Translations under genes and position numbers: made by a program
Shown: piece by piece, positions 1 through 64,000 of the stretch
How positions within the stretch are numbered: the stretch's first letter is position 1
Layout of the letters: the number at the start of each line of letters is the position of its first letter
DNA from: an uncultured Roseovarius sp.
GTDB lineage: Bacteria > Pseudomonadota > Alphaproteobacteria > Rhodobacterales > Rhodobacteraceae
Length of the DNA: 64,000 nt
NCBI GenBank assembly: GCA_947499555.1
Contig: CANMOU010000003.1
Coordinates: forward strand, 322,979 to 386,978
Reading direction: 5' to 3'
The notes under the pieces: generated by a model
The model's database searches: none
The model's input: the letters and a program-made list of their open reading frames with translations, nothing else
What the model was told of the DNA's origin: nothing

Positions 1-291
1 TCCGGAGCATGGGGGATCGTTATTGCGGCTGCGCTCGGCGGGTTTCTTCCGGGCGGACCGGTGGTCACTTTTCCTATAGCAGGCGTCTTGCAGCAGTCAG
101 GCGCTGGGCTGCCACAACTTGTGGCCATGATCTCTGGCTGGTCCATCTTTGCCATAAACCGCCTGCTGACCTACGAGGCCCCGATTATGGGCTGGCGTTT
201 CGCGGCCTTGCGCAACTTGTCTTGCGTTGCGCTGCCAGTTCTGGCCGGTCTTGGTGCTGAGCTTCTTTTGGGTTTCGTACACGCACCATAG
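1..291 (+). CDS. C-terminal end of a predicted permease (YraQ-like), cut by the window edge
   Basis: The reading frame is open from base 1 to the stop at 289-291, so only the last 96 residues are visible and the start lies outside the window. The visible part is strongly hydrophobic with about two membrane segments, and carries a GGFLPGGPVVTFPI loop followed by a Leu-rich helix ending in a short tail. The Gly-Pro-Gly-rich loop before a helix resembles the C-terminal half of the YraQ/UPF0718 permease family, whose substrates are poorly defined. The family call rests on this short stretch. It could be another small integral membrane protein with a similar loop. Confidence 0.5.
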   Translation, partial: SGAWGIVIAAALGGFLPGGPVVTFPIAGVLQQSGAGLPQLVAMISGWSIFAINRLLTYEAPIMGWRFAALRNLSCVALPVLAGLGAELLLGFVHAP

Positions 292-370
292 CCCCAGAGC
301 ATCTTTCCGAATTTGTCTTGCAGACGCTTTTCACTGGCCAGATCGATGATTTTGTCCAAGACTAACCTGT

Positions 371-778
371 ATGAACAGACCTTGGGCGGCAGCGCTATTG
401 ATTGTTCTTGCGGCATCAACCGCCGCAACGCGCGACGCGTCGGCCACTGGCAGCGAAGAAAACGAATGGGTCAACTATTCTGAGGCAGCGAACGGTGACC
501 TCTATTTTTATGATGCTGCGCGCGTGGACAAGGCCGGTGCCGTGCGCCAGGTTTGGAATGGCATCCAGTACAAGACCTCCCTCATGGGGGCCTTCAGCTT
601 CATGAGCCTGCTGGAAATCGACTGCTCGGGACGGACAGAGAAGACTTTGCAGAGTACGTTCTACTCCGACAAAGAATGGGAACGCGCTGCGATGAAGACC
701 GATACGACGGAAACAGCAATCCGACAGATCAAGACAGGGTCCACAACTGAACGCCTGGCGGAGATTGTCTGTGACTGA
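371..778 (+). CDS. Small secreted protein, surface-adhesin E-like
   Basis: The product has 135 residues. A signal peptide of about 26 residues with a small-residue cleavage region ends near DASA-TG. The mature part contains WVNYSEA near its start, a central segment with LYFYD, and a late C-x-G motif followed by a final Cys, so a single disulfide between Cys105 and Cys134 is possible. Short periplasmic proteins of this build (an N-terminal W..Y, a YFD strand and one Cys pair) fall in the surface-adhesin protein E-like family, which has no settled function. It stands alone between a permease and a convergent dehydrogenase gene, so the context gives no hint about its role. Confidence 0.55.
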   Translation: MNRPWAAALLIVLAASTAATRDASATGSEENEWVNYSEAANGDLYFYDAARVDKAGAVRQVWNGIQYKTSLMGAFSFMSLLEIDCSGRTEKTLQSTFYSDKEWERAAMKTDTTETAIRQIKTGSTTERLAEIVCD

Positions 779-830
779 CAAGTCTTATGGTCTTCGAGGG
801 GTCTGAGCGAAAACTTACAATCGCCCAAAC

Positions 831-863
831 AAAAAAATCCCGCGTCACCAAGGCAACGCGGGA
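831..863 (-). terminator. Rho-independent terminator of the dehydrogenase gene
   Basis: An 8-bp perfect stem (TCCCGCGT at 838-845 with ACGCGGGA at 856-863) has a 10-base loop. Read on the minus strand it is followed directly by seven T residues (831-837). It lies 35 bases past the stop of the minus-strand dehydrogenase gene, where a terminator is expected. Confidence 0.85.
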
Positions 864-897
864 ACTTTGTGCCAGAGATGTATCTCAGGCTTCCGAC

Positions 898-2220
898 TTA
901 TTGCAGACTTTCGGCTGTGACTTGGTAAATCTCACCGTCATCTGTCGCAACATAAAGCGCATCATCCGGCCCCATAACCAAGCCCCGGAACCGGGTTGAG
1001 AACCCAAGCGGCATTTGCACGATCCCGTTAATGCCCAAACCATCGGGTGTCAGGCTGATCATGTCGATCCGCGAGCCGGCTGGCGTGTCGCCAAAACCGA
1101 TGCCCATGATCCCGACCGCCAAACGACCTTCGTAGATGCCCCAGTTGCTGCCCTTGAGGAACGCGGCAGATCCCGTTCCCTGCGAGAAACCGTTATTGTT
1201 CCAGGCTGCAGGCATCAAATCGTCAAAGCGCGTGTCGCTCATCGGTGTGTAAGCAGCACGAATGGCCGGGTCCATACCGTCCAACTGGTTTGGCTCATAG
1301 CCGCAGTACTCGTCCGGGCATTCGCCACGGCCCGCTACATTCTGCGCAGGGTCCCAGCCGGCATTGCCACCATTTACCAAAGCGGTGATCTCATCGTTGT
1401 GCCACGGACCATGTTCTGCCGTGAACGCCCGACCGTCGCTAGGACGGAAATCGATACCTTGAACATTTCTGTGGCCGTAGGTGTAAATCCGCTGATCGAA
1501 ACCCTCGGGCGGATTGTTGTCCGGGTGCGCATTTCCGTTCATGTCGACCCGCAAGACCTTACCGCAAAGCAGTTCTCCATCCTGAGGACAGATTCCGCGG
1601 TGACGGTCACCCCCAGCAATCCAGAGATAGCCTCCGGGCCCGATGCGGATGCGCCCGCCGTTATGCGCGCCAGGGCCACCAAACGGCTGATCGGATTCAA
1701 ACGGCTTGTACTGAATGTCCGTCACGATATCGGTGCGGTCCGAGACGCTTGCTAGGTCGTCGCTGACATTGAACCTCATGACGATATTGCCGTCACATTT
1801 TTCAAAGTTGGTCTTGCAGCCATCGCCGTGATACTTGTTCGACGTGGAGTAGACGTAAAGGACGCGGTTTTCTGCGAAATTCCGGTCTGCGACTACACCC
1901 AGCATACCGGCCTGTCCGTCACAGAAAAGGTCATCTCCGCTATCGGCATAGCCTGATGTGTCCTTCATTCCGTACAATGCATTCACGGTTCCATCAGGCG
2001 TTCGTACCGACAGGCCTTTGCATTTTTCGGTGAAGAACATGGTGCCGTCTGGAAGGAACGCCATGTCCCAAGGGTTTTCCAGTCCTTCAAGGACAACACT
2101 TGCTGAGATTTTGGGAACATCCATGCCTTGGTGATCGTCTGCCTGAGCAGTAAGCGGCAATCCAATCATCAAGGCACCAACCATCAACCCTGAAAAAATA
2201 TTACTTTTCAATATCTTCAT
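898..2220 (-). CDS. PQQ-dependent sugar/aldose dehydrogenase, periplasmic
   Basis: The product has 440 residues with a signal peptide ending at about Ala27 (TAQA-DDHQ). The mature protein has the six-bladed beta-propeller repeats of the soluble glucose/aldose sugar dehydrogenase family (GSDH, YliI type). Recognisable stretches are ENPWDMAFLPDG at the start, PFGGPGAHNGGRIRIGPDG-like sequence with the catalytic His in the middle, and YTYGHRNVQG and AEHGPWHNDE later. These enzymes oxidise aldoses or alcohols in the periplasm with PQQ and pass electrons to quinone or cytochrome. The neighbours fit: a small cytochrome c gene sits just upstream on the same strand and pqqABCDE is divergent. The start is supported by an AAGGGAGG ribosome site 8 bases upstream. 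The true substrate cannot be read from the sequence. Confidence 0.88.
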   Translation of the reverse strand: MKILKSNIFSGLMVGALMIGLPLTAQADDHQGMDVPKISASVVLEGLENPWDMAFLPDGTMFFTEKCKGLSVRTPDGTVNALYGMKDTSGYADSGDDLFCDGQAGMLGVVADRNFAENRVLYVYSTSNKYHGDGCKTNFEKCDGNIVMRFNVSDDLASVSDRTDIVTDIQYKPFESDQPFGGPGAHNGGRIRIGPGGYLWIAGGDRHRGICPQDGELLCGKVLRVDMNGNAHPDNNPPEGFDQRIYTYGHRNVQGIDFRPSDGRAFTAEHGPWHNDEITALVNGGNAGWDPAQNVAGRGECPDEYCGYEPNQLDGMDPAIRAAYTPMSDTRFDDLMPAAWNNNGFSQGTGSAAFLKGSNWGIYEGRLAVGIMGIGFGDTPAGSRIDMISLTPDGLGINGIVQMPLGFSTRFRGLVMGPDDALYVATDDGEIYQVTAESLQ

Positions 2221-2250
2221 GTCTTCCTCCCTTTTAGATTATTGAGTTTT

Positions 2251-2565
2251 TTACGTCGCGTCCTCCAAGTATGCGGCTAAGTTGTCGATTTCTTCGTCGG
2301 TCAACGGCTTCGCCATCATGATCATCAGAGCCGAGTTGGCGCCTTGTTTGATCCCTTCTCTGTAAGCGCGCAGTTTTTCCGTCGTATATGGAACTGGATT
2401 ACCAGAAACCTTAGGATAACTGGCGGCGCCCTTTCCGGCCTTCCCGTGGCAATTTTTGCACGACGCGTTGTATCTCGTCTCGCCCAATTCCTTGTCCCCG
2501 CCAAATCCATGTGTGGGGGCAATCAAGGCCATAGAAAGAACGATAGCGCTGGCGTATCTATGCAA
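2251..2565 (-). CDS. Small periplasmic cytochrome c, likely electron acceptor of the dehydrogenase
   Basis: The product is a class I mono-haem cytochrome c. The haem site CKNCH is at residues 36-40, and a late MMAKPLTDEEIDNLAAY segment supplies the axial Met and the C-terminal helix. I place the start at a TTG codon at 2565, which gives 104 residues with a clean signal peptide (YASAIVLSMALIAPTHGFG). A GGGAG ribosome site lies 7 bases upstream. The frame stays open further upstream, but that extension is Arg/Phe-rich and looks untranslated. The gene precedes the PQQ dehydrogenase gene on the same strand by 30 bases, so the two are probably co-transcribed and form a short periplasmic electron chain. 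Confidence 0.82.
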   Translation of the reverse strand: MHRYASAIVLSMALIAPTHGFGGDKELGETRYNASCKNCHGKAGKGAASYPKVSGNPVPYTTEKLRAYREGIKQGANSALMIMMAKPLTDEEIDNLAAYLEDAT

Positions 2566-2710
2566 GGCGCGCTCCCGGCGGTTGTCGAATTCACATCTAC
2601 CGAACCTTACGCACTTCCCGTCTCTTTCAAAGAAAAACTTATGAAAGCGTGCGAAGAAGAAGTCCAAATGCCCCTAACTGTCCACTTCAGCTTGAGAAAA
2701 GTGAGGCTGA

Positions 2711-2729
2711 AAAGGTCATCTTGACCTTT
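2711..2729. promoter_or_regulatory. Inverted repeat in the divergent cytochrome/pqqA control region
   Basis: A perfect 8-bp inverted repeat, AAAGGTCA-N3-TGACCTTT, lies in the 304-base gap between the divergent cytochrome and pqqA genes (2566-2869). Its position and symmetry suit a dimeric regulator that acts on both directions. A weak -35-like TTGAGA follows at 2754-2759. No regulator gene is adjacent, so the binding protein is unknown. The rest of the gap shows no gene. Confidence 0.5.
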
Positions 2730-2869
2730 CCAAGTTTCCGTTTTCCAAATCGCTTGAGAATACTGGAAATAGTGCTAGCCTTTATCGGTGAGCGGCAAAG
2801 AGGCAGCCCGACGGACTGTGTTCTTTTGCGAATTTCGAAAAGGCTGAACAACTGTTGGGAGGACTACGA

Positions 2870-2977
2870 ATGGCATGGACCAAACCAAAGGCTCGCGAGA
2901 TTAAGTGCGGCATGGAAATCAACATGTACGGCCCGGGCGAGGATGATGAGCGCGACTACGAGCGCGACGTAATCTAA
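2870..2977 (+). CDS. pqqA: PQQ precursor peptide PqqA
   Basis: This 35-residue peptide gene starts at an ATG preceded by a strong GGGAGG site. The peptide carries the diagnostic E-x-x-x-Y pair, Glu16 and Tyr20 in the segment MEINMYGPG. These two side chains are cross-linked by PqqE and become the carbon skeleton of PQQ. The N-terminal WTKPKAREI and acidic C-terminal tail also match known PqqA peptides. It lies 14 bases before pqqB and heads the pqqABCDE operon. Confidence 0.96.
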   Translation: MAWTKPKAREIKCGMEINMYGPGEDDERDYERDVI

Positions 2978-2991
2978 ACCGCAAATCTCGC

Positions 2992-3879
2992 ATGCGTATT
3001 GTTGTACTTGGGGCGGCCGCCGGTGGTGGACTGCCCCAGTGGAATTGCGGATGTCGAAACTGCGAAGACGCGCGCGCAGGAAAAATACCAAGCATGACGC
3101 AATCGTCGGTGGCGGTGTCCTTGGATGGTGCGGCTTGGGTCATCTTAAACGCGTCGCCGGATATTCGGGTTCAGTTGGCAGCCCGAAAGTCGATGCATCC
3201 ACCTGAGTTGCGCGGAACGCCTATATCAGCGGTGGTTCTAACCAATGGCGATATCGACCATATAGCCGGCCTGCTGACCCTGCGGGAAAAGACCGGGTTC
3301 GACCTTTACGCGACGCAGGCCGGGCTGGACATTGTCAAATCAAACTCGGTTTTCCGGGTGCTTGACCCTGATCTGGTGCGACCTCAGCCCATTGACCTCG
3401 ACACCGCGTTCGAACCTGTGCCTGAGTTGCAAGTCACACCATTTGCCGTTCCCGGCAAGGTGGCGTTGTTCCTTGAGGGCGATACTGTGAACGTGGAGGA
3501 AATCGGCGAACAGACGATCGGTCTTATGTTGGAAGGCGGCGGTCGGCGCGTCGCATACATTCCTGGATGTGCCACCGTTCCCGACTGGTTGCGGACCCGG
3601 CTTGAAGGGATTGATCTGCTGCTTTTCGACGGTACTGTTTGGAACAACGATGAGATGGAACGTACCGGCACCGGCAAGAAAACAGGCGCGCGCATGGGGC
3701 ATGTGCCCCTTAACGGCCAACATGGCAGCCTTGCCAGGCTCAGCAAGCTGGATGCGCGCAAGATCTTCATCCACATCAACAACACCAACCCAATCCTTCA
3801 ACCCAATGCGCCGGAACGGGCCGAGGTTCTGTCCCATGGCTGGGAGATCGCAGCGGATGGAATGGAGATTGAACTGTGA
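2992..3879 (+). CDS. pqqB: PQQ biosynthesis protein PqqB (metallo-beta-lactamase fold)
   Basis: The product has 295 residues, the usual PqqB length. It opens with IVVLGAAAGGGLPQWNCGC, the family signature, and carries NGDIDHIAGLL, the metal-binding loop of the metallo-beta-lactamase fold, then MGHVPLNGQHGS. PqqB is a non-haem iron hydroxylase thought to oxidise the Tyr-derived part of the cross-linked intermediate before PqqC acts. Its 3' end overlaps pqqC by 4 bases (GTGA), which indicates translational coupling. The start ATG at 2992 follows pqqA closely. Confidence 0.96.
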   Translation: MRIVVLGAAAGGGLPQWNCGCRNCEDARAGKIPSMTQSSVAVSLDGAAWVILNASPDIRVQLAARKSMHPPELRGTPISAVVLTNGDIDHIAGLLTLREKTGFDLYATQAGLDIVKSNSVFRVLDPDLVRPQPIDLDTAFEPVPELQVTPFAVPGKVALFLEGDTVNVEEIGEQTIGLMLEGGGRRVAYIPGCATVPDWLRTRLEGIDLLLFDGTVWNNDEMERTGTGKKTGARMGHVPLNGQHGSLARLSKLDARKIFIHINNTNPILQPNAPERAEVLSHGWEIAADGMEIEL

Positions 3880-4619
3880 ACCACCACGCGCCCACGCGAG
3901 ACGCCTTTGAGGCACGCCTTCGTCAGATCGGCGAAGAACGGTATCACGATAAACACCCGTTCCATCACTTGTTGCATTCGGGCGGGTGCACGCCGGATCA
4001 GGTTCGGGCGTGGGTGATCAACCGTTACTATTATCAGTCCCGTATTCCGATGAAGGATGCGGCCTTCATGTCGCGGGTGTCCGATCCGGACCTGCGCCGC
4101 GCATGGCGCTCCCGTATCGAAGACCATGATGGGCGCGCGCCCGGTGAGGGCGGCATCGCGCGCTGGCTCAAGCTGGCAGAGGCGGTGGGTCTTGACCCGG
4201 ACTATGTCTCCTCTGAAGTTGGGATATTGCCAGCCACGCGCTTTGCCGTAGATGCCTATGTGCACTTTGTACGCGATCAGCCGATGTTGCCGGCCATGGC
4301 GTCTTCTCTGACGGAACTTTTCGCACCCAAGATACACAAGGACAGGATTGCCGGGCTTCTGCAACATTACGAATTCGCAAACTCAGAGTCGCTGTCCTAT
4401 TTCCGCAACCGCCTGAATGAGGCACCACAGGATGTTGCTTTTGGGCTGAAATGGGTGCTTGACCACGCCGTCACACAGGCTGATCAGGATGCCGCCGCGG
4501 ACGCGCTGATCTTCAAAACAGAAGTGCTCTGGGCGCAGCTTGACGCGCTTTGGTCTGCCTATGTGGAACCGGCGCGCGTGCCCCCCGGTGCCTGGCAACC
4601 AGGTGAGGGTCTGTTGTGA
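3876..4619 (+). CDS. pqqC: Pyrroloquinoline-quinone synthase PqqC
   Basis: The product has 247 residues and is all-helical like the haem-oxygenase fold of PqqC. It carries RYHDKHPFHHLLHSGG near the N-terminus and QVRAWVINRYYYQSRIPMKDA, the conserved helix with active-site Tyr and Arg. PqqC catalyses the final cofactor-free ring closure and eight-electron oxidation that yields PQQ. Translation begins at a GTG that overlaps the pqqB stop, and the gene ends in another 4-base GTGA overlap with pqqD. Both overlaps support one operon. Confidence 0.96.
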   Translation: MNHHAPTRDAFEARLRQIGEERYHDKHPFHHLLHSGGCTPDQVRAWVINRYYYQSRIPMKDAAFMSRVSDPDLRRAWRSRIEDHDGRAPGEGGIARWLKLAEAVGLDPDYVSSEVGILPATRFAVDAYVHFVRDQPMLPAMASSLTELFAPKIHKDRIAGLLQHYEFANSESLSYFRNRLNEAPQDVAFGLKWVLDHAVTQADQDAAADALIFKTEVLWAQLDALWSAYVEPARVPPGAWQPGEGLL

Positions 4620-4891
4620 TCAACGTGGAAGATATCGCCTTTCTGCCTCGTGGTGTCCGCACCCACAAAGACCACGTCCGCGCTGCGGACGTGCTGCTTG
4701 GACCCGAGCGGGTCCTGATGCTAGATCAGATCGGGTTGGAGATACTGTCGCGATTGGATGGGGTGGCGTCAGTGGCGGAAATTTCGGAGGATTTGGCAAA
4801 GACTTTTGCAGCGTCGCGTGACGTGATCGAGCCGGACGTGATCGAATTTCTGGCAGATCTCAGGGACAAGGGATTGGTTCATGTCCGCTAG
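4616..4891 (+). CDS. pqqD: PqqA-binding chaperone PqqD
   Basis: The product has 91 residues, typical for PqqD, and starts at a GTG overlapping the pqqC stop. The segment FLPRGVRTHKDHVR followed by LLGPERVLMLDQIGLEIL is the winged-helix RRE (RiPP recognition element) core that binds the PqqA leader and delivers it to PqqE. The last 11 bases overlap pqqE. PqqD and PqqE are separate proteins here, unlike the fused forms in some methylotrophs. Confidence 0.94.
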   Translation: MINVEDIAFLPRGVRTHKDHVRAADVLLGPERVLMLDQIGLEILSRLDGVASVAEISEDLAKTFAASRDVIEPDVIEFLADLRDKGLVHVR

Positions 4892-5966
4892 GATCGACCC
4901 GCCTCTGGCGATGTTGGCAGAGCTGACACACCGGTGCCCACTGGCCTGTCCTTATTGTTCCAACCCTACTGAATTACTGGGAAAATCAGCTGAATTGTCC
5001 ACTGAAACCTGGGCGGATGTCTTTGCTCAGGCGGCAGCACTTGGCGTGTTGCAATTGCACCTTTCAGGCGGAGAGCCTGCGTCTCGTTCGGACCTGACGG
5101 AGATTGCCGCCGCCGCACACAAGGCGGGTCTTTACACCAATCTGATCACGTCAGGCATTGGGCTTACGGAAAAACGGTTATACGCGCTCGAAGAGGCCGG
5201 CCTTGATCACATACAACTCTCGCTTCAGGGTGTGGCCGCAGCCATGGCCGATCGGATTGGCGGCTACAAAGGCGGCTACGATCGCAAGATGCATGTGGCG
5301 GAAATCATTGGCAAGATCGGCATTCCGCTTACCCTGAACGCCGTCATGCACCGTGAAAACCTCGATGACTTGCCAGCAACACTTGAGATGGCACAGCGGT
5401 TGGGGGCACGCCGGATCGAAATCGCCTGTGTGCAGTTTCAGGGCTGGGCGCTGACCAATCGGTCTGCGTTGCAGCCCACCCCCGAGCAGGTGAATCGCGC
5501 AAAGAAAACCGTGGCCGAGGCCATACCGCGACTGAAAGGCAAGCTGGTTATAGACTTCGTGCCACCGGACTACTTCTCGGATTTTCCAAAGGCGTGCATG
5601 AACGGCTGGGGGTCGACGGGCGTGAATGTGGCACCCGATGGCACAGTGCTGCCGTGCCACGCAGCCGCAACGATCCCGCATCTCAGCTTCGAGAACGTGC
5701 GGGATAGATCACTCGAAATGATTTGGTATCACAGCGAGGCCTTTAACGCCTATCGTGGCACAGATTGGATGCCGTCACTGTGCCAGACCTGCGAGCGGCG
5801 TGACATTGATTTCGGAGGCTGTCGTTGCCAAGCAATGGCCATTCTGGGAGAGGCAGGGGCACCCGATCCAGTTTGCAGGAAATCGCCAGGCCGTGCTGTG
5901 CTTGACGAACTACTGGAAACGGAGTCGTCGCAAATCGAGCCTCCGCAATTTGTCTATCGCCGCTAA
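4881..5966 (+). CDS. pqqE: Radical SAM enzyme PqqE (PqqA cross-linking)
   Basis: The product has 361 residues. The radical-SAM cluster motif C19-x3-C23-x2-C26 lies in RCPLACPYCSN, and a GGEP motif follows in HLSGGEPASR. The C-terminal SPASM region contains CMNGWGS, LPCHAA and a Cys-rich CQTCERRDIDFGGCRCQA stretch that holds the auxiliary iron-sulfur clusters. PqqE joins Glu16 and Tyr20 of PqqA through a carbon-carbon bond, the first step of PQQ synthesis. It is the last gene of the operon. No pqqF/G protease gene is next to it, so PqqA processing must be encoded elsewhere. Confidence 0.96.
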   Translation: MSARIDPPLAMLAELTHRCPLACPYCSNPTELLGKSAELSTETWADVFAQAAALGVLQLHLSGGEPASRSDLTEIAAAAHKAGLYTNLITSGIGLTEKRLYALEEAGLDHIQLSLQGVAAAMADRIGGYKGGYDRKMHVAEIIGKIGIPLTLNAVMHRENLDDLPATLEMAQRLGARRIEIACVQFQGWALTNRSALQPTPEQVNRAKKTVAEAIPRLKGKLVIDFVPPDYFSDFPKACMNGWGSTGVNVAPDGTVLPCHAAATIPHLSFENVRDRSLEMIWYHSEAFNAYRGTDWMPSLCQTCERRDIDFGGCRCQAMAILGEAGAPDPVCRKSPGRAVLDELLETESSQIEPPQFVYRR

Positions 5967-6441
5967 TGACGGCCGGACAATATCTCAACGATATCAGCAG
6001 GGTGTTTAAGGCGCAGCGACTCGGTCGGGCTTTCGTAAACGATAAACCAACGCTCGATTGGATCCAAAAGTCGGAGGCTGAGAAATAGCCGCGACACGAA
6101 CCGCCTGTTCTGTCCGAATGAATCCAATTTGATGTTACCAACAGACTGACAGGTTCGCTCTGCTCCACCGTCGCACGCCTGGCTCATGACGTTGTCCACT
6201 CGCGTTTTGTGTTTCGGACCCTTCACTTCGACATGCAGGCTTTGCGCGGTCGGACACAGTCAGCCAATCCGTCCGCCAAGACTGCCTAACTTTTCGCCGG
6301 AATGGTGACAGTTTTTGTCAGTACAGCATCCGGTTTTACCGTAAGCCGCCAAAACGCCGCGCAGGCGCATTGCGTAATCGGAGCAATAGGGTAGGCTTGG
6401 GTTCCAATTGCCCCCCAAATGACACCAGGAAAGCGAACCTG
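5967..6441. other. Gap between pqqE and the efflux operon
   Basis: I see no convincing gene here. A minus-strand frame at 5963-6187 could encode 74 residues with a plausible C-terminal half, but its ribosome site is weak and it resembles nothing I know. A small dyad TGACA-N5-TGTCA sits at 6306-6320, upstream of the efflux adaptor gene, and could be an operator. No terminator for pqqE is obvious. Confidence 0.4.
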
Positions 6442-7605
6442 ATGACGCGCTGCGCTCCTCTTACTGATGCCTGCAAATCCACGATACTCGCCCTGTTGAT
6501 CAGCCTCGGGCTGATCCTGAACGCCTCTGAATCCTTTGCTCAGCAGGGGCCGTTGCCGGTGGACGTGGCCAAGCCCCTCGTTAAGACAATCGTGGATTGG
6601 GACGAATATACCGGCCGGTTCGAGGCGGTTCAGCGCGTTGAGATCAGGCCGCGCGTTTCGGGCTATGTCGACGCGATCCAATTCGCGGATGGAGAACTCG
6701 TCAAGAAGGGCGATCTTCTTCTGACAATTGACCCCCGCCCGTTCCAGACAGCGCTGGACAGTGCCACGGCTCAGCTTGCCGCCGCACGAGCAGAGCAATC
6801 CCGCACCACCATTGAGCTTGAGCGCGGTGAAGAGCTTGTTCAGAAGGGCACATTGTCGGTCCAGATCCTGGATGAACGCCGTGCCGCCAAGCTTCGTGCC
6901 GATGCCGAGATCACCATTGCCGAAGCCGCCATTCGGTCTGCGGAACTGAACCTGGAATTCACTGAAATTCGTGCACCCTTCGACGGGCGCATTTCGGACA
7001 GCCAAGTCGACGTCGGCGCGCTCTTGGTTGAAAACAACACGGCCATCGTTACCCTCATTTCAAGCAATCCGATCCATCTTGTTTTCACCGGCTCCGAGGC
7101 GGATTTCCTGAAATACTCCCGGTTGAGTTTGAACGGTAATCGGGAAAGCTCTCGTACGGCGTCAAACCCGGTGCAGGCGCGGCTGATCGACGAAGAAGGC
7201 TGGCCGCATAAGGGCGTTATGAACTTTGTCGACAATGAGCTTGACCCGGGTTCCGGCACCATCCGGGCGCGCGCGGTCTTCGAAAATCCTGACGACTTTC
7301 TGACACCGGGTCTTTTTGCGCGACTCCGCATTGTGGGGTCTGGCGAATACGAGGCGCTGCTTCTGCCGGACGAGGCTGTCTTGTCGGATCAGGCCCGCAA
7401 GATCGTTCTTGTTGTGGATGGTGAAGGCACGGTCAGCGCCCGCGTTGTCACACTGGGCCCTTTGCATCAGGGGTTGCGTGTCATCCGCAGCGGGATTGAG
7501 GCCGATGACACCGTTATCGTCAATGGTGTCTTGCGCGCTCGTCCGGGTGGTCAGGTTGTTCCGCAGGAAACGACGCTTTCTCTTAATGCCGCAGAATCTG
7601 AGTAG
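6442..7605 (+). CDS. RND efflux periplasmic adaptor (membrane fusion protein)
   Basis: I start the gene at the ATG at 6442, which has an AGGAAAG site 11 bases upstream and leads straight into a signal peptide (LALLISLGLILNASESFAQ). This gives 387 residues. There is no lipobox Cys, so the mature adaptor is probably not lipidated. The sequence shows the lipoyl-like barrel (RVSGYVDAIQF..G..VKKGDLL), a coiled-coil hairpin, and a second barrel with LDPGSGTIRARAVF. It matches the AcrA/MexE-type HlyD family and is followed after 9 bases by the pump gene. Together they would export hydrophobic compounds across the envelope. Confidence 0.92.
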   Translation: MTRCAPLTDACKSTILALLISLGLILNASESFAQQGPLPVDVAKPLVKTIVDWDEYTGRFEAVQRVEIRPRVSGYVDAIQFADGELVKKGDLLLTIDPRPFQTALDSATAQLAAARAEQSRTTIELERGEELVQKGTLSVQILDERRAAKLRADAEITIAEAAIRSAELNLEFTEIRAPFDGRISDSQVDVGALLVENNTAIVTLISSNPIHLVFTGSEADFLKYSRLSLNGNRESSRTASNPVQARLIDEEGWPHKGVMNFVDNELDPGSGTIRARAVFENPDDFLTPGLFARLRIVGSGEYEALLLPDEAVLSDQARKIVLVVDGEGTVSARVVTLGPLHQGLRVIRSGIEADDTVIVNGVLRARPGGQVVPQETTLSLNAAESE

Positions 7606-7614
7606 GCCTTTGCG

Positions 7615-10600
7615 ATGAAGTTTGCGCATTTCTTCATTGATCGTCCGATCTTCGCGACGGTTCTGTCGGTGGTGATGACCATCATCGGTGCTGTGGCATA
7701 CTTTTCCCTGCCGGTGGCGCAATACCCCGAGATCGCGCCGCCGACCATTCAGGTGACTGCGAATTACCCCGGTGCCTCTGCCGAAACGGTGTCAGAAACC
7801 GTTGCTTCGCCGATTGAACAGGCAATCAATGGCGTTGAGGACATGCTTTACATCACATCGCAGGCGACCGGCGATGGGCGGCTCACCATAACCATCACCT
7901 TTAAGCTCGGCACCGATCTTGATCAGGCGCAGGTGCTTGTCCAGAATCGCGTCACCACAGCCGAGCCGCGATTGCCCGAGCCGGTCCGCCGCCTTGGGAT
8001 CACCACGCAAAAAAGCTCTCCTGACCTAATGATGGTCATTCACATGTTCTCCGATGACGGCTCACGGGATCAGCTTTACGTGTCCAACTATGCCCGAACA
8101 CGGGTGATCGACCGGCTTGCCCGTATTGACGGTGTCGGACAGGCCACACTTTTCGCCGAGCGCGCCTATTCCATGCGCGTCTGGCTTGATCCGCAGCTGA
8201 TCGCGGCACGTGGCATGACTGCCGGTGAGGTTGTCAACGCGCTGCGTGTGAACAATGTGCAGGTTGCTTCTGGCGTGATCAACCGCTTGCCGGTGCCAGA
8301 GCCATCTGCCTACGAAATTGCGGTACAGACCCAGGGCCGCCTGACAGAACCTGAGCAGTTCGAAAACATCGTTGTGCGCACCGAAACCAACGGGAGCCAG
8401 ATCCGCCTGCGCGATGTCGCGCGGGTTGAACTTGGGTCGCTTGATTATTCGACCATCGGGTATCTCGATGACAAGACGGCCTTGCCTATTCTGATCTTCC
8501 AGCGACCAGGCTCTAACGCGCTTGATACGGCCGCCGCTGTCCTTGGCGCGATGGAAGACATGGAGCGCGAGTTTCCCACCGGGGTTGCGTTTGATGTCAT
8601 CTACAACCCGACAGAGTTCATCGAGGAATCTGTTGAGGCGGTCTACCAGACCTTGTTCGAAGCGATTGTCTTGGTCGTCCTTGTTATCCTCGTCTTCCTG
8701 CAAAGCTGGCGTGCGGCGATTGTGCCTGTACTGGCGATCCCGATTTCGCTCATTGCCACTTTCGCGGTGATGGCGGCCTTCGGTTTTTCCTTGAACAACC
8801 TCACGCTCTTCGGCCTTGTTCTGGCCATTGGTATCGTGGTCGATGACGCCATCGTCGTGGTTGAAAACGTGGATCGCTACATCGCCGAAGGCATGTCGCC
8901 CAGAGACGCCGCTTACGAAAGCATGAGCGAGGTGTCCGGCGCGCTTATCGCCACAAGTCTGGTGATGATGGCCGTGTTCATTCCTGCCTCTTTCATCAGC
9001 GGCATCAGCGGCCAGTTTTTCCGGCAATTTGCCCTGACAATCGCTGTCTCGACGGCCATTTCAACGGTGATTTCGCTGACATTGTCGCCCGCGTTGGCGT
9101 CCTTGCTGCTTCGGGGTGATTTGGACGTGAAAGAGTCCAGAGGGTTCTTTGGGCGTATCCTTGACATATTGATGTTGCCCTTCCGCCTGTTCAGTGCGGG
9201 CTTTAATTTTGTTTTCGGCAAACTTTCGGAAGGCTACGCGATCATCGTCAAAGGGCTACTGTCGGCCAGTGTGCTCGTCCTCTTGGCTTATGGCGGGCTG
9301 GTTTATTTGGGCTATGCCCAATTTCAACGCGCCCCGACCGGATTTATCCCGGACCAGAACCAGGGGTATCTGATCACGGTTGTGCAACTGCCCGCAGGGG
9401 CGTCTTTGGACCGCACCGACAAGGTGGTGCAGCGCGCGACGGATATCATCTTGCAGCATCCCGGAGTGGCCCACACGGCGGGCTTTGCTGGGTTTGACGG
9501 GGCCACCTTTACAAATGCGCCCAATGCCGGCGCTATCTTCTTTACCTTCAAGGATTTCGAAGAACTGGCCGAACTGGGATTGAACCAGGAGGCGATCCTG
9601 CAAGAGGTGCAGGGCGCGCTCTTCGAGATCAAGGAGGCGTTCATCTTTATCGTTGCGCCGCCGCCGGTACGTGGCATCGGCTCTGCCGGGGGCTGGAAAA
9701 TGTTTGTGCAGGACACCCGGGGACGGGGATTGCGCGCGCTTGAATCCGTGGCACAGGACCTGTCGGCTCAGGCGAACCAGACAGAAGGCCTGACGCGCGC
9801 CTTCTCGCTATTCAACACCGCGACACCGCGCGTCTTTGCCGATATCGACCGCGTGAAAGCCGAACAATTGGGTGTCACACCCGATCAGATATTCGAGACG
9901 CTTGAGGTTTATCTTGGCTCTGCCTTTGTGAATGACTTCAACTTCCTTGGCCGGACCTTCCGCGTCACCGCGCAGGCGGACGGCCAGTTTCGCGATGAGC
10001 AACGCGATGTGGAAAACCTGCGCACCCGAACCGCCAGCGGAGGTATGATGCCCATCGGTTCGGTCGCGACTTTCAAGGACACAACCGGTCCATACAGGGT
10101 TGTGCGCTACAACCTTTTCCCGGCTGCCGCCGTGCAGGGCGCCGCTTTGCCCGGTGTCTCAACCGGCGAAGCCTTGGAGAAGATGGAAGTCTTAGCTGCA
10201 GATCTGCCACCCGGCTTCAGCTTCGAATGGACAGAGCTTGCCTTGCAGGAAAAACTTGCCAGCAACAGCCTGATCATCATCTTCACCCTGGCAGTTGTCT
10301 TGGTCTTTCTTGTGCTTGCGGCGCAGTATGAAAGCTGGGTCTTGCCGCTTGCCGTCATCCTGATCGTGCCAATGTGCCTTCTGACAGCGATCACCGGCGT
10401 TTTATGGCGTGGCATGGACAACAACATCCTGACGCAGATCGGCCTCGTCGTACTAGTTGGGCTGGCGTCGAAGAACGCCATTTTGATCGTGGAGTTTGCC
10501 AAGCAGGCCGAAGATCGCGGTCTGTCTACCTTCGATGCCGCGGTTGAGGCTGCGCGTCTGCGCATGCGTCCGATCCTTATGACCTCTTTTGCCTTTATCC

Positions 10601-10806
10601 TTGGTGTCGTCCCGCTGATCATCGCCACTGGCGCGGGTGCGGAGATGCGCCAGGCGCTTGGCACGGCAGTGTTCTTTGGCATGTTGGGGGTGACGATCTT
10701 TGGCCTGCTCTTCACGCCGGTTTTCTATTATGCCTGCCGGACATTGGCTGCGCGGATCACGCCGGACAAGAACAAATCGGCAAGCAGCAAGGCCATCGAA
10801 AGCTAG
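7615..10806 (+). CDS. RND multidrug efflux pump, inner-membrane transporter (AcrB/MexF type)
   Basis: The product has 1063 residues, normal for the HAE1 RND family. It starts FFIDRPIFATVLSVVMTIIG, typical of helix 1. The proton-relay aspartates are seen as VVDDAIVVVENV at residues 410-411 in helix 4, and a second helix bundle begins near NSLIIIFTLAVVLVFLVLAAQYESW. The large periplasmic loops between helices 1-2 and 7-8 are present. It is a proton-driven drug/metabolite exporter working with the adjacent adaptor. No TolC-like gene follows. Its stop overlaps a convergent glycosyltransferase gene by 4 bases. Confidence 0.94.
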   Translation: MKFAHFFIDRPIFATVLSVVMTIIGAVAYFSLPVAQYPEIAPPTIQVTANYPGASAETVSETVASPIEQAINGVEDMLYITSQATGDGRLTITITFKLGTDLDQAQVLVQNRVTTAEPRLPEPVRRLGITTQKSSPDLMMVIHMFSDDGSRDQLYVSNYARTRVIDRLARIDGVGQATLFAERAYSMRVWLDPQLIAARGMTAGEVVNALRVNNVQVASGVINRLPVPEPSAYEIAVQTQGRLTEPEQFENIVVRTETNGSQIRLRDVARVELGSLDYSTIGYLDDKTALPILIFQRPGSNALDTAAAVLGAMEDMEREFPTGVAFDVIYNPTEFIEESVEAVYQTLFEAIVLVVLVILVFLQSWRAAIVPVLAIPISLIATFAVMAAFGFSLNNLTLFGLVLAIGIVVDDAIVVVENVDRYIAEGMSPRDAAYESMSEVSGALIATSLVMMAVFIPASFISGISGQFFRQFALTIAVSTAISTVISLTLSPALASLLLRGDLDVKESRGFFGRILDILMLPFRLFSAGFNFVFGKLSEGYAIIVKGLLSASVLVLLAYGGLVYLGYAQFQRAPTGFIPDQNQGYLITVVQLPAGASLDRTDKVVQRATDIILQHPGVAHTAGFAGFDGATFTNAPNAGAIFFTFKDFEELAELGLNQEAILQEVQGALFEIKEAFIFIVAPPPVRGIGSAGGWKMFVQDTRGRGLRALESVAQDLSAQANQTEGLTRAFSLFNTATPRVFADIDRVKAEQLGVTPDQIFETLEVYLGSAFVNDFNFLGRTFRVTAQADGQFRDEQRDVENLRTRTASGGMMPIGSVATFKDTTGPYRVVRYNLFPAAAVQGAALPGVSTGEALEKMEVLAADLPPGFSFEWTELALQEKLASNSLIIIFTLAVVLVFLVLAAQYESWVLPLAVILIVPMCLLTAITGVLWRGMDNNILTQIGLVVLVGLASKNAILIVEFAKQAEDRGLSTFDAAVEAARLRMRPILMTSFAFILGVVPLIIATGAGAEMRQALGTAVFFGMLGVTIFGLLFTPVFYYACRTLAARITPDKNKSASSKAIES

Positions 10807-12686
10807 CCAAGCATTTGACAGTTTACTTCGGTCATTGGCGGCCCACTAAGGCCATCATCCCATTGGAAATTCTGTATAAGACCGTCTTTTTCGCTCAAGG
10901 GACGCGACAGGAATTCGGTCATCAGAATGCGGTAACCGTCGCGACAAGCCGCCTCCAGAAACGCCATATCGGCCTCTATGTAGTTGACATGTGGCAGTGC
11001 GACGAGCTGATCTGGCTTGCCAAATGCCGGGTAAAAACCCGCTGGCGGGCCATAGAAGACAACCTTGCCCGAGACTGATGCCGCCGCTTCTGACCAGCTT
11101 GCATTGAGCGCACGCCGACCCTGCGCAAGACTATAGTCTTGAAAGGCAAGGTAACTGGAAAATCCCAGGCTGATCGCCAGAACATGCACAGCCACAAAGG
11201 CGGTGCCGCGTGTTTTGACCAGAAATATCAAGAGCGTCAGGCTTGCCACGATATAGGACAGGATGCTTGAATAAATCTGGTTCAGGACAAAGACCAACTC
11301 GGGCCGGGACAGGGCGAAACTCATTGTCAAGCCGAACCCGAAAAGCGCGGCCAGAAAAATTGAAGGACCATTGGCGCGGCCTGTGCGCGTGCTAAGCTCG
11401 CAGATAAGCCAGGCCATCAGGGCGCTCAGCAGCGGCAGCATAGGCAAAAGATATCGCATGTTTGCGCCCGGCCCGCCATGCCAGCTTCGCAATAGGAACG
11501 GCGAGGACCACGCAAGAAAGAGTATGAGGATAATCGCGATACTGCGCCGCCGCTCGCCCCATGGCAGCGCCAGTAAGGCCACAACGCAGCCCAACCAGGG
11601 TAGGCTCTGGACAAGCGCTTTCTTCGGCTGTCCCCAAAAACCCAATGTGCCATCTGGAAAGCGGAAGGTTGCACCTGGCCTTGGGTCCTCAATGACTTTT
11701 GAATCAAGGATGATGGCATGAACACCGTTGACGAGGCTCTTGACCATTGGGACAAACTGGCTCGCCACAAGAATTGCGGCGATGCTCGCCACGAACAGAA
11801 CCAGAGCGTGTTGCCACTGTAGTTTCGATTTGCCGAAATTTCGCACGGCGATCAGGCCCAGCAAAATGACAAGAATGACCGCCCCCAGAACCAGGTATCC
11901 TGCCAAATCCGTGCCGCTACCGTCTGAACGCCCATATGATAGCGGATTGAGCGTTCCGAAGCGCAGGACATTCGAATACCCCAGAAGCGCGAAGACCGGA
12001 ACAAACCCAAGCGCCCCGCCGATAAGAACCTGTAGGGGCCGTGCAGCATAAAGGAGCGTGCAGGCTGCAATCCCAGGCAGCAACAGGACGCTCTCCAGTC
12101 GAAAAAACGCGCTTATGCCGATGATGGCACCCGAGAGCGCGGCGGGCCCCCAAACGGCTCTTTCGCGATCGAGGGCGTTAAGAAACATCAACACTGCCAG
12201 AGTGCAGAAAAAGATGCTGACCGAGTGGGGCCAGATCGCGACTGCAAACTCGACCCAGAAGGTGCAGAGTGCCAGCAAGACAACTGTCAGGTTTGCGATC
12301 AATTCAGACCCGAACAGTTTTCGTGCCACAAGGTGCGCCGCAAAGAGCGTTGCAATACCGGCAAGTAGATTCACCAACATGAGGCTCTTTACGCCCAGCC
12401 AATCAAAAAGGGGTGCTGCTGCGACCATGATCCCCACTGGGTATTGCGGCACCAGTCCCGTGGGCCCCTCAATCAATAGCCAGTTTCTCAAATCATCGGA
12501 CTGGTAGGCTTCATGCCCATTTGAAATGGCAAACTGGCCTGACTCATAAAAAGCCTGTGCGCCAAGCGTATAGAGGGCCTCATCCAGATTGTAGTGCCCC
12601 CAAGGCGCGCCTTGGGCAAAGAACAGCAAGACGATTGCCATCATTAGAATAAAGAAAACGCCCGCGCGTCTTTGCGAGAAACTCAT
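10803..12686 (-). CDS. Membrane glycosyltransferase, GT39/ArnT-like (GT-C fold)
   Basis: The product has 627 residues with about 12 membrane segments. The first periplasmic loop contains HYNLDEALYTLGAQAF, the acidic DE motif expected for catalytic loops of GT-C enzymes that use polyprenyl-phosphate sugars. The remaining C-terminal part holds a small periplasmic domain. It overlaps the following-in-sequence GT2 gene by 4 bases, so the GT2 gene is upstream in one two-gene operon. The GT2 enzyme would make the lipid-linked sugar and this enzyme would transfer it to a periplasmic acceptor. The acceptor (lipid, glycan or protein) is unknown. Confidence 0.72.
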   Translation of the reverse strand: MSFSQRRAGVFFILMMAIVLLFFAQGAPWGHYNLDEALYTLGAQAFYESGQFAISNGHEAYQSDDLRNWLLIEGPTGLVPQYPVGIMVAAAPLFDWLGVKSLMLVNLLAGIATLFAAHLVARKLFGSELIANLTVVLLALCTFWVEFAVAIWPHSVSIFFCTLAVLMFLNALDRERAVWGPAALSGAIIGISAFFRLESVLLLPGIAACTLLYAARPLQVLIGGALGFVPVFALLGYSNVLRFGTLNPLSYGRSDGSGTDLAGYLVLGAVILVILLGLIAVRNFGKSKLQWQHALVLFVASIAAILVASQFVPMVKSLVNGVHAIILDSKVIEDPRPGATFRFPDGTLGFWGQPKKALVQSLPWLGCVVALLALPWGERRRSIAIILILFLAWSSPFLLRSWHGGPGANMRYLLPMLPLLSALMAWLICELSTRTGRANGPSIFLAALFGFGLTMSFALSRPELVFVLNQIYSSILSYIVASLTLLIFLVKTRGTAFVAVHVLAISLGFSSYLAFQDYSLAQGRRALNASWSEAAASVSGKVVFYGPPAGFYPAFGKPDQLVALPHVNYIEADMAFLEAACRDGYRILMTEFLSRPLSEKDGLIQNFQWDDGLSGPPMTEVNCQMLG

Positions 12687-13636
12687 TTGCTTTGGCGTCC
12701 GTCGAGTTCAGCCCGCAACAGGCGTCCGCGAATATCGGCAGAGAGCACGCGGTTGGCCGCAACCAGATCAGCGATCAGACCAGCCACGAAGAAAATCGCA
12801 CTCACAGCTATTAGCGCGGCGCCGATGATCAGCGATTGCACGTTACCGCCACCCTGACCGATGGCGTAAAAATATAGAAATCGCGCGAAGGCCCAGGCCC
12901 CGGGCAGAATGAGCACAAACGACAGCCAGGAAAAGAAGCGCATGGGCCGGTAAAGCACCGCAATCCGGATGATCGTTTTGATCGACCTGTAGATATATTG
13001 CGGAATGGACCGGATAAGGCGGGATTCCCGTGTGGGATCGTTAACCTCTATCGGCACGGACATCATCGGGATGCCCATCCGGCCAGCCTGAATAATGGTC
13101 TCAAGCGTGTAGGTGTAGCGGTCAAAAACATAGAGCTTGATCGCCGAGTCGCGATGAATTGCGCGAAACCCGCTGGGTGCATCGTCAATCTTGGTGCCGC
13201 TTGCCCGGCGAACCACCCAACTTCCCAGCTTTTGCAACATCCGCTTCACAAAGGAAAAATGCGCAATCGTCGAAATCGGTCGTGCGCCGATGACGAACTG
13301 GGCTTTGCGCTCCAGAATGGGTTTGGTCAGATCGGGAATACAGCGTGCTGCATACTGGTTGTCGCCATCGGTATTGACGATGACATCCGCCCCGGCTCGA
13401 AGTGCGGCCTCCAAACCGGACAGAAACGCGACAGCCAGCCCCTGATTATGGGATTGCCGCACAATGTGATCCACGCCATGCGCCTCGGCCACTTCGACGG
13501 TCCGGTCTGTGGATCCATCATCGATGATCAGCCATTCGACTTCGTCAAACCCATCCACCTCGCGCGGCAGATCTGCCAATGTTTCAGGCAGCGTGGCTTC
13601 CTCGTTGTAGCAAGGAATCTGGATCACAAGTTTCAT
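12683..13636 (-). CDS. GT2 family glycosyltransferase, polyprenyl-phosphate sugar synthase-like
   Basis: I choose the ATG at 13636 (MKLVIQIPCYNEE), because the family starts at this strand. The result is 317 residues. The GT-A catalytic domain shows PCYNEEATLP, IIDDGSTDRT and NTDGDNQY (the DXD-type metal site) and an ARPISTI loop. Two membrane helices near the C-terminus (LSFVLILPGAWAFARFLYF and the LIIGAALIAVSAIFFVAGL region) anchor it. This is the architecture of DPM1/GtrB-like enzymes that transfer a sugar from a nucleotide donor to polyprenyl phosphate. It is the first gene of the pair with the GT-C transferase. Confidence 0.82.
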   Translation of the reverse strand: MKLVIQIPCYNEEATLPETLADLPREVDGFDEVEWLIIDDGSTDRTVEVAEAHGVDHIVRQSHNQGLAVAFLSGLEAALRAGADVIVNTDGDNQYAARCIPDLTKPILERKAQFVIGARPISTIAHFSFVKRMLQKLGSWVVRRASGTKIDDAPSGFRAIHRDSAIKLYVFDRYTYTLETIIQAGRMGIPMMSVPIEVNDPTRESRLIRSIPQYIYRSIKTIIRIAVLYRPMRFFSWLSFVLILPGAWAFARFLYFYAIGQGGGNVQSLIIGAALIAVSAIFFVAGLIADLVAANRVLSADIRGRLLRAELDGRQSK

Positions 13637-13715
13637 CAGGCAGATTGTCCCAATCTTTTCCGCTCTCATCTGTCCGATGATTGTGGCAACAGTTTGGCTG
13701 AATCTCCATTAATTA

Positions 13716-13730
13716 TTGACGAAACGTCAA
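13716..13730. promoter_or_regulatory. Perfect inverted repeat upstream of the aminotransferase gene
   Basis: TTGACG-N3-CGTCAA is a perfect 6-bp inverted repeat in the gap between the divergent GT2 and aminotransferase genes. A consensus -35-like TTGACA follows at 13763-13768, but the matching -10 (TGAGTT at 13787-13792) is poor. A dimeric regulator site is plausible. The regulator is not identified. Confidence 0.4.
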
Positions 13731-13844
13731 CAGTCTTTCCTGGCGCCAAATTGGGTGCGGCATTGACATTTTCCTGCCCAAACGCCTGAGTTAAAGGATC
13801 ACACCACCAAGATGGAGACGGCACTTGCCTGCCGGAAACCTGAA

Positions 13845-15179
13845 ATGTCTCATGTTTTTCCCCGACAGATTACCGCCCCGCCGGTCAAGGCGGTATCCGC
13901 GCAAGGCTGCTATTTTACAGATGAAAATGGCAAGCAGTATCTGGATGGATCGGGTGGCGCGGCAGTGTCTTGCCTTGGCCATGGCGACCCCGAGATCATC
14001 AAGGCCATTCAGGATCAGGTGGCCCAGCTTGCCTTTGCCCATACCGGGTTCTTTACGAGCGATCCGGCCGAAGAACTGGCTGATCTGCTGATCAAAAATG
14101 CGCCCGGCGATCTGGATCGGGTGTATTTCGTCTCGGGCGGGTCCGAGGCGATCGAGGCCGCTCTCAAGCTTGCGCGTCAGTACCATATTGAGAACGGCGA
14201 GCCGCAGCGCAAACATCTCATTGCACGGCGCCAAAGCTACCACGGCAACACGCTGGGCGCGCTGGCCACGGGGGGCAATGCATGGCGACGGGCGCAGTTT
14301 GAGCCAATCTTGGTGGACGTGACCCATATTGCGCCGTGCTACGAATATGTCGATCGCGCCGATAATGAGAGCGCGGAAGAATATGGCCTGCGCGCCGCAC
14401 AAGAGCTTGAGGATGAAATCCTGCGCCTTGGGACTGATCAGGTCTTGGCGTTCGTTGCCGAGCCTGTCGTTGGGGCCACCATGGGCGCAGTGCCTGCCGT
14501 GGCGGGCTATTTCAATCGCATCCGCGAGATTTGCGATAAATACGGCGTTCTTCTGATTCTTGATGAGGTCATGTGCGGCATGGGGCGCACGGGTCATCTC
14601 TTTGCTTGCGATGCGGATGGGATAGCGCCTGATATCTTGTGTATCGCCAAGGGGTTGGGCGCAGGCTATCAGCCCATCGGTGCCATGCTTTGTAGCAAAA
14701 AGATCTATGACACCATCGGTCAAGGCACCGGATTTTTCCAGCACGGTCATACCTATCTGGGTCATCCCACGGCCTGCGCGGCGGGCCTTGCCGTGGTCAA
14801 TGCCATGCTGGAGCGCAATTTGATCGAGGCGGTCAACACCCGGTCAAGACAGCTATTTGAGGCGTTGCACGAAACCTTCGGTCAGCATCCGCATGTCGGC
14901 GACATCCGGGGCAGGGGACTTTTCATAGGGCTGGAATTTGTCGCGGATCGCGACAGCAAAACGCCTTTTGATCCGGCCCTCAAGACGGCGGCCAATTTCA
15001 AGAAAGCGGCGTTCGAGGCTGGCCTGGTGTGCTACCCGATGAGTGGCACGCGGGATGGCCGGCTGGGCGATCACGTACTCCTCGCGCCACCTTTTATCCT
15101 TAGCGAGGCACAGGTCGGCGAACTCGTTGAAAAATTGCAAACAGCGGCGGGCAGCCTGCCGCATCTCTCCAACACCTGA
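13845..15179 (+). CDS. Class III PLP-dependent aminotransferase
   Basis: I choose the ATG at 13845 (MSHVFPRQ), where family members usually begin, giving 444 residues. A further ATG lies 11 codons upstream. The fold-type I features are visible: GGAAVSCLGHGDPEI, VYFVSGGSEAIEAALKLAR, SYHGNT, EPVVGATMG, LILDEVMCGMGRTG and CIAKGLGAGYQPIGA with the PLP-binding Lys. The family covers omega-amino acid, ornithine and taurine-type transaminases, so the substrate is not fixed by sequence. It ends 63 bases before comE on the opposite strand. A link to sulfonate metabolism (for example cysteate or a sulfo-amino acid) is possible but is only inferred from position. Confidence 0.85.
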   Translation: MSHVFPRQITAPPVKAVSAQGCYFTDENGKQYLDGSGGAAVSCLGHGDPEIIKAIQDQVAQLAFAHTGFFTSDPAEELADLLIKNAPGDLDRVYFVSGGSEAIEAALKLARQYHIENGEPQRKHLIARRQSYHGNTLGALATGGNAWRRAQFEPILVDVTHIAPCYEYVDRADNESAEEYGLRAAQELEDEILRLGTDQVLAFVAEPVVGATMGAVPAVAGYFNRIREICDKYGVLLILDEVMCGMGRTGHLFACDADGIAPDILCIAKGLGAGYQPIGAMLCSKKIYDTIGQGTGFFQHGHTYLGHPTACAAGLAVVNAMLERNLIEAVNTRSRQLFEALHETFGQHPHVGDIRGRGLFIGLEFVADRDSKTPFDPALKTAANFKKAAFEAGLVCYPMSGTRDGRLGDHVLLAPPFILSEAQVGELVEKLQTAAGSLPHLSNT

Positions 15180-15184
15180 CGCCC

Positions 15185-15215
15185 AAAAGAAAACCCGCGG
15201 CACTGGGCCGCGGGT
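15185..15215 (-). terminator. Rho-independent terminator of the comDE operon
   Basis: A perfect 9-bp stem (ACCCGCGGC at 15193-15201 with GCCGCGGGT at 15207-15215) has a 5-base loop. Read on the minus strand it runs into a T-rich stretch with one C interruption. It sits between the convergent comE and aminotransferase genes and may serve both. Confidence 0.8.
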
Positions 15216-15242
15216 CAGACCGGGTGTGAGTGGCGGTCTTGG

Positions 15243-15797
15243 TTAAGCTTTCACGGCTTCCATGAAGCGGTGCTTGATCACGACGGGGTCCATGGTGATC
15301 ACTGGCATCTTCGCATTGCCGCTGTCGCATTTGACGACCATCACGGTCATCTTCTTGCTGTCGATGGCGGCCTGCAGCGCCTTGCCGGTGTCCACGTCCT
15401 GCACCTCAACGACATTCTCACAGCCCGCCGCGCGCGCCATGCCTGCCAGAGAGGTCTTCTTGCCGGTATAGGTCGGCTGATCACCAGTGGAGCCATAGGA
15501 GCCGTTGTCGATGATCATCAGAATGAAATTGTCCGCCACATTGTTCGCGATGGTGGGCAGCGTGCAGAGGTTCGTGAGAACCGAGCCATCCCCGTCAATC
15601 GATATCACAGTCTTGTCCTGCGCCAAGGCAAGGCCCAGACCAATCGAGGACGACAGCCCCATAGTGCCCAGCATATAGAAATTCGTGGGCTGGTCATCAA
15701 TGGCATGCAATTCCTGAGATGGAATGCCGATGTTACAGACCACCAACTGATCGCGCAGGATCGGGGCGATTTCTTTGAGAATTTCAGAACGGATCAT
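15243..15797 (-). CDS. comE: Sulfopyruvate decarboxylase beta subunit
   Basis: The product has 184 residues. It is the thiamine-diphosphate-binding half of a split decarboxylase. SIDGDGSVLTNL followed about 27 residues later by MIIDNGSYGSTG is the GDG...NN TPP/Mg motif. It pairs with ComD, encoded upstream with a 4-base overlap, to convert sulfopyruvate to sulfoacetaldehyde and CO2. In marine roseobacters this enzyme acts in sulfolactate and dihydroxypropanesulfonate degradation, not in coenzyme M synthesis. The hpsN gene in the same cluster supports that role. Confidence 0.88.
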   Translation of the reverse strand: MIRSEILKEIAPILRDQLVVCNIGIPSQELHAIDDQPTNFYMLGTMGLSSSIGLGLALAQDKTVISIDGDGSVLTNLCTLPTIANNVADNFILMIIDNGSYGSTGDQPTYTGKKTSLAGMARAAGCENVVEVQDVDTGKALQAAIDSKKMTVMVVKCDSGNAKMPVITMDPVVIKHRFMEAVKA

Positions 15798-16300
15798 TGG
15801 TCGCCATAGCCTCCCCAGAAATTGGCGTCAGTCAGGATCGCCACGGGTTTGTTGCACATGAAGGTGTATTTCAGGATGTTGTCGAACTCTTCCACATCCT
15901 TTTGCCAGTGGAAGTGGTAAGTCGGGATGTTGAGCTGCGCCAAAAGTGCCTTGGTATGCACCGCCATTTCCACCTGACAGGCCACCGGCTCGCGCAGCTC
16001 ACCGCGATAGGAAATGATCATCGGCAAAGGCATGTGGTAATACTGAATGAGCGTGGCCAGCGTGTTGATCGTCACGCCAATCGCCGTGTTCTGCATGATG
16101 ATTGCCGGACGCTTGCCGCCCATATGTGCGCCCGCACATAGGCCCATGCCCTCGTCTTCCTTGTTGGACGGGATGTGATAGATGCCGTCGCGGTTCTCGA
16201 CCTCTTCGATCACACCGGCGAGCTGTTTGCAGGGCACGGTGGTGACAAAAGAGACATCGTTGGCGACAAGATCATCCACGATCTTCTTGTCGATATTCAT
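15794..16300 (-). CDS. comD: Sulfopyruvate decarboxylase alpha subunit
   Basis: The product has 168 residues. It is the PYR domain of the split TPP enzyme, with NKEDEGMGLCAGAHMGGKRPAI-type sequence that supplies the conserved Glu and Gly-rich region. It starts at an ATG with a modest AAGG site and its 3' end overlaps comE by 4 bases, so equal production of the two subunits is likely. The gene follows the hpsN-SDR-ADH genes on the same strand after 62 bases and is probably transcribed with them from the promoter upstream of hpsN. Confidence 0.88.
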   Translation of the reverse strand: MNIDKKIVDDLVANDVSFVTTVPCKQLAGVIEEVENRDGIYHIPSNKEDEGMGLCAGAHMGGKRPAIIMQNTAIGVTINTLATLIQYYHMPLPMIISYRGELREPVACQVEMAVHTKALLAQLNIPTYHFHWQKDVEEFDNILKYTFMCNKPVAILTDANFWGGYGDQ

Positions 16301-16362
16301 CTGGGTTGCCTTTCGGTTGGTGCGCCTCGGCGCGGATTGTGACTTAGGTCTTCGAAATTGAA

Positions 16363-17343
16363 TTACGGTTCGGGGTAGAGCATGATCTTCGGATGGGCGA
16401 CCTGACCTGCACGCAGCTCCTGAAAGGCTGTGAAACCATCAGACAGACTGCGCTGCTGGAACCAGTCGAGCGGGCCGAGGCGACCATCAAAAATGGCTTG
16501 TGACGTATCCCGAAAATCCTGCGCCGTGTAAGTGTAGGTGCCGATAAAAGTGATTTCCTGTAGGGTCATCCGGCGGATATCAAGCCCGCCGGCGTCTTCG
16601 CCAAGCCCCACATGCGCAATAACGCCTCCGGGTTCGGCCATGGCAGAAGTCGCAGCACGCGTCGCGGCATAGCCCACCGCGTCGATGACGATGGGGAAAG
16701 ACCCTTCGGCCTTCGCTACGACGTTCTGAGCGCATTGGTCCTGCAGGAACGCGCGCCGCGCGTCGTTTGGTTCGACTATCGTAATCTCTTCCACGCCCAT
16801 CGCCTTCAACGCCAAGGCCGCCGCAAGGCCGATGGCCCCGCCACCGATCACCAGGGCACGCGGCTCCTGAGAAGGATGCAGCGCCTCCAGCGCCAAACGC
16901 GCGGCATGCCAACTCACTGCCAAGGGTTCGGCCAAAGCGGCCTTATCCAGCGGTGTATCCTCGGGTACGGTGACAAGGTTTTGTTCTGGCATGGCGACAA
17001 GCTGGGCGAACGCACCCTCGCGCGGCGGCATCGAGATGATCTGACGCGTCGGGCACAGGTTCTCGCGACCGCTCGTACAGGCCTGGCATGTGCCGCAGGT
17101 GACCAGCGGATTGATGGTGACGCGGTCTCCTCCCCGCGCGCCACCAACGATCACGCCTGCCGCCTCATGCCCCAGAATAAGCGGGGCCGGGCGGCGATCG
17201 TCATGACCGAGATAGGCATGCATATCGGAGCCGCAGATACCCACGGCAGACACGCGGATCAGATGCTCACCGTCACGAGGTGTGGCATCGGCCACGTCGC
17301 GGTAGCCCATCTGCTCGACACCGTCATAGACCAACGCCTTCAT
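16363..17343 (-). CDS. Zinc-dependent alcohol dehydrogenase (MDR), probable DHPS pathway enzyme
   Basis: The product has 326 residues. The catalytic zinc region shows GICGSDMHAY and LGHEAAGVIVG. A structural zinc loop has CGTCQACTSGRENLC, and a GGGAIG Rossmann motif binds NAD. It overlaps the SDR gene by 4 bases, and that gene in turn overlaps hpsN by 8. In described DHPS degraders two further dehydrogenases (HpsO and HpsP) accompany HpsN and convert one DHPS enantiomer to the other through a ketone. This enzyme and the SDR are good candidates for that pair. Which is O and which is P I cannot settle. Sulfolactate oxidation is an alternative role. Confidence 0.75.
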   Translation of the reverse strand: MKALVYDGVEQMGYRDVADATPRDGEHLIRVSAVGICGSDMHAYLGHDDRRPAPLILGHEAAGVIVGGARGGDRVTINPLVTCGTCQACTSGRENLCPTRQIISMPPREGAFAQLVAMPEQNLVTVPEDTPLDKAALAEPLAVSWHAARLALEALHPSQEPRALVIGGGAIGLAAALALKAMGVEEITIVEPNDARRAFLQDQCAQNVVAKAEGSFPIVIDAVGYAATRAATSAMAEPGGVIAHVGLGEDAGGLDIRRMTLQEITFIGTYTYTAQDFRDTSQAIFDGRLGPLDWFQQRSLSDGFTAFQELRAGQVAHPKIMLYPEP

Positions 17344-18113
17344 TTCGCGGTGAACCCCCCGTCAACCATCAGAACCTGTCCGGTGACATAGCCGGACGCC
17401 TCTGAGCAGAGAAAAAGCAGGGGCCCGTCTATGTCGCTTAGTTCCCCGTTGCGCGCCACACAGGTTTGGGCGGCATTGCGCGCCGCGCGTTCGCTGTCGT
17501 CGAACACCGCCTGGGTAAGCTCTGTCGGGAAGAACCCCGGGCCAATCGCATTTGCCATGATCCCGTGCGCAGACCACGCCTCGGCCATGGCGCGTGTCAG
17601 CTGGGCAATCCCGCCTTTGCTGGCACCGTAGGCAATTCCACCGGGAAAGGCGCGGGTGGTCTGGAGCGAGGCGAAATTCACGATCCGACCCCATCCCTTG
17701 GCCTTCATCGCGGGCACGAAGGCCTGGCTGAGAAAAAACGGCGCGGACAGGTTGAGCGCCAAAGTCTGGTCCCACCCTTCTGCGGTCACGTCATCAGCTG
17801 CTTGGCGGGTATTTACGCCCGCGGCATGTATCAGGATGTCGGGCGGGCCGAAGGGTTCTGAAATCTGCGCGACGAGCGAGGCCAGATGAGAGCGATCCGC
17901 CACATCAGCGGCGACGACATGGACGCCGACGCCAATCTCGGCCTTGAGATCCTGCAAAGCGTCCTTGCGCCGCGCGACACAGATCACATAGGCGCCTGCC
18001 GCAGCCAAGGTGATGGCCGCACGACGCCCCAGACCAGAGCTTGCGCCGGTGACGCAAGCCACATGGCCTGTCAGATCAAAAAGATCGCGCGGGTCTTGGC
18101 CGGGATCACCCAT
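17340..18113 (-). CDS. Short-chain dehydrogenase/reductase, probable DHPS pathway enzyme
   Basis: The product has 257 residues, standard for classical SDRs. It shows the cofactor motif TGASSGLGR, a NNAG-like HAAGVN, the catalytic Ser region VNFASLQTTRAF, and YGASKGG with the Tyr-x-x-x-Lys pair. The C-terminal VTGQVLMVDGGF is typical. Its start overlaps the end of hpsN by 8 bases and its end overlaps the alcohol dehydrogenase gene. Together with that enzyme it probably interconverts DHPS stereoisomers or oxidises a sulfonated C3 intermediate. Confidence 0.78.
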   Translation of the reverse strand: MGDPGQDPRDLFDLTGHVACVTGASSGLGRRAAITLAAAGAYVICVARRKDALQDLKAEIGVGVHVVAADVADRSHLASLVAQISEPFGPPDILIHAAGVNTRQAADDVTAEGWDQTLALNLSAPFFLSQAFVPAMKAKGWGRIVNFASLQTTRAFPGGIAYGASKGGIAQLTRAMAEAWSAHGIMANAIGPGFFPTELTQAVFDDSERAARNAAQTCVARNGELSDIDGPLLFLCSEASGYVTGQVLMVDGGFTAK

Positions 18114-19413
18114 CGGCGCTCAGATCGAAGTTTTCTTTCGGGAAGTACTTGGCCAGACGCACATCCGCAGCCCGCGCGTGGCCTTCCATGCCTTCCAGTC
18201 GCGAAATACGTGCGGTCGCCTCGGCCACGGATTTGGAGCCTTCGCGTGTGGCGCGTTGCCATGTGACGATCTTCATGTATTTGTGCACGCTCAGGCCGCC
18301 TGTGTAGCTGGCAGCGCCGGAGGTTGGCAGCACGTGGTTTGTGCCGGTTGCCTTGTCGCCGTAGGACACCGTGGTCTCTTCGCCCAGAAACAGCGAGCCG
18401 TAGCAGGTCAGGCGGTTCAGCCACCAATCAAGATCTTCGGCCTGCACTGTCAGGTGTTCGGGCGCATAGTCATCTGAGCACGCGGCCATTTCCTCACGGT
18501 CGGCGCAGACGATCACCTCGGCGTAGTCGCGCCAGGCTGCAAAAGCGTTGTCACGGTTAAGCTCAGGCAGGTCCTCGATCAGGCCGGGCACCATGTCCAT
18601 GACCTTCTCTGCCAGTTCTCGTTGGTCTGTCACCAACCAGACTGGCGAGTTGTAGCCATGTTCGGCCTGGCTCACGAGATCTGTCGCCACGATATGCGCG
18701 TCCGCCGTGTGATCAGCAAGGATCAGGCTGTCGGTGGGACCTGCGATCATGTCGATGCCGACTTTACCAAAGAGGATGCGTTTCGCTTCGGCCACAAACT
18801 GGTTGCCGGGGCCAACGAGGATGTTTGCCTTGGGCAGACCAAAGAGGCCGTAGGTCATCGCGGCCACACCCTGGACGCCGCCCATCGCCATGATCTTGTC
18901 GGCACCGCAGATATGCGCGGCGTAAACAATCGCGGGGGCAATCCCGATACCGGGGCGCGGGGGCGAACATGCCGTGATGTGGCGGCAGCCGGCGACCTTG
19001 GCAGTGGTCACTGTCATGATCGCGCTGGCGATATGGCTGTAACGCCCACCCGGCGCATAGCACCCGGCCGCATCGACCGGGATCGCCTTCTGCCCGGCAA
19101 CAAAACCCGGCAGAATTTCCATCTCGACATCGGCCACGGTCGATTTCTGCATCTCCGCAAAGCGGCGCACATTGTCATGGGCGAACTGAATGTCGGCCTT
19201 GAGCTTATCGGGCACCTGCGCGCAGGCCGCGTCGATTTCTTCTTGTGTCAGAAGGATGTTGCCTTCGTACTGGTCAAACTTCGCCGCATATTCCAGCGCC
19301 TTGGCGTCGCCACCCGCTTCGATATCAGACAAGATGCCCTGCACGGTGGCATGAACTTCGGAGGCATCCGATTTGGAGGTAAGTGTCGCTTTCTTGAGAT
19401 ATTCGCGAGACAT
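18106..19413 (-). CDS. hpsN: Sulfopropanediol 3-dehydrogenase HpsN (histidinol dehydrogenase family)
   Basis: The product has 435 residues and the histidinol-dehydrogenase fold. Visible signatures are VDAAGCYAPGGRY, GVQGVAAMTYGL, GPGNQFVAEAKR, AGPTDSL, SQAEHGYNS and LPTSGAASYTGGLSV. HpsN oxidises (R)-2,3-dihydroxypropane-1-sulfonate by four electrons to (R)-sulfolactate with NAD. The product is distinguished from true HisD by the operon: it sits with two alcohol dehydrogenases and comDE and is controlled by a LacI regulator, with no his genes. It is the first gene of the minus-strand operon and has two operator palindromes 82 to 117 bases upstream. Confidence 0.88.
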   Translation of the reverse strand: MSREYLKKATLTSKSDASEVHATVQGILSDIEAGGDAKALEYAAKFDQYEGNILLTQEEIDAACAQVPDKLKADIQFAHDNVRRFAEMQKSTVADVEMEILPGFVAGQKAIPVDAAGCYAPGGRYSHIASAIMTVTTAKVAGCRHITACSPPRPGIGIAPAIVYAAHICGADKIMAMGGVQGVAAMTYGLFGLPKANILVGPGNQFVAEAKRILFGKVGIDMIAGPTDSLILADHTADAHIVATDLVSQAEHGYNSPVWLVTDQRELAEKVMDMVPGLIEDLPELNRDNAFAAWRDYAEVIVCADREEMAACSDDYAPEHLTVQAEDLDWWLNRLTCYGSLFLGEETTVSYGDKATGTNHVLPTSGAASYTGGLSVHKYMKIVTWQRATREGSKSVAEATARISRLEGMEGHARAADVRLAKYFPKENFDLSADG

Positions 19414-19494
19414 TTTGGGCGGTTCCTTCTTTCTTAAATTGGGGCGGTGCGCAAATCTGCCATCGACGCCCTAAAAAGAATCATGTTTGCATCG

Positions 19495-19508
19495 TGTAAG
19501 CGCTTACA
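19495..19508. promoter_or_regulatory. LacI-type operator 1
   Basis: TGTAAGCGCTTACA is a perfect 14-bp palindrome with the central CG step typical of LacI-family sites. It lies between the divergent hpsN operon and the LacI-type gene. The likely ligand-responsive regulator is the adjacent gene product. Confidence 0.8.
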
Positions 19509-19514
19509 TAAGTT

Positions 19515-19530
19515 ATGCAAGCGCTTACAT
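19515..19530. promoter_or_regulatory. LacI-type operator 2
   Basis: ATGCAAGCGCTTACAT repeats the first site with one mismatched pair. Its centre is 21 bp from the centre of the first, about two helical turns, so two repressor dimers would bind the same face of the DNA. Confidence 0.75.
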
Positions 19531-19602
19531 CAAGCTGTTTTAATCGCCGCTTCCTGTGCTATGAAACAGGCGAATCCTAAATGAGAGCGCACCGCGAAAC
19601 GC

Positions 19603-20607
19603 ATGTCGAAAGCTGTCCCCACACTTGACGATGTCGCCCGGATGGCGGGGGTGTCGACGGCCACAGTATCGCGCTGTCTCAACGAGCCGGGCAAGGTGGT
19701 TGAAGCGACGCGCGACAAGGTCATGCAAGCAGTTGAGGCGCTGGGCTACACACCGAATTTCGCAGCGCGCGTCATGGCGGCAAAGCGCAGCTTTACCGTC
19801 GGAGCGATTGTGCCGACGATGGAGAACGCTATCTTTGCCCGCGGCCTTCAGGCCTTCCAAGAAACGCTGCACGCGAAAGGGTACACGCTGCTGGTCGCAA
19901 GCTCGGCCTATAAGCCAGAGATCGAAGAAGAACAGATCCGCGCGCTGGTGGCGCGCGGCGCGGATGGGCTGCTTCTGATTGGGCACGAACGTGATGCGGG
20001 CATCTATGACTATCTCGAACGACAGAGCGTGCCCGCGCTTGTCGCCTGGGCCTATGATCCGGCGGGTCGGGTGCCGTCGATTGGCTTTGACAACCGCGCG
20101 GCAATGCGGGCGGTGGCCGAGGAGGTGCTCGGCTGCGGGCACCGCCGGCTTGGCATGATTTCCGGCATCTGCGCTGGCAATGACCGGGCGCAGCTTAGGC
20201 TTGACGGCGCGCGCGCCGCCATGGCTGCGGCGGGCATCGATCCCGATGATCTGGCATTTGTCGAGACCGCTTACACGATCGAGGCCGGAGCCGCCGCTTT
20301 TGACCGGATCATGCGCCGCTCGCCGCGTGCCACTGCGGTGATCTGCGGCAACGATGTCTTGGCCGTGGGCGCGCTGCAGGCGGCTCATAAACTTGGTCTC
20401 ACGGTGCCGGGTGATGTGTCTCTCACCGGCTTTGATGACATGGAATTGTCGCGCATCGTAACCCCGTCTCTGACAACCGTTGCGGTTCCGCACAGAGAGA
20501 TGGGACAAGCGGCAGCAGAAGAGGTCATGCGCATGGTTGAAGGCAAAAGCGCCGGAGAGTCGCGGTTGCTCGAAACAGAGGTCATCCGGCGCGCATCGCT
20601 TGGCTGA
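19603..20607 (+). CDS. LacI-family transcriptional regulator of the DHPS operon
   Basis: The product has 334 residues. The N-terminal helix-turn-helix reads TLDDVARMAGVSTATVSRC, with the hinge region near FAARVMAAKR. The remainder is a periplasmic-binding-protein-like sensor domain (VGAIVPTMENAIFARGL, LLLIGHERDAG, AVICGNDVLAVGALQ, SLTGFDDMELS). The gene is divergent from hpsN across a 189-base gap that contains two palindromic operators, so self-control and control of the hps-com operon are likely. The inducer is probably DHPS, sulfolactate or a related sulfonate (inferred). The ribosome site is weak. Confidence 0.88.
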   Translation: MSKAVPTLDDVARMAGVSTATVSRCLNEPGKVVEATRDKVMQAVEALGYTPNFAARVMAAKRSFTVGAIVPTMENAIFARGLQAFQETLHAKGYTLLVASSAYKPEIEEEQIRALVARGADGLLLIGHERDAGIYDYLERQSVPALVAWAYDPAGRVPSIGFDNRAAMRAVAEEVLGCGHRRLGMISGICAGNDRAQLRLDGARAAMAAAGIDPDDLAFVETAYTIEAGAAAFDRIMRRSPRATAVICGNDVLAVGALQAAHKLGLTVPGDVSLTGFDDMELSRIVTPSLTTVAVPHREMGQAAAEEVMRMVEGKSAGESRLLETEVIRRASLG

Positions 20608-20792
20608 TTGATCGCGCGCTGGTCGGCGATGGCCGCGATATGCGTTCAATTCTTGGCTTTCCCCCGCGTCGGGTCACAGGGTTAGCCAAGTTTGGTCACG
20701 AGTTCTCCACATTTCCACCGCCCATATAGAGGGCGGGAATGTGGTGATTCGAAACCCATTCGTTCCCGCAGTACGTGGTAACGGGGAAAACG

Positions 20793-22355
20793 ATGAAACT
20801 TGATCCGCAGTGCAGTGGTATTGAGTTGCCAAGCGGCACGTCTTTGCTGAGGGGGCAGTACGAGATCGAGCGGCCCTTGTCACAGGGCGGCTTCGGCATC
20901 ACGTATCTTGCGCGCGACAGCCTGAAACGGCGTGTGGTGGTCAAGGAATGTTTTCCGCAGGATCTCTGCACCCGGGCCGCTCTGCGGGTTTGTGCCAAAT
21001 CCGAACAGTTTGCCAAGCGCTTCCAGACCGTCCTCCAGAACTTCAAGGAAGAGGCGTATCGGCTTGCCGCGCTCGACCACACAGGGATCGTCCGCGTCCA
21101 TCAGGTCTTTGAAGAAAACGGCACTGCTTTTCTCGCGATGGATTTCGTCAATGGCGAGGATCTTTGCACGATTGTCGAGGAACACCCTGAGCGTCTGGAT
21201 GCCGGGGCCCTGTCGCAAATTGTTGTCGGGGCGTTGGAGGCTGTTCAGTACACCCATGAGGAGGGGGTGCTCCACCGCGATCTTGCACCCGACAACTTCA
21301 TCATCGATGCGCGCAACCGTGTGACACTTATCGATTTCGGATCATCGCTGGAGATTGATCGCCAGACCGAGACCGCAAGCAGCAAGCTTCTGGCGGTCAA
21401 GGATGGTTACTCGCCACATGAGTTCTATCTTGAGGGGGCACACCATGATGTGCCCAGCGATATCTACGCGCTCGGCGCGACATTCCACTATCTTGTGACC
21501 GGCTATACCCCGCCCGATGCCGGCATCCGGGTGCAGGAGTTGCAAGCCCAGCGCCCAGACCCCTATGAACCGCTTCGCGAAGTGGATTGGGATCTCGATC
21601 AGCATTTCCTTGATCTGATCAACACGGCGCTGAATCTGCACCCCGACCATCGGATCGCGTCCGCGGCCGCGTGGCTGGACGCGCTGCAGGATGCCCCTGC
21701 ACCGGTGGCACAGCCAGAAGCACAGCATGCACCTCAGCCACAGCAGCAGGCGCAGCCGGAAGTCGCAGTTCATGTCGAAGCGCCGAATTCCCAGGCGAAA
21801 CACGGCCCGACCAAAGCGCCCGATCCTCGCATCGCTGCGGAAGAGGAAGTTGTCTATGACAGCGGCCCCAAGCAGAAAACACTTTCCGCCGCCCCGCCGC
21901 CCGATCCAACGGCCATCCCCCTCGATGCGCCCGAAATCGTCGCCAAGATTTCCGAGCTGGTGACAGACACCAACAGCAAGTTTGACCCCGGCTTGCCTCA
22001 GCTCCTGAAACAAGGAGACACGGTTGTTCGGACAGAGAAGCCGGAAGTCAAAGAGGCGCCCAAACCCAAAGGGCAGCCTGTCGATATTTTCGGCAATCCA
22101 ATCGAGGATGTCGAAGCCTTTCTCGCTGAGCAAGACGGTACGCCCCTTAAGCGAAAAAAGAAAAAGAAGGGTGGCTCGGACGACAGCACAGAATTTTCTT
22201 CAGGCAATACCGCAACCGATGACCCGAGCATTGAAGAACAAAGAGACGCGACTGCGCAGAATGGCAAGGCTGCGCGGAAAGGCGCGATGGGTCGTTTCTT
22301 CAACAAGATCCTGTCCAGTAAGGACACAGGCGACTCCGTCGTTCTTCAGAATTAA
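20793..22355 (+). CDS. Eukaryotic-type Ser/Thr protein kinase, first gene of the GTPase cluster
   Basis: I choose the ATG at 20793 over a GTG 18 bases upstream, because it has GGGGA spaced 7 bases before it. The 520-residue product has a Hanks kinase domain at residues 22-295: Gly loop LSQGGFGITYLA, Lys51, HRDLAPDN (His161-Asp163) and DFG (Asp181), then DGYSPHEFY and SDIYALG. All catalytic residues are present. The rest is a low-complexity Gln/Pro/Lys-rich tail with KRKKKKKGG. The C-terminal FFNKILSSKD could be a short amphipathic helix. I see no membrane span. The kinase, FHA and PP2C trio resembles PpkA-Fha-PppA control of type VI secretion, but no secretion genes are nearby. Confidence 0.9.
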   Translation: MKLDPQCSGIELPSGTSLLRGQYEIERPLSQGGFGITYLARDSLKRRVVVKECFPQDLCTRAALRVCAKSEQFAKRFQTVLQNFKEEAYRLAALDHTGIVRVHQVFEENGTAFLAMDFVNGEDLCTIVEEHPERLDAGALSQIVVGALEAVQYTHEEGVLHRDLAPDNFIIDARNRVTLIDFGSSLEIDRQTETASSKLLAVKDGYSPHEFYLEGAHHDVPSDIYALGATFHYLVTGYTPPDAGIRVQELQAQRPDPYEPLREVDWDLDQHFLDLINTALNLHPDHRIASAAAWLDALQDAPAPVAQPEAQHAPQPQQQAQPEVAVHVEAPNSQAKHGPTKAPDPRIAAEEEVVYDSGPKQKTLSAAPPPDPTAIPLDAPEIVAKISELVTDTNSKFDPGLPQLLKQGDTVVRTEKPEVKEAPKPKGQPVDIFGNPIEDVEAFLAEQDGTPLKRKKKKKGGSDDSTEFSSGNTATDDPSIEEQRDATAQNGKAARKGAMGRFFNKILSSKDTGDSVVLQN

Positions 22356-22366
22356 AGGAAAGAAAA

Positions 22367-23920
22367 ATGAAATTTCTGCGTGACATTATCGAAGAGAAGC
22401 GCGCCGGACGCGTGAATGGCCAGGATCCGTCGCTTCAGGCCAATGAGCATCAGATTGACGATATCAGGCCGCCGGTCGAATCCCCGATAAACGCAATGCC
22501 CAAAGCGCCTGAAGACGATGAAGAGATTTCGATGGAAGAGATCGACTTTGATCTCAAGTCTCTGGGTATCTCTCAAAACTATGACGACGATGAAGGCTGG
22601 GTTGGCGCCGAAGCCGCTGAAGGCGCGCCAATCGGTGGTGATGTCAACGGCTTGCATGAAATGTTCACCGATGAGGCGGATGATGCCGAGGACGAAAAAC
22701 CAGGCACATTGAACCTTCAGGGTTTCGAAATTTCCGAAGCCTCTGAGGATGAAATGGAAGACGAAAACGCCGAGCCTGAGGCGAGCCTTTCCGATGCGCT
22801 TGAAGAAGCAGTCGCCGATCTTGAAACCCTGAAGATCGAGGCGGACAGCGAAGCAGATGACATGACGGAGGCTGAATCCGAAGCTGAGGTCGAGGCGGCG
22901 TCTGAATTGGAGGAGAGTGCCGAAGACGAGGCTGAACTGGCCCCTGAAGACGCGCCCGCGCTGGAAGCAGATGATCAGGACGCGGACGAGATGGAAATGG
23001 CCGAGGAAGAAGAAGCTCCAGAAGAAGTTTCTGAATTTGAAGCCGAGTTGGAAGAAGAGGCCGCTGAGCTTGAGGCCGATGCGCCAGAGATGACAGCAGA
23101 GGCCGACGACGAATTCCTCGCCGCGCCCGAAGACGAGATGCCCGAAGACGAGATGATGGAACCGGCAGAAGTTGAGGCGGAGGCAGACGAAGCCGAGGCT
23201 GATGCCGAAATCGAGATCGAAGCGGTTGCCGAGGAAGATGCGGCCGATGAAAGCGCCGCTGAAGATGAAATCGCCCCTGAAGTTGAGGCTGTGACCGAGG
23301 CGCTGATGGCCGAGGACGCCGCTGAGGACACCGGCCTGGAGCCCTCAGAGCTTGACGATATGGCAAAGAGCGTTGAGGCCTCGGCGGATATGCCGATTGC
23401 CGTACCTCTTCCGGCTGCGGGCCGTGGCGCCGGTGGGCGCTCTGGCCGCGTCAAAACACGTATTCTTGGCTTTTCGTCGCCCAGTACGGCAAGCGAAGAC
23501 CCCTTCGAGAAAGCGGCCAGCACGCCAGCTCCCGCTGAGACATCAGCCAATTTCCCAGTCGGCTGGCTGGTTGTTGTCGATGGACCCGGCCGTGGCACGT
23601 CCTTCACGATTTTTGATGGTGTGACACAGATCGGACGCGGTGAGGATCAGACGGTACGCCTTGATTTCGGCGACAACTCGATCTCACGCGAAAACCACGC
23701 GGCGATTGCGTATGATCCCGAGCAGCAGACCTTCTTTATCGGACATGGTGGCAAGGCAAACCTCGTACGGGTAAACAATCGCCCGGTCCTGAGCACGGAA
23801 GAGCTTCAATCCGACGACAAGGTTCGCATCGGTGAGACCACGCTGCGTTTCGTGGCCTTCTGTGGTCACAGCTTCTCGTGGGATCGCGACGAGGATATCA
23901 AACATGCTTCAGCCCAATAA
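22367..23920 (+). CDS. FHA-domain protein with a very acidic N-terminal region
   Basis: The product has 517 residues. A short basic-hydrophobic N-terminus (MKFLRDIIEEKRAG) precedes about 300 residues rich in Glu, Asp and Ala (about residues 45-345), with no predicted folded domain and no Cys. The C-terminal FHA domain (about residues 398-505) shows VDGPGRGTSFTIFDG, QIGRGEDQ, SISRENHAAI and GETTLRFV, the phosphothreonine-binding signature. A basic RVKTRILGF segment lies between the two parts and could be a kinase target. It probably reads phosphorylation by the kinase encoded just upstream (12 bases apart). The gene overlaps the phosphatase gene by 17 bases. Confidence 0.9.
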   Translation: MKFLRDIIEEKRAGRVNGQDPSLQANEHQIDDIRPPVESPINAMPKAPEDDEEISMEEIDFDLKSLGISQNYDDDEGWVGAEAAEGAPIGGDVNGLHEMFTDEADDAEDEKPGTLNLQGFEISEASEDEMEDENAEPEASLSDALEEAVADLETLKIEADSEADDMTEAESEAEVEAASELEESAEDEAELAPEDAPALEADDQDADEMEMAEEEEAPEEVSEFEAELEEEAAELEADAPEMTAEADDEFLAAPEDEMPEDEMMEPAEVEAEADEAEADAEIEIEAVAEEDAADESAAEDEIAPEVEAVTEALMAEDAAEDTGLEPSELDDMAKSVEASADMPIAVPLPAAGRGAGGRSGRVKTRILGFSSPSTASEDPFEKAASTPAPAETSANFPVGWLVVVDGPGRGTSFTIFDGVTQIGRGEDQTVRLDFGDNSISRENHAAIAYDPEQQTFFIGHGGKANLVRVNNRPVLSTEELQSDDKVRIGETTLRFVAFCGHSFSWDRDEDIKHASAQ

Positions 23921-24848
23921 GGTTCACTACGACGCATCCTCTGCCATCAGCCTCGGTCGGCGGGATCGCCAGGAAGACGCGGTTGCACTGGATTTTCCGG
24001 TGGGCGCCAAGCACGGCTTTGCTGTGCTGGCCGATGGCATGGGCGGTCATGCCGCCGGAGATGTAGCAAGTCAGATCGTCGTCACGGAGATGTTCAGTGA
24101 GCTGAAGATGCTGATCAGCGACCCTGGAGCGATGGAAAGTAATATCCGGGATCGTCTCTGCACGGCAATTCAAGATACCAACATGTGTATCGAGCATATG
24201 GCAAACACGACGCCCGATGTCTCGGTCATGGGATCGACTGCGCTGGTGCCCGTGATCTTCGGTGCCCGCCTTTACTGGGTTTCAGTAGGAGATTCCCCGC
24301 TTTTCTTGTTCCGCAAAGGTCAGCTTGAACGCCTGAATGAAGACCACTCCATGGCACCTCAAATCGATGAGATGCAAACCAAGGGTCTGATTGACGAGGT
24401 GGAGGCCGAAAACCACCCGGATCGAAATGCGCTGACCTCGGTTCTTGCGGGCAATGAAATCCCGCGAATTGACTGTTCGGGGAAGCCTGTATCGCTTGAG
24501 GCGGGCGATATCGTTATCGCCGCAAGCGACGGCCTTGAGTTTCTGAGCGAGGAACGGATCAGTGACATCCTGATGACTTACAGGGTTCGGCCAAGCTCCG
24601 AGATCAGCGCCGTGCTCTTGCGCGAAATCGAAGCTCTGAACCATCCAGATCAGGACAATGTTTCGCTTTGCCTCATCAAGGTGATGGGCGAAGAGGAAGA
24701 GCAGTTAGTCGCCCCCGATCCGATAGCAGCCGTTGCCAAGATTGTTCAGGCCGACCAGGCCTCTCGCCCGTCATCTGTTACCGTTTTGTCCCGCAAGACA
24801 AACGGTGCGTCGCAAGTTGTGTGTGTTTCTCGGAAGGTAAAAATGTGA
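23904..24848 (+). CDS. PP2C-type Ser/Thr protein phosphatase
   Basis: I start at the ATG at 23904, inside the end of the FHA gene, with GAGG about 11 bases upstream. This gives 314 residues. The PPM/PP2C metal motifs are clear: RRDRQEDA, VLADGMGGHAAGD, GSTALVPV, VGDSPLFLF, DHSM, ASDGLEFLS and DNVSLCLIKV. The enzyme should reverse the kinase encoded two genes upstream. The stop overlaps a GTG start of the following GTPase gene by 4 bases (GTGA), so this is one transcription unit. It resembles PppA-type phosphatases in domain length, but lacks the type VI secretion neighbours. Confidence 0.92.
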   Translation: MLQPNKVHYDASSAISLGRRDRQEDAVALDFPVGAKHGFAVLADGMGGHAAGDVASQIVVTEMFSELKMLISDPGAMESNIRDRLCTAIQDTNMCIEHMANTTPDVSVMGSTALVPVIFGARLYWVSVGDSPLFLFRKGQLERLNEDHSMAPQIDEMQTKGLIDEVEAENHPDRNALTSVLAGNEIPRIDCSGKPVSLEAGDIVIAASDGLEFLSEERISDILMTYRVRPSSEISAVLLREIEALNHPDQDNVSLCLIKVMGEEEEQLVAPDPIAAVAKIVQADQASRPSSVTVLSRKTNGASQVVCVSRKVKM

Positions 24849-26086
24849 CGACGGCTCAGACCATAGACAGCCTGTCCCGGCAGTTAGAGGACGTCCTGGA
24901 TCATCAGGAGGTCTCGAACCGGTACAAAACCCTCGGAGCGCAGTTGTTGTCACAGCTGCGCAAGCCGATTCAGATCTCCTTTGTAGGCCTGCCGGGAAGC
25001 GGCAAGACCGGGCTTATCAATATGATGCTGAACGGTGTCACTCTGCCGTCTTTCGACGAGCCGGACGTGGTCGAGATTGTCTATGGCCCCGAAGCCGCAA
25101 CTTGTTTTGTGCGCGGCGAAGAGACCGTGCAGCGCGCCGAAGGTATCGTCAGCTCTGCGCCTGATATCGAAAAACCGTACCGCGTGCGCCTGGAGCTTCC
25201 CGAGGAAGGCCTGCTGGTGCAGTCTTTCGCGGAAATCCGGTTGCCGAACGATCCAGCAAGACAGCAAGCTTTGCTGGACTATGCAACACGCTCATCCACG
25301 ATCCTGATCTGGTGTTCCGAGCGGTTCGAGACGCCGGAACAGGCGATTTGGTCGCATCTGCCCGAGCATATCAAGGATCACGGGTTCCTGGCCCTGACGA
25401 TGGCCGACCGGCAGATGATGAAAGGCAACCTGACAGATCGCATAGCAGATCTGGAAGAATTTGTTTCTGAAGAGTTTTTTGGTCTCTACCCGGTGGCCAC
25501 GCTACAGGCGATTTCAGCTCGGAACGATACGAGCGGCAAGGGCGGCGACATGTGGAAGCTGAGCGGTGGCGAGGCGCTTTACGAGGCGATCACGCGACAG
25601 GTTTCCTTGGGTCGCGGAGAGGATGTGGACCGCGTCAAGGTGTTGCTGGAGCAACTGGATATTGAGCCCGAGCAATCTGCAGTTCCTCTTCCGGGAAGCA
25701 CGCTTCAGCCCCTTGGGACCATGCCTGCCAAAGCGACGTCCGCGCCAGTGGTTGATACGTCCCTGTCGCGCCGGGATGCCCTGCAAAAGTCTCTCATTCG
25801 GTTGACCAAAGGTGCTGAGGACATGCTTCAGGATGTGGGCCGCATTGACGGAGATGACTGTTCCGAAATGCTGGAGACCTGTCTCGAGACGGTGCGGGAC
25901 ATGTCAGAAATGCTGTCTGAAGCGGCTGGGACAGACCCGGAGTTGACCGAGCTTCTGGAGGAAGCGCAGGAAGGCGAAAACATGCTTTTGCTCTTTCAGC
26001 TTGAGCAAGACGAAGACGCCGCGGCGGATGCCGTGACGCTTATGTTGCAACTGAAAAAGGAAATAACGGCACACGCGCAAGCGTGA
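24845..26086 (+). CDS. P-loop GTPase-like protein of the kinase/phosphatase cluster
   Basis: The product has 413 residues from a GTG at 24845 with GGAAGG about 9 bases upstream. The P-loop GLPGSGKT lies at residues 48-55. The other switch motifs are not classic: I find no clean DxxG or NKxD. The middle holds STILIWCSERFET, a strand-plus-helix pattern of a small GTPase-like fold. The C-terminal part (LIRLTKGAEDMLQDVG and later) is helical and acidic. It overlaps the phosphatase by 4 bases. Function is inferred only from the context of two dynamin-like GTPases downstream: it may be a switch that the kinase and phosphatase control. Confidence 0.7.
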   Translation: MTTAQTIDSLSRQLEDVLDHQEVSNRYKTLGAQLLSQLRKPIQISFVGLPGSGKTGLINMMLNGVTLPSFDEPDVVEIVYGPEAATCFVRGEETVQRAEGIVSSAPDIEKPYRVRLELPEEGLLVQSFAEIRLPNDPARQQALLDYATRSSTILIWCSERFETPEQAIWSHLPEHIKDHGFLALTMADRQMMKGNLTDRIADLEEFVSEEFFGLYPVATLQAISARNDTSGKGGDMWKLSGGEALYEAITRQVSLGRGEDVDRVKVLLEQLDIEPEQSAVPLPGSTLQPLGTMPAKATSAPVVDTSLSRRDALQKSLIRLTKGAEDMLQDVGRIDGDDCSEMLETCLETVRDMSEMLSEAAGTDPELTELLEEAQEGENMLLLFQLEQDEDAAADAVTLMLQLKKEITAHAQA

Positions 26087-26163
26087 CAAAGGATGACCTC
26101 CGTTGTGCCACCCGCTTGACAGAATGTTGTGGGACCAAGGCTTTCCCTGCCGCGGAAAAAAAG

Positions 26164-28227
26164 ATGAATGTAGAAGTTCGAAAAACAGAAGCGACTGAGC
26201 TGCGCAAGGCACCGCGCCCCGCCACACTGGATGCGGGGCTTGAGCTTTTGCAGCATTTTGCCGAGGATTCAAAGCGCGTCGATGATGCGTTGAAAACGCT
26301 GGCAGCCCTGACAGGTGGCAACAGCGCAAAAGCCGTTTCTCGCCTGCGCAAGGAACTGACAGATTTCGAGCCGACCATCACGGTTCTGGGACAGGTCAAG
26401 GCTGGCAAGACCGCTCTGGTGAATGCCATGGCCGGATGGTCAGATCTTTTGCCGTCGGATGTAAATCCATGGACCTCTGTGGTCACGTCGCTGCATCTCA
26501 AGCCGGGCGAGTCACGCTCGGAAAATGGCGCATGCTTCAAATTCATGACCGATGCTGAATGGGCGCGCCTGTCGCACAAAGGTGGCCGTATGGGCGAACT
26601 GGCCAGCCGCGCCGGTGCCGAAAGCGAATTGCAAAAGATCAGTGACCAGATCGAACTTGTGCGTGAAAAGGCGCGCAAACGTCTGGGCAAGAAGTTTGAG
26701 CTCTTGATCGGGCAAGAGCATGACTACGGCTACTTCGACAAGAACCTGCTCGAGAAATACATCTGCCTCGGGGATGATTTTGACGGTGATGAAGACATAA
26801 GCCCCGATCAGGAAGATCAGGGTCGCTTTGCAGAAATCCTTCGCTCTGCCGATCTCTATCTCAACAGCACGACAGTCCCAAGCAACCTGTGCCTGCGTGA
26901 CACGCCTGGTGTGAACGACACATTCATGATGCGCGAGCAGATCACGGTGCAGGCCATCCGCGACAGCAAGCTTTGTGTCGTGGTTCTGTCGGCGAACCAG
27001 GCATTGAGTTCGGTTGATATGGGCCTCATTCGCCTGATCTCGAACCTCAAGTCGCGCAATATCGTTATCTTTGTGAACCGGGTCGATGAGTTGCAAACAC
27101 CGTCGCAGCAGGTTCCGGAAATTGAGCGGAGCATTCGCCAGACGCTGCGCCAGAAACGGGCGCCTGAGAATATCGAAATCATTTTCGGCAGCGCCTACTG
27201 GGCCAACGCAGTTCTGTCCGGCGACGTTCAGAAAATGCCGCAAGAGCGTGTGCGCGCGCTTCTGAAATGGGCGGAAACAGATCGCAAGATCAAGTGCAGC
27301 GAAACGGAGCCCTTTGAAATCATTTGGGAACTTTCCGGTCTGCCTGGACTCTTCCGCGCGCTGTCAGAACGCATCGTCGCGGATATCGCGACACCGTTCC
27401 TCAACAAGATTGCCTCTACCGCCGTGAGCCTTGCCACGGGCCAACAAGCGGCTTCAAAGGTACAGCTTGGAGAGGCAAAAGGAACATCGATGAAGCCGGA
27501 AGAGGCTTTGTTCACTTTTGACCGGATCGCCGATCAGCATGCACAAGCCCTGCAGAAGGATCTGATGCAGGCAACGCAGGATTATTATGCCCGCGCTGAT
27601 CGTGCGCATGACCAGTTTATTGAGCGCGCCACCCAGTCCCTGATTGCCCACCTTGAACAATGGGGGCCTGAAGATGGCTGGAAATACGATCCGACCGGTC
27701 TTCGACTTCTGATGCGCTCGGCCTATTCCGTCTTCGGAAAGCGGGCTCAAGCAGTGGCGAACGAACATTACAATGCGGCTCTGGCTGACATTGCTGAGCT
27801 TTACAGCGCCGCCTTTGGTGATGCAGTTTCGGGCATTCAATTGGCCGCCCCTGCCGTCCCAAGTATCCCGGCCCCGATCTCGCTTGGTCAGACGATCGCG
27901 CTTGATTTTCATGATGGCTGGTGGGTGTCATGGTGGCAGCGCCTGCGCGGCTATGAGACCTTCGCCCGCAAGTTCCGTCAGCTCATCGAAGATGAGACTG
28001 AAGACTTCATGTCACAGCTCAAAGTGGTTCAGACGCAGGAAGTGCATGATCAGATGCAATCCGCACTGCGCCTCTTTTTTGAGGATCAGAAGGATATCCT
28101 GTCAGATATCGGCAAATCCTCGTCCACGAATGCGAATGTGCAAGACCGGCTCAGCCAAAGCGCACACGCAACACAAACCGCAAATCTCGACGATGTCGTG
28201 GCCATTTTGCAGGCCTACACCGGCTGA
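26164..28227 (+). CDS. Dynamin-like large GTPase
   Basis: I choose the ATG at 26164. An earlier GTG at 26083 overlaps the preceding stop, but the 27 residues it would add look non-coding. The 687-residue product carries the dynamin-type GTPase signature: P-loop GQVKAGKT (76-83), the switch I Thr region WTSVVTS, DTPGV (from Asp246) and NRVD (from Asn305). After the GTPase domain come about 250 mostly helical residues and a Trp-rich patch WWVSWWQRLRGY (about 586-598) resembling a membrane paddle or insertion loop of bacterial dynamin-like proteins. It probably acts on a membrane. It lies between the P-loop protein and a second dynamin-like GTPase gene. Confidence 0.82.
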   Translation: MNVEVRKTEATELRKAPRPATLDAGLELLQHFAEDSKRVDDALKTLAALTGGNSAKAVSRLRKELTDFEPTITVLGQVKAGKTALVNAMAGWSDLLPSDVNPWTSVVTSLHLKPGESRSENGACFKFMTDAEWARLSHKGGRMGELASRAGAESELQKISDQIELVREKARKRLGKKFELLIGQEHDYGYFDKNLLEKYICLGDDFDGDEDISPDQEDQGRFAEILRSADLYLNSTTVPSNLCLRDTPGVNDTFMMREQITVQAIRDSKLCVVVLSANQALSSVDMGLIRLISNLKSRNIVIFVNRVDELQTPSQQVPEIERSIRQTLRQKRAPENIEIIFGSAYWANAVLSGDVQKMPQERVRALLKWAETDRKIKCSETEPFEIIWELSGLPGLFRALSERIVADIATPFLNKIASTAVSLATGQQAASKVQLGEAKGTSMKPEEALFTFDRIADQHAQALQKDLMQATQDYYARADRAHDQFIERATQSLIAHLEQWGPEDGWKYDPTGLRLLMRSAYSVFGKRAQAVANEHYNAALADIAELYSAAFGDAVSGIQLAAPAVPSIPAPISLGQTIALDFHDGWWVSWWQRLRGYETFARKFRQLIEDETEDFMSQLKVVQTQEVHDQMQSALRLFFEDQKDILSDIGKSSSTNANVQDRLSQSAHATQTANLDDVVAILQAYTG

Positions 28228-28242
28228 GAAAGGATCCCATAA

Positions 28243-29157
28243 ATGACAGCCATGACCAACATGAGCGATACCGAGGCAAAATCGACACGCAAACCCCGCG
28301 TGGCCCTGATGGGCGAGTTCAGCGCGGGCAAGAGCACGCTGCTCAATATGCTGTTGTCACAGCAGTCGCTGCCTGTGCGCATCACCGCGACCAGTGTGCC
28401 ACCGGTCTGGATCGCCTATGGAGAGCCCGCCGCCGCACGTGTGACACATGATGACGAGCAGATTGATCTGCCAGTTGGCGAGATTGCCGAAACCTCGCTC
28501 GATGATACGAAATACATCCGGCTCTGGCTCAAGGCTGATATCCTGGAATTCTGTGATCTCTTTGATTTGCCGGGTATTTCCGACCCGAATATGAGCCGCG
28601 ACGTCCTGCTTGCCGTCTTTGACGAGGTCGATTCCGTAATCTGGTGTACTCACGCGACCCAAGCCTGGCGGCAGTCCGAGGCGGCGATGTGGGAAGAGCT
28701 TTCGATCCGCACGAAAGGGCATAACCTTCTGGCCATCACCCAGTTTGACAAGATCACCTCTGAGCGGGACCAAAACCGCCTTCTGTCCCGAATTCGGAAA
28801 GAAACGGACGGATTGTTCGATGAGATCTTTCCTCTGTCGCTGCTCGAAGCCACCCATGCCGAGAGCAAGGACGCGTTTTTCGCCAGCGGTGCCGCAGCGT
28901 TTTGCGCCCATCTGGTGGAAGATCTCATGGCGCGCGAGATCATCGAGGAAGAGACAGGAGTTGATCCTGAAGATGACGCTCTCGCTGAAGATGACATGGC
29001 GGACGAATTCGGTGAGGTCGAAGCAATTGACGAGGCGCCGCGGATTGTGCCGAAACGCGTGTCGCGCCCAAAAGCCAGGGATGGAGCCGCGCGATCACGG
29101 CCGCCTGCAGGTCAGGACGAAACAGACCTGACCGACTGGAAAAACGCCGATGCCTAA
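28243..29157 (+). CDS. Second dynamin-type GTPase, short form
   Basis: The product has 304 residues. The GTPase motifs are P-loop GEFSAGKS (24-31), switch I with TATSVPPV, FDLPG (Asp108) and TQFD (166-169) in place of NKxD. The end, after about residue 230, is acidic then basic (EEETGVDPEDDALAEDD, then PKRVSRPKARDG), probably disordered, and the paddle and long helices of the larger protein are missing. A truncated partner next to a full-length dynamin-like protein recalls bacterial pairs that form hetero-oligomers (for example DynA/DynB). That role is inferred. The gene starts 15 bases after its predecessor. Confidence 0.82.
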   Translation: MTAMTNMSDTEAKSTRKPRVALMGEFSAGKSTLLNMLLSQQSLPVRITATSVPPVWIAYGEPAAARVTHDDEQIDLPVGEIAETSLDDTKYIRLWLKADILEFCDLFDLPGISDPNMSRDVLLAVFDEVDSVIWCTHATQAWRQSEAAMWEELSIRTKGHNLLAITQFDKITSERDQNRLLSRIRKETDGLFDEIFPLSLLEATHAESKDAFFASGAAAFCAHLVEDLMAREIIEEETGVDPEDDALAEDDMADEFGEVEAIDEAPRIVPKRVSRPKARDGAARSRPPAGQDETDLTDWKNADA

Positions 29158-29211
29158 GCTGGCCTGGCAGCGCAAAAGGCGGGATATCCGCAAACCGATG
29201 GAGTGGTGGGA

Positions 29212-29598
29212 ATGAATATTGAGCAGGTCTTGGACGCAGGACGCAAGTCGGTGGCAGGATGTTCTGTCGCCGCCTATGGCGATACCTCTGCCCGTCTGAT
29301 CCTGCGCGCCAGCCATCGCCAGGGCATACGCCGCGAATATCTTGACGCGCTCTGCGACCATGCGGCCGGCTGTTTTGACTTGCTCGACATGACCTGGGAC
29401 GCCTCGGCCAAGGACGAGGATACCGCTATACTGCTGAACGAGGCAGCCATTCTCGCCAAAGGCGAGACGATGGTATTTGTCCGCTCAGACGAAAGCCAAT
29501 CTGAATTTCTGTGTCTGGTCAGTGATGATCCCGGCGCAGCCCCCAAACTTTTTTCCGCAGCACACAGGACCTTGCAGAAAATCTCGGCAGGACAATGA
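29212..29598 (+). CDS. Probable Roadblock/LC7-domain protein
   Basis: I choose the ATG at 29212 (an upstream GTG is also in frame). The product has 128 residues. It starts IEQVLDAGRKSVAGCSVAAYGDTSARLILRAS, a helix followed by two strands as in Roadblock/LC7 proteins. The later KGETMVFVRSDE and EFLCLVSDD strands and a final helix complete the alpha-beta pattern. Roadblock proteins regulate small GTPases of the MglA/Ras type, which fits the three GTPase genes upstream. The family call is from pattern only; the sequence is divergent. It overlaps the next gene by 4 bases. Confidence 0.5.
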   Translation: MNIEQVLDAGRKSVAGCSVAAYGDTSARLILRASHRQGIRREYLDALCDHAAGCFDLLDMTWDASAKDEDTAILLNEAAILAKGETMVFVRSDESQSEFLCLVSDDPGAAPKLFSAAHRTLQKISAGQ

Positions 29599-30410
29599 TG
29601 GCGAACCCCGTGGCAAAGGCAGACCGCATAGCATACGAAAGACCCGGCATTGACCGGGTGCTGATGCGTTTGGCGAGCCCCGAACGCCTTGTCTATGGCG
29701 CGCCGCTTGCTGCCGGAGTGGCAGAGGGCGATCTTTTTTGCGCCGTATTGCGTGAGATCGACGAAACGATCCTGCCGCGCGAGTTAATCGTTGAATCGCA
29801 GATGTTTGGCACGATCCGCCTGAGCGTCTCAAACCGGCGTTTGTCGGCGATACGATTTGATCATGACACCGATCAGTCGCCGATGGTCGAGGCCGAAAAC
29901 AGCCAGGAAATGGCCGAACAATTCGCAGAGATTCTGATGCAGGCTTTCGCTGTCAGTGAAGAAGCACGGATTTTGCGACCGCGCCGCATGCCGCCGGGAA
30001 CTGTCTTCAACATGTCCTGCTCGGCGGAAAGCCTTGCCGAAGCTGCCGGAATCCTCGACTTCCGTGTCGGTGCCATGGACGAAATCGCCGGGTTTACCGA
30101 AACCGTTCAAAAGATGGCTCTGGCGTATGCCGAGGGAGACCGAGACACAGTCATTCTAAGCGCCACGGGCAAGCAGGATGACATCGACCTGCTCGATACG
30201 TTCTTCCGGAATTTTCAGGCAGGTCAGGCCAACGGCCCCAAGACCCGGCGCTTCAATCCTGATGAACCCAGATGCCTTATGGTGCCGCTTGTGGATGCGC
30301 GGACCGTGGTTCTGGCCCTGCGTCAGACCGGTCATCAGCTTGCCGTGGTGCCCAATGAGAGCACGGCAACGCTCATTCAGGCCTGGCACGCGGAACGCGG
30401 CGGTTCCTGA
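29595..30410 (+). CDS. Unrecognised 271-residue protein, last gene of the GTPase cluster
   Basis: The start overlaps the preceding stop by 4 bases (ATGA), so it is translationally coupled. An AGGA site lies 5 bases upstream. The protein is soluble, with no signal peptide or membrane span. It has two halves: an N-terminal alpha-beta region (VLMRLASPERLVYGAPLAAG, LFCAVLREIDE) and a C-terminal one (CLMVPLVDARTVVLALRQTG). A repeated alpha-beta pattern could be a Roadblock-like or similar small-domain duplication, but I do not recognise the family. Its position makes it a likely partner of the neighbouring GTPases. Confidence 0.75.
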   Translation: MMANPVAKADRIAYERPGIDRVLMRLASPERLVYGAPLAAGVAEGDLFCAVLREIDETILPRELIVESQMFGTIRLSVSNRRLSAIRFDHDTDQSPMVEAENSQEMAEQFAEILMQAFAVSEEARILRPRRMPPGTVFNMSCSAESLAEAAGILDFRVGAMDEIAGFTETVQKMALAYAEGDRDTVILSATGKQDDIDLLDTFFRNFQAGQANGPKTRRFNPDEPRCLMVPLVDARTVVLALRQTGHQLAVVPNESTATLIQAWHAERGGS

Positions 30411-30439
30411 TCTTCATCGCCCGCACAAAACGGCACATT

Positions 30440-30468
30440 TTGACGCAGTCACAGCCTTTTCCTAATCC
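30440..30468 (+). promoter_or_regulatory. Candidate sigma-70 promoter for the response-regulator gene
   Basis: TTGACG at 30440-30445 and TAATCC at 30463-30468 are separated by 17 bases, 39 bases before the response-regulator start. The -10 box is imperfect. The 97-base gap before the regulator suggests a separate promoter. Confidence 0.35.
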
Positions 30469-30507
30469 GCCGTAGGCCGCCCTTCGTATTATGGTACGGA
30501 GGCAAAA

Positions 30508-31080
30508 ATGACGAATAATATCAATGGCAAGACCCTGTTGATCGTGGAAAATGACGATGTCTTTCGCGAACAGCTGTCGAAGGTGATGCGCAATCGCGGG
30601 TTTGACACGATTCCGGCATCCGGATTCTCGGAGGCGGAAGAGGCGATCAAACAGCGCGCCCCGGCCTTTGCCGTGATCGATCTGCATCTCGACGATGGCT
30701 CTGGCCTTGAAGTGATCGAGGTTCTCAAGACCCATTCGAAAGAAGCGCGCGCGATCATTCTGACCGGCTACGGCAACACGCCGACCGCAGTTGCCGCAGT
30801 CAAGCTTGGGGCCGTTGACTATCTGGCCAAGCCTGCTGATGCGGACGAAATCGTGGATGCGCTGATGGCGGCAGATGGTGTTCTGCCGCCGGCACCGGAA
30901 AATCCCTTTTCGCCAGAAGAAGCCAAGCGGGTGCATATAGAGCGCTTTCTTGAACGCACGGATGGCAACATCACCAAGACAGCGCGGCTTTTGAAGATGC
31001 ATCGGCGCACTTTGCAGCGTATCCTCAAAAGGTCGCCAGACATGGGGCAAGACCCAGACATTGGACAAGATAATGGATAG
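30508..31080 (+). CDS. ActR/PrrA/RegA-like response regulator
   Basis: The product has 190 residues with receiver domain and a C-terminal Fis-type helix-turn-helix. The phospho-acceptor is Asp58 (FAVIDLHLDDG). The conserved ILTGYG (Thr) and LAKPAD (Lys) segments are present. The C-terminal TDGNITKTARLLKMHRRTLQRILKRSP is very close to the ActR/PrrA/RegA redox regulators. The second acidic residue at the active site is Asn15 (VENDD), where PrrA-like proteins have Asp, so phosphorylation may be altered. No sensor kinase gene adjoins it. It is probably a paralogue of the housekeeping PrrA. The gene's end overlaps the next by 8 bases. Confidence 0.88.
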   Translation: MTNNINGKTLLIVENDDVFREQLSKVMRNRGFDTIPASGFSEAEEAIKQRAPAFAVIDLHLDDGSGLEVIEVLKTHSKEARAIILTGYGNTPTAVAAVKLGAVDYLAKPADADEIVDALMAADGVLPPAPENPFSPEEAKRVHIERFLERTDGNITKTARLLKMHRRTLQRILKRSPDMGQDPDIGQDNG

Positions 31081-31483
31081 GCAAGGGCAGGAATCTTACA
31101 CCGCAGCGACTGTCTATTATGATGGAAGTTGCCCGGTATGCCGGGCAGAAATCTCTTATTTTCAAAGCCGGACTGCGACGGAAGACCTGCGATTTGAGGA
31201 TGTGTCGCGCGCGAATGCCCAGCTTCCTGACGGTTTGACGCCGCAAGCCGCCATGGCACGCTTCCATGTTAGAGGACGCGACGGCCATCTGCGCTCTGGC
31301 GCGGAAGGCTTCGTCGAGATGTGGGCCCACGCGCCAGGGTGGAAAAGCGTTGCAAGACTGTCCCGATTGCCCGGTTTTGTCTGGCTGCTGGAGCGGCTCT
31401 ACCGAGGGTTCTTACACATTCGCCCGGTACTGGTGCGTATATTGGGGCCCTTTCTGCGCCGCCGCGGGGCCCTTGATTCATGA
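31073..31483 (+). CDS. DCC-family thiol-disulfide oxidoreductase-like protein (DUF393)
   Basis: I choose the ATG at 31073. The product has 136 residues. VYYDGSCPVCRAEISYFQSR carries the DxxCPxC motif that names the DCC family, thioredoxin-like proteins of unknown substrate. A GRDGHLRSGAEGF stretch and a final helical part match the family. It overlaps the response-regulator gene by 8 bases and the UbiB-like gene by 4, so the three form one unit. A role in redox handling is suggested by the motif and by the PrrA-like regulator next to it, but is not shown. Confidence 0.83.
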   Translation: MDRQGQESYTAATVYYDGSCPVCRAEISYFQSRTATEDLRFEDVSRANAQLPDGLTPQAAMARFHVRGRDGHLRSGAEGFVEMWAHAPGWKSVARLSRLPGFVWLLERLYRGFLHIRPVLVRILGPFLRRRGALDS

Positions 31484-32808
31484 CGAAATACGCCCCCGAC
31501 CAGCGCGGTGTCGCCATTCCGACAGGGCGTTTCAATCGTCTGGCCCGACTGGGCGGTGTGACAACGGCGGTTGCGGGCAACATGGCGGCGCATGGCAGTC
31601 TCGAGCTTTTGCGGGGTCGGCGGCCCAAGCTCAATGACCTCTTGCTGACACCACGAAATGTTTCTCGCGTTGCAGACCAACTGTCGCGCATGCGTGGCGC
31701 GGCGATGAAGGCGGGTCAGCTTCTTTCAATGGAAACCGCCGATATGCTGCCGCCAGAACTGGCGCAGATCATGGCGCGCCTTCGTGCCGAAGCGCATTTC
31801 ATGCCGCCGTCGCAGCTCAAGAAGGTGCTGATCGCGAACTGGGGTCAGGATTTTTTGAAGAAATTCAAACGTTTTGATGTGCATCCCATCGCGGCGGCGT
31901 CGATCGGGCAAGTGCATCGTGCGCAAACCCATGATGGCCGTGATCTGGCGATCAAGGTGCAATATCCCGGCGTGCGTGACAGCATCGACAGTGACATGCG
32001 CAATCTTGGGATGATCCTGCGTGCCTCGGGGATGCTGCCCAAGGGGTTCGATCTTGATCGGTTGCTGATGGACGGGGCGGCACAATTGCATGAGGAAACA
32101 GATTACGAACGTGAGGCAGAGGCGCTGACACGGTTCGCGCGGCATTTAGATGCAGATGCATTTTTTGCCCTGCCCAAAGCACACAAGGATTTGTGTACAA
32201 AGGATATTCTGGCTATGGAGTATCTTGACGGACAACCGCTCGAGACGTTGACCTCGGCTGAACAAGCGGTGCGGGATGCAGTTGCGACACAGCTTATTGC
32301 CCTCACACTCCGCGAGGCGTTCGAGCTGCGCGACATGCAGACCGATCCGAATTTCGCAAACTACCTCTACCGGCCTGAGACTGGCCAGATCATCCTGCTT
32401 GATTTCGGAGCGACCCGTCAATTTGGCAAGGCCCTGTCGGCCCAATATCTGGCGCTTTTCCAAGCGGCGATTACGGGGGACGATGCTGCGGCCTTTGAGG
32501 AAATGGTGGCCATTGGGCTGGTGGGCAGGGATATGTCCGCAAGGGACCGGGCGCACGTCCTGCGCCTCTTCAACATCGCGGCAGAGCCATTGCGGCAAGG
32601 CGGAGTGCTTGATTTTGGCACCTGCGAGCTGTTAAGGCGTTTGCGGCAAGAAGGGCTGGTTCTGGCCGAAGAGCAGGTCGCCATTCATGCGCCACCCACC
32701 GATACTTTGCTGTTTCAGCGCAAGGTTTTGGGCTGCTACCTTCTGGCCGAGCGGCTCCGCGCGAGGGTGGATCTCACACCGCTTATTGCGCGGTATCGTT
32801 CTGGCTAG
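31480..32808 (+). CDS. ABC1/UbiB-family atypical kinase/ATPase
   Basis: The product has 442 residues. Key motifs of the ABC1/ADCK/UbiB family are visible: [10 protein letters not shown] (the KxGQ helix), [13 protein letters not shown] (the A-rich loop), [10 protein letters not shown] with the ATP-binding Lys, [12 protein letters not shown], and [10 protein letters not shown] in place of DFG. UbiB-like proteins support ubiquinone synthesis or lipid handling through ATPase activity. No other ubi gene is nearby, and this form lacks the C-terminal membrane helices of UbiB, so it is a paralogue of unsettled function. It follows the DCC gene with a 4-base overlap. Its last 26 bases overlap the convergent DUF2256 gene. 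Confidence 0.85.
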
Positions 32809-32938
32809 GGCGGTTGCGTCTGCACCGCTCTGAGCAATAGCGCACCTCGTCCCAGACCTTGGCCCATTTCTTGCGCCAGGCGAATGCCCGCCCGCAGACA
32901 GCGCATATTTTGCTCGGAAGCTCGGATTTTCGACGCAT
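32783..32938 (-). CDS. Small zinc-ribbon-like protein, DUF2256 family
   Basis: This 51-residue gene on the minus strand is easy to miss. The product has [20 protein letters not shown] followed by [10 protein letters not shown]: two CxxC/CxxxC Cys pairs that would bind zinc, with the Trp-rich middle found in DUF2256 proteins. The start ATG is at 32938. Its 3' end runs 26 bases into the end of the UbiB-like gene, tail to tail. The function of the family is not known. Confidence 0.85.
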
Positions 32939-33033
32939 CTTTTGCTCTAGGCAACGGGCAGGGTAACGGGTTTTGGCGATTGATTGGCTAAGGCGACGCC
33001 CTGTCCCGAAGACGCCGCCTCGCTCCCTCGCCG

Positions 33034-33999
33034 TTAGAATTCCACTTCGATGGCAATGCCTTGTTCGATCGCAAGCTCAACCACTCTTGCTGCCACCGCA
33101 AGATCCTGCAGACCCACGCCGGTGCCGTCAAAAAGCGTGATTTGCTCTGCGCTTTCGCGGCCCGGATGGGTGCCGTTGATTACCGCGCCGATCTGATGCA
33201 CGTCAGCTTCCGAAATAAGGCCCTGGCCGACAGCATGCTGCGCCTCGCCAATGCTGATCGATTGTGCGACCTCGTCGGTAAAGACGGTGGATTTTTGCAA
33301 GAGCGCCGGTTCGACCTCCTGCTTGCCGATTGTGTCGGTGCCCATGCACGCAACATGTGTGCCGGGGCTTACGTGATCTGCCATCAGGCTTGCCTCGAAA
33401 GAAGAGGTGATCGAGACGATGACATCGGCCTCGGTCATGCCGCTAAGCTCAACCGCCTCGAATGGCAGGCCAGCTTCCGTTGCCACCTTTTCGATATTGG
33501 GCAGCATGTCGGGGTGGTAGTTCCAGCCGATGACCTTTTCAAAGTTCCGCTGCTCCAGCGCTTGCCGAAGCTGGAATGTGGCCTGGTGACCTGCACCAAT
33601 CATCCCGATCACCTTGGCATCGTCTCGTGCCAGGTGCTTGATCGACACCGAAGACGCCGCCGCTGTGCGCAGCGCGGTCAGAAGATTTCCGCCCACCATC
33701 GCCTTGGCCCGGCCTGTATCAGGGTCAAACAGGAAAACGGTGGATTGGTGGTTGATCAGGTTCTTGGTTGCAAGGTTGTTTGGCCAATAGCCGCCCGCCT
33801 TTAAGCCAAGTGTCAGACCGGCACGGTCAAAGCCACCCTTGAAGCCGTATAGCGCATCCTCATGGCCAATCGCCTCGCGCACGACAGGGAAGTTATAGGC
33901 ATCGCCCGCAGCCATGGACGCAAACACCTTTTCAACAGCGTCGAACGCCGCTTCACGGGTCATCAGACCCGCGATCTCTTTTTCGGGAACTATGAACAT
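33034..33999 (-). CDS. bhcD: Iminosuccinate reductase BhcD
   Basis: The product has 321 residues and the ornithine cyclodeaminase/mu-crystallin fold with the NAD(P) motif MIGAGHQA. In the beta-hydroxyaspartate cycle this enzyme reduces iminosuccinate, made by BhcB, to L-aspartate, which regenerates the amino donor for BhcA. The identification is fixed by the operon bhcABCD with bhcR divergent, as described for Paracoccus denitrificans. It is the last gene. A hairpin lies in the 63-base gap after bhcC, and it has its own AAGGAAAG ribosome site. Confidence 0.92.
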
Positions 34000-34011
34000 G
34001 GTCTTTCCTTA

Positions 34012-34043
34012 ATGAAAACCGGGGTCAGCTGGGCCGACCCCGG
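34012..34043 (-). terminator. Hairpin with T-run between bhcC and bhcD (possible attenuator)
   Basis: An 8-bp perfect stem (CCGGGGTC at 34019-34026 with GACCCCGG at 34036-34043) is followed on the minus strand by four T residues, then by the bhcD ribosome site. It may partly stop transcription and lower bhcD output compared with bhcABC, or protect the upstream message. Confidence 0.6.
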
Positions 34044-34062
34044 GTCTTGCATTTCGTTTCGT

Positions 34063-35226
34063 TCAGTAGGCTTTGCCGCGAGCCGATACGGGCCAGACGC
34101 TTTCGACCTTGCCGTCGCGTACGCCGACATACCAGTCATGCACATTGCACGTCGGGTCACAGTGGCCCGGGACCAGCTTGAGCTTGTCATTGACCTTCAG
34201 CACACCGCTTGGGTCTGCAACAACGCCATGTTCATCCGAGCATTTGACATATTCCACGTCATCGCGACCAAAGATGAACGGCAGCCCGCTGTCCACGGAT
34301 TGCGCCTTGAGGCCTGCATCCACGATGGCTTTGTCGGCTTTTGCGTGGCTCATGACCGAGGTCAGAATGAACAGCGCGTTTTCCCACTCACCCTCGTCAA
34401 TGCGCTTACCATCCTTGTCGAGGATCCGGCCGTAATCGGCATCCATGAAGGCGTAAGAGCCGCATTGCAATTCGTTGTAGACGCCTGAGTTGCTCTCGAA
34501 ATAATAAGAGCCCGTGCCGCCGCCGCCGACGATGTCGCACTCAAGCCCCTCGGACTTCAGCGTATCGACAGCGTCTTTGACCTGAGCCACCGCGATGTCG
34601 ATCTTGGCCTTGCGGTCCTCGTAGTTGTCCATGTGCTGCATGGCGCCCTGATAGGCTTGAATGCCAGAAAATTTCAGGCCCGGTGCCGCGTCAATCGCCT
34701 TTGCGATTTCGACGACCGCGGGTGTGGTTGTCACACCGCAACGGCCCGCGCCGCAGTCAATCTCGACAAGGCACTCGATCTCGGTGCCATGCTTGGTTGC
34801 CGCCCGCGACAGGTCAGCCACATTTTCAGGATCGTCCACGCAGCAGATTGTGCGTGCGCCGAGCTTTGGCATCCGCGCCAGGCGGTCGATCTTGGCCGGG
34901 TCGCGAACTTGGTTCGATACAAGCACATCCTTGATGCCGCCGCGGGCGAAAACCTCTGCCTCGCTCACTTTCTGGCAGCACACCCCGCAGGCGCCGCCCA
35001 GTTCGACCTGCATTTTGGCCACGTCGACGGATTTGTGCATCTTCCCATGCACCCGGTGGCGCATACCGTGTGCCTTGGCATAATCGCCCATTTTCTTCAC
35101 GTTGCGCTCAAGCGCACCGAGATCAAGCACGAGGCAAGGGGTTTGAATTTCGGCCTCTTTCATCCCTGGCAGTGCCGGAATGTCATAACCAACTTCGTAT
35201 TCATCAAGAGTGATCGTATCTTTCAT
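34063..35226 (-). CDS. bhcC: Beta-hydroxyaspartate aldolase BhcC
   Basis: The product has 387 residues and the D-threonine-aldolase-like fold (alanine racemase N-terminal type). The PLP-binding Lys is probably Lys62 in RVHGKMHKS. The metal-site GHCDPTCNVHDW near the C-terminus has the His and Cys expected for this family. BhcC joins glyoxylate and glycine to (2R,3S)-beta-hydroxyaspartate. It is encoded between bhcB and bhcD, with a 67-base gap before it that holds a weak hairpin at 35252-35268. The ribosome site is AGAGAGACC, modest in strength. Confidence 0.93.
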   Translation of the reverse strand: MKDTITLDEYEVGYDIPALPGMKEAEIQTPCLVLDLGALERNVKKMGDYAKAHGMRHRVHGKMHKSVDVAKMQVELGGACGVCCQKVSEAEVFARGGIKDVLVSNQVRDPAKIDRLARMPKLGARTICCVDDPENVADLSRAATKHGTEIECLVEIDCGAGRCGVTTTPAVVEIAKAIDAAPGLKFSGIQAYQGAMQHMDNYEDRKAKIDIAVAQVKDAVDTLKSEGLECDIVGGGGTGSYYFESNSGVYNELQCGSYAFMDADYGRILDKDGKRIDEGEWENALFILTSVMSHAKADKAIVDAGLKAQSVDSGLPFIFGRDDVEYVKCSDEHGVVADPSGVLKVNDKLKLVPGHCDPTCNVHDWYVGVRDGKVESVWPVSARGKAY

Positions 35227-35293
35227 GGTCTCTCTCCAGGTGTGTTTGTGGTGGCCCGTTCGGGGCCAAAGTCATTTCGCCTACCGTCTCGGA

Positions 35294-36268
35294 TCAGCTT
35301 TTCATCCAAGGCAAGCTATCGAGGTCGACATTCCCGCCAGTGATGATCACGCCAACGCGTTTGCCAGCAAAGCGGTCCTTGTTTTTCAGGATCGTCGCCA
35401 ATGGCACCGCACAACTTGCTTCCATGACGATCTTCATCCGCTTCCACGTCAGTTTCATCGCGTCGACAATTTCCTCTTCCGAGGCAGTCAGGATGTCGGT
35501 CACGTGGTTGGAGACGAAATGCCAGGTCAGCTCCTTGAGCGGCACTTTCAGACCGTCCGCAATCGTTTGAGGCGCGTCATCGGCAATGATGTGCCCGGCC
35601 TTGAAGCTGCGATAGGCATCATCAGCCTGCTCCGGCTCGGCCGCGATAATCTGCGTCTCCGGCGCGATGTTGCTGAGTGTCAGACATGTGCCCGAGATCA
35701 TGCCTCCGCCGCCAATCGGGGCGACGACGATATCAACCCCGTCGGTCTGCTCCATCAATTCGCGCGAACAGGTGCCCTGTCCGGCGATCACGCGCGGGTC
35801 ATTATAGGGATGCACGAAATTCCCGCCGGTCTTGGCTTGAACCTGTGCAAACACCTCTTCACGGCTTGAGGTCGACGGCTCACACTCGGTGATCGTGCCG
35901 CCGTATCCGCGCACCGCATCTTTCTTGGCCTGAGGGGCCGTGCGGGGCATCACGACATTGCACGGGATGCCGCGCCGTCCTGCGGCATAGCTGAGCGACA
36001 GCGCGTGGTTGCCGGATGAGTGCGTGCAAACCCCGTTTGCCGCTTCAGCTTCGCTCAGCCCGAAAACCGCATTCGATGCACCACGTACCTTGAAGGCCCC
36101 GGCCTTTTGGAAGTTCTCGCATTTGAAGAACAGTTGCGCACCGGTCAGGTCGTTCAGGTAAGACGATGTCAGAACCGGAGTGCGATGGATATAGGGCGCA
36201 ATCCGCTCATGTGCAGCCAACATGTCTTCGAATGTGGGAACGTAGAAATCCAAAGCGTCCTTCATCAT
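35294..36268 (-). CDS. bhcB: Beta-hydroxyaspartate dehydratase BhcB
   Basis: The product has 324 residues and resembles threonine/serine dehydratases. The PLP Lys60 lies in GAFKVRGASNA and SSGNHALSLS and GGGGMISG are the other cofactor contacts. BhcB dehydrates beta-hydroxyaspartate to iminosuccinate. The start overlaps the bhcA stop by 4 bases. The operon context separates it from threonine dehydratase, which would not lie beside BhcA, C and D. Confidence 0.93.
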   Translation of the reverse strand: MMKDALDFYVPTFEDMLAAHERIAPYIHRTPVLTSSYLNDLTGAQLFFKCENFQKAGAFKVRGASNAVFGLSEAEAANGVCTHSSGNHALSLSYAAGRRGIPCNVVMPRTAPQAKKDAVRGYGGTITECEPSTSSREEVFAQVQAKTGGNFVHPYNDPRVIAGQGTCSRELMEQTDGVDIVVAPIGGGGMISGTCLTLSNIAPETQIIAAEPEQADDAYRSFKAGHIIADDAPQTIADGLKVPLKELTWHFVSNHVTDILTASEEEIVDAMKLTWKRMKIVMEASCAVPLATILKNKDRFAGKRVGVIITGGNVDLDSLPWMKS

Positions 36269-37455
36269 GCTGCATCCTTGTGCTGAAGCTCAGTTTTGGC
36301 GCGGAAATGTTCCTGTGCCGCCGCGACGCCAGACCCAAGCTCGATATCGAGTCCAAGGTCTTTCATGCACATCTCGGCAGTGCCAATGCCGCTCAGGGTC
36401 ATGACGTCTGTGAGACTGCCGAGGTGACCGATGCGGAACACTTTGCCTGCGACTTCGCCCAGGCCAACGCCGAAGGCGACGCCGTATGTGTCAGCGGCAT
36501 GCGTGACGATATCGGTCGCGTTGAAGCCTTCGGGCGTGCGAATGGCACTCACCGTGTCGGAGTAAACGTCGGGCGATGCAGCACAGAGCGGCATGTTCCA
36601 GGCAGACACTGCGGCACGCACACCCCCGGCAATCCGGTGGTGTCGGGCAAACACGTTGTCGAGACCTTCGTCGAGCAGCATTTTGCATGCCTCATTGAGT
36701 CCCTGCATCAAGCCAACCACTGGCGTGTAGGGATAGCCGTTATTGGCATAACTGGTCTGCATGTCGTGAATGTCAAAGAAAGTCCGGGGCAACGCGGCGG
36801 TTTGCGTCGCGGCGATTGCCTTGGGGCTAAAGCCGACAATGGCGAGGCCCGCAGGCAGCATGAACCCTTTTTGTGATCCGGTCACGGCGATATCAACGCC
36901 CCATTCATCAAACCGGAAATCCATGGATCCAATCGAGGAAACACCATCAACATAGAGCAGGGCAGGGTGGCCCGCCGCATCCAATGCCTTACGAATGGCG
37001 GCAATGTCAGAGCGGACGCCAGTTGCTGTCTCGTTATGTGTGGCCAGAACAACTTTGATCTGATGGCTAGTGTCTTCGGTCAGAACTTCTTCAAATCGAT
37101 CCGCCGGGATGCATTCGCCCCAGGGCGTTTCAATCACATGCACGTTCAGCCCATGGCGCGTGCACATATCGATCCAGCGATGCGAGAACATACCATTGCG
37201 TGCGGCCAGAACGGTGTCGCCCGGGCTCAAAGTGTTCGTGATGGCCGTTTCCCATCCACCAGTGCCCGTGGACGGCAGGATGAAAATCTCAGCGTCCTTA
37301 CTTTGGAGAACCTGACGTACGCCATCGCGCGCCGGATGCAGGATTTCCGCGAATAGTGACGAACGGTGGTCAATCGTGGGCATGTCACATGCCTTGCGCA
37401 GCCGTTCAGGAATGTTCGTCGGACCAGGGATAAAAACAGGATTCTGAAAACTCAT
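36265..37455 (-). CDS. bhcA: Aspartate-glyoxylate aminotransferase BhcA
   Basis: I choose the ATG at 37455 (MSFQNPVFIPGPTNIPERL), which has an AGGAGG ribosome site 8 bases upstream; the frame is open further but the extension is basic and unlike the family. The product has 396 residues and belongs to the class V aminotransferases (serine-glyoxylate/alanine-glyoxylate type), with the PLP Lys in GSQKGFMLP at about residue 196. BhcA transfers the amino group of aspartate to glyoxylate, giving oxaloacetate and glycine. It is the first gene of the minus-strand operon, and its 3' end overlaps bhcB. Confidence 0.93.
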   Translation of the reverse strand: MSFQNPVFIPGPTNIPERLRKACDMPTIDHRSSLFAEILHPARDGVRQVLQSKDAEIFILPSTGTGGWETAITNTLSPGDTVLAARNGMFSHRWIDMCTRHGLNVHVIETPWGECIPADRFEEVLTEDTSHQIKVVLATHNETATGVRSDIAAIRKALDAAGHPALLYVDGVSSIGSMDFRFDEWGVDIAVTGSQKGFMLPAGLAIVGFSPKAIAATQTAALPRTFFDIHDMQTSYANNGYPYTPVVGLMQGLNEACKMLLDEGLDNVFARHHRIAGGVRAAVSAWNMPLCAASPDVYSDTVSAIRTPEGFNATDIVTHAADTYGVAFGVGLGEVAGKVFRIGHLGSLTDVMTLSGIGTAEMCMKDLGLDIELGSGVAAAQEHFRAKTELQHKDAA

Positions 37456-37529
37456 CTTCGCCTCCTCAAGCAATCTGCACCTTTTGTAGCGGGTTTCGAA
37501 TGGGATGAAAATTTTTTTGAAATTGTTTT

Positions 37530-37557
37530 TCATTTTTGGTACGCTAAGTAAAAATGA
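37530..37557. promoter_or_regulatory. Inverted repeat 1 in the bhcA/bhcR divergent control region
   Basis: TCATTTTT-N12-AAAAATGA has perfect 8-bp arms. It lies in the AT-rich gap between the divergent bhcA and bhcR genes, nearer bhcA. Together with the second repeat it shares the half-site TTTTTCAT/ATGAAAAA. It is a likely binding site for the IclR protein BhcR. Confidence 0.6.
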
Positions 37558-37574
37558 GCAAAATCAGTATCTTG

Positions 37575-37597
37575 TATTTTTCATAATATGAAAAATA
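37575..37597. promoter_or_regulatory. Inverted repeat 2 in the bhcA/bhcR divergent control region
   Basis: TATTTTTCAT-N3-ATGAAAAATA has perfect 10-bp arms, 19 bases before the bhcR start. A further ATGAAAA half-site lies at 37505-37511. The symmetry and the position suit BhcR binding and autoregulation. Confidence 0.7.
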
Positions 37598-37616
37598 ATT
37601 TCAAAAATGGTGAGAC

Positions 37617-38453
37617 ATGACAAAGGCAGAAGATTTTTCGGCGAATCCCCGACGTGCCAGAGGGCGCCCGAGGGGGTGGGACGATAAGACTGTACAGAAC
37701 ACGATCAAGTCGCTCGATCGCGCGATGGAGGTCTTCGAGTTCCTGAGTGAGGATCAGGGCAAGGCCTTATCGACGCTGGCTTCGGACACCGGGCAGTCAC
37801 CTGCAACCCTGTATCGTATCCTGACCACTCTGGAAGGACGCGGGCTGGTCGAATTCGATGCCGATGCGCAGGTCTGGTATATCGGCGCACGAGCCTTCGT
37901 GATCGGCGCGCGCTTCCTGCGCCGAACAAGCCTGGTGGAACGGGCGCGCCCGATCCTGCGCAAACTTATGGAGCGCACGGGCGAGACAGCAAATCTTGGC
38001 ATCCAGAAAGGTGCGGATGTCCTTTTCCTCAGCCAGGTCGAAACCCATGCCAGTATCCGGGCGTTCTTTCCACCGGGAACGCTGTCTCCAATGCATTCGT
38101 CTGGCATTGGCAAGGCGCTGCTGGCGGAAATGGACGATGACCGACTGGTGCGAACGCTTGCAGGTCGCACGCTAGAGCCTTTCACGCCGCACACGATCAC
38201 CACGCTTGAGGCGTTGAAGGTGGACCTCGCAGAAACCCGTGCACGTGGCTATTCGATTGACGGCGAAGAACGCAATCTTGGCATGCGATGCATCGCGGCG
38301 CCGGTGTTCGACATGACGCAAGAGGCCGTCGCGGGCATCTCGGTATCCGGCCCGACCACGCGCGTGGATGTCCCGAGCACGGTTGAGCTCAGCGCGGCGG
38401 TCAAGGACGCGGCGCGCGAGCTGTCATTTGCAGTCGGTGGTGATATGCGCTGA
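37617..38453 (+). CDS. bhcR: IclR-family regulator BhcR
   Basis: The product has 278 residues. The N-terminal winged helix (SLDRAMEVFEFLSEDQGKAL, SPATLYRILTTLEGRGL) precedes the IclR effector domain (NLGIQKGADVLFLSQVE, GSGIGKALLAEM-like sequence, GYSIDGEERNLGMRCIAAPVFD). It sits divergent from bhcABCD, the arrangement of BhcR in Paracoccus, where the regulator responds to glyoxylate. Palindromes with ATGAAAAA half-sites fill the gap. The ATG at 37617 is 19 bases after the second repeat. Confidence 0.92.
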   Translation: MTKAEDFSANPRRARGRPRGWDDKTVQNTIKSLDRAMEVFEFLSEDQGKALSTLASDTGQSPATLYRILTTLEGRGLVEFDADAQVWYIGARAFVIGARFLRRTSLVERARPILRKLMERTGETANLGIQKGADVLFLSQVETHASIRAFFPPGTLSPMHSSGIGKALLAEMDDDRLVRTLAGRTLEPFTPHTITTLEALKVDLAETRARGYSIDGEERNLGMRCIAAPVFDMTQEAVAGISVSGPTTRVDVPSTVELSAAVKDAARELSFAVGGDMR

Positions 38454-38467
38454 GCAATGCAGCCGCT

Positions 38468-38764
38468 CTAAGCCGGGTCGTCCCCGGCTTGCGGCACTTC
38501 CCAGTGTTCGCCCATGGCCATCACGCAAGACGTGCCATTGGTGTAGGTCTGCACCAGCGTCCAGTCACGACTTTCGGGTTCGACCCAGATTTCGATGAAC
38601 GAATCCGGTCCGCGAAGCCCGTATCCCAGGATCATGGCGCCGGTCTTGCCGAAGATTTGCTTTTCCAGCCGCGCAGTGTCTTCACACACTGTCTCGGTCA
38701 TCTGCGCGTGGCCAGTATGCGGAAATAGGGCGAACAACGCCCCCAGAATGATGGCCTTTTTCAT
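38468..38764 (-). CDS. Small secreted protein of unknown function
   Basis: The ATG at 38764 has GGGGA about 7 bases upstream and starts a 98-residue product with a signal peptide (KKAIILGALFALFPHTGHAQ). The mature part has two Cys residues, Cys28 in TETVCED and one in GTSCVMAMG, which could pair. The central MILGYGLRGPDSFIEIWVEP and the C-terminal WTLVQTY pattern suggest a beta-sheet periplasmic protein. I do not recognise a family. The gene converges with bhcR; a dyad at 38470-38490 overlaps its 3' end. Confidence 0.7.
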   Translation of the reverse strand: MKKAIILGALFALFPHTGHAQMTETVCEDTARLEKQIFGKTGAMILGYGLRGPDSFIEIWVEPESRDWTLVQTYTNGTSCVMAMGEHWEVPQAGDDPA

Positions 38765-39163
38765 ACAGTCCCCAGTGCTACCCCACCAGAAGTGTAACAT
38801 GCCGGCTGCAGGTCTTAGCCAGCGGAAATCATTCGGTTTTTGGAAACAGTCTGGTGATGAAACTTGGCCAGGGCCGAAGTTTCGAAAAAGATCATTAAAA
38901 GCATAAGCTTAAATACAGATATTCGAAGGGTCATGAGCATCTGCCGCGCGCATGAATTGCCAGGAAATCAGGAAATCCCGCCGTTCGAGCCGGTCTTGCG
39001 CGGAAAACACACCTGTCTGGAAAACCAAGATTGTCGCATTCACGCCATTACAAAAACATGAATCGGATTGATAAACTCATGGTTGATTTTCGCCTCGTCG
39101 CGGAGGTCATTTAAATCCGCCTGCCAAAAGGCAAAGGCAATCAGGCAAATAAGGGACACTAAG
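38765..39163. other. Gap upstream of the DUF805 gene
   Basis: I see no supported gene in this roughly 400-base stretch. It is more AT-rich than the surroundings, and the frames present are short and lack ribosome sites. No tRNA or hairpin-with-T-run was found. It probably holds the promoter of the downstream cluster. Confidence 0.5.
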
Positions 39164-39613
39164 ATGGGTTTTGCTGAATCTGTGCGCACGTGTTTGCGCG
39201 AAAAATATTTCACCTTCAGCGGCCGCGCGTCGCGGTCGGAATACTGGTATTACAATTTGTTCATCGCTTTGGTGATGGCCGCATTGATCGGCATTCTCGC
39301 CCTGATCAGCGGCGGTGATTTTTTCTCGGCATTTGCTTCGGGTTCGCTGCCGGGCTGGCTTTTGGGGCTTTTCGGAATCGTATTCGTCGCGATCTACATT
39401 CCGGTCATCTCCGTGATGGTGCGTCGTTACCATGACCGCAACCTCTCGGGGTGGTGGGTTCTGGCCGTGATGGTCCTGAGCAACGTGCCATACCTGGGCA
39501 TTGCTGTCGGGATCGTTTCCTTCATCATCACGGTACTGAAGGGCACAGAAGGCGAAAACCGCTTCGGTCCGGATCCTCTGGTCGCTCAAAACAGCGCAGA
39601 AGTCTTCGCTTAA
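39164..39613 (+). CDS. DUF805 integral membrane protein
   Basis: I choose the ATG at 39164, which has AAGGGA 8 bases upstream, giving 149 residues. The N-terminal YFTFSGRASRSEYWYYNLF is the DUF805 signature, followed by three or four membrane helices, a YHDRNLSGWWVL segment and a G.NRFGPDP tail. The family is widespread and its function is not established. It is followed by a DUF4129-like gene after 7 bases, so it may belong to the same transcript as the MoxR/DUF58 cluster. Confidence 0.88.
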   Translation: MGFAESVRTCLREKYFTFSGRASRSEYWYYNLFIALVMAALIGILALISGGDFFSAFASGSLPGWLLGLFGIVFVAIYIPVISVMVRRYHDRNLSGWWVLAVMVLSNVPYLGIAVGIVSFIITVLKGTEGENRFGPDPLVAQNSAEVFA

Positions 39614-39620
39614 ATCAAAC

Positions 39621-40367
39621 GTGAGTTCGGCGCAAAGATACGCGCTTCTGCTTGCGATCGGTTTGGCAGTCTTGCCAGACACCGCCCCGGCCCAGGCCGG
39701 GGCGGATAACGAATTTGTGGTTATCGACACCGCCGAGCCACCGCGCGGAGCAAGAAGTTCTGACTACCTTGAACTGACGCGGCGCAAGGCCATCAAATCG
39801 AATATCGACTACGTCACCGAGCTTGAAGGCAATCTGATGAGCGGACGCGCCTCGGCGCGCGAAATCGACGTCAAACGCGAATTTGATCCAATTACGTTCA
39901 ATGGCTTTGGGGCCCTCTTGGCCTTTCTGGTGATCGTCGGCCTCTTGCTCATGTGGCTGAAATTCGGCGGCAGCGGCACACTTCTTGCCCGCGACCCGCG
40001 CGCCGACCGCGTGGTCGAATCCGCGCCTCAAGCCTGGAAGATCAGAAGCGAGGACATGAACCTCGATCCCCGCAGCCTGCTGGCCCGGATTGCCGGCATG
40101 AAGGATCGCACCGAGGCCATGGTTTACCTCTTGCGCCACAGTCTGCTGGCGGCCGCACGTGCAACCGAAATCCGGTTCGCCCGATCAGACACCGAGCGCA
40201 GCGCCATGGCGCGTCTGCCCAAGAGCTGGCGCCACCACGGTGTCTTGCGAGGTCTTTTACAGGAAACGGAACTGGCCCATTACGGTGGTCGGCCCGTGAG
40301 CGAAGAGGATTTCAAACGCGCCATGCAGGCCGGTGAGACCATTCTGCTGAGGGGTGGCCATGGCTGA
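39621..40367 (+). CDS. DUF4129-like membrane protein of the MoxR cluster
   Basis: The product has 248 residues from a GTG start. A signal peptide ends near PAQA, and a single membrane helix (GALLAFLVIVGLLLMWLKF) lies near residues 95-115. The cytoplasmic C-terminal helical domain (RTEAMVYLLRHSLLAAARATEIRF, SWRHHGVLRGLL) has the pattern of DUF4129 and transglutaminase-cluster proteins. It is the first of six consecutive genes ending in the RDD protein. The stop overlaps the next start. Confidence 0.72.
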   Translation: MSSAQRYALLLAIGLAVLPDTAPAQAGADNEFVVIDTAEPPRGARSSDYLELTRRKAIKSNIDYVTELEGNLMSGRASAREIDVKREFDPITFNGFGALLAFLVIVGLLLMWLKFGGSGTLLARDPRADRVVESAPQAWKIRSEDMNLDPRSLLARIAGMKDRTEAMVYLLRHSLLAAARATEIRFARSDTERSAMARLPKSWRHHGVLRGLLQETELAHYGGRPVSEEDFKRAMQAGETILLRGGHG

Positions 40368-41694
40368 GGCAGCGACCAATACCCAGAGCAACGGCCGGGG
40401 CGTGCTGCCCATCGTGCTGATCGCCGCCTGTCTTTTGGGTGGTTTTGTCTTGCTCACCTGGCTGATTTCCTCGGCACGCGACCGGGCGCTTGACCGCTCA
40501 CCGATCGGCATTGCGGCACTGCCTCTCTGGTTGTCGCAAAACGATGTGCCTGCGCGTCTTTCACACCAGCGCATCCATCCTGTGCTGGAAGACCTCAGCC
40601 TGCGTGTGCTGCCGCTTTATGACCTTGATCTGGGAAACGCCGCCCCCGAGGCCAACACCGTGGAAGACCGGCTTCAAAGCCAGGAAATACGGGATATCTG
40701 GCTGGACGAATATGAGACCAAGTTGGTGGAACTTCCTACAATCGTGCTTCTGCCTAAATGGCGCGGGGCAGCGGCATCCATGGATCTGGTGCATGCTCAG
40801 GCCCTCATCCCTCCTCGGGCTATGAAGACCCTGCTTGAACAGATTGGCCTGAAAGATGTTGAAGTGCGGCAGGGTGCGGCGGAGATGGCGCGCTTTGAGG
40901 CCGACGGCCTCGACCTCGCGCTTTTCCACGCGCAAACCTTTGCAACCGCAAGCCTGCCGTCGCAGTGCACCACTGTTCTGGGCCAGGGGCGCGCAGCGCT
41001 GATCATCAAGTGCCTCACGGAATTCGAGGAAGAAGAAGCACCCGTCTGGTTCGTCGCCGATCCTGATCTGTTCAACAACCACGGTCTGGGCCTTGCCGAC
41101 AATGCCGAACACAGCCTGCAGTTTCTGACGGGCATGCGTGGCGAGACCGAGAAGCACATTTATGTCGATGTTTCTCCCGACCTTCTGACACTGCTCGACA
41201 GGGCGGATGAGGGCCAGGAATACGAGCGGGGCGGAGAAGAGCTGGTGCGCTTTCTGCAATACCCGTTCTCGATGTTCTGGGCGACGATCCTGATCGTGGT
41301 GGCTGTGGCCTATTGGCGGGGTGCCTTCCGGTTTGGCCCTGTCAGGGATGTTGATGAGCGGGGTTGGGATCAGTCAAAAGATGCCGCGATCACCGCCAAG
41401 GCCCGTGTGCTGCGGCTTTCGGGTAATGACGGCGCAATTGTCGCCGATTTCGTCTCTGGCCAGCTGCGTACGCTCAGCGCCGATTATCTTGGCCACGATC
41501 AGCCCGACGATGGCGGCAAACGTTTCTTCGCGATGCTTGCACGGCGTGACCCGGACCTTGCACGCGATCTGTCCGCAGTTGCCAACCGTCTTGTCGCAAA
41601 GGCCGCAAATATGCCGCCGCAAGAGCTCGAGCGGCACATTTCCGAATATCATTTTCTTTTACAAAAGGTGGTAGAACCTCATGGATCTGTCTGA
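40360..41694 (+). CDS. DUF4350-like membrane protein of the MoxR cluster
   Basis: I choose the ATG at 40360, which has GAGGGG about 7 bases upstream; a GTG two codons earlier is possible. The 444-residue product has a membrane helix near the N-terminus (VLPIVLIAACLLGGFVLLTWLI) and one near residue 305 (FSMFWATILIVVAVAYWRG). Between them lies a large periplasmic/extracytoplasmic domain with short PTIVLLPKWRG-type strands, as in DUF4350. The C-terminal cytoplasmic part is helical. It overlaps the MoxR gene by 14 bases. Confidence 0.72.
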   Translation: MAEAATNTQSNGRGVLPIVLIAACLLGGFVLLTWLISSARDRALDRSPIGIAALPLWLSQNDVPARLSHQRIHPVLEDLSLRVLPLYDLDLGNAAPEANTVEDRLQSQEIRDIWLDEYETKLVELPTIVLLPKWRGAAASMDLVHAQALIPPRAMKTLLEQIGLKDVEVRQGAAEMARFEADGLDLALFHAQTFATASLPSQCTTVLGQGRAALIIKCLTEFEEEEAPVWFVADPDLFNNHGLGLADNAEHSLQFLTGMRGETEKHIYVDVSPDLLTLLDRADEGQEYERGGEELVRFLQYPFSMFWATILIVVAVAYWRGAFRFGPVRDVDERGWDQSKDAAITAKARVLRLSGNDGAIVADFVSGQLRTLSADYLGHDQPDDGGKRFFAMLARRDPDLARDLSAVANRLVAKAANMPPQELERHISEYHFLLQKVVEPHGSV

Positions 41695-42637
41695 ATTTCA
41701 ATCTCTGGCTGCCGATATCCGCGCGGAAGTGGGGCAGGTGGTACAAGGTCAGGAAACCCTGATCGATACGTTGCTGGTTGCGCTTTTCGCGCGCGGTCAC
41801 TGCCTGATCGAAGGGCCGCCTGGCACGGCGAAAACCCTTGTCGCACGATGCCTGGCGCAGGTGGTGGACCTTGATTTTGGCCGCATCCAGTTCACGCCCG
41901 ATCTGATGCCCAGCGATGTTCTCGGTGTGAACCTGTTCAATTTTGAAACCAATGAGTTCCGCCTCACCAAGGGGCCGATCTTTACGGATATGCTGCTCGC
42001 AGACGAGATCAACCGCGCGCCACCCAAAACCCAGTCGGCGCTGTTGCAGGCGATGAACGAAAACGAGGTCACGATTGACGGCACCAACTATCCTTTGGGG
42101 CGCGATTTCTTCATCGTGGCCACGCAAAACCCCATCGAACAGCATGGGACCTATCCGCTGCCAGAGGCACAGCTTGACCGCTTCCTCTTCAAGCTTCTGG
42201 TCGACTTCCCCGACCGGCAGACCGAAATCGATATTTTGATCCGCCATGCCGACCTGCCGCTTGATGCCGAAAGCGGGCGAAAGGACCTTCGCAAGGTGCT
42301 TGACCGGGCCAAGCTGCATGAGGGGCACGAGGTTGTCGGCAACATTCGTCTTGATGAAACGATTCTGACCTACATTGTCGATCTCATCCGCGCGACACGC
42401 GGGGATGGTGACGTGCAGCACGGCGCCTCTACCCGTGCGGCCGATGCACTGGCCGGCGCGGTGCGCGCAAAAGCGGCGCTTGAGGGGCGCGATTACGCGA
42501 TACCCGATGATGTGCAGGCTCTTTTCGCACCGGCACTGCGCCACCGCATCGTGCTTGGCCCGATGGCCGAAATCGATGGCCGGACCAGCGATGACGTGCT
42601 CGCCGCAATCCTCAACCGCACGGACGCACCACGCTGA
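41681..42637 (+). CDS. MoxR-type AAA+ ATPase
   Basis: The product has 318 residues, with Walker A GPPGTAKT, the MoxR-specific region LLADEINRAPPKTQSALLQAM (Walker B and sensor), ATQNPIEQHGTYPLPEAQLDRF and a helical lid domain. MoxR ATPases act as chaperones for the assembly of VWA/DUF58 proteins. The next gene encodes a DUF58 protein. The gene starts inside the end of its predecessor and ends with a 1-base overlap (TGATG). Confidence 0.94.
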   Translation: MDLSEFQSLAADIRAEVGQVVQGQETLIDTLLVALFARGHCLIEGPPGTAKTLVARCLAQVVDLDFGRIQFTPDLMPSDVLGVNLFNFETNEFRLTKGPIFTDMLLADEINRAPPKTQSALLQAMNENEVTIDGTNYPLGRDFFIVATQNPIEQHGTYPLPEAQLDRFLFKLLVDFPDRQTEIDILIRHADLPLDAESGRKDLRKVLDRAKLHEGHEVVGNIRLDETILTYIVDLIRATRGDGDVQHGASTRAADALAGAVRAKAALEGRDYAIPDDVQALFAPALRHRIVLGPMAEIDGRTSDDVLAAILNRTDAPR

Positions 42638-43953
42638 TGCGCCCCGCGCCGCCTCTTCTGTTCCTTGTTCTGGCCCTGGCGGTTCTGACCTTCGCCCTCG
42701 GCCTGTCGCAGGAGAACCGCGTGTCGCTTGTGGCGGCGCTTTGGGGCGGGCTTGTTGCCTTGTGCCTGATCGATCTCGCCCTATCACACGCGGCGCGGAA
42801 TTTTGCCGTGTCGGTCGACATGGAAAACACGGGCTTTGTCGGCCAAAATCATCTTCTGCATCTCGCCATTGAAACGTCCAAAGGCGTCTTGCCCAAACAG
42901 CTTCTCTTGCGTCTGAGCACCGATAAACTCTTGCAACCCACACCCGATACCATCGCCCTTGAAAATGACGGTGGCGCGGCGGAAGCGAAAGTTGAGTGGC
43001 CGCTCGAGCTTCTCAAGCGCGGCACGGGTCAGGTGACGCGATTGTCTGCCAAATACAGCTCGCGCATGGGGTTTTTCGAAATTCTGCCCAATTGGCCCCT
43101 GGCGCTTGATGTTTCTATCGTTCCGGATGTCAGCCCCGTGTCCTCTGGGGAAATCCAGACACAGATGTTGCCCCTGCTGGACGGCATGAAAGACATGAAC
43201 CTGCGCGGACAGGGCTCGGAATTTCACCAGCTGCGTGAGTTTCAACCGGGCATGGACCCGCGTTCGATTGATTGGAAGCGCTCGGCGCGCCTGCGCGAAA
43301 TGGTGGCGCGCGAAACCCGGGCAGAGCGCAACCATCAGATCATCATCGCCGTGGACAGCGGACATCTGATGGCCGAGCGCGTGGATCGTCTCAGCAAACT
43401 GGATACCGCGATCAATGCGGCTCTTGCCCTAACATGGGCAGGTGGGCTTGGCGGCGACAATGTCGGCTTCTTCTCATTCGATGCCCGCCCCGGCCGATAC
43501 TTTCCGCCGCGTCCCGGACGGCGTGCTTTTGGCCAGATCCAGACCCACAGCGCCGAGCTTGAGCAATCGGGGGCGGAAACCAATCACACGCTGGGCCTTA
43601 CGCATGTGAACCAACGCCTGTCGCAACGCTCGCTTCTTGTGGTGTTTTCCGATTTCGTTGACACCGTCACCGCCGAACTTCTGGTCGAGAACCTTGCCGT
43701 CATTCAACGCCATCATCTGGTGCTTTATGTGGCCCTGCGCGATCCGGCCTTGAAGGCGCTCAGCCACCCGCCCAACGCCGGTATCAGCCATGTTGCCAAG
43801 GCGGTGTCGGCGCAACAGCTTCTGCGCGAACGAGAAAGCGTCATCGACCGGCTGCGGCGTCTTGGCATTCTGTGCCTCGACATCGAACCTAAGGATGTCA
43901 CCACCGCACTGATTTCGCGATACATGGACATCAAAGCGCGGGAGATGATTTGA
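42637..43953 (+). CDS. DUF58 protein (VWA-like), MoxR partner
   Basis: The product has 438 residues. Two N-terminal membrane helices (LLFLVLALAVLTFAL and LVALCLIDLALSHA regions) anchor it. The DUF58 core carries EFHQLREFQPGMDPRSIDWK and a VWA-like part with IIIAVDSGHLMA and DNVGFFSFD. Such proteins are substrates or partners of MoxR ATPases and are often linked to envelope functions, but this one has no established role. It overlaps the SpoIIM-like gene by 4 bases. Confidence 0.92.
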   Translation: MRPAPPLLFLVLALAVLTFALGLSQENRVSLVAALWGGLVALCLIDLALSHAARNFAVSVDMENTGFVGQNHLLHLAIETSKGVLPKQLLLRLSTDKLLQPTPDTIALENDGGAAEAKVEWPLELLKRGTGQVTRLSAKYSSRMGFFEILPNWPLALDVSIVPDVSPVSSGEIQTQMLPLLDGMKDMNLRGQGSEFHQLREFQPGMDPRSIDWKRSARLREMVARETRAERNHQIIIAVDSGHLMAERVDRLSKLDTAINAALALTWAGGLGGDNVGFFSFDARPGRYFPPRPGRRAFGQIQTHSAELEQSGAETNHTLGLTHVNQRLSQRSLLVVFSDFVDTVTAELLVENLAVIQRHHLVLYVALRDPALKALSHPPNAGISHVAKAVSAQQLLRERESVIDRLRRLGILCLDIEPKDVTTALISRYMDIKAREMI

Positions 43954-44975
43954 TGGCGCAGGATATCCAATCCGCAGACCTGATCCGTTCCGCGCGCTTC
44001 CGCTCCGAGCGCGAAGACAGCTGGAAAAGGCTTGAAACGCTTCTGGCGCGCGTTGAGAAATCGGGCACAAAAACGCTGAGTTATTCAGAGGCCCGCGATC
44101 TTGCAAGCCTTTACCGGCAAGCGATGAATTCCCTTTCCGTCGCGCGGTCCATTTCCATGGACAAGGCGCTTATGAAATATCTCGAAGCGCTTTGCGCGCG
44201 CGCCTATCTTGTCGTCTACGCGCCGCAGGAAAGCGCGGTTGGCGTGGTGCAGAAGCTTTTTGTCAGCGGCATTCCTCAGGCTTTCCGCCGCTCTTTGCTG
44301 CCTTTGCTCATCGGGTTTGGTGCGATGATTATCGGCTGCCTCGTGGGTGTCCTGCTCTATCAGCAGGACCCAAGCTGGTATTTTACGTTTGTGCCGCCTG
44401 AGCTGGCCGCCGGGCGTTCACCGGGCGCAAGTGTCTCGTACCTGCGCGACTCGTTATATGACACCGGCGGGCGCGATGGGGACACCATGGGCACATTCGC
44501 GAGCTTTCTGTTTTCTCACAACACCCGCATCGCTATCTTTATCTTCGCGCTGGGCGTCTTTGCCGCCCTGCCAAGCTTTGCGCTCACCTTCTACAACGGT
44601 GTCCTTCTTGGTGCGTTCGTAGCCCTTTATGCCGAGGCCGGGTTGTTGCTTGATGTCTTCGCCTGGCTCTCGATCCATGGCGTGACAGAGCTTTCGGCGA
44701 TTTGCGTGGCCTGTGCGGGGGGCGCGAAACTTGGTCTGGCAGTTCTCAATCCAGGAAACCTGACCCGGCGGGCTGCCCTGAAAGAGGCGGGTCGCGATGC
44801 GGTCAAACTGGCTATCCTGGCCGGGCTCATGCTGATCGTGGCGGCCTTTGTCGAGGGGTTCCTGCGCCAGATGGTCCAAACGATCTGGCTGCGCCTGACA
44901 ATCGGCTGGGGCCTTGGCCTGGTTTGGCTGGCCTGGCTTTTGCTTTCGGGCCGGAAAGAAGAGCCTGAGACATGA
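43950..44975 (+). CDS. Stage II sporulation protein M-like membrane protein
   Basis: The product has 341 residues. After an N-terminal helical cytoplasmic part, five or six membrane helices follow (LLPLLIGFGAMIIGCLVGVLL, FASFLFSHNTRIAIFIFALGVF, and more). The SpoIIM family signature GTFASFLFSHNTRI is present. The family is found with MoxR, DUF58 and RDD genes in many non-sporulating bacteria, so the name does not imply sporulation. It overlaps its neighbours on both sides by 4 bases, which supports one operon. Confidence 0.88.
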   Translation: MMAQDIQSADLIRSARFRSEREDSWKRLETLLARVEKSGTKTLSYSEARDLASLYRQAMNSLSVARSISMDKALMKYLEALCARAYLVVYAPQESAVGVVQKLFVSGIPQAFRRSLLPLLIGFGAMIIGCLVGVLLYQQDPSWYFTFVPPELAAGRSPGASVSYLRDSLYDTGGRDGDTMGTFASFLFSHNTRIAIFIFALGVFAALPSFALTFYNGVLLGAFVALYAEAGLLLDVFAWLSIHGVTELSAICVACAGGAKLGLAVLNPGNLTRRAALKEAGRDAVKLAILAGLMLIVAAFVEGFLRQMVQTIWLRLTIGWGLGLVWLAWLLLSGRKEEPET

Positions 44976-45853
44976 CCGCGCATACCGCCGATATCACGCC
45001 ACCCGAAGGGGTTCAGGTCTCCTTCGACATCTCGTCCGCCGGGGCGAGGTTCGGAGCGCAGTTTCTGGACATCCTGATCACCTTCGGTGGGCTGCTCGCA
45101 TTCTTCTTCGTGATGATCTGGCTGCAGGTTTTCGACTGGGCTCTTCTTGGAACGCTCTTCTTCTTGCTTATTTTTCTGATACGCGTGCCTTATTACATCT
45201 TTGCCGAATTGGTCTGGAACGGTCGCACGCTTGGCAAGAAGATTGCGAAAATCCGTGTGATTTCCGCCGACGGCAGACGCCTTACACCGCATCAGATCGT
45301 TGCCCGCAACCTGATGAAAGAGGTTGAGGTGTTCATGCCGCTGACGACGCTTTTTGCAGGAGAGTTTAGCTCCACATGGACCGGCTGGGCGCTGGCGATC
45401 TGGATGATCGCAATCCTCGCCGTGCCGCTTTTCAACAAACGCCGCCAAAGACTGGGCGACATGTTAGCAGGGACGCTCGTGGTCGATCAGCCGAAACTGG
45501 TTCTTATGCCGGATCTGGCGGCACAGAACGTCGATGCCGCAACAGGTTTCGTCTTTGATGCCGGCCAGCTCGAGGTCTACGGACGCTACGAGCTTCAGGT
45601 GCTCGAAGAAATCCTGCGCGCCGAACCCAAGTCGCCAGAGGCGAAAGAAAAAGTGGATCACGTCGCGCGCACGATTGCCCGCAAGATCGGATATCGCCAA
45701 CAGCTTTTGTCCAAGGATACATGGGTTTTCCTAAGTGATTTTTATCGCCAGCAGCGTGAATTCCTCGAAAGCCGCCATCTCTTCGGGGACACACGGGAAA
45801 ACAAGTTCCACGGCGACGCTGAAACAGATCAGGTGCCGCGCAAATCGGGTTAG
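44972..45853 (+). CDS. RDD-family membrane protein, last gene of the MoxR cluster
   Basis: The product has 293 residues. The N-terminal RDD domain has GARFGAQFLDILITFGGL and three or four helices, with NGRTLGKKIAKIRVI and QRLGDMLAGTLVV near the third. The C-terminal 120 residues form a soluble helical extension. Its start overlaps the SpoIIM-like gene by 4 bases. RDD proteins are often encoded with MoxR and DUF58 genes; some have been linked to ion transport, but no function is proven here. Confidence 0.9.
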   Translation: MTAHTADITPPEGVQVSFDISSAGARFGAQFLDILITFGGLLAFFFVMIWLQVFDWALLGTLFFLLIFLIRVPYYIFAELVWNGRTLGKKIAKIRVISADGRRLTPHQIVARNLMKEVEVFMPLTTLFAGEFSSTWTGWALAIWMIAILAVPLFNKRRQRLGDMLAGTLVVDQPKLVLMPDLAAQNVDAATGFVFDAGQLEVYGRYELQVLEEILRAEPKSPEAKEKVDHVARTIARKIGYRQQLLSKDTWVFLSDFYRQQREFLESRHLFGDTRENKFHGDAETDQVPRKSG

Positions 45854-45923
45854 CCAGGCGTGCTTTCTGCACTAGCTTTGGCAGAGCACCATCTCGCTCA
45901 TCAAACGGGTTGCCCAATTCAAC

Positions 45924-46625
45924 ATGCCTATTCTTGTCTTCATCGCAGCTGTGGCATTCGCCGTGGCCCCCTTCCTGTCCCCTGAATTCGGCGGATTTGA
46001 TCCCGAACGGTTCCCGGTGCCACAGGAAAATCCGCCGGTGCAGCCCGCAGGGTGGGCTTTTGCGATTTGGGGTGTGATCTACATCTCGCTCGTTCTTCAT
46101 GCGGCGGTGGGGTGGTTCAGATATGCCAAGGAGGCGGATTGGCAGCGTGGGCGGCCTTACCTCTTTGCCTCTTTCGCGGTGGGGGCCGCGTGGCTGCCAA
46201 TTGCACTGGTCTCGCCGATCTGGGCGACTGTGCTGATCTGGGTCATGCTGATCACCGCGCTTTTGGCACTTTACAAATCGCGCAGGGCCAAACCGCAATG
46301 GATCGCCACCTGGCCTGTGGCACTTTACGCCGGCTGGCTCTCGGCGGCGTCCTTCGTCTCGATCGGGCTGGTGTTGGCGGGGTATGGCATTGTGGATGAA
46401 ACCACCGCTGCGGGAATTGCCTTGGTTCTCGCCACGGCTTTTGCGCTAGTCAATCAGTTTGCGCTGCGGCTTTGGCCCTATGGCGCGGCAGTGGCATGGG
46501 GATTTGCCGCCATCGCAGTGGCCAATCTCGGTCAGTCGATGATCTTGAGTACCGTCGCAGGTGGCGCCGCGCTTGTTCTTCTTGGGCTCGCCCTACTGGG
46601 TCTTCGGAAGCAGGTCCGCGTCTGA
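45924..46625 (+). CDS. TspO/MBR-like integral membrane protein
   Basis: The product has 233 residues with about seven membrane segments. PVQPAGWAFAIWGVIYISLV resembles the P..P.W.F..VW..LY.. motif of the TspO/MBR family. It is longer than the usual 160-residue TspO and probably belongs to an extended sister family. The role (tetrapyrrole or steroid-like ligand binding) is inferred only. It stands alone before the transporter genes, with no ribosome site that clearly decides the start. Confidence 0.6.
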   Translation: MPILVFIAAVAFAVAPFLSPEFGGFDPERFPVPQENPPVQPAGWAFAIWGVIYISLVLHAAVGWFRYAKEADWQRGRPYLFASFAVGAAWLPIALVSPIWATVLIWVMLITALLALYKSRRAKPQWIATWPVALYAGWLSAASFVSIGLVLAGYGIVDETTAAGIALVLATAFALVNQFALRLWPYGAAVAWGFAAIAVANLGQSMILSTVAGGAALVLLGLALLGLRKQVRV

Positions 46626-46819
46626 CTTTCCTAAAGAACCAAAGCCGTGTGAGACCTCTCTCTGATCGGCGTATGGCCATTTTTCCAGATCGAGATTTTG
46701 GCTGGCGTCAAAGTTACCTTGCGGCTCTTGCCGAAAATGCGCACCATGATATTTAACATTCACACTAACAAACAAAATTGGAAGCCGCCCGTAAATGGCT
46801 TCTGCGAGAGGAGGATTTG

Positions 46820-47812
46820 ATGACGATTATTCCCAAAATTGGTGCGTTGAAGGCCCTTGCGGCGGCAAGTGTGCTCGCCGTGACGACATCCATAGCCTCG
46901 GCGGAAGACCGCGCTGGCTGGCCTGACAGCTTCTCGGTTGGCACCGCGAGCCAAGGTGGCACCTACTTCGTTTACGGTGCCGGCTGGGCCAATATGGTCG
47001 CCGAGGCGCTGGGACTTCCCGGCGGAACCGAAGTCACCGGTGGCCCGGTGCAAAACGCGGCCCTTGTGCAGGCCGGAGAGCTTGACATGGGCATGGTCAC
47101 AATGGGCCCTGCCTTTGATGCCATGAACGGCAACAGCGCCCTGGCCCCTGGCCTGAAGCATGACAAGATCCGTGCGATTTTCCCGATGTACAAAACCGGG
47201 TTCCACGCAGTGACACTGGCAGGCTCTGGTATCACCAGCTTCGCAGATATCCCTGATGGCGCCGTGGTTGGCGTTGGCCCGGCAGGCGGGACGCCCGGCA
47301 CATACTGGCCGCGCATCCTCGAAGGCATGGGCAAGAATGTCGAGTTCCGCAATGGCGGCGCGGCCGACCTTGCCGGTCAGCTTCAGGACGGCCTGATTGA
47401 CGTCTACACATGGGCAGGTGGCTTGCCTTACCCGGCCTTCAGCCAGCTCGACGCGCAAACCGATGTGACCTATTTCGGCTTTACGCAGGAAGAGCAGGAC
47501 GCTGTTGTCGGTTCGCAACCTGTGTCGACCTTCACCATTCCGGCGGGCACCTACCCGTCGCTGGGCGAGGATCAGCTCAGCGTGTCGATGTGGAACTTCG
47601 CCATCGGTCATGCCGATCTGCCGGACAGCTTTGTCTACGCGGTGGTCGACACCGTCATGAGTAACAACCCTCAGATGCTCGAAATTCACAAAGCAGCGGT
47701 TGAGACGCTGCCAGAGAATTTTGACAAGAACACCTTCTTGCCCTGGCACCCAGGCGCGGTGAAATGGTTCGAGGAAAACGGGTTCGATATTCCTGACGAA
47801 CTTGAGGGCTAA
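46820..47812 (+). CDS. TAXI-family TRAP transporter solute-binding protein
   Basis: The ATG at 46820 has a strong GAGGAGG site 8 bases upstream; an ATG 14 codons earlier lacks one. The 330-residue product starts with a signal peptide ending near ASAEDRAG. The mature part shows the TAXI signature region (TASQGGTYFVYGAGWANMV, AGGTPGTYWP, TFTIPAGTYPS). The protein captures a solute in the periplasm and hands it to the fused TRAP permease encoded downstream. The substrate cannot be read from sequence. A terminator-like hairpin separates the two genes. Confidence 0.92.
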   Translation: MTIIPKIGALKALAAASVLAVTTSIASAEDRAGWPDSFSVGTASQGGTYFVYGAGWANMVAEALGLPGGTEVTGGPVQNAALVQAGELDMGMVTMGPAFDAMNGNSALAPGLKHDKIRAIFPMYKTGFHAVTLAGSGITSFADIPDGAVVGVGPAGGTPGTYWPRILEGMGKNVEFRNGGAADLAGQLQDGLIDVYTWAGGLPYPAFSQLDAQTDVTYFGFTQEEQDAVVGSQPVSTFTIPAGTYPSLGEDQLSVSMWNFAIGHADLPDSFVYAVVDTVMSNNPQMLEIHKAAVETLPENFDKNTFLPWHPGAVKWFEENGFDIPDELEG

Positions 47813-47839
47813 GGCCCGCCTATCGTGTAACTTCTGATC

Positions 47840-47872
47840 AGCACCCTGCCGGTTAGGCAGGGTGCTGTTTTC
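47840..47872 (+). terminator. Hairpin terminator between the binding-protein and permease genes
   Basis: AGCACCCTGCC at 47840-47850 pairs perfectly over 11 bp with GGCAGGGTGCT at 47856-47866, with a 5-base loop and GTTTTCGT after it. It probably stops most transcription after the binding-protein gene, letting a fraction read into the permease gene. Confidence 0.82.
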
Positions 47873-47895
47873 GTCTAAGCCAACGGATAAAGCAG

Positions 47896-50022
47896 ATGAC
47901 CGAGACACGGGTGTCACCAGAGGGCCTCCCACAGGCCGAAGTCGCCGCACCAACCCAAGGCCGAACCGGCGGAATTGAACGCATCGGATTTCTGCTTTGC
48001 GCTATCTATGCAGGCTGGCACCTTTATGTCCTGAACATCGCGCCGCTTGAGACCTGGACTTTCCGAATTGTCCATATTGCAGGCGCTTTGATCCTCGGAT
48101 TTGGCATGAGCGCGGCGGTCTCGGTCCGGCCTGCGCCGGAAGAGGCAGCGGCGCGCCTGTGGGGCCTGTTGGGGGGCGTGGCCCTTGTTGCGACGCTTTT
48201 CGCCCTGGGCTCGGTGATCGCTGCGGCCATGTTCATGGAGCCCGGTCAGGCGGCACCACCGGAATGGACCCTGTCGGCCTTTGGCTGGGCGCTTGGCGGC
48301 GGCACGATGCTGGCTCTGGTGACAGGGTGGCTTTCCCCGGCCCGGCAGGGGCAGATACCTCTGGCCGATATTGCGCTTATCGTCGCCACGCTTGCAAGCT
48401 GTGGCTTTATTCTTTTCAGCCTCGACACGCTGTCTTTGCGCCTGCGCGCAGGCACACCTTTCGCCGACGGCAATAACGGCTGGGCGGCCTTTGTTATCAT
48501 TGTCCTGATCGCCGAGATGACTCGGCGCGTTGCAGGCATGGCGCTTGTGATCATCGCAATGGTCTTTATTGCCTACGCCTTTGCCGGTCCGTGGATGCCC
48601 GGGTTTCTGGAACACAAAGGCTATGACGCCAAGCGCTTCTTCACCTATGTTTTCACAGATAACGGCGTGTTGGGCCCGACCACGGCGGTTTCGTCGACCT
48701 ATATCATCCTCTTCATCATCTTCGCGGCCTTCCTGCAAAGCTCCAAGGTTGGCGACTATTTCGTCAATTTCGCATTCGCGGCTGCCGGTCGTGCGCGCGG
48801 TGGTCCGGCGAAGGTCTCGGTGCTTGCCTCAGGCCTTATGGGCATGATCAACGGCACGTCGGCGGGCAATGTGGTGTCCACCGGATCACTGACCATCCCG
48901 TTGATGAAAAAGGTGGGCTACCGCCCACAATCCGCCGCCGCGATCGAGGCCGCCGCCTCAACCGGTGGACAGATCATGCCCCCCATCATGGGGGCAGGGG
49001 CCTTCATCATGGCCGAAATCACAGGCATCCCCTACACCGAGCTTGTCGTCGCGGCACTCATTCCCGCCATCCTCTACTTTTCGTCGATCTATTTCATGGT
49101 CGATTTCGAGGCGAGCCGCACAGGCATGCGCGGATTGCGGAGCGATGAACTGCCGAAGATGGCCGAGCTTATTCGACAGGCCTACCTTTTCCTGCCGATT
49201 GTCATTCTGATCGGTGCGCTCTTCACCGGGTATTCCGTCATTCGGGCGGGCACATTGGCAATTGCGTCCGCCGCAGTCGTCAGTTGGCTGACGCCCTTCC
49301 GCATGGGACCGCGACAGGTCTATGAGGCATTGGGCAATGGCGGGCGCATGTCATTGCAGATCATCATTGTCTGCGCCTGCGCGGGTCTTATCGTGGGGGT
49401 CATCTCTCTCACCGGGGTTGGCGCACGCTTCTCCAGCCTGCTCTTCGAACTGGCCCAGCAAAGCACATTGCTGGCCCTCATCTTCGCAATGCTGATTGCC
49501 GTCATTCTGGGAATGGGCATGCCCACCACGGCGGCCTATGCGGTTGCGGCTTCGGTCGTGGCGCCTGGCCTGATCGAAATTGGCATCAAGCCCCTGATTG
49601 CGCATTTCTTCGTCTTCTACTTCGCCGTGGTGTCGGCCATCACACCGCCCGTGGCGCTGGCGGCCTATGCTGGCGCGGCGATTGCGGGGTCTGAGCCGAT
49701 GCGCACCTCGGTCACCAGCTTCAAGGTCGGTCTGGCCGCCTTTATCGTGCCATTCATGTTCTTCTACAGCCCCGGCCTTCTGCTGGATGCTCCGTGGTAT
49801 GTCAGCCTGCGCAACCTCGTAACCGCGCTTGTGGGCGTCTACATGCTCGCCGGAGCGGTTCAGGGCTGGTTCATCGGCGCGGCAGGACCGGTCATGCGCA
49901 TTTTGCTGCTTGTGGGCGCAGTTTGCATGATCTCGGGCGACTGGCGCACCGATCTGCTGGGCATCGCCATCGGCGGCTCTTTGATGCTGCTTGGTTGGAA
50001 GGCGGGCAAGACAACGGCCTGA
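47896..50022 (+). CDS. TRAP transporter fused permease (4TM/12TM type)
   Basis: The product has 708 residues with about 16 to 17 membrane helices, as expected when the small (DctQ) and large (DctM) TRAP subunits are fused, the form that goes with TAXI binding proteins. Segments such as VSVLASGLMGMINGTSAGNV, TGGQIMPPIMGAGAFIM and MGMPTTAAYAVAASVVAPGLIE are typical of the DctM part. It would import a carboxylate-like solute with sodium. It lies 83 bases after the binding-protein gene, past the hairpin. Confidence 0.93.
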   Translation: MTETRVSPEGLPQAEVAAPTQGRTGGIERIGFLLCAIYAGWHLYVLNIAPLETWTFRIVHIAGALILGFGMSAAVSVRPAPEEAAARLWGLLGGVALVATLFALGSVIAAAMFMEPGQAAPPEWTLSAFGWALGGGTMLALVTGWLSPARQGQIPLADIALIVATLASCGFILFSLDTLSLRLRAGTPFADGNNGWAAFVIIVLIAEMTRRVAGMALVIIAMVFIAYAFAGPWMPGFLEHKGYDAKRFFTYVFTDNGVLGPTTAVSSTYIILFIIFAAFLQSSKVGDYFVNFAFAAAGRARGGPAKVSVLASGLMGMINGTSAGNVVSTGSLTIPLMKKVGYRPQSAAAIEAAASTGGQIMPPIMGAGAFIMAEITGIPYTELVVAALIPAILYFSSIYFMVDFEASRTGMRGLRSDELPKMAELIRQAYLFLPIVILIGALFTGYSVIRAGTLAIASAAVVSWLTPFRMGPRQVYEALGNGGRMSLQIIIVCACAGLIVGVISLTGVGARFSSLLFELAQQSTLLALIFAMLIAVILGMGMPTTAAYAVAASVVAPGLIEIGIKPLIAHFFVFYFAVVSAITPPVALAAYAGAAIAGSEPMRTSVTSFKVGLAAFIVPFMFFYSPGLLLDAPWYVSLRNLVTALVGVYMLAGAVQGWFIGAAGPVMRILLLVGAVCMISGDWRTDLLGIAIGGSLMLLGWKAGKTTA

Positions 50023-50026
50023 GCCG

Positions 50027-51244
50027 CTATTCCGCGGCGAAGCGCATCCGGTCCGCATTCGGCCCGTAGCCGTCGCGTGTCTGCGGCGTTTTGATCCCAA
50101 GAAGGCTGCCTGCGATCTGCGTGCGCAAAATCTGGGCGGTACCGCCCCCGATGGTGAACATGCGCACATCGCGATACATCCGCTCCAGTGGTTCACCGTC
50201 GGAATAGCCGCGCGCGCCAAACATTTGTAGTGCATCACTGACCACCTTGATGGCCATTTCCGAGGCAAATAGCTTGGCCCGTGCCGCCTGTGTCATCTCT
50301 GGAAATTGGCCGCCGTTGGTGCCACGGGACCGCGCCGCATCATGCAACATAAGACGCGCGGCATGCACCTGTGTATCCATATCGGCCAGCATCCATTGCA
50401 GGCCCTGGAACTCCGCGATGGGCCGACCGAACTGCTCACGCTCAAGCACATAACGCGTGGCGCGCTCCAAGGCCCCGGCTGCCAGACCCAGGGCAACCGT
50501 GCCTGCACCCACGCGTTGGGAATTATAAGCATTCATCAGGTCTGCAAACCCGCGTTTCAGCCCCGAAGGCGGCATCAAGAGCATGGACGCATCAATCTCG
50601 ACATCCTCAAAACGCAATTCCGCTTCGGGCATGCCGCACAACCCCATGGTGCGTTCGCGGCCCACGACCTTGAAGCCGTCTGGAACGTTACGGCTGGCGT
50701 GATCCGCAAAAAGAATGAAGCCGCCAATGCCTTGCTCTGTGCCGTGTTCATCAAGCACGCGGGCAAAGACCAGATGCAGCTTTGAGACACCGCCCCCCGT
50801 GATCCAATGCTTGGTGCCATTCAGGACATAGCTGTTGCCCTGCTTGCGCGCAGTGGTGCGCATTTCGGTCGCCGCACTGCCGGCGTCGGGTTCGGTAATA
50901 CAAATCGCGGGCTTGTCGCCCGCAAGAACATGCTCCGTGCAAAACGCCTTCTGTGCGTCCGTCCCATAGGCCATGACTGCGCTGATACCACCCATATTGG
51001 CCTCAACCACAATCCGCGCTGTAAGCGCGCAGGCTTTTGCAATCTCCTCGACCACCATGGCGACGTCGAGAAAACTCGCACCTTGCCCGCCATAGGCCTT
51101 CGGAATGGACATGCCCATGATACCCGCATCAGTCAGGTCCTGGACATTTTGCCAGCAATAGCTGCGTGTCTTGTCCCAATGCGGTGCACGCGTGGCAAAG
51201 CCCGGTGCCAATTCTCGGGCAACGGCAACAAGTGGATGTGTCAT
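50027..51244 (-). CDS. Acyl-CoA dehydrogenase
   Basis: The product has 405 residues. The family motifs ICITEPDAGSAATEMRT and FGRPIAEFQGLQWMLADM are present, and near the C-terminus RDVRMFTIGGGTAQILRTQI contains the QI-type FAD contact; the Glu expected in many members is not in the usual late position, so the catalytic base is uncertain. The enzyme oxidises an acyl-CoA to an enoyl-CoA and passes electrons to ETF. It is convergent with the transporter gene (4 bases apart) and divergent from a LysR regulator. Its substrate is not known. Confidence 0.85.
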   Translation of the reverse strand: MTHPLVAVARELAPGFATRAPHWDKTRSYCWQNVQDLTDAGIMGMSIPKAYGGQGASFLDVAMVVEEIAKACALTARIVVEANMGGISAVMAYGTDAQKAFCTEHVLAGDKPAICITEPDAGSAATEMRTTARKQGNSYVLNGTKHWITGGGVSKLHLVFARVLDEHGTEQGIGGFILFADHASRNVPDGFKVVGRERTMGLCGMPEAELRFEDVEIDASMLLMPPSGLKRGFADLMNAYNSQRVGAGTVALGLAAGALERATRYVLEREQFGRPIAEFQGLQWMLADMDTQVHAARLMLHDAARSRGTNGGQFPEMTQAARAKLFASEMAIKVVSDALQMFGARGYSDGEPLERMYRDVRMFTIGGGTAQILRTQIAGSLLGIKTPQTRDGYGPNADRMRFAAE

Positions 51245-51310
51245 GTCGGGTCCCTCTTTTCCGATAGCCCCAGAATACCCTTGTCATTATTCATAACAAT
51301 CGAATAAAAT

Positions 51311-51336
51311 TTCATATCAAGTTCAGAAAATATGAA
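51311..51336. promoter_or_regulatory. Dyad in the acyl-CoA dehydrogenase/LysR divergent gap
   Basis: TTCATA-N14-TATGAA lies between the divergent acyl-CoA dehydrogenase and LysR genes, just before the LysR start. The gap is AT-rich and only 95 bases long. LysR proteins often bind such dyads to regulate both directions, but the site is not a clean T-N11-A. Confidence 0.4.
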
Positions 51337-51339
51337 GTT

Positions 51340-52212
51340 ATGCAGACACGTTCCCTTGCGAGCCTCGTCAAGATTTCACAGGTTGGCTCATTTGTGCAGG
51401 CCGCCGATCAACTCAATATGACGCTCTCGGCGCTCTCCATGCAGATGAAGGCGCTTGAGGCCGAACTGGGTGTTGATCTGTTTGACCGCTCCGTTCGTCC
51501 GCCGCGCCTGACACCCATCGGACGGTCGGTGGTGCAGGAAGCGGTGCCGCTCTTGCAACGTCAGGAAAGCCTTATCGAGCTTTGTCGCCCGAGCAACGCT
51601 TTGGTGGGCCGTTACAAGATCGGTTTTGTCACCACCGCGGCAGTGCGGCTGCTGCCGCGCTTTCTGGAAAACGCGAAAAGAAAAGCACCGCAGGCGACCT
51701 TTGAGTTCGAAACCGGCCTCTCCCGGGCTTTGCAGGATCGAGTGATGACCGGTCGGATTGATGCGGCGATTGTCACAGATGCCGATGGTCTGCCAGATAC
51801 GCTTTCTGCGACCGTGCTGCGAGAGGAACCCTTCGTCTTTGCCGCGCATCGGGATCTTCTGACCGACGGGTTGCCAGGGCTTGTCCGCAACCACGCCTTT
51901 TTCCACTTCATGCCCGACACGGGCATCGGTAAAGTGATCGCGGCAGAGATGGCGCAGCATGAACGCGCCAAGCCGGTCGTGCTGGACAATCTCGAAGCCA
52001 TCATGGAATGCGTGACCACAGGGCTTGGCTTCACTTTGCTGCCCGAACCCGATGTTGATCGATACCGCTCGGACGAGGTGCAGAAACTGCCCTCACCCCG
52101 AAAGCTGCGACGCACTCTGGTGTTGGTAACGTTGCAAGGCAATGCGCTGTCAAAACGCGAAGGGGCGCTGGCTGATTTGTTCAAGGACGCTGTGACAGAG
52201 GGCGCAAACTAG
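51340..52212 (+). CDS. LysR-family transcriptional regulator
   Basis: The product has 290 residues. The N-terminal helix-turn-helix is in SLASLVKISQVGSFVQAAD followed by LNMTLSALSMQMKALEAEL. The rest is the periplasmic-binding-like effector domain (RPSNALVGRYKIGFVTTAAV, DGLPDTLSATVL). It is divergent from the acyl-CoA dehydrogenase, which it probably controls. Its end overlaps the convergent nitroreductase gene by 4 bases. The start ATG is the only in-frame one close to the dyad. Confidence 0.88.
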   Translation: MQTRSLASLVKISQVGSFVQAADQLNMTLSALSMQMKALEAELGVDLFDRSVRPPRLTPIGRSVVQEAVPLLQRQESLIELCRPSNALVGRYKIGFVTTAAVRLLPRFLENAKRKAPQATFEFETGLSRALQDRVMTGRIDAAIVTDADGLPDTLSATVLREEPFVFAAHRDLLTDGLPGLVRNHAFFHFMPDTGIGKVIAAEMAQHERAKPVVLDNLEAIMECVTTGLGFTLLPEPDVDRYRSDEVQKLPSPRKLRRTLVLVTLQGNALSKREGALADLFKDAVTEGAN

Positions 52213-53051
52213 TCCAGCCGAAACCCTTTGGCCCGCACAAACGCGCCGAAATTTGCGCGTTCGGGCTCGCTGTACTGGCGCACCTTGTCATCGGACCAGC
52301 CATAATCCGAGGCCATGCCGAATGTCTCGACCAGCCGTTGCTTTGCATAAGGCTGGCTGGCCGCCCGCGCCTTGTCATAGGCGGCTACCGCTTCCTGCAC
52401 GCCGTGCTCGTCATAGCGGTCGATGTGACAGGTCACGCGCAACGGCAGGCGCATCGAAATCGCCGCTCTGTCGCGCGGATAGCCAATGGCTAGCCCGGCA
52501 AAGGGAAACACGTGATCCGGCAGGCCCAGTAGGTCTGACACCGCCTGAGCCTCGTTGCGCACTGCACTGATCGGGCATGTGCCAAGCCCCAATGCCTCTG
52601 CAGCTGTGACGAACGCGCCAAGGGCGATTGCCGCATCGCAGGCTGCATTGAAAAAGGCGTCAAGATGATCATTGGCGAAAGCCACGTCCTGCCAGTCATG
52701 CAAAAGACGCTGCCGCCGGTTGTTGCCACAGAAAACGGCGATCATTGGAGCCTCCGCGACCCAGTCTTGCCCATCTACCAGTTTTGCCAGCTCGGACCGC
52801 GTTTCGGGATCGCGCAAGATCACAATGTCACGCTGTTGCAAATCGCTTTTGCTGGGTGACGCCAGCGCCGCCGCCGAAAGCACGCCCAGGATTTCATCCG
52901 GAACAGGCTTCGGTTCAAATGACCGGCAGGACCCGCGCGACAGCATAGAGTCCAGCAGGTTATTTTGATCAAGACCGCTCCCAAGATCCGGAGCATCGGC
53001 ATAGCGGGCATTCAGAGCGAACTGAGTCTTTGAGAGTGGTGTATCTGTCAT
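52209..53051 (-). CDS. Nitroreductase-family FMN oxidoreductase
   Basis: I choose the ATG at 53051 (MTDTPLSK), giving 280 residues. Further in-frame ATG codons lie at 53084 and 53117; none has a strong ribosome site, so the exact start is open. RGSCRSFEPKPVPDEIL and ALASPSKSDLQQRDIV are the FMN-contact start of the nitroreductase fold, and ALGLGTCPISAVRNEAQAV and PFAGLAIGYPRD match the C-terminal half. It resembles NfsA-like NADPH-dependent FMN reductases. It converges with the LysR gene. Confidence 0.82.
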   Translation of the reverse strand: MTDTPLSKTQFALNARYADAPDLGSGLDQNNLLDSMLSRGSCRSFEPKPVPDEILGVLSAAALASPSKSDLQQRDIVILRDPETRSELAKLVDGQDWVAEAPMIAVFCGNNRRQRLLHDWQDVAFANDHLDAFFNAACDAAIALGAFVTAAEALGLGTCPISAVRNEAQAVSDLLGLPDHVFPFAGLAIGYPRDRAAISMRLPLRVTCHIDRYDEHGVQEAVAAYDKARAASQPYAKQRLVETFGMASDYGWSDDKVRQYSEPERANFGAFVRAKGFRLD

Positions 53052-53182
53052 ATAATCTAAAACCAGAGCCAAATTTCTGTAAGCCATGCTAACAGTGATC
53101 TTAAGAAATTGTCGCATTTATTAAGTGTTCATTACATGTATACTGCCACATCATTGGCCGCCTGTGGAAGCCGGAACCGGAT

Positions 53183-53899
53183 ATGACATCGAAAACGTTG
53201 AAAGTTACGGTCGAGCGTGGCGCGGACGCACAATGTCAGTTTGAGGTGCCCGCCTATGAGAGCCAGACGGTGCTCGACGTGGTGTCCTGGATTCAGCAAA
53301 ATGCCGACCCGACACTGAGCTACCGCTTTGCCTGTCGCGTCGGCATGTGCGGCTCTTGCGCGATGATGGTGAATGGCGTGCCGCGCTGGACGTGCCGGAC
53401 GCATATTTCCAAGGTGCTCGACGGCGATGCTGTCACAATCGGTCCTTTGCGCAACCTACCGGTCATCAAGGATCTTGCCGTTGATATGGATCCGTTCTTT
53501 GACAAATGGGTGGCCGCCGAGGCGGTCCACCACGGGGCATTGACTCGCGATGATCCGATTGCGCCGGTGGATGAGAGAAGTGAGGAGCGGGTGACAGCCA
53601 ATGCCGGGATCGAATGCATCAACTGCTCTGTCTGCTACGCGGCCTGTGATACGGTGGCAGGTAATCCCGATTACCTTGGTCCGGCAGCTCTGCAACGGGC
53701 GTGGACCTTGCTGAATGACGCCAAAGACGAAGGGCGCGTGGCCATACTGGATGCGGTGTCGGGGCGGGGCGGGTGCCATAACTGTCATTCCATGGGTTCT
53801 TGCACCACCTATTGTCCCAATGAGCTTGACCCCATGTCCGCCATCGCCGGACTGAAAAGAGAAACCGCAAAATCCTTCTTCAAAAGAAGGCGCTCATGA
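53183..53899 (+). CDS. Succinate dehydrogenase/fumarate reductase-like iron-sulfur subunit
   Basis: The product has 238 residues. The [2Fe-2S] part has FACRVGMCGSCAMMVNG and a later WTC; the [4Fe-4S] site has CINCSVCYAACD; the third site is CHNCHSMGSCTTYC. These are the three cluster motifs of the SdhB/FrdB family, with Asp instead of Pro after the fourth Cys of the middle site. It is the first gene of an operon with order B-C-D-A, unlike canonical sdhCDAB. The start ATG has GGAA nearby and overlaps nothing upstream. Confidence 0.88.
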   Translation: MTSKTLKVTVERGADAQCQFEVPAYESQTVLDVVSWIQQNADPTLSYRFACRVGMCGSCAMMVNGVPRWTCRTHISKVLDGDAVTIGPLRNLPVIKDLAVDMDPFFDKWVAAEAVHHGALTRDDPIAPVDERSEERVTANAGIECINCSVCYAACDTVAGNPDYLGPAALQRAWTLLNDAKDEGRVAILDAVSGRGGCHNCHSMGSCTTYCPNELDPMSAIAGLKRETAKSFFKRRRS

Positions 53900-54228
53900 T
53901 CACCTTGCGTCTTTACGTGGCTCAACGGATCACCGCGCTTTTGATGGCGCCACTAGTTTTCGGGCATCTGGCGGTGATGATCTACGCTATTCAGGGCGGG
54001 TTGAGCGCCGAAGAAATCCTTGGCCGCACACAGGGGTCGTTCGCGTGGTTTGCGTTCTACGGCATTTTCGTTGTGGCCGTGGCCATTCACGGGGCAATAG
54101 GCCTGCGCACCGTTGCGCATGAATGGGGCGGCCTGAAGGGGCCGTTGCTTGAGGTGTTCATGTGGGCCGTGGGCCTTGGTCTTTTTGCACTGGGAGCACG
54201 CGCCGTCTGGGCCGTGACATTCGCATGA
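53896..54228 (+). CDS. Membrane anchor subunit of the SDH/FRD-like complex, first
   Basis: The product has 110 residues with three membrane helices. RITALLMAPLVFGHLAV carries the His expected to ligate haem, and IHGAIGLRTVAHEW a second His. It overlaps the iron-sulfur gene by 4 bases and the next anchor gene by 4. Three-helix anchors that occur in pairs are the SdhC/SdhD form, which binds quinone and often haem b. Confidence 0.75.
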   Translation: MITLRLYVAQRITALLMAPLVFGHLAVMIYAIQGGLSAEEILGRTQGSFAWFAFYGIFVVAVAIHGAIGLRTVAHEWGGLKGPLLEVFMWAVGLGLFALGARAVWAVTFA

Positions 54229-54578
54229 GGGTGGCCAAGGGTATCACCTCGCGTGCGCATCCTTTGTGGCTGGCCTATATCCTGCACCGGCTGTCGGGAC
54301 TGGGGTTGGCACTTTTCCTGCCTTTTCACTTCTGGGTCCTAGCGCTCGCCACCACGGATCCGGAGCGCTTAAACGGCTTTCTTAGCCTGACCGAAGCAGG
54401 GGCGGTAAAACTCGCCGAATTCGGGCTGGTGTTTCTGCTGTCGGTGCACATGTTCGGCGGTCTGCGCCTCATGGCGCTCGAATTCCTGCCCTGGACACCA
54501 GCGCAAAAGACCTTGGCCGCTGGCGCGACAGCAGGATCGTTTCTCGTGGCCACGTTGTTTTTGATACAGGCGATTTGA
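54225..54578 (+). CDS. Membrane anchor subunit of the SDH/FRD-like complex, second
   Basis: I choose the ATG at 54225, overlapping the preceding stop as ATGA. The product has 117 residues and about three helices. HPLWLAYILHRLSGLGLALFLPFHF resembles the H-R-x-S-G motif of SdhC, with a later His in SVHMFGGLRLMA. It is directly followed by the flavoprotein gene (1 base apart). The arrangement suggests that these two anchors make a quinone-binding membrane domain. Confidence 0.78.
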   Translation: MRVAKGITSRAHPLWLAYILHRLSGLGLALFLPFHFWVLALATTDPERLNGFLSLTEAGAVKLAEFGLVFLLSVHMFGGLRLMALEFLPWTPAQKTLAAGATAGSFLVATLFLIQAI

Positions 54579-54579
54579 G

Positions 54580-56337
54580 ATGCGTTTGTCAGAGATTGAA
54601 AGACACGACACAGACATCCTGATCCTCGGCACCGGGGGGGCAGGGCTTTTTGCGGCGCTGCATGCTCAGCAATCCGCGCCCGAGGGAACCAACATCACCA
54701 TTGCGGTCAAAGGCCTTATCGGCAAATGCGGCTGCACCCGGATGGTGCAGGGCGGCTATAACGTGGCGCTGGGCGGCGGCGATACGGTTGAGCGGCACTT
54801 CATGGACACGATCAACGGAGGCAAGTGGCTCCCTAATCAGGACATGGCCTGGCGCTTATGCGAGCAGGCGGTGGTGCGCATTCGCGAGTTGGAGAACGAA
54901 GTCGGCTGTTTCTTCGATCGTAACCCGGACGGTTCGCTGCACCAAAAGGCCTTTGCCGGACAGACTGCGGATCGCACGGTGCACAAGGGCGACCTCACAG
55001 GCATCGAGATCATCAACCGCCTGATGGAAAAGGTGCTGGCCAGCGGTGTTGGGAAGCTGCAGGAGCATCGCGCCATCGGCCTGATACCAACGAAGGATGG
55101 CGCGTCGCTGGCCGGTGTTCTGATGATTGACATGCGCACGGGGCGTTTTAGGTTCGTGCGCGCCAAGACGGTGCTCATGGCTACCGGCGGCGGGCCGACC
55201 ATGTACAAATACCACACGCCCTCCGGCGACAAGACGATGGACGGTCTGGCCATGGCCCTGCGTGCGGGGCTTCCGCTGCGCGATATGGAGATGGTGCAGT
55301 TTCACCCCACGGGTCTTCTGGCGGGCGATCACACGCGGATGACCGGCACGGTGCTGGAAGAAGGCCTGCGCGGGGCAGGGGGGCAACTCATCAATCACGC
55401 CGGTCAGCGGTTCATGTTCGACTATGACGGCAAGGGCGAGCGGGCCACGCGCGATGTGGTCAGCCGCGGCATCTATGCCGAGATGCGCAAGAACAATAAC
55501 CCTGATCAAGAGGGCGTGTTTATCTCAATGTCCCATCTGGGGCCTGACTGGGTCGCCGAGAAGTTCAAAGGCATGGTCAAACGCTGCGCCGATTGCGGCT
55601 TTGATCTGGCCGGTGGCAAGGTCGAGGTCGTGCCGACGGCGCATTACTTCATGGGCGGTGTGGTGGTCGATGTGGACACGCGCACCGCGATGGAGGGGCT
55701 TTATGTCGCCGGTGAAGATGCCGGGGGCGCGCATGGGTCCAATCGGTTGGGCGGCAACGGTGTGGCCAATTCCACCGTCTATGGCGGGATTGCGGGCGAT
55801 ACGATGGGCGCGGATATCGTTGGCATGAGCCTGCGAGAGCCGGACGAGGATGTGCTGGCCGCCGAGTTCGAGCGCGCGACCTACCCCCTGACCCGCACAC
55901 CCGACCTAGTCCTGCCTTTGCGCAAGCAATTGCAGGACCTCATGTGGGAAGAGGTTGGCGTGATGCGCACAGCGGCCGGGATGAAACGTGGGTTGGAACG
56001 CATCGCCGAGGTCTCTGACGCGCTGATGGATGTGGGGGTGGAGGCCAGCAATCTGGCCTTCAACCTCACCTGGCACGACTGGCTCAACCTGCGCTCGCTT
56101 TGTGATATCTCCGAGGTCATCACCAAGGCCGGACTTGCGCGGGAAAACTCCCGCGGCGCGCATTATCGCGAGGATTTTCCGGACCCTGGTGCGATGGAGG
56201 ACAGCGATTTCACCGTCGCCCAGATGAAGGACGAAGAGGTCGAGGTCACACGAGAGCCGGTGCAGTTCACCATCGTGCGTCCGGGAGAGACGGTGCTGCC
56301 CGAGGGGGAGCCCGAGACATTGGTGGCGGCGCAATGA
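54580..56337 (+). CDS. SDH/FRD/aspartate-oxidase-family flavoprotein subunit
   Basis: The product has 585 residues. FAD-binding GTGGAG is near residue 17. The catalytic region shows HPTGLLAGDH, RDVVSRGIY with the active-site Arg, and VPTAHYFMGGV with the His. The usual covalent-FAD position, His in SHT..AQGG, is Cys52 here (KCGCTRMVQGG), so the flavin is probably not covalently bound. This trait is seen in soluble and atypical fumarate reductases and in aspartate oxidase. The next genes encode a class I fumarase, so the complex likely oxidises succinate or a related acid. A 200-base gap with hairpins follows. Confidence 0.85.
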   Translation: MRLSEIERHDTDILILGTGGAGLFAALHAQQSAPEGTNITIAVKGLIGKCGCTRMVQGGYNVALGGGDTVERHFMDTINGGKWLPNQDMAWRLCEQAVVRIRELENEVGCFFDRNPDGSLHQKAFAGQTADRTVHKGDLTGIEIINRLMEKVLASGVGKLQEHRAIGLIPTKDGASLAGVLMIDMRTGRFRFVRAKTVLMATGGGPTMYKYHTPSGDKTMDGLAMALRAGLPLRDMEMVQFHPTGLLAGDHTRMTGTVLEEGLRGAGGQLINHAGQRFMFDYDGKGERATRDVVSRGIYAEMRKNNNPDQEGVFISMSHLGPDWVAEKFKGMVKRCADCGFDLAGGKVEVVPTAHYFMGGVVVDVDTRTAMEGLYVAGEDAGGAHGSNRLGGNGVANSTVYGGIAGDTMGADIVGMSLREPDEDVLAAEFERATYPLTRTPDLVLPLRKQLQDLMWEEVGVMRTAAGMKRGLERIAEVSDALMDVGVEASNLAFNLTWHDWLNLRSLCDISEVITKAGLARENSRGAHYREDFPDPGAMEDSDFTVAQMKDEEVEVTREPVQFTIVRPGETVLPEGEPETLVAAQ

Positions 56338-56366
56338 AACTGGTTGTTCACCTCGTGCGCGATTTA

Positions 56367-56420
56367 GCGTCGGCGCAAGCCGACGCCGCGCATCGCCGGG
56401 CCGCCCCCCGGCACGGCGAT
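56367..56420. repeat. Hairpin-rich intercistronic repeat A
   Basis: GCGTCGGC at 56367-56374 pairs with GCCGACGC at 56379-56386 across a GCAA loop (a GNRA type). GCCGGG at 56395-56400 pairs with CCCGGC at 56407-56412 inside a longer ATCGCCG/CGGCGAT pairing (56392-56420). It fills part of the 202-base gap between the flavoprotein and fumarase genes. It could be a dispersed REP-like element or an mRNA-processing signal. No T-run follows. Confidence 0.55.
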
Positions 56421-56539
56421 TGGACTGACATGGGCGCGCCGTCCAAAGAGCGCTCAGACTTGGTAAACATAAAGCGCGCAGATCGAAACTTCGATCGCCG
56501 CACCGCGGCCCGTCGATACGCTCCCATAAGGAGACTAAA

Positions 56540-57496
56540 ATGATCCCCATCAATCTCATCCAATCCACAGCCGAAACCCTGATGGACAAGGCCGCCATCG
56601 AGATCCCGCAGGACTATCTCGACGGACTACAACACGCCGCAAAAACCGAGGATGGCGACCTCTCGTCCTTTGTCCTCAAGGCCATGCTGGAAAACTACGA
56701 GGCCGCGAAGGAAGACCGCCGCGCCATGTGTGGGGATACCGGCGTGCCGCGCTGGTTCGTCAAGATGGGCAATGAGGCACGGGTTGAAGGCGGGATGGTG
56801 GCTCTTGAGGCTGCGCTCAGACGGGCCACGGCCAATGCCACCAACGGCGTGCCTCTGCGCCCCAACCGCGTCCATCCGCTTTGGCGCACTGATCACGACA
56901 ACAATGTCGGTATCGGCGCGCCGGAAATCGAGTATGGCTTTGAGCCGGAGGGCGAGTGGATTGACCTCATCACCGTGCATAAAGGCGGGCTTTTTGGCAC
57001 CGACTACCGCATGCTGTTCCCAAGCGACGGCATCCAGGGGATCAAGCGGTTCTATCTCGATAGCCTCATGGCCTTCGGCAAGCGCGGCCTCGCCTGTCAG
57101 CCTGCCATCATCGGCATCGGTCTGGGCGGCTCCAAGGATATCTGCATGACCTTGGGCAAACGTGCCTCGGTTTTGCGCACCGTGGGCAGCCGCAATTCTG
57201 ACCCCCGGATTGCCGAGATGGAGGACGAGTTCAAGGACCTTGGCAATTCCATCGGCATGGGGGCCATGGGCTTTGTCGGCAAGAACATGGTGATCGATTG
57301 CAATATCGAGGTGGGCTACTGCCACACCGGCGGGATGCCCATGTCGGTGCACGCGTTCTGTTTGTCGTCCCGCCGTGCCGTGGCGCGGATTTACCCCGAT
57401 GGGCGGGTAGAGCATAGGACCGATCCGGATTGGTTCACGGATTACCAGCGGCGTGAAACGGTAGAGTGGGAACCGGCCCGGGAGGCGGCGGAGTGA
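56540..57496 (+). CDS. Class I fumarase/L-tartrate dehydratase alpha subunit
   Basis: The product has 318 residues. The ATG is preceded by AAGGAGA. RRAMCGDTGVPRWFV, RTDHDNNVGIGAPE, GLGGSKDICM and GYCHTGGMPMSV carry the Cys residues that bind the [4Fe-4S] cluster and the conserved acid-base region. The alpha part of two-subunit class I fumarases and tartrate dehydratases has this size. The beta gene follows. With the SDH-like genes upstream, fumarate hydration is the better guess, but tartrate or a C5 relative cannot be excluded. Confidence 0.87.
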   Translation: MIPINLIQSTAETLMDKAAIEIPQDYLDGLQHAAKTEDGDLSSFVLKAMLENYEAAKEDRRAMCGDTGVPRWFVKMGNEARVEGGMVALEAALRRATANATNGVPLRPNRVHPLWRTDHDNNVGIGAPEIEYGFEPEGEWIDLITVHKGGLFGTDYRMLFPSDGIQGIKRFYLDSLMAFGKRGLACQPAIIGIGLGGSKDICMTLGKRASVLRTVGSRNSDPRIAEMEDEFKDLGNSIGMGAMGFVGKNMVIDCNIEVGYCHTGGMPMSVHAFCLSSRRAVARIYPDGRVEHRTDPDWFTDYQRRETVEWEPAREAAE

Positions 57497-57499
57497 GAC

Positions 57500-57544
57500 G
57501 AAATCTTGAAAAGATTTCTGTCCGGAGTCTTTTCAAGACTCCGG
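57500..57544. repeat. Tandem perfect hairpins, intercistronic repeat B
   Basis: GAAATCTT-N3-AAGATTTC (57500-57518) is followed 3 bases later by CCGGAGTCTT-N3-AAGACTCCGG (57522-57544). Both stems are perfect, of 8 and 10 bp with 3-base loops. They lie between the alpha and beta fumarase genes, a place where a terminator would be unwanted, and there is no T-run. I suspect a dispersed repeat of the REP/BIME kind. Confidence 0.65.
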
Positions 57545-57569
57545 CGCCTTCGTTCAGAGGAGACCAATC

Positions 57570-58235
57570 ATGAAACCCCGTGAAATCCGCCTTTCCACCA
57601 CCCCCACCGACGAAGACATCGCGCAGCTTCGCCTTGGCGATGTCGTCTATCTTGACGGGTTGATGTACACCGCCCGCGAGGGAGTCTACATGCGTGCGTT
57701 AGAGGACAAGGCGAACATTCCGATGGAATTGCCGTCTCAGTCCGCCGCCAATTTCCACTGCTCGCCCGCCGCCCGGATCAACGCCGATGGCTCGTTTGAC
57801 ATGGGCGCGGTCACGGCCACGGCCTCTTTCCGATTTGCCAAATGGCTGCCCGAATGGATGGCCAAGACCGGGGCGAAGCTCATTGTCGGCAAGGGGGGTA
57901 TGACCTCGAAGGATTACAAAGAGTACTTCGTGCCCAATGGTGCGGTCTATCTCTCGACCGTGGGCTATGGCACCGGGGCGCTTTTGGGCCGGGGCGTTGA
58001 GAGCGTCGAAGCGGTGCATTGGAACGAGGAACTGGGTCTGGCCCAGGCCATGTGGGTCATCAAATGCAGCCGCATGGGGCCTTTCATCGTGGCCTCTGAC
58101 CTCAACGGAGACTGCCTTTTTGAGCGCGAGAACGCAAAGATCGCCGAGAATGTCGCGCGCGTCTACGAGGGCACGAAACCGGCGGTGCTCAAACGCTATG
58201 GCGAAAGCGATGATCGCACCGATGAGGTGATCTGA
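57570..58235 (+). CDS. Class I fumarase/L-tartrate dehydratase beta subunit
   Basis: The product has 221 residues. IRLSTTPTDEDIAQLRLGDVVYLDG is the N-terminal signature. The later GKGGMTSKDYKEYF and GAVYLSTVGYGTGALLGRGV match the C-terminal half of class I fumarase, which closes the active site. Together with the alpha subunit it makes the enzyme. The ATG has AGAGGAGACC upstream. The gene ends 6 bases before the convergent TauE/SafE gene. Confidence 0.88.
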   Translation: MKPREIRLSTTPTDEDIAQLRLGDVVYLDGLMYTAREGVYMRALEDKANIPMELPSQSAANFHCSPAARINADGSFDMGAVTATASFRFAKWLPEWMAKTGAKLIVGKGGMTSKDYKEYFVPNGAVYLSTVGYGTGALLGRGVESVEAVHWNEELGLAQAMWVIKCSRMGPFIVASDLNGDCLFERENAKIAENVARVYEGTKPAVLKRYGESDDRTDEVI

Positions 58236-58241
58236 GACCGC

Positions 58242-58985
58242 TCAGGTGATCTCACTGATCAAGATTCCGACACCCATCAGCAAAGTTAGCAGGATCAGCA
58301 ACCGTCGGAATCCGGTATCGCTGAGCCTGCGGAAGACCAGGATCCCAACCTGCGCTGCAATCAGACCGCTGGGGATCGTGATCAGAAGCGCGTTCAGGGC
58401 GGTTTGATCGTAAGCACCCTTGAAGGCCAGAAGGCAGACCGTCGTGCTCAGGATGGCCACGTTGTAGGGCTGCAACACCGCGCGCGTCTCGGACTTTGTC
58501 CATGGTCGCAACGAAAGCCACATCGACGGCACCGCACCGGACACCGACGCAGCCCCGCCCAAGACGCCACCAATCAGGCCGATGAAGGCCTCCAGCCAGG
58601 GCAGGGTGGGCGTAAAGGCGGGCAGGGCGGTGCGAAACCCGAAATAAGCCCCGTATAGGATCAGAAACACGGCAATCGCTGTTCGCAGCGTGCTGGCGTC
58701 AATGACATCTAGCAGCATCAGCCCAAAAGGCACTCCCAACAGCCCCGGCAGCACAAACCGCAGAAGCCTGCGCGGGTAGGCGAAAATCTCTTTGCGAACA
58801 ATCCAAAGCCCCTGCAATCCGACCAGAACGGACATAAACGCCACGATGGCCACCGCCGTGACCGGCTCCAGCACCACCAGGTAAAACCCAAGCGCAAATA
58901 GGGCAGTGCCTGTGCCGGCAAGGCCATTGATGAACCCGCCCGCTGCTGCGCCGAGGATCAGAAAAAGGATGGCCTCTGTGCTCAT
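58242..58985 (-). CDS. TauE/SafE-family sulfite/anion exporter
   Basis: The product has 247 residues with about seven or eight membrane helices. Gly-rich segments such as GAAAGGFINGLAGTGTALF and FIGLIGGVLGGAASVSGA are typical of the TauE/SafE (DUF81) permeases. Such proteins export sulfite or sulfoacetate in organosulfonate degraders, and sulfite would be the end product of the DHPS pathway. But this gene lies 40 kb from that pathway. It overlaps the LysR gene by 4 bases, so the two are co-transcribed. Confidence 0.85.
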   Translation of the reverse strand: MSTEAILFLILGAAAGGFINGLAGTGTALFALGFYLVVLEPVTAVAIVAFMSVLVGLQGLWIVRKEIFAYPRRLLRFVLPGLLGVPFGLMLLDVIDASTLRTAIAVFLILYGAYFGFRTALPAFTPTLPWLEAFIGLIGGVLGGAASVSGAVPSMWLSLRPWTKSETRAVLQPYNVAILSTTVCLLAFKGAYDQTALNALLITIPSGLIAAQVGILVFRRLSDTGFRRLLILLTLLMGVGILISEIT

Positions 58986-59884
58986 AGAGGCGAAATCGAC
59001 GGGCCGCGGCGCGCGGTGGTGATGACATGCTGCAGCGCCTCGAAAATCGCCTCTACGGCCTTGGTCTTGACCTGGTTTTTCGCATGCACCAGCCCAAGCG
59101 TTCGTGTCGGGGCATCATCACCAAGGCCAAGCCGTTTCACCGGCACGCTGTCAAGCGGCTGTATCGTCAGACTTGGGACAATGGACACGCCGAGATTGGA
59201 ATGCACCATACTGGTAATGGCTTCGGGGCTATCAAGTTCCATTGTCTCATTGACGCGGATGCGTCTGGACAAGATCCAGTTGTCGATCAGCGTGCCCACC
59301 ACGGCGGTTCGGTCAAAGCGGATATAGGGCCGCTCGTTCAAAAGGGTGATCGGGTTATCCTCGGTTTCCTGAAGCGATGCGATGAGCTGCATCTTCTCTT
59401 CTGCCAGTGCACGAAACTGGACACCCGACGGCATCAGATGCGGTTTAGTGACAATCGCCGCATCAAGATTGCCGCGCTCGATATCTGCCAGAAGGGTGCT
59501 GGTAAGGCCCGGGCGAATGCGCAGGCCGATCTCGGGAAAGCGTGTTTTCAGGATGGCCATCGCTTGCGGCGTGAGCCCGGTGAGTGTTGTGCGCAGGGCA
59601 CCAAGCCGGACCACGCCACTCAGCCCGCCATCATCAAGAAGTGAGGGAACAAGATTGTCATATTCGTGGATAAGCTGTCGGGCTTTTGCGACCACCTGAT
59701 GCGCGATGGGGGTGAGTTCCGGGGTTCGGAAACTGCGATCGAAAAGCGTCAGGCCAAGATCCGCCTCAAGCGTCTGCATTTGCTGGCTGACGGCCGCGTG
59801 GGTGACATGCACCACATCCGCAGCCGCACTGAAGGTCTTGTTGTCAGCCACGGCCACGAGGGTTCTGAGCAATCGGATAGTCAT
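58982..59884 (-). CDS. LysR-family transcriptional regulator
   Basis: I choose the ATG at 59884 (MTIRLLRTL), giving 300 residues; a TTG 11 codons earlier has a ribosome-like AAGGAAAG but not a typical LysR N-terminus. The helix-turn-helix reads TLVAVADNKTFSAAADVVHVTHAAVSQQMQTLE, in the usual place. A substrate-binding domain follows. It is the upstream gene of a pair with the TauE/SafE exporter, which it probably controls. Confidence 0.86.
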   Translation of the reverse strand: MTIRLLRTLVAVADNKTFSAAADVVHVTHAAVSQQMQTLEADLGLTLFDRSFRTPELTPIAHQVVAKARQLIHEYDNLVPSLLDDGGLSGVVRLGALRTTLTGLTPQAMAILKTRFPEIGLRIRPGLTSTLLADIERGNLDAAIVTKPHLMPSGVQFRALAEEKMQLIASLQETEDNPITLLNERPYIRFDRTAVVGTLIDNWILSRRIRVNETMELDSPEAITSMVHSNLGVSIVPSLTIQPLDSVPVKRLGLGDDAPTRTLGLVHAKNQVKTKAVEAIFEALQHVITTARRGPSISPL

Positions 59885-60060
59885 GTGTTTCGGCGTATTG
59901 GAAAGCTTTCCTTTCAATTTTATGCATTGGAAACGACGTATTTCAAGTATGACTTACGAATTCCCGCGTTTGAGCCGATGCTGCAGGGGCTTGGGAATTC
60001 CCCTTACAGTTTGACCTTATTTGCAGGAGACTTGAGCATCATGTTTTACAGGGGAATGCC

Positions 60061-60672
60061 ATGTCACTTATGAAATTGTTGGAACAGGCCCAGGGTGGCC
60101 AGGGTCTGATGCAACTGGCGCAACAGTTTGGTCTCGATGAAGACAAGGCGCAAAACCTGACGCAGATGCTGGCGCCGACAATTGGTTCGGCTGCAAAGCA
60201 AAGAGCGCAGTCAGGCAGTGCGGCGGGTCTTTTGGAAGCATTTCGTGGAGAAGGTCAGGCTGGCCTTTTTGACGATGCGCAATCTGCCGCAAGTGCGGGT
60301 GGCCAGGCGCAGGGGATGGATTTCCTGCAAAACCTTCTGGGAGGCAAGGCCGAAGCGGATGGTCTGGCGCAGGAGGCAGCGCAGCGCAGCGGTATTGATG
60401 CAGGCACGGTGATGCAATTCCTGCCTGCGCTCGCGGCCATGATCCAGGGCGGTTTGCAAAAGAACATGCCAGACAGCACCATTGACGGTATGTCAGCGGG
60501 TCTTATGGGCAGCTCTGAAGGCGCGGGCGGCGGAATCATGGGGTTGGTCGGTAGCCTGATGGGCGGGGCCAAGGAAAGCCAAGGTGGCGGGCTTGGCCCC
60601 CTTCTTCAGATGCTGGATGCCGATGGCGATGGCTCACCCATGGATGACATTCTGGAACGATTCATGAAGTAG
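60061..60672 (+). CDS. DUF937-like protein with a C-terminal calcium-loop motif
   Basis: The product has 203 residues and is Gly/Ala/Gln-rich, with repeated LMQLAQQFGLDEDKAQNLTQM-like helices, and a later FLPALAAMIQGGLQKNM stretch typical of DUF937/YidB-like proteins. The C-terminal DADGDGSPMDDI fits an EF-hand or dockerin-type calcium loop. There is no signal peptide. Function is not known. The ATG has a weak GGGG upstream. Confidence 0.75.
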   Translation: MSLMKLLEQAQGGQGLMQLAQQFGLDEDKAQNLTQMLAPTIGSAAKQRAQSGSAAGLLEAFRGEGQAGLFDDAQSAASAGGQAQGMDFLQNLLGGKAEADGLAQEAAQRSGIDAGTVMQFLPALAAMIQGGLQKNMPDSTIDGMSAGLMGSSEGAGGGIMGLVGSLMGGAKESQGGGLGPLLQMLDADGDGSPMDDILERFMK

Positions 60673-60698
60673 GCAGGCTGCTTACCTGAGCAAAAAGA

Positions 60699-60733
60699 AA
60701 GGCCCGTAAGCGATCTTCGCACGGGCCTTTTTT
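60699..60733. terminator. Bidirectional Rho-independent terminator
   Basis: AAGGCCCGT at 60699-60707 pairs over 9 bp with ACGGGCCTT at 60721-60729. An inner GCGA/TCGC pair extends the stem in the loop. Six T residues follow on the plus strand and a T-rich run (TTTCTTTTTG) on the minus strand. It lies between two convergent genes. Confidence 0.9.
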
Positions 60734-60736
60734 GCA

Positions 60737-63244
60737 TTAGCCGTCTTTGCGAATGACCTCGTTACTGGGATCATAAGGGCTGTCGCAGGTGACAACCGCA
60801 TTCCAGAGCTTGTCCTGCATTTTGACGCGCAGCTTGGTGCCCTCGACCGCGAGTTCAGGCGGCAGGTAGCACATCCCGATGGACTTGCCGAAATGCACCG
60901 AATAGCCGCCCGAGGTCAGGCGGCCCACACGGGTGCCATCCTCGGTGTAAAGCGCCTCGCGGCCCCATGGGTCGGCATCATCCGGCCCGTCGATCAGAAC
61001 CGTGCAGCATTTCACGCGCACGCCGGTTTCCACCAGCTTGGCCTTGCCGTGGAAGTCTTTTTCAAGGTCAACAAAGCGCGGCAGATCAGCCTCGAGCGGC
61101 GTAGCATCGCGGCCCAGTTCGGTGCCAAATGCGCGATAGGATTTTTCCTGCCGCAGCCAGTTTTGCGCTCGCGCGCCAACCAGCTTCATGCCGTGCTTTT
61201 TGCCCGCGTCTTCGAGCAGATCGAAAAGGTAGTTCTGCATCTCGATGGGGTGATGCAGCTCCCAGCCCAGCTCGCCGGTATAGGCGACGCGGATCGCATT
61301 CACGGGGCACATGCCAAGTTCGATCTGGCGGGCAGAAAGCCATGGGAAGCGCTTGTTGGACAGCGCCGTCGATGGATCGGCGTCCTTGATCACCTCGTTC
61401 AACACATCGCGGGATTTCGGACCGGCGATGGCGAAGACACCCCACTGCGTTGTCAAATCCTGAATTTCGATGTAGCCGAACTCGCCCATCTTATCTTCGG
61501 CGGCCTTGCGCAGGAAATCGGCATCATACTCCGTCCAAGCGCCAGCGGACACACAGTAGTATTCGTTCTCCGCATGCCGGACGATCGTGTATTCGGTGCG
61601 CGTGGTGCCATGCGATGTCAGCGCGTAGGTCAGGTTGATGCGGCCCACGCGGGGCAGCTTGTTACAGGTAAACCAGTCGAGGAATGCTGTCGCACCGGGC
61701 CCTTTGACCACATGTTTGGTAAAGGCTGTGGCGTCGATAAGTCCCACGCCCTCGCGGATGGCTTTGGCTTCTTCCACTGCATATTGCCACCACGCGCCAC
61801 GCCGGAATGAACGGCTGTCATGGTCAAAGCTGTCAGGTGCATCCAGCGGCCCGTAGTAGTTGGGACGCTCCCAACCATTGACCCAGCCAAACTGTGCGCC
61901 GCGCGCTTTCTGGCGATCATAGGCCGGGGCCGTGCGCAACGGACGGCAGGCCTCACGCTCTTCATCCGGATGGTGCAGGATGTAGACGTGGTTGTAGCAT
62001 TCCTCGTTCTTGCGCGCCGCAAACTCGGTGGTCATCCAGTTTTGCGAGTAGCGCTTGGGGTCAAGCGAGGCCATGTCGATCTCGGCTTCGCCTTCGACCA
62101 TCATCTGCGCCAGGTAATAGCCTGTGCCACCTGCGGCGGTGATGCCGAAGCTGAACCCCTCGGCCAGCCACATGTTGCGCAACCCCGGCGCCGGGCCGAC
62201 AAGCGGGTTGCCATCGGGTGTGTAGCAGATGGGGCCGTTGAAATCATCCTTAAGCCCGCTTTCCTCGCAGGACGGCACGCGATGAATCATCGCCATATAT
62301 TGCTCTTCGATCCGCTCCAGATCGAGCGGGAAGAGATCAGCACGGAAACTGTCGGGCACACCGTATTCAAACCGGGCCGGTGCGCCTTTTTCGTAGACAC
62401 CCAGGATCCAGCCGCCGCGTTCTTCACGGACATAAGATTGCGCGTCGGCATCACGAACAACTGGGTGTTCCACACCGCCATTTTTGCGGAACTCGACCAG
62501 CGACGGATCCTGATCCATCACGATGAATTGGTGTTCCACGGGGATGGCTGGAAACTTGATCCCCAGCATTTTCGCGGTGCGCTGGGCGTGGTTGCCCGAG
62601 GCGGTGACAACATGTTCGGCGGTGATAGTAATTTGCTCGTCACTCGCCACAAGGTTGCCGCCCTTTTCCACCATTTTCGAGCAGGTGACTTCCCAGGCCT
62701 CGCCGTTCCAATGAAACGCGTCCGCCTGCCATTTGCGTTCGATCATCACGCCGCGCTGACGCGCGCCTTTCGCCATGGCTTGGGTGACATCGGCAGGGTT
62801 AATGTAGCCGTCTTCCGTGTGGTAGATCGCGCCTTTGAGGTCTTCGGTGCGAATAAGCGGCCAGCGTTCCTTAATCTGATCGGGCGTGAGCCACTCGTAA
62901 TTGACGTCGCAGGTCTCGGCGGTGGACGCATAGAGCATGTATTCGTCCATGCGCTCTTGCGTTTGAGCCATCCGCAAGTTGCCCACAACGGCGAAACCCG
63001 CGTTGAGGCCAGTTTCCTCTTCCAGGGTCTTGTAGAAATCGACCGAGTATTTGTGGATATGGGTCGTCGCATAGGACATGTTGAAGAGCGGCAAGAGGCC
63101 AGCTGCGTGCCATGTCGAGCCAGAGGTCAGCTCATCGCGCTCCAGAAGCATCACATCATCCCACCCAGCCTTGGCCAGATGATAAGCAATCGAGGTTCCG
63201 ACGGCACCGCCGCCGACGACCAGAGCTTTGACTTGGGTTTTCAT
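60737..63244 (-). CDS. Dimethylglycine/sarcosine dehydrogenase-like FAD enzyme with GcvT domain
   Basis: The product has 835 residues. The N-terminal FAD domain (residues 1-400) has VVGGGAVGTSIAYHL and SGSTWHAAGL, where the His in WH is the usual covalent FAD link. The C-terminal half has the GcvT-type tetrahydrofolate domain (VGLIDATAFTKHVVKGPGA, ERDEL-like region, KLVGARAQNWLRQEKSYRAFGTEL). This two-part layout belongs to dimethylglycine and sarcosine dehydrogenases, which demethylate glycine betaine breakdown products and pass the methyl to folate. Which substrate is right cannot be told. It is preceded by no partner genes in the window. Confidence 0.87.
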   Translation of the reverse strand: MKTQVKALVVGGGAVGTSIAYHLAKAGWDDVMLLERDELTSGSTWHAAGLLPLFNMSYATTHIHKYSVDFYKTLEEETGLNAGFAVVGNLRMAQTQERMDEYMLYASTAETCDVNYEWLTPDQIKERWPLIRTEDLKGAIYHTEDGYINPADVTQAMAKGARQRGVMIERKWQADAFHWNGEAWEVTCSKMVEKGGNLVASDEQITITAEHVVTASGNHAQRTAKMLGIKFPAIPVEHQFIVMDQDPSLVEFRKNGGVEHPVVRDADAQSYVREERGGWILGVYEKGAPARFEYGVPDSFRADLFPLDLERIEEQYMAMIHRVPSCEESGLKDDFNGPICYTPDGNPLVGPAPGLRNMWLAEGFSFGITAAGGTGYYLAQMMVEGEAEIDMASLDPKRYSQNWMTTEFAARKNEECYNHVYILHHPDEEREACRPLRTAPAYDRQKARGAQFGWVNGWERPNYYGPLDAPDSFDHDSRSFRRGAWWQYAVEEAKAIREGVGLIDATAFTKHVVKGPGATAFLDWFTCNKLPRVGRINLTYALTSHGTTRTEYTIVRHAENEYYCVSAGAWTEYDADFLRKAAEDKMGEFGYIEIQDLTTQWGVFAIAGPKSRDVLNEVIKDADPSTALSNKRFPWLSARQIELGMCPVNAIRVAYTGELGWELHHPIEMQNYLFDLLEDAGKKHGMKLVGARAQNWLRQEKSYRAFGTELGRDATPLEADLPRFVDLEKDFHGKAKLVETGVRVKCCTVLIDGPDDADPWGREALYTEDGTRVGRLTSGGYSVHFGKSIGMCYLPPELAVEGTKLRVKMQDKLWNAVVTCDSPYDPSNEVIRKDG

Positions 63245-63329
63245 AAAACGCGACTCCCTGCAGGCATGCTGGCAGGATATTTACCACGCTTGTATCCGCA
63301 AGGCGGGTCTACCCGACGCAAGGATGCGC

Positions 63330-63363
63330 AAAAGCGACGCGCCGCCCCAAGAAAGGGACGGCG
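63330..63363 (-). terminator. Likely terminator of the truncated gene at the window end
   Basis: CGCCGCCCC at 63340-63348 pairs with GGGACGGCG at 63355-63363 with one wobble pair and a 6-base loop. On the minus strand four T residues (63330-63333) follow six bases later. It lies past the stop of the minus-strand gene at 63393. Confidence 0.5.
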
Positions 63364-63392
63364 CCTGTGTCAAATCAGCGGTTTAGGCGGGT

Positions 63393-64000
63393 TCAGTTGC
63401 AGAAACTGCCAACGCAGCGTTTTCCGCCATTCGTGCCATTGGAAAGTTTCAGACGCGATGGCTTGGCTGCGTCCTTCTGTTGCAGAGGTTGGGCTTGTGC
63501 CTGGGCTTCAGCGGCCTTTTCGCCTTTGAGGCGCGAAATCAATGCTGCCATGCCGCCAGAAGCTTCCTTCGCCTTGATGTCCGCGCATTCCAGGCGATAG
63601 CGGGCGGAGACATATTCGCAGCTCTCTTCGGCCAGCCCATGCTTGCCCTCAAAAAGCCGTGCCGCAAGGATGAAGCCCAGCTCGACTTCGGCTGGTGAAG
63701 ACCCACGTCTGTTCATGAAGGAATCAAGCTCTGCGGGATCGACAGGTTTGGAATAGATCATATCCTCGGCCGCATCGCTTGCGGGTTGGTCGATTTCCAT
63801 CATCACGGCGCCGGGCGAGCGGCTGGCGGAGGTGGATGCGTCATTGGCACCGGCGGCAAGTGCAGCGATTGCGTTGTCGCCAGATGTGTTCTTGCTGTCG
63901 GTGTGCCCGTTGAGCTCGCGCTGAAGCTCAGGCGACATGCCTGGCGCGTCCTTCTGCTTTTGTGCAGCGGCGGCTGCGTTGGCTGCGGCCTCGGCATCGG
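63393..64000 (-). CDS. Ala-rich protein of unknown function, start outside the window
   Basis: The frame stays open to base 64000, so the 5' end is outside the window; an in-frame ATG at 63938 may be internal. The visible 202 residues include an Ala/Gln/Lys-rich beginning (AAANAAAAAQKQKDAPG), a Ser/Ala-rich middle, a folded helical part with LGFILAARLFEGKHGLAEESCEYVSARYRLECADIKAK and a C-terminal tail ending GGKRCVGSFCN. The Cys positions near the end could form disulfides or bind metal. I do not recognise a family. The Ala-rich upstream part may be a linker or a membrane-proximal spacer. Confidence 0.65.
   Translation of the reverse strand, partial: DAEAAANAAAAAQKQKDAPGMSPELQRELNGHTDSKNTSGDNAIAALAAGANDASTSASRSPGAVMMEIDQPASDAAEDMIYSKPVDPAELDSFMNRRGSSPAEVELGFILAARLFEGKHGLAEESCEYVSARYRLECADIKAKEASGGMAALISRLKGEKAAEAQAQAQPLQQKDAAKPSRLKLSNGTNGGKRCVGSFCN

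Follow-up and report, generated by a model that had tools for sequence, protein, structure and literature searches.

An eight-gene operon of Rhodobacteraceae that may encode a phosphorylation-gated, dynamin-like membrane machine

Introduction

The activation of bacterial dynamin-like proteins is, to our knowledge, a largely open question. It is raised anew by a locus in the window analyzed here, a 64,000-nucleotide stretch of DNA from an uncultured Roseovarius sp., in which a dynamin-type pair is accompanied by what appear to be a reversible phospho-switch of its own and a Roadblock adaptor. Do these genes belong together, and if so, what might they do?

Results and Discussion

Eight genes recur as one unit

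A preliminary description of the window claimed eight consecutive same-strand genes, and all eight frames were found at positions 20793 to 30410. The features discussed below are as follows.

20793..22355, + strand: KIN, Hanks-type Ser/Thr kinase, 520 aa (Pfam Pkinase, 4.7e-31)
22367..23920, + strand: FHA, acidic FHA protein, 517 aa (Pfam FHA, 3e-07)
23447..23473, + strand: RVKTRILGF motif of FHA, residues 361-369; the codon of Thr364, a candidate phosphothreonine switch, lies at 23456-23458
23558..23857, + strand: FHA domain, approximately residues 398-497 (421-489 in Pfam), carrying G-R and S-R-x-x-H residues
23904..24848, + strand: PP2C-type phosphatase, 314 aa (Pfam PP2C_2, 6e-11)
24845..26086, + strand: GTP1, degenerate P-loop GTPase and paralogue of GTP2, 413 aa
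26083..28227, + strand: DYN, dynamin-like GTPase, 714 aa, or 687 aa from ATG 26164 (Pfam Dynamin_N, 9.4e-15)
27916..27954, + strand: Trp-rich patch [GS]WWxSWWxRxRGY of DYN, residues 612-624; W613, W614, W617 and W618 are present in 88-90 of 90 loci
28243..29157, + strand: GTP2, probably stalk-less dynamin-type GTPase, 304 aa (Pfam Dynamin_N, 1.2e-12)
29203..29598, + strand: RBL, predicted Roadblock/LC7-fold protein, 131 aa
29595..30410, + strand: ORF8, fast-evolving protein, 271 aa, with a predicted Roadblock/longin-like C-terminal domain (about residues 165-271)

Three of the four overlapping junctions described previously are present (17 bases between FHA and PP2C, 4 between PP2C and GTP1, and 4 between RBL and ORF8), but the fourth, a 4-base overlap of GTP1 with DYN, requires DYN to begin at GTG 26083. 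Most of ten DYN relatives start aligning near Met28 (position 26164; alignment A1), and a start there would leave a gap instead. Scans for promoters (2 sites versus 3.7 in shuffles) and terminators (12 versus 10.8) were uninformative. All eight genes recur in this order in 97 loci, of which 7 were dropped as duplicates by DYN identity before conservation was counted, leaving 90 distinct Rhodobacterales loci whose flanks are unrelated. Because the arrangement recurs in this way it is not due to chance. As had been proposed, the eight genes are probably one operon, a self-contained accessory operon of Rhodobacteraceae.

Among 293 sampled genomes of the order, DYN is present in 98 and FHA in 94, with both in 90 (Fisher p 3e-60), DYN without FHA in 8 and FHA without DYN in 4. 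Named carriers of the DYN family include cultured strains; some carriers have plasmid copies, and the eight-gene order also occurs on a Leisingera plasmid. The 80 named loci are the best of 538 confirmed stretches; 67 are complete and 11 of the other 13 are cut by contig ends; the remaining two are L143, which lacks a recognized RBL, and L154, in which GTP1 lies in two frames. Fifty-one DYN regions, chosen by hand and including second copies, and thus not a random sample, comprised 29 complete type I regions, 3 near-complete ones (L043 without a recognized RBL, L053 and L056 without a recognized KIN), 4 that are type II or its cut copy, and 15 DYN-GTPase arrangements to which no kinase is linked; RBL and ORF8 are nearby in two of these (L075 and L077). 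The 90 type I DYN proteins group in a single clade (support 0.90), and for each of the seven partners genetic distance tracks that of DYN (correlations 0.65-0.92; the best of 200 permutations each was 0.19).

Two outcomes had been named in advance as refuting the proposed system, scattering of the genes in relatives and a position next to type VI secretion genes in most genomes, and neither was observed. Loci with the full set keep their genes together, and subsets occur apart in some genomes. Five rearranged loci (L063-L065, L168 and L199) retain all parts in other orders, three dynamin-less loci (L185-L187) retain the switch, GTP1 and ORF8, with RBL in two of the three, and kinase-FHA-PP2C sets without GTPases also exist. 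These reduced and rearranged variants show that the operon consists of three sub-modules able to travel apart: the switch, the adaptor and the dynamin pair.

The switch genes and an invariant threonine

The assignments of the first three genes to a Hanks kinase, an acidic FHA protein and a PP2C phosphatase were all confirmed. KIN has the kinase Lys, HRD and DFG motifs, and its catalytic residues are near-invariant across the 90 distinct loci. It has no hydrophobic stretch typical of a transmembrane helix and is thus soluble, its variable tail carries a partly conserved motif, vDxFGxPIxD, and it is the sole Pkinase match in the host genome at E 0.001. The phosphatase retains the conserved motifs QED, DGMGGH, SDG and DN; it matches NCBIfam Stp1 at 4.2e-41, yet below the cut-off of that model. 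FHA begins with a short conserved stretch, MKFIRDII, followed by a long linker rich in acidic residues (D+E 44% over residues 101-340) and the C-terminal FHA domain, in which G423, R424, S440, R441 and H444 are identical in all 90 loci. Ahead of this domain lies the motif RVKTRLLGF (RVKTRILGF in the window), in which T364, R361, R365 and G368 do not vary among the 90 distinct loci. Identity in 9-residue windows is 0.96 at this motif, against a median of 0.15 in the linker, and T364 is the only Ser or Thr more than 95% conserved in the protein outside residues 398-497. This single invariant threonine offers a single-residue test of the putative switch.

GarA (OdhI), the FHA switch of mycobacteria and corynebacteria, carries its phosphothreonine before a C-terminal FHA domain. 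The candidate threonine of FHA is similarly placed, and its FHA domain is hit by the FhaB and OdhI models, although at 38 of 125 and 29.9 of 200 bits, well short of their cut-offs; the motif also differs, the linker is longer, and there is no metabolic target here. The first three genes had been matched to the PpkA-Fha-PppA module of type VI secretion control. The kinase, FHA protein and PP2C phosphatase do lie in a row, and the candidate threonine is on the FHA protein; in Pseudomonas aeruginosa, Fha1 is phosphorylated by PpkA on Thr362 (PMC3953482). The likeness ends at this list of three enzymes, because the FHA domain of Agrobacterium tumefaciens Fha is N-terminal (PMC3953482), whereas here it is C-terminal (421-489 of 517), behind the acidic linker.

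A dynamin-type pair and a degenerate third GTPase

DYN and GTP2 are two dynamin-type GTPases with intact G1-G4 motifs encoded in one operon, as in known bacterial dynamin-like pairs, and in both proteins the motif residues are near-invariant across the 90 distinct loci. In line with the original assignments, DYN is a dynamin-like GTPase with a nearly invariant WWxxWW patch and GTP2 a short one. DYN is long enough for a helical stalk, and its Trp-rich patch is a candidate membrane-contact site. By profile, DYN matches Nostoc BDLP1 (2j68, 2.3e-10) and 5owv_A (6.1e-10), and GTP2 matches 5owv_C (4.8e-16, over profile positions 18-231), 5owv being the Campylobacter Cj-DLP1/Cj-DLP2 pair, likewise encoded by two dynamin-type genes in an operon. 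In contrast to these systems, GTP2, at 304 aa, probably lacks the length for a stalk, and the unit includes a third GTPase, which is degenerate, the kinase-FHA-PP2C switch and two Roadblock-type proteins. The pair is of a known kind and its control layer is unusual.

The fourth gene had been described simply as a P-loop GTPase. The P-loop is there, with its Gly and Lys kept in 86 of 90 loci, but the protein is a degenerate paralogue of GTP2 (hhalign probability 99.5, with each profile built from 20 of 22 picked sequences plus the window protein), and no DxxG motif was found in its G3 region. Dynamin_N matched weakly in 14 of 21 aligned GTP1 members; the window GTP1, like RBL and ORF8, matched no Pfam family above its cut-off.

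Two Roadblock-type proteins

Sequence-model searches with RBL and ORF8 gave nothing useful, and their likeness to Roadblock proteins comes from predicted structures. RBL is predicted to adopt a Roadblock fold, its best matches including MglB and Ragulator entries, which supports the earlier assignment. Only 1 of 60 members matched Pfam Robl_LC7, at E 0.3, so RBL appears to represent a separate sequence family with this fold. The eighth protein, previously listed as unrecognized, indeed matches no Pfam family above its cut-off but is not featureless, since its C terminus is tentatively predicted to form a second Roadblock/longin-like domain, with a weaker match and best hits that include Rag-Ragulator entries. 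Both proteins change fast, with median identities of 30% for RBL and 21% for ORF8. The RBL alignment comprised 59 of 66 dereplicated sequences plus the window protein, 7 with long upstream extensions being left out, and the ORF8 alignment 68 of 72 sequences plus the window protein.

A possible mechanism

We see about an even chance that the operon encodes a phosphorylation-gated dynamin-like membrane machine. The earlier proposal of a phospho-switch acting on a membrane GTPase machine is compatible with the observations. KIN would phosphorylate Thr364 of FHA, in the RVKTRLLGF motif; phospho-Thr364 would be bound by the FHA domain of the same or a neighboring molecule, altering FHA assembly, and the PP2C phosphatase would undo the modification. 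The state of FHA would then be relayed through an adaptor, comprising degenerate GTP1 and the Roadblock-type RBL and ORF8, to the active DYN-GTP2 pair. An adaptor role for these three proteins is suggested by the dynamin-less loci, which keep them with the switch (RBL in two of three). The Roadblock protein could be a GAP-like regulator or a dimeric platform. DYN would supply the stalk and the Trp-rich membrane contact, and GTP2 would be a stalk-less GTPase partner replacing the second dynamin of known pairs. The likely output would be inner-membrane remodelling or tethering on demand, for example under envelope stress. The Campylobacter DLP1/DLP2 pair tethers liposomes, and envelope stress is no more than a suggested possible trigger for it (PMC6104087).

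It is a real, if tentative, possibility that the operon represents an undescribed class of regulatory machine, in which a phosphothreonine relay gates a dynamin-like pair through a Rag-Ragulator-like adaptor, made of two GTPase paralogues, the first active and the second degenerate, with two Roadblock/longin-type proteins, and in which switch, adaptor and dynamin pair are exchangeable as cassettes. Our literature search found no description of such an eight-gene system. MglA/MglB and Rag-Ragulator likewise place GTPases beside Roadblock-fold proteins, but no Ras- or Rag-like GTPase is present here and the Roadblock likeness is one of predicted fold. Actinobacterial conservons (CvnABCD, AGPS) combine a kinase, an MglB-type Roadblock protein, a protein of unknown function and a GTPase in one operon (PMC13343842), but with a histidine kinase and a Ras-like GTPase in place of the Hanks kinase and dynamin-type GTPases. 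GAP1-N2 GTPase-centred conflict systems also have kinase and PP2C neighbors, with vWA in place of FHA in the set described in PMC7159879, the main text of which contains neither the word dynamin nor the word Roadblock.

Alternative explanations

The run of kinase, FHA and PP2C genes could be a displaced regulatory module that controls a type VI secretion system through threonine phosphorylation, and VipB is slightly more frequent in DYN carriers (33 of 98) than in noncarriers (46 of 195), although not significantly so (p 0.07). VipB was absent from the host genome and from the 11 members of the host genus sampled, host included. In the 33 genomes with both VipB and DYN, the two share a contig in 11, the nearest 63 kb apart, and lie on different contigs in 22, so that across genomes the cluster is not beside type VI genes. 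Given a host that lacks VipB, an association short of significance, and an FHA domain at the opposite end of its protein, we rejected this reading as extremely improbable. Hanks kinase/FHA/PP2C sets would instead be a cassette with outputs beyond type VI secretion. The switch and the GTPase-dynamin genes might also be independent modules, mere neighbors inherited together, as could be suggested by the genomes with DYN or FHA alone and the kinase-FHA-PP2C sets without GTPases. This is improbable in view of the 90 genomes that share both, the fixed order and overlapping genes, the rearranged loci that hold their parts together, and the retention of GTP1 and ORF8 beside the switch in dynamin-less loci; the correlated distances point the same way, though linkage alone would also yield them.

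Two further readings accept a single system but give it another task. In an antiphage or conflict system, the kinase would sense infection or pass on its signal, and membranes would be sealed or destroyed by the dynamin pair. This would fit the patchy presence of the operon (25 of 60 genomes of the host genus), its different genomic sites in relatives, its carriage on plasmids and the fast change of RBL and ORF8. In PADLOC, KIN, alone among the eight proteins, matches the kinases of MADS (3.8e-49) and PD-T4-6 (5.1e-46), and GTP2 weakly matches LeoA (5.3e-07) and LeoBC (3.3e-05). However, such scores would be expected from many Hanks kinases, six of the eight proteins match nothing in PADLOC at 0.01, and no nuclease, toxin or phage gene was recognized by eye in the 25 most recurrent flank families, which probably include spurious antisense frames. 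A search of 50,697 phage records at 1e-5 gave no match to DYN, and a phage origin was rejected on this ground. We regard a conflict role as distinctly unlikely. A polarity or attachment system like MglA/MglB, in which a pole would be marked by the GTPase and Roadblock proteins and flipped by the phospho-switch, with the dynamin organizing polar membrane or a holdfast, is unlikely but deserves some weight; the GTPases are dynamin-type and not Ras-like MglA, and the same 25 families contained no motility or pilus gene recognizable by eye.

Genomic surroundings

Scoring at most three candidates per genome, so that distant relatives may be missed, we found no match outside the host's family in a sample of the class (385 genomes, of which 5 are listed under that family; E 1e-20), and the four matches in a phylum sample (299 genomes; E 1e-15) were all from that family. 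Additional operon genes were considered and rejected: in the flanks of 110 loci with KIN and DYN, duplicates included, no single family was present in more than 27. The most frequent families have generic functions (transporter ATPases, response regulators, sensor kinases and TRAP transporters) and vary in side and distance. A few flank families, each in 7-8 loci (for example L150 and L037, 8 loci each), keep to one side at a narrow distance, as close relatives would.

Conservation and gene content of the cluster

The preliminary description reported eight consecutive genes on one strand, and these are present in the window as follows.

20793-30410 (+): KIN (Hanks kinase), FHA (acidic FHA protein), PP2C (phosphatase), GTP1 (degenerate GTPase), DYN (dynamin-like GTPase), GTP2 (short, stalk-less dynamin-type GTPase), RBL (predicted Roadblock fold) and ORF8 (eighth protein)

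Five of the eight proteins (KIN, FHA, PP2C and the Dynamin_N proteins DYN and GTP2) score above Pfam cut-offs; the fourth, seventh and eighth proteins (GTP1, RBL and ORF8) match no Pfam or NCBIfam model above cut-off. Judged by hydrophobicity (highest 19-residue mean, 1.44), none of the eight proteins has a segment suited to a membrane helix. The 3.7-Mb host genome has no Pkinase match other than KIN. In the FHA linker, Asp and Glu together make up 44% of residues 101 to 340.

This cluster is almost certainly one conserved functional unit. DYN was matched (threshold, 1e-5) in 98 of 293 genomes of the order, spanning 40 of 112 genera, a count that takes in variant loci too. The C-terminal part of FHA, used as the query over the same genomes, was found in 94, and FHA and DYN occur together in 90 (Fisher p, 3e-60). 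The conserved-neighbourhood search suggested in the preliminary description, run with HMMs for all eight families on 51 chosen regions and on 80 named stretches (the best of 538 confirmed), placed the complete order KIN-FHA-PP2C-GTP1-DYN-GTP2-RBL-ORF8 (type I) in 97 loci including the window, or 90 once duplicates were removed. Among those best 80 of 538, the full order is found in 67, and 11 of the remaining 13 hit a contig end. Pairwise distances for the seven other genes correlate with those for DYN at 0.65 to 0.92, versus at most 0.19 in permutations (200 each). In the flanks of 110 loci, the most recurrent family occurs in no more than 27, such families being generic, and the few flanking families of 7 to 8 loci that hold a fixed place are as expected of close relatives.

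Genomic location

Among the best 80 of 538 named stretches, the closest relative is from an uncultured Roseovarius (DYN identity, 87%), and the remaining loci are almost all from roseobacters. Outside the family, DYN had no match in the class sample (385 genomes) or the phylum sample (299 genomes), and in the window's genus it is present in 25 of 60 genomes. Three close relatives (87% identity) carry the cluster at the same site, between a LacI-type gene and a response-regulator gene; in three others (G936, G956 and G978) the response regulator-DUF393-ABC1 genes of the downstream side are present and DYN is absent, and two (G941 and G960) carry DYN at another site. DYN also matched 18 plasmid records (12 Leisingera, 5 Ruegeria and 1 Rhodobacter); the one Leisingera plasmid inspected has all eight genes in order, and the one Ruegeria plasmid inspected (L168) has a rearranged set (type II). 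From this distribution among relatives and plasmids, the cluster is an accessory unit whose genomic position has shifted.

The genes on either side in the window are the following.

16363-20607: upstream; what we take to be a LacI-type regulator gene and a dihydroxypropanesulfonate catabolism-like set (dehydrogenase, SDR and HisD-like genes)
30508-32808: after the cluster; a response regulator with a Fis-type HTH, then DUF393-like and ABC1-like kinase genes (the latter two named by eye)

In relatives L169 and L173, the response regulator-DUF393-ABC1 block comes after katG- and LysR-like genes (by eye). On the 32.8-kb Leisingera plasmid record (L167, NZ_CP041163.1), the whole cluster lies beside an HWE histidine kinase with heme oxygenase, a mechanosensitive channel and a CsbD gene; its annotation names the parts one by one, three of them as hypothetical.

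Variant loci

Type I DYN proteins form a single clade (support, 0.90). Other loci are arranged differently.

Arrangements other than type I
Type II, DYN-GTPase-RBL-ORF8-DYN-GTPase-KIN-FHA-PP2C: L063-L065 and Ruegeria plasmid L168
All eight in another order, DYN-GTP2-RBL-ORF8-GTP1-KIN-FHA-PP2C: L199
Dynamin-less, KIN-FHA-PP2C with GTP1, RBL and ORF8: L185
Dynamin-less, like L185, PP2C not recognised: L186
Dynamin-less, like L185, second FHA, RBL not recognised: L187
Dynamin-less, KIN-FHA-PP2C with GTP1 only: L183
DYN-GTPase, one or two pairs, no linked KIN-FHA-PP2C: 15 of 51 chosen regions, e.g., L061 and L066-L074
KIN-FHA-PP2C without GTPases, e.g., adjoining a PBP-OmpA protein: L191 (tested) and, by eye, L188 and L192

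The variants set apart three sub-modules: a proposed switch (KIN, FHA and PP2C), a proposed adaptor (GTP1, RBL and ORF8) and a dynamin pair (DYN and GTP2). Because they separate these modules, we propose that the signal would run from switch to adaptor to dynamin pair.

The gene adjoining the kinase-FHA-PP2C set in L191 (14207-15841) encodes a periplasmic-binding protein with a C-terminal OmpA domain; such sets also adjoin periplasmic-binding-protein genes in L188, L192 and L168, the Pfam basis being for L191 only. Two DYN-GTPase pairs that stand alone are followed by PAS-domain genes (L071:12801-13340 and L072:12683-13225), and PAS and BLUF (blue-light) genes lie beside the dynamin-less FHA-GTP1-ORF8 set of L187 (3010-3387 and 11023-11433). 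These neighbours are possible sensory inputs of the variants. In genus g8 (L181:12342-15224, L184, L195 and L196), a related FHA-PP2C pair belongs to another set, one that includes a second FHA protein, which in L181 has FHA and YscD-like matches; the neighbours of these four loci are similar by eye.

Relation to type VI secretion

We reject the reading of the cluster as a type VI secretion (T6SS) module. Over the 293 genomes, the marker VipB and DYN overlap in 33, a weak excess (p = 0.07), and share a contig in 11. The check for T6SS adjacency raised in the preliminary description showed that the cluster is not beside T6SS genes, the smallest distance to VipB in those 11 genomes being 63 kb. 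VipB is absent from the host genome and from all 11 sampled genus members, host included. The FHA domain is reported to be N-terminal in the T6SS Fha of A. tumefaciens (PMC3953482), whereas the cluster's FHA protein has it at the C-terminal end.

The GTPases

In profile comparisons, DYN matches BDLP1 and the Cj-DLP1 chain of the Campylobacter pair, and GTP2 matches the Cj-DLP2 chain; this pair is reported to tether liposomes with or without GTP and to hydrolyze GTP significantly only when both proteins are together (PMC6104087). GTP2 is too short to hold a stalk. In DYN, residues 613 to 618 read WWxxWW, with Trp in 88 to 90 of 90 loci, and may lie roughly where the stalk tip could be. GTP1 and GTP2 are paralogues (probability, 99.5; E, 2.8e-23). 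In 86 of 90 loci GTP1 keeps the P-loop Gly and Lys, but its G3 region has no DxxG; we read it as a putative pseudo-GTPase partner.

A candidate phosphothreonine switch

Over 90 loci, three groups of residues are near-invariant: Lys, HRD and DFG of the kinase, the motifs of PP2C, and G-R and S-R-x-x-H of FHA. The long FHA linker is nearly unconserved (median identity, 0.15 per 9-residue window), except for RVKTRLLGF at residues 361 to 369 (0.96). Thr364 is the sole Ser/Thr more than 95% conserved outside FHA residues 398 to 497. The pattern TR-hydrophobic-hydrophobic-G-[FHY] is present in FHA in all 97 loci and in none of the other cluster proteins there. In type II loci and dynamin-less kinase-FHA-PP2C sets the motif is mostly KTTFLGF, KTRLIGF, KTRIHGY or similar; the counterparts in two more distant FHA proteins are KTTIAVG and KTQIYHG, and none was seen in that of L194. 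By position, the motif is like that of GarA/OdhI, and Thr364 is a candidate phospho-Thr. We consider it likely that the cluster is controlled by a phospho-Thr switch at this residue. That the switch would act on DYN-GTP2 through GTP1-RBL-ORF8 is a proposal to which we give even chances. Possible cellular roles are membrane remodelling under stress, polarity and defence.

We found no earlier description of this gene set among the open-access papers searched. To our knowledge, the nearest Roadblock-GTPase operons are the conservons (PMC13343842) and MglA/MglB (PMC4316618).
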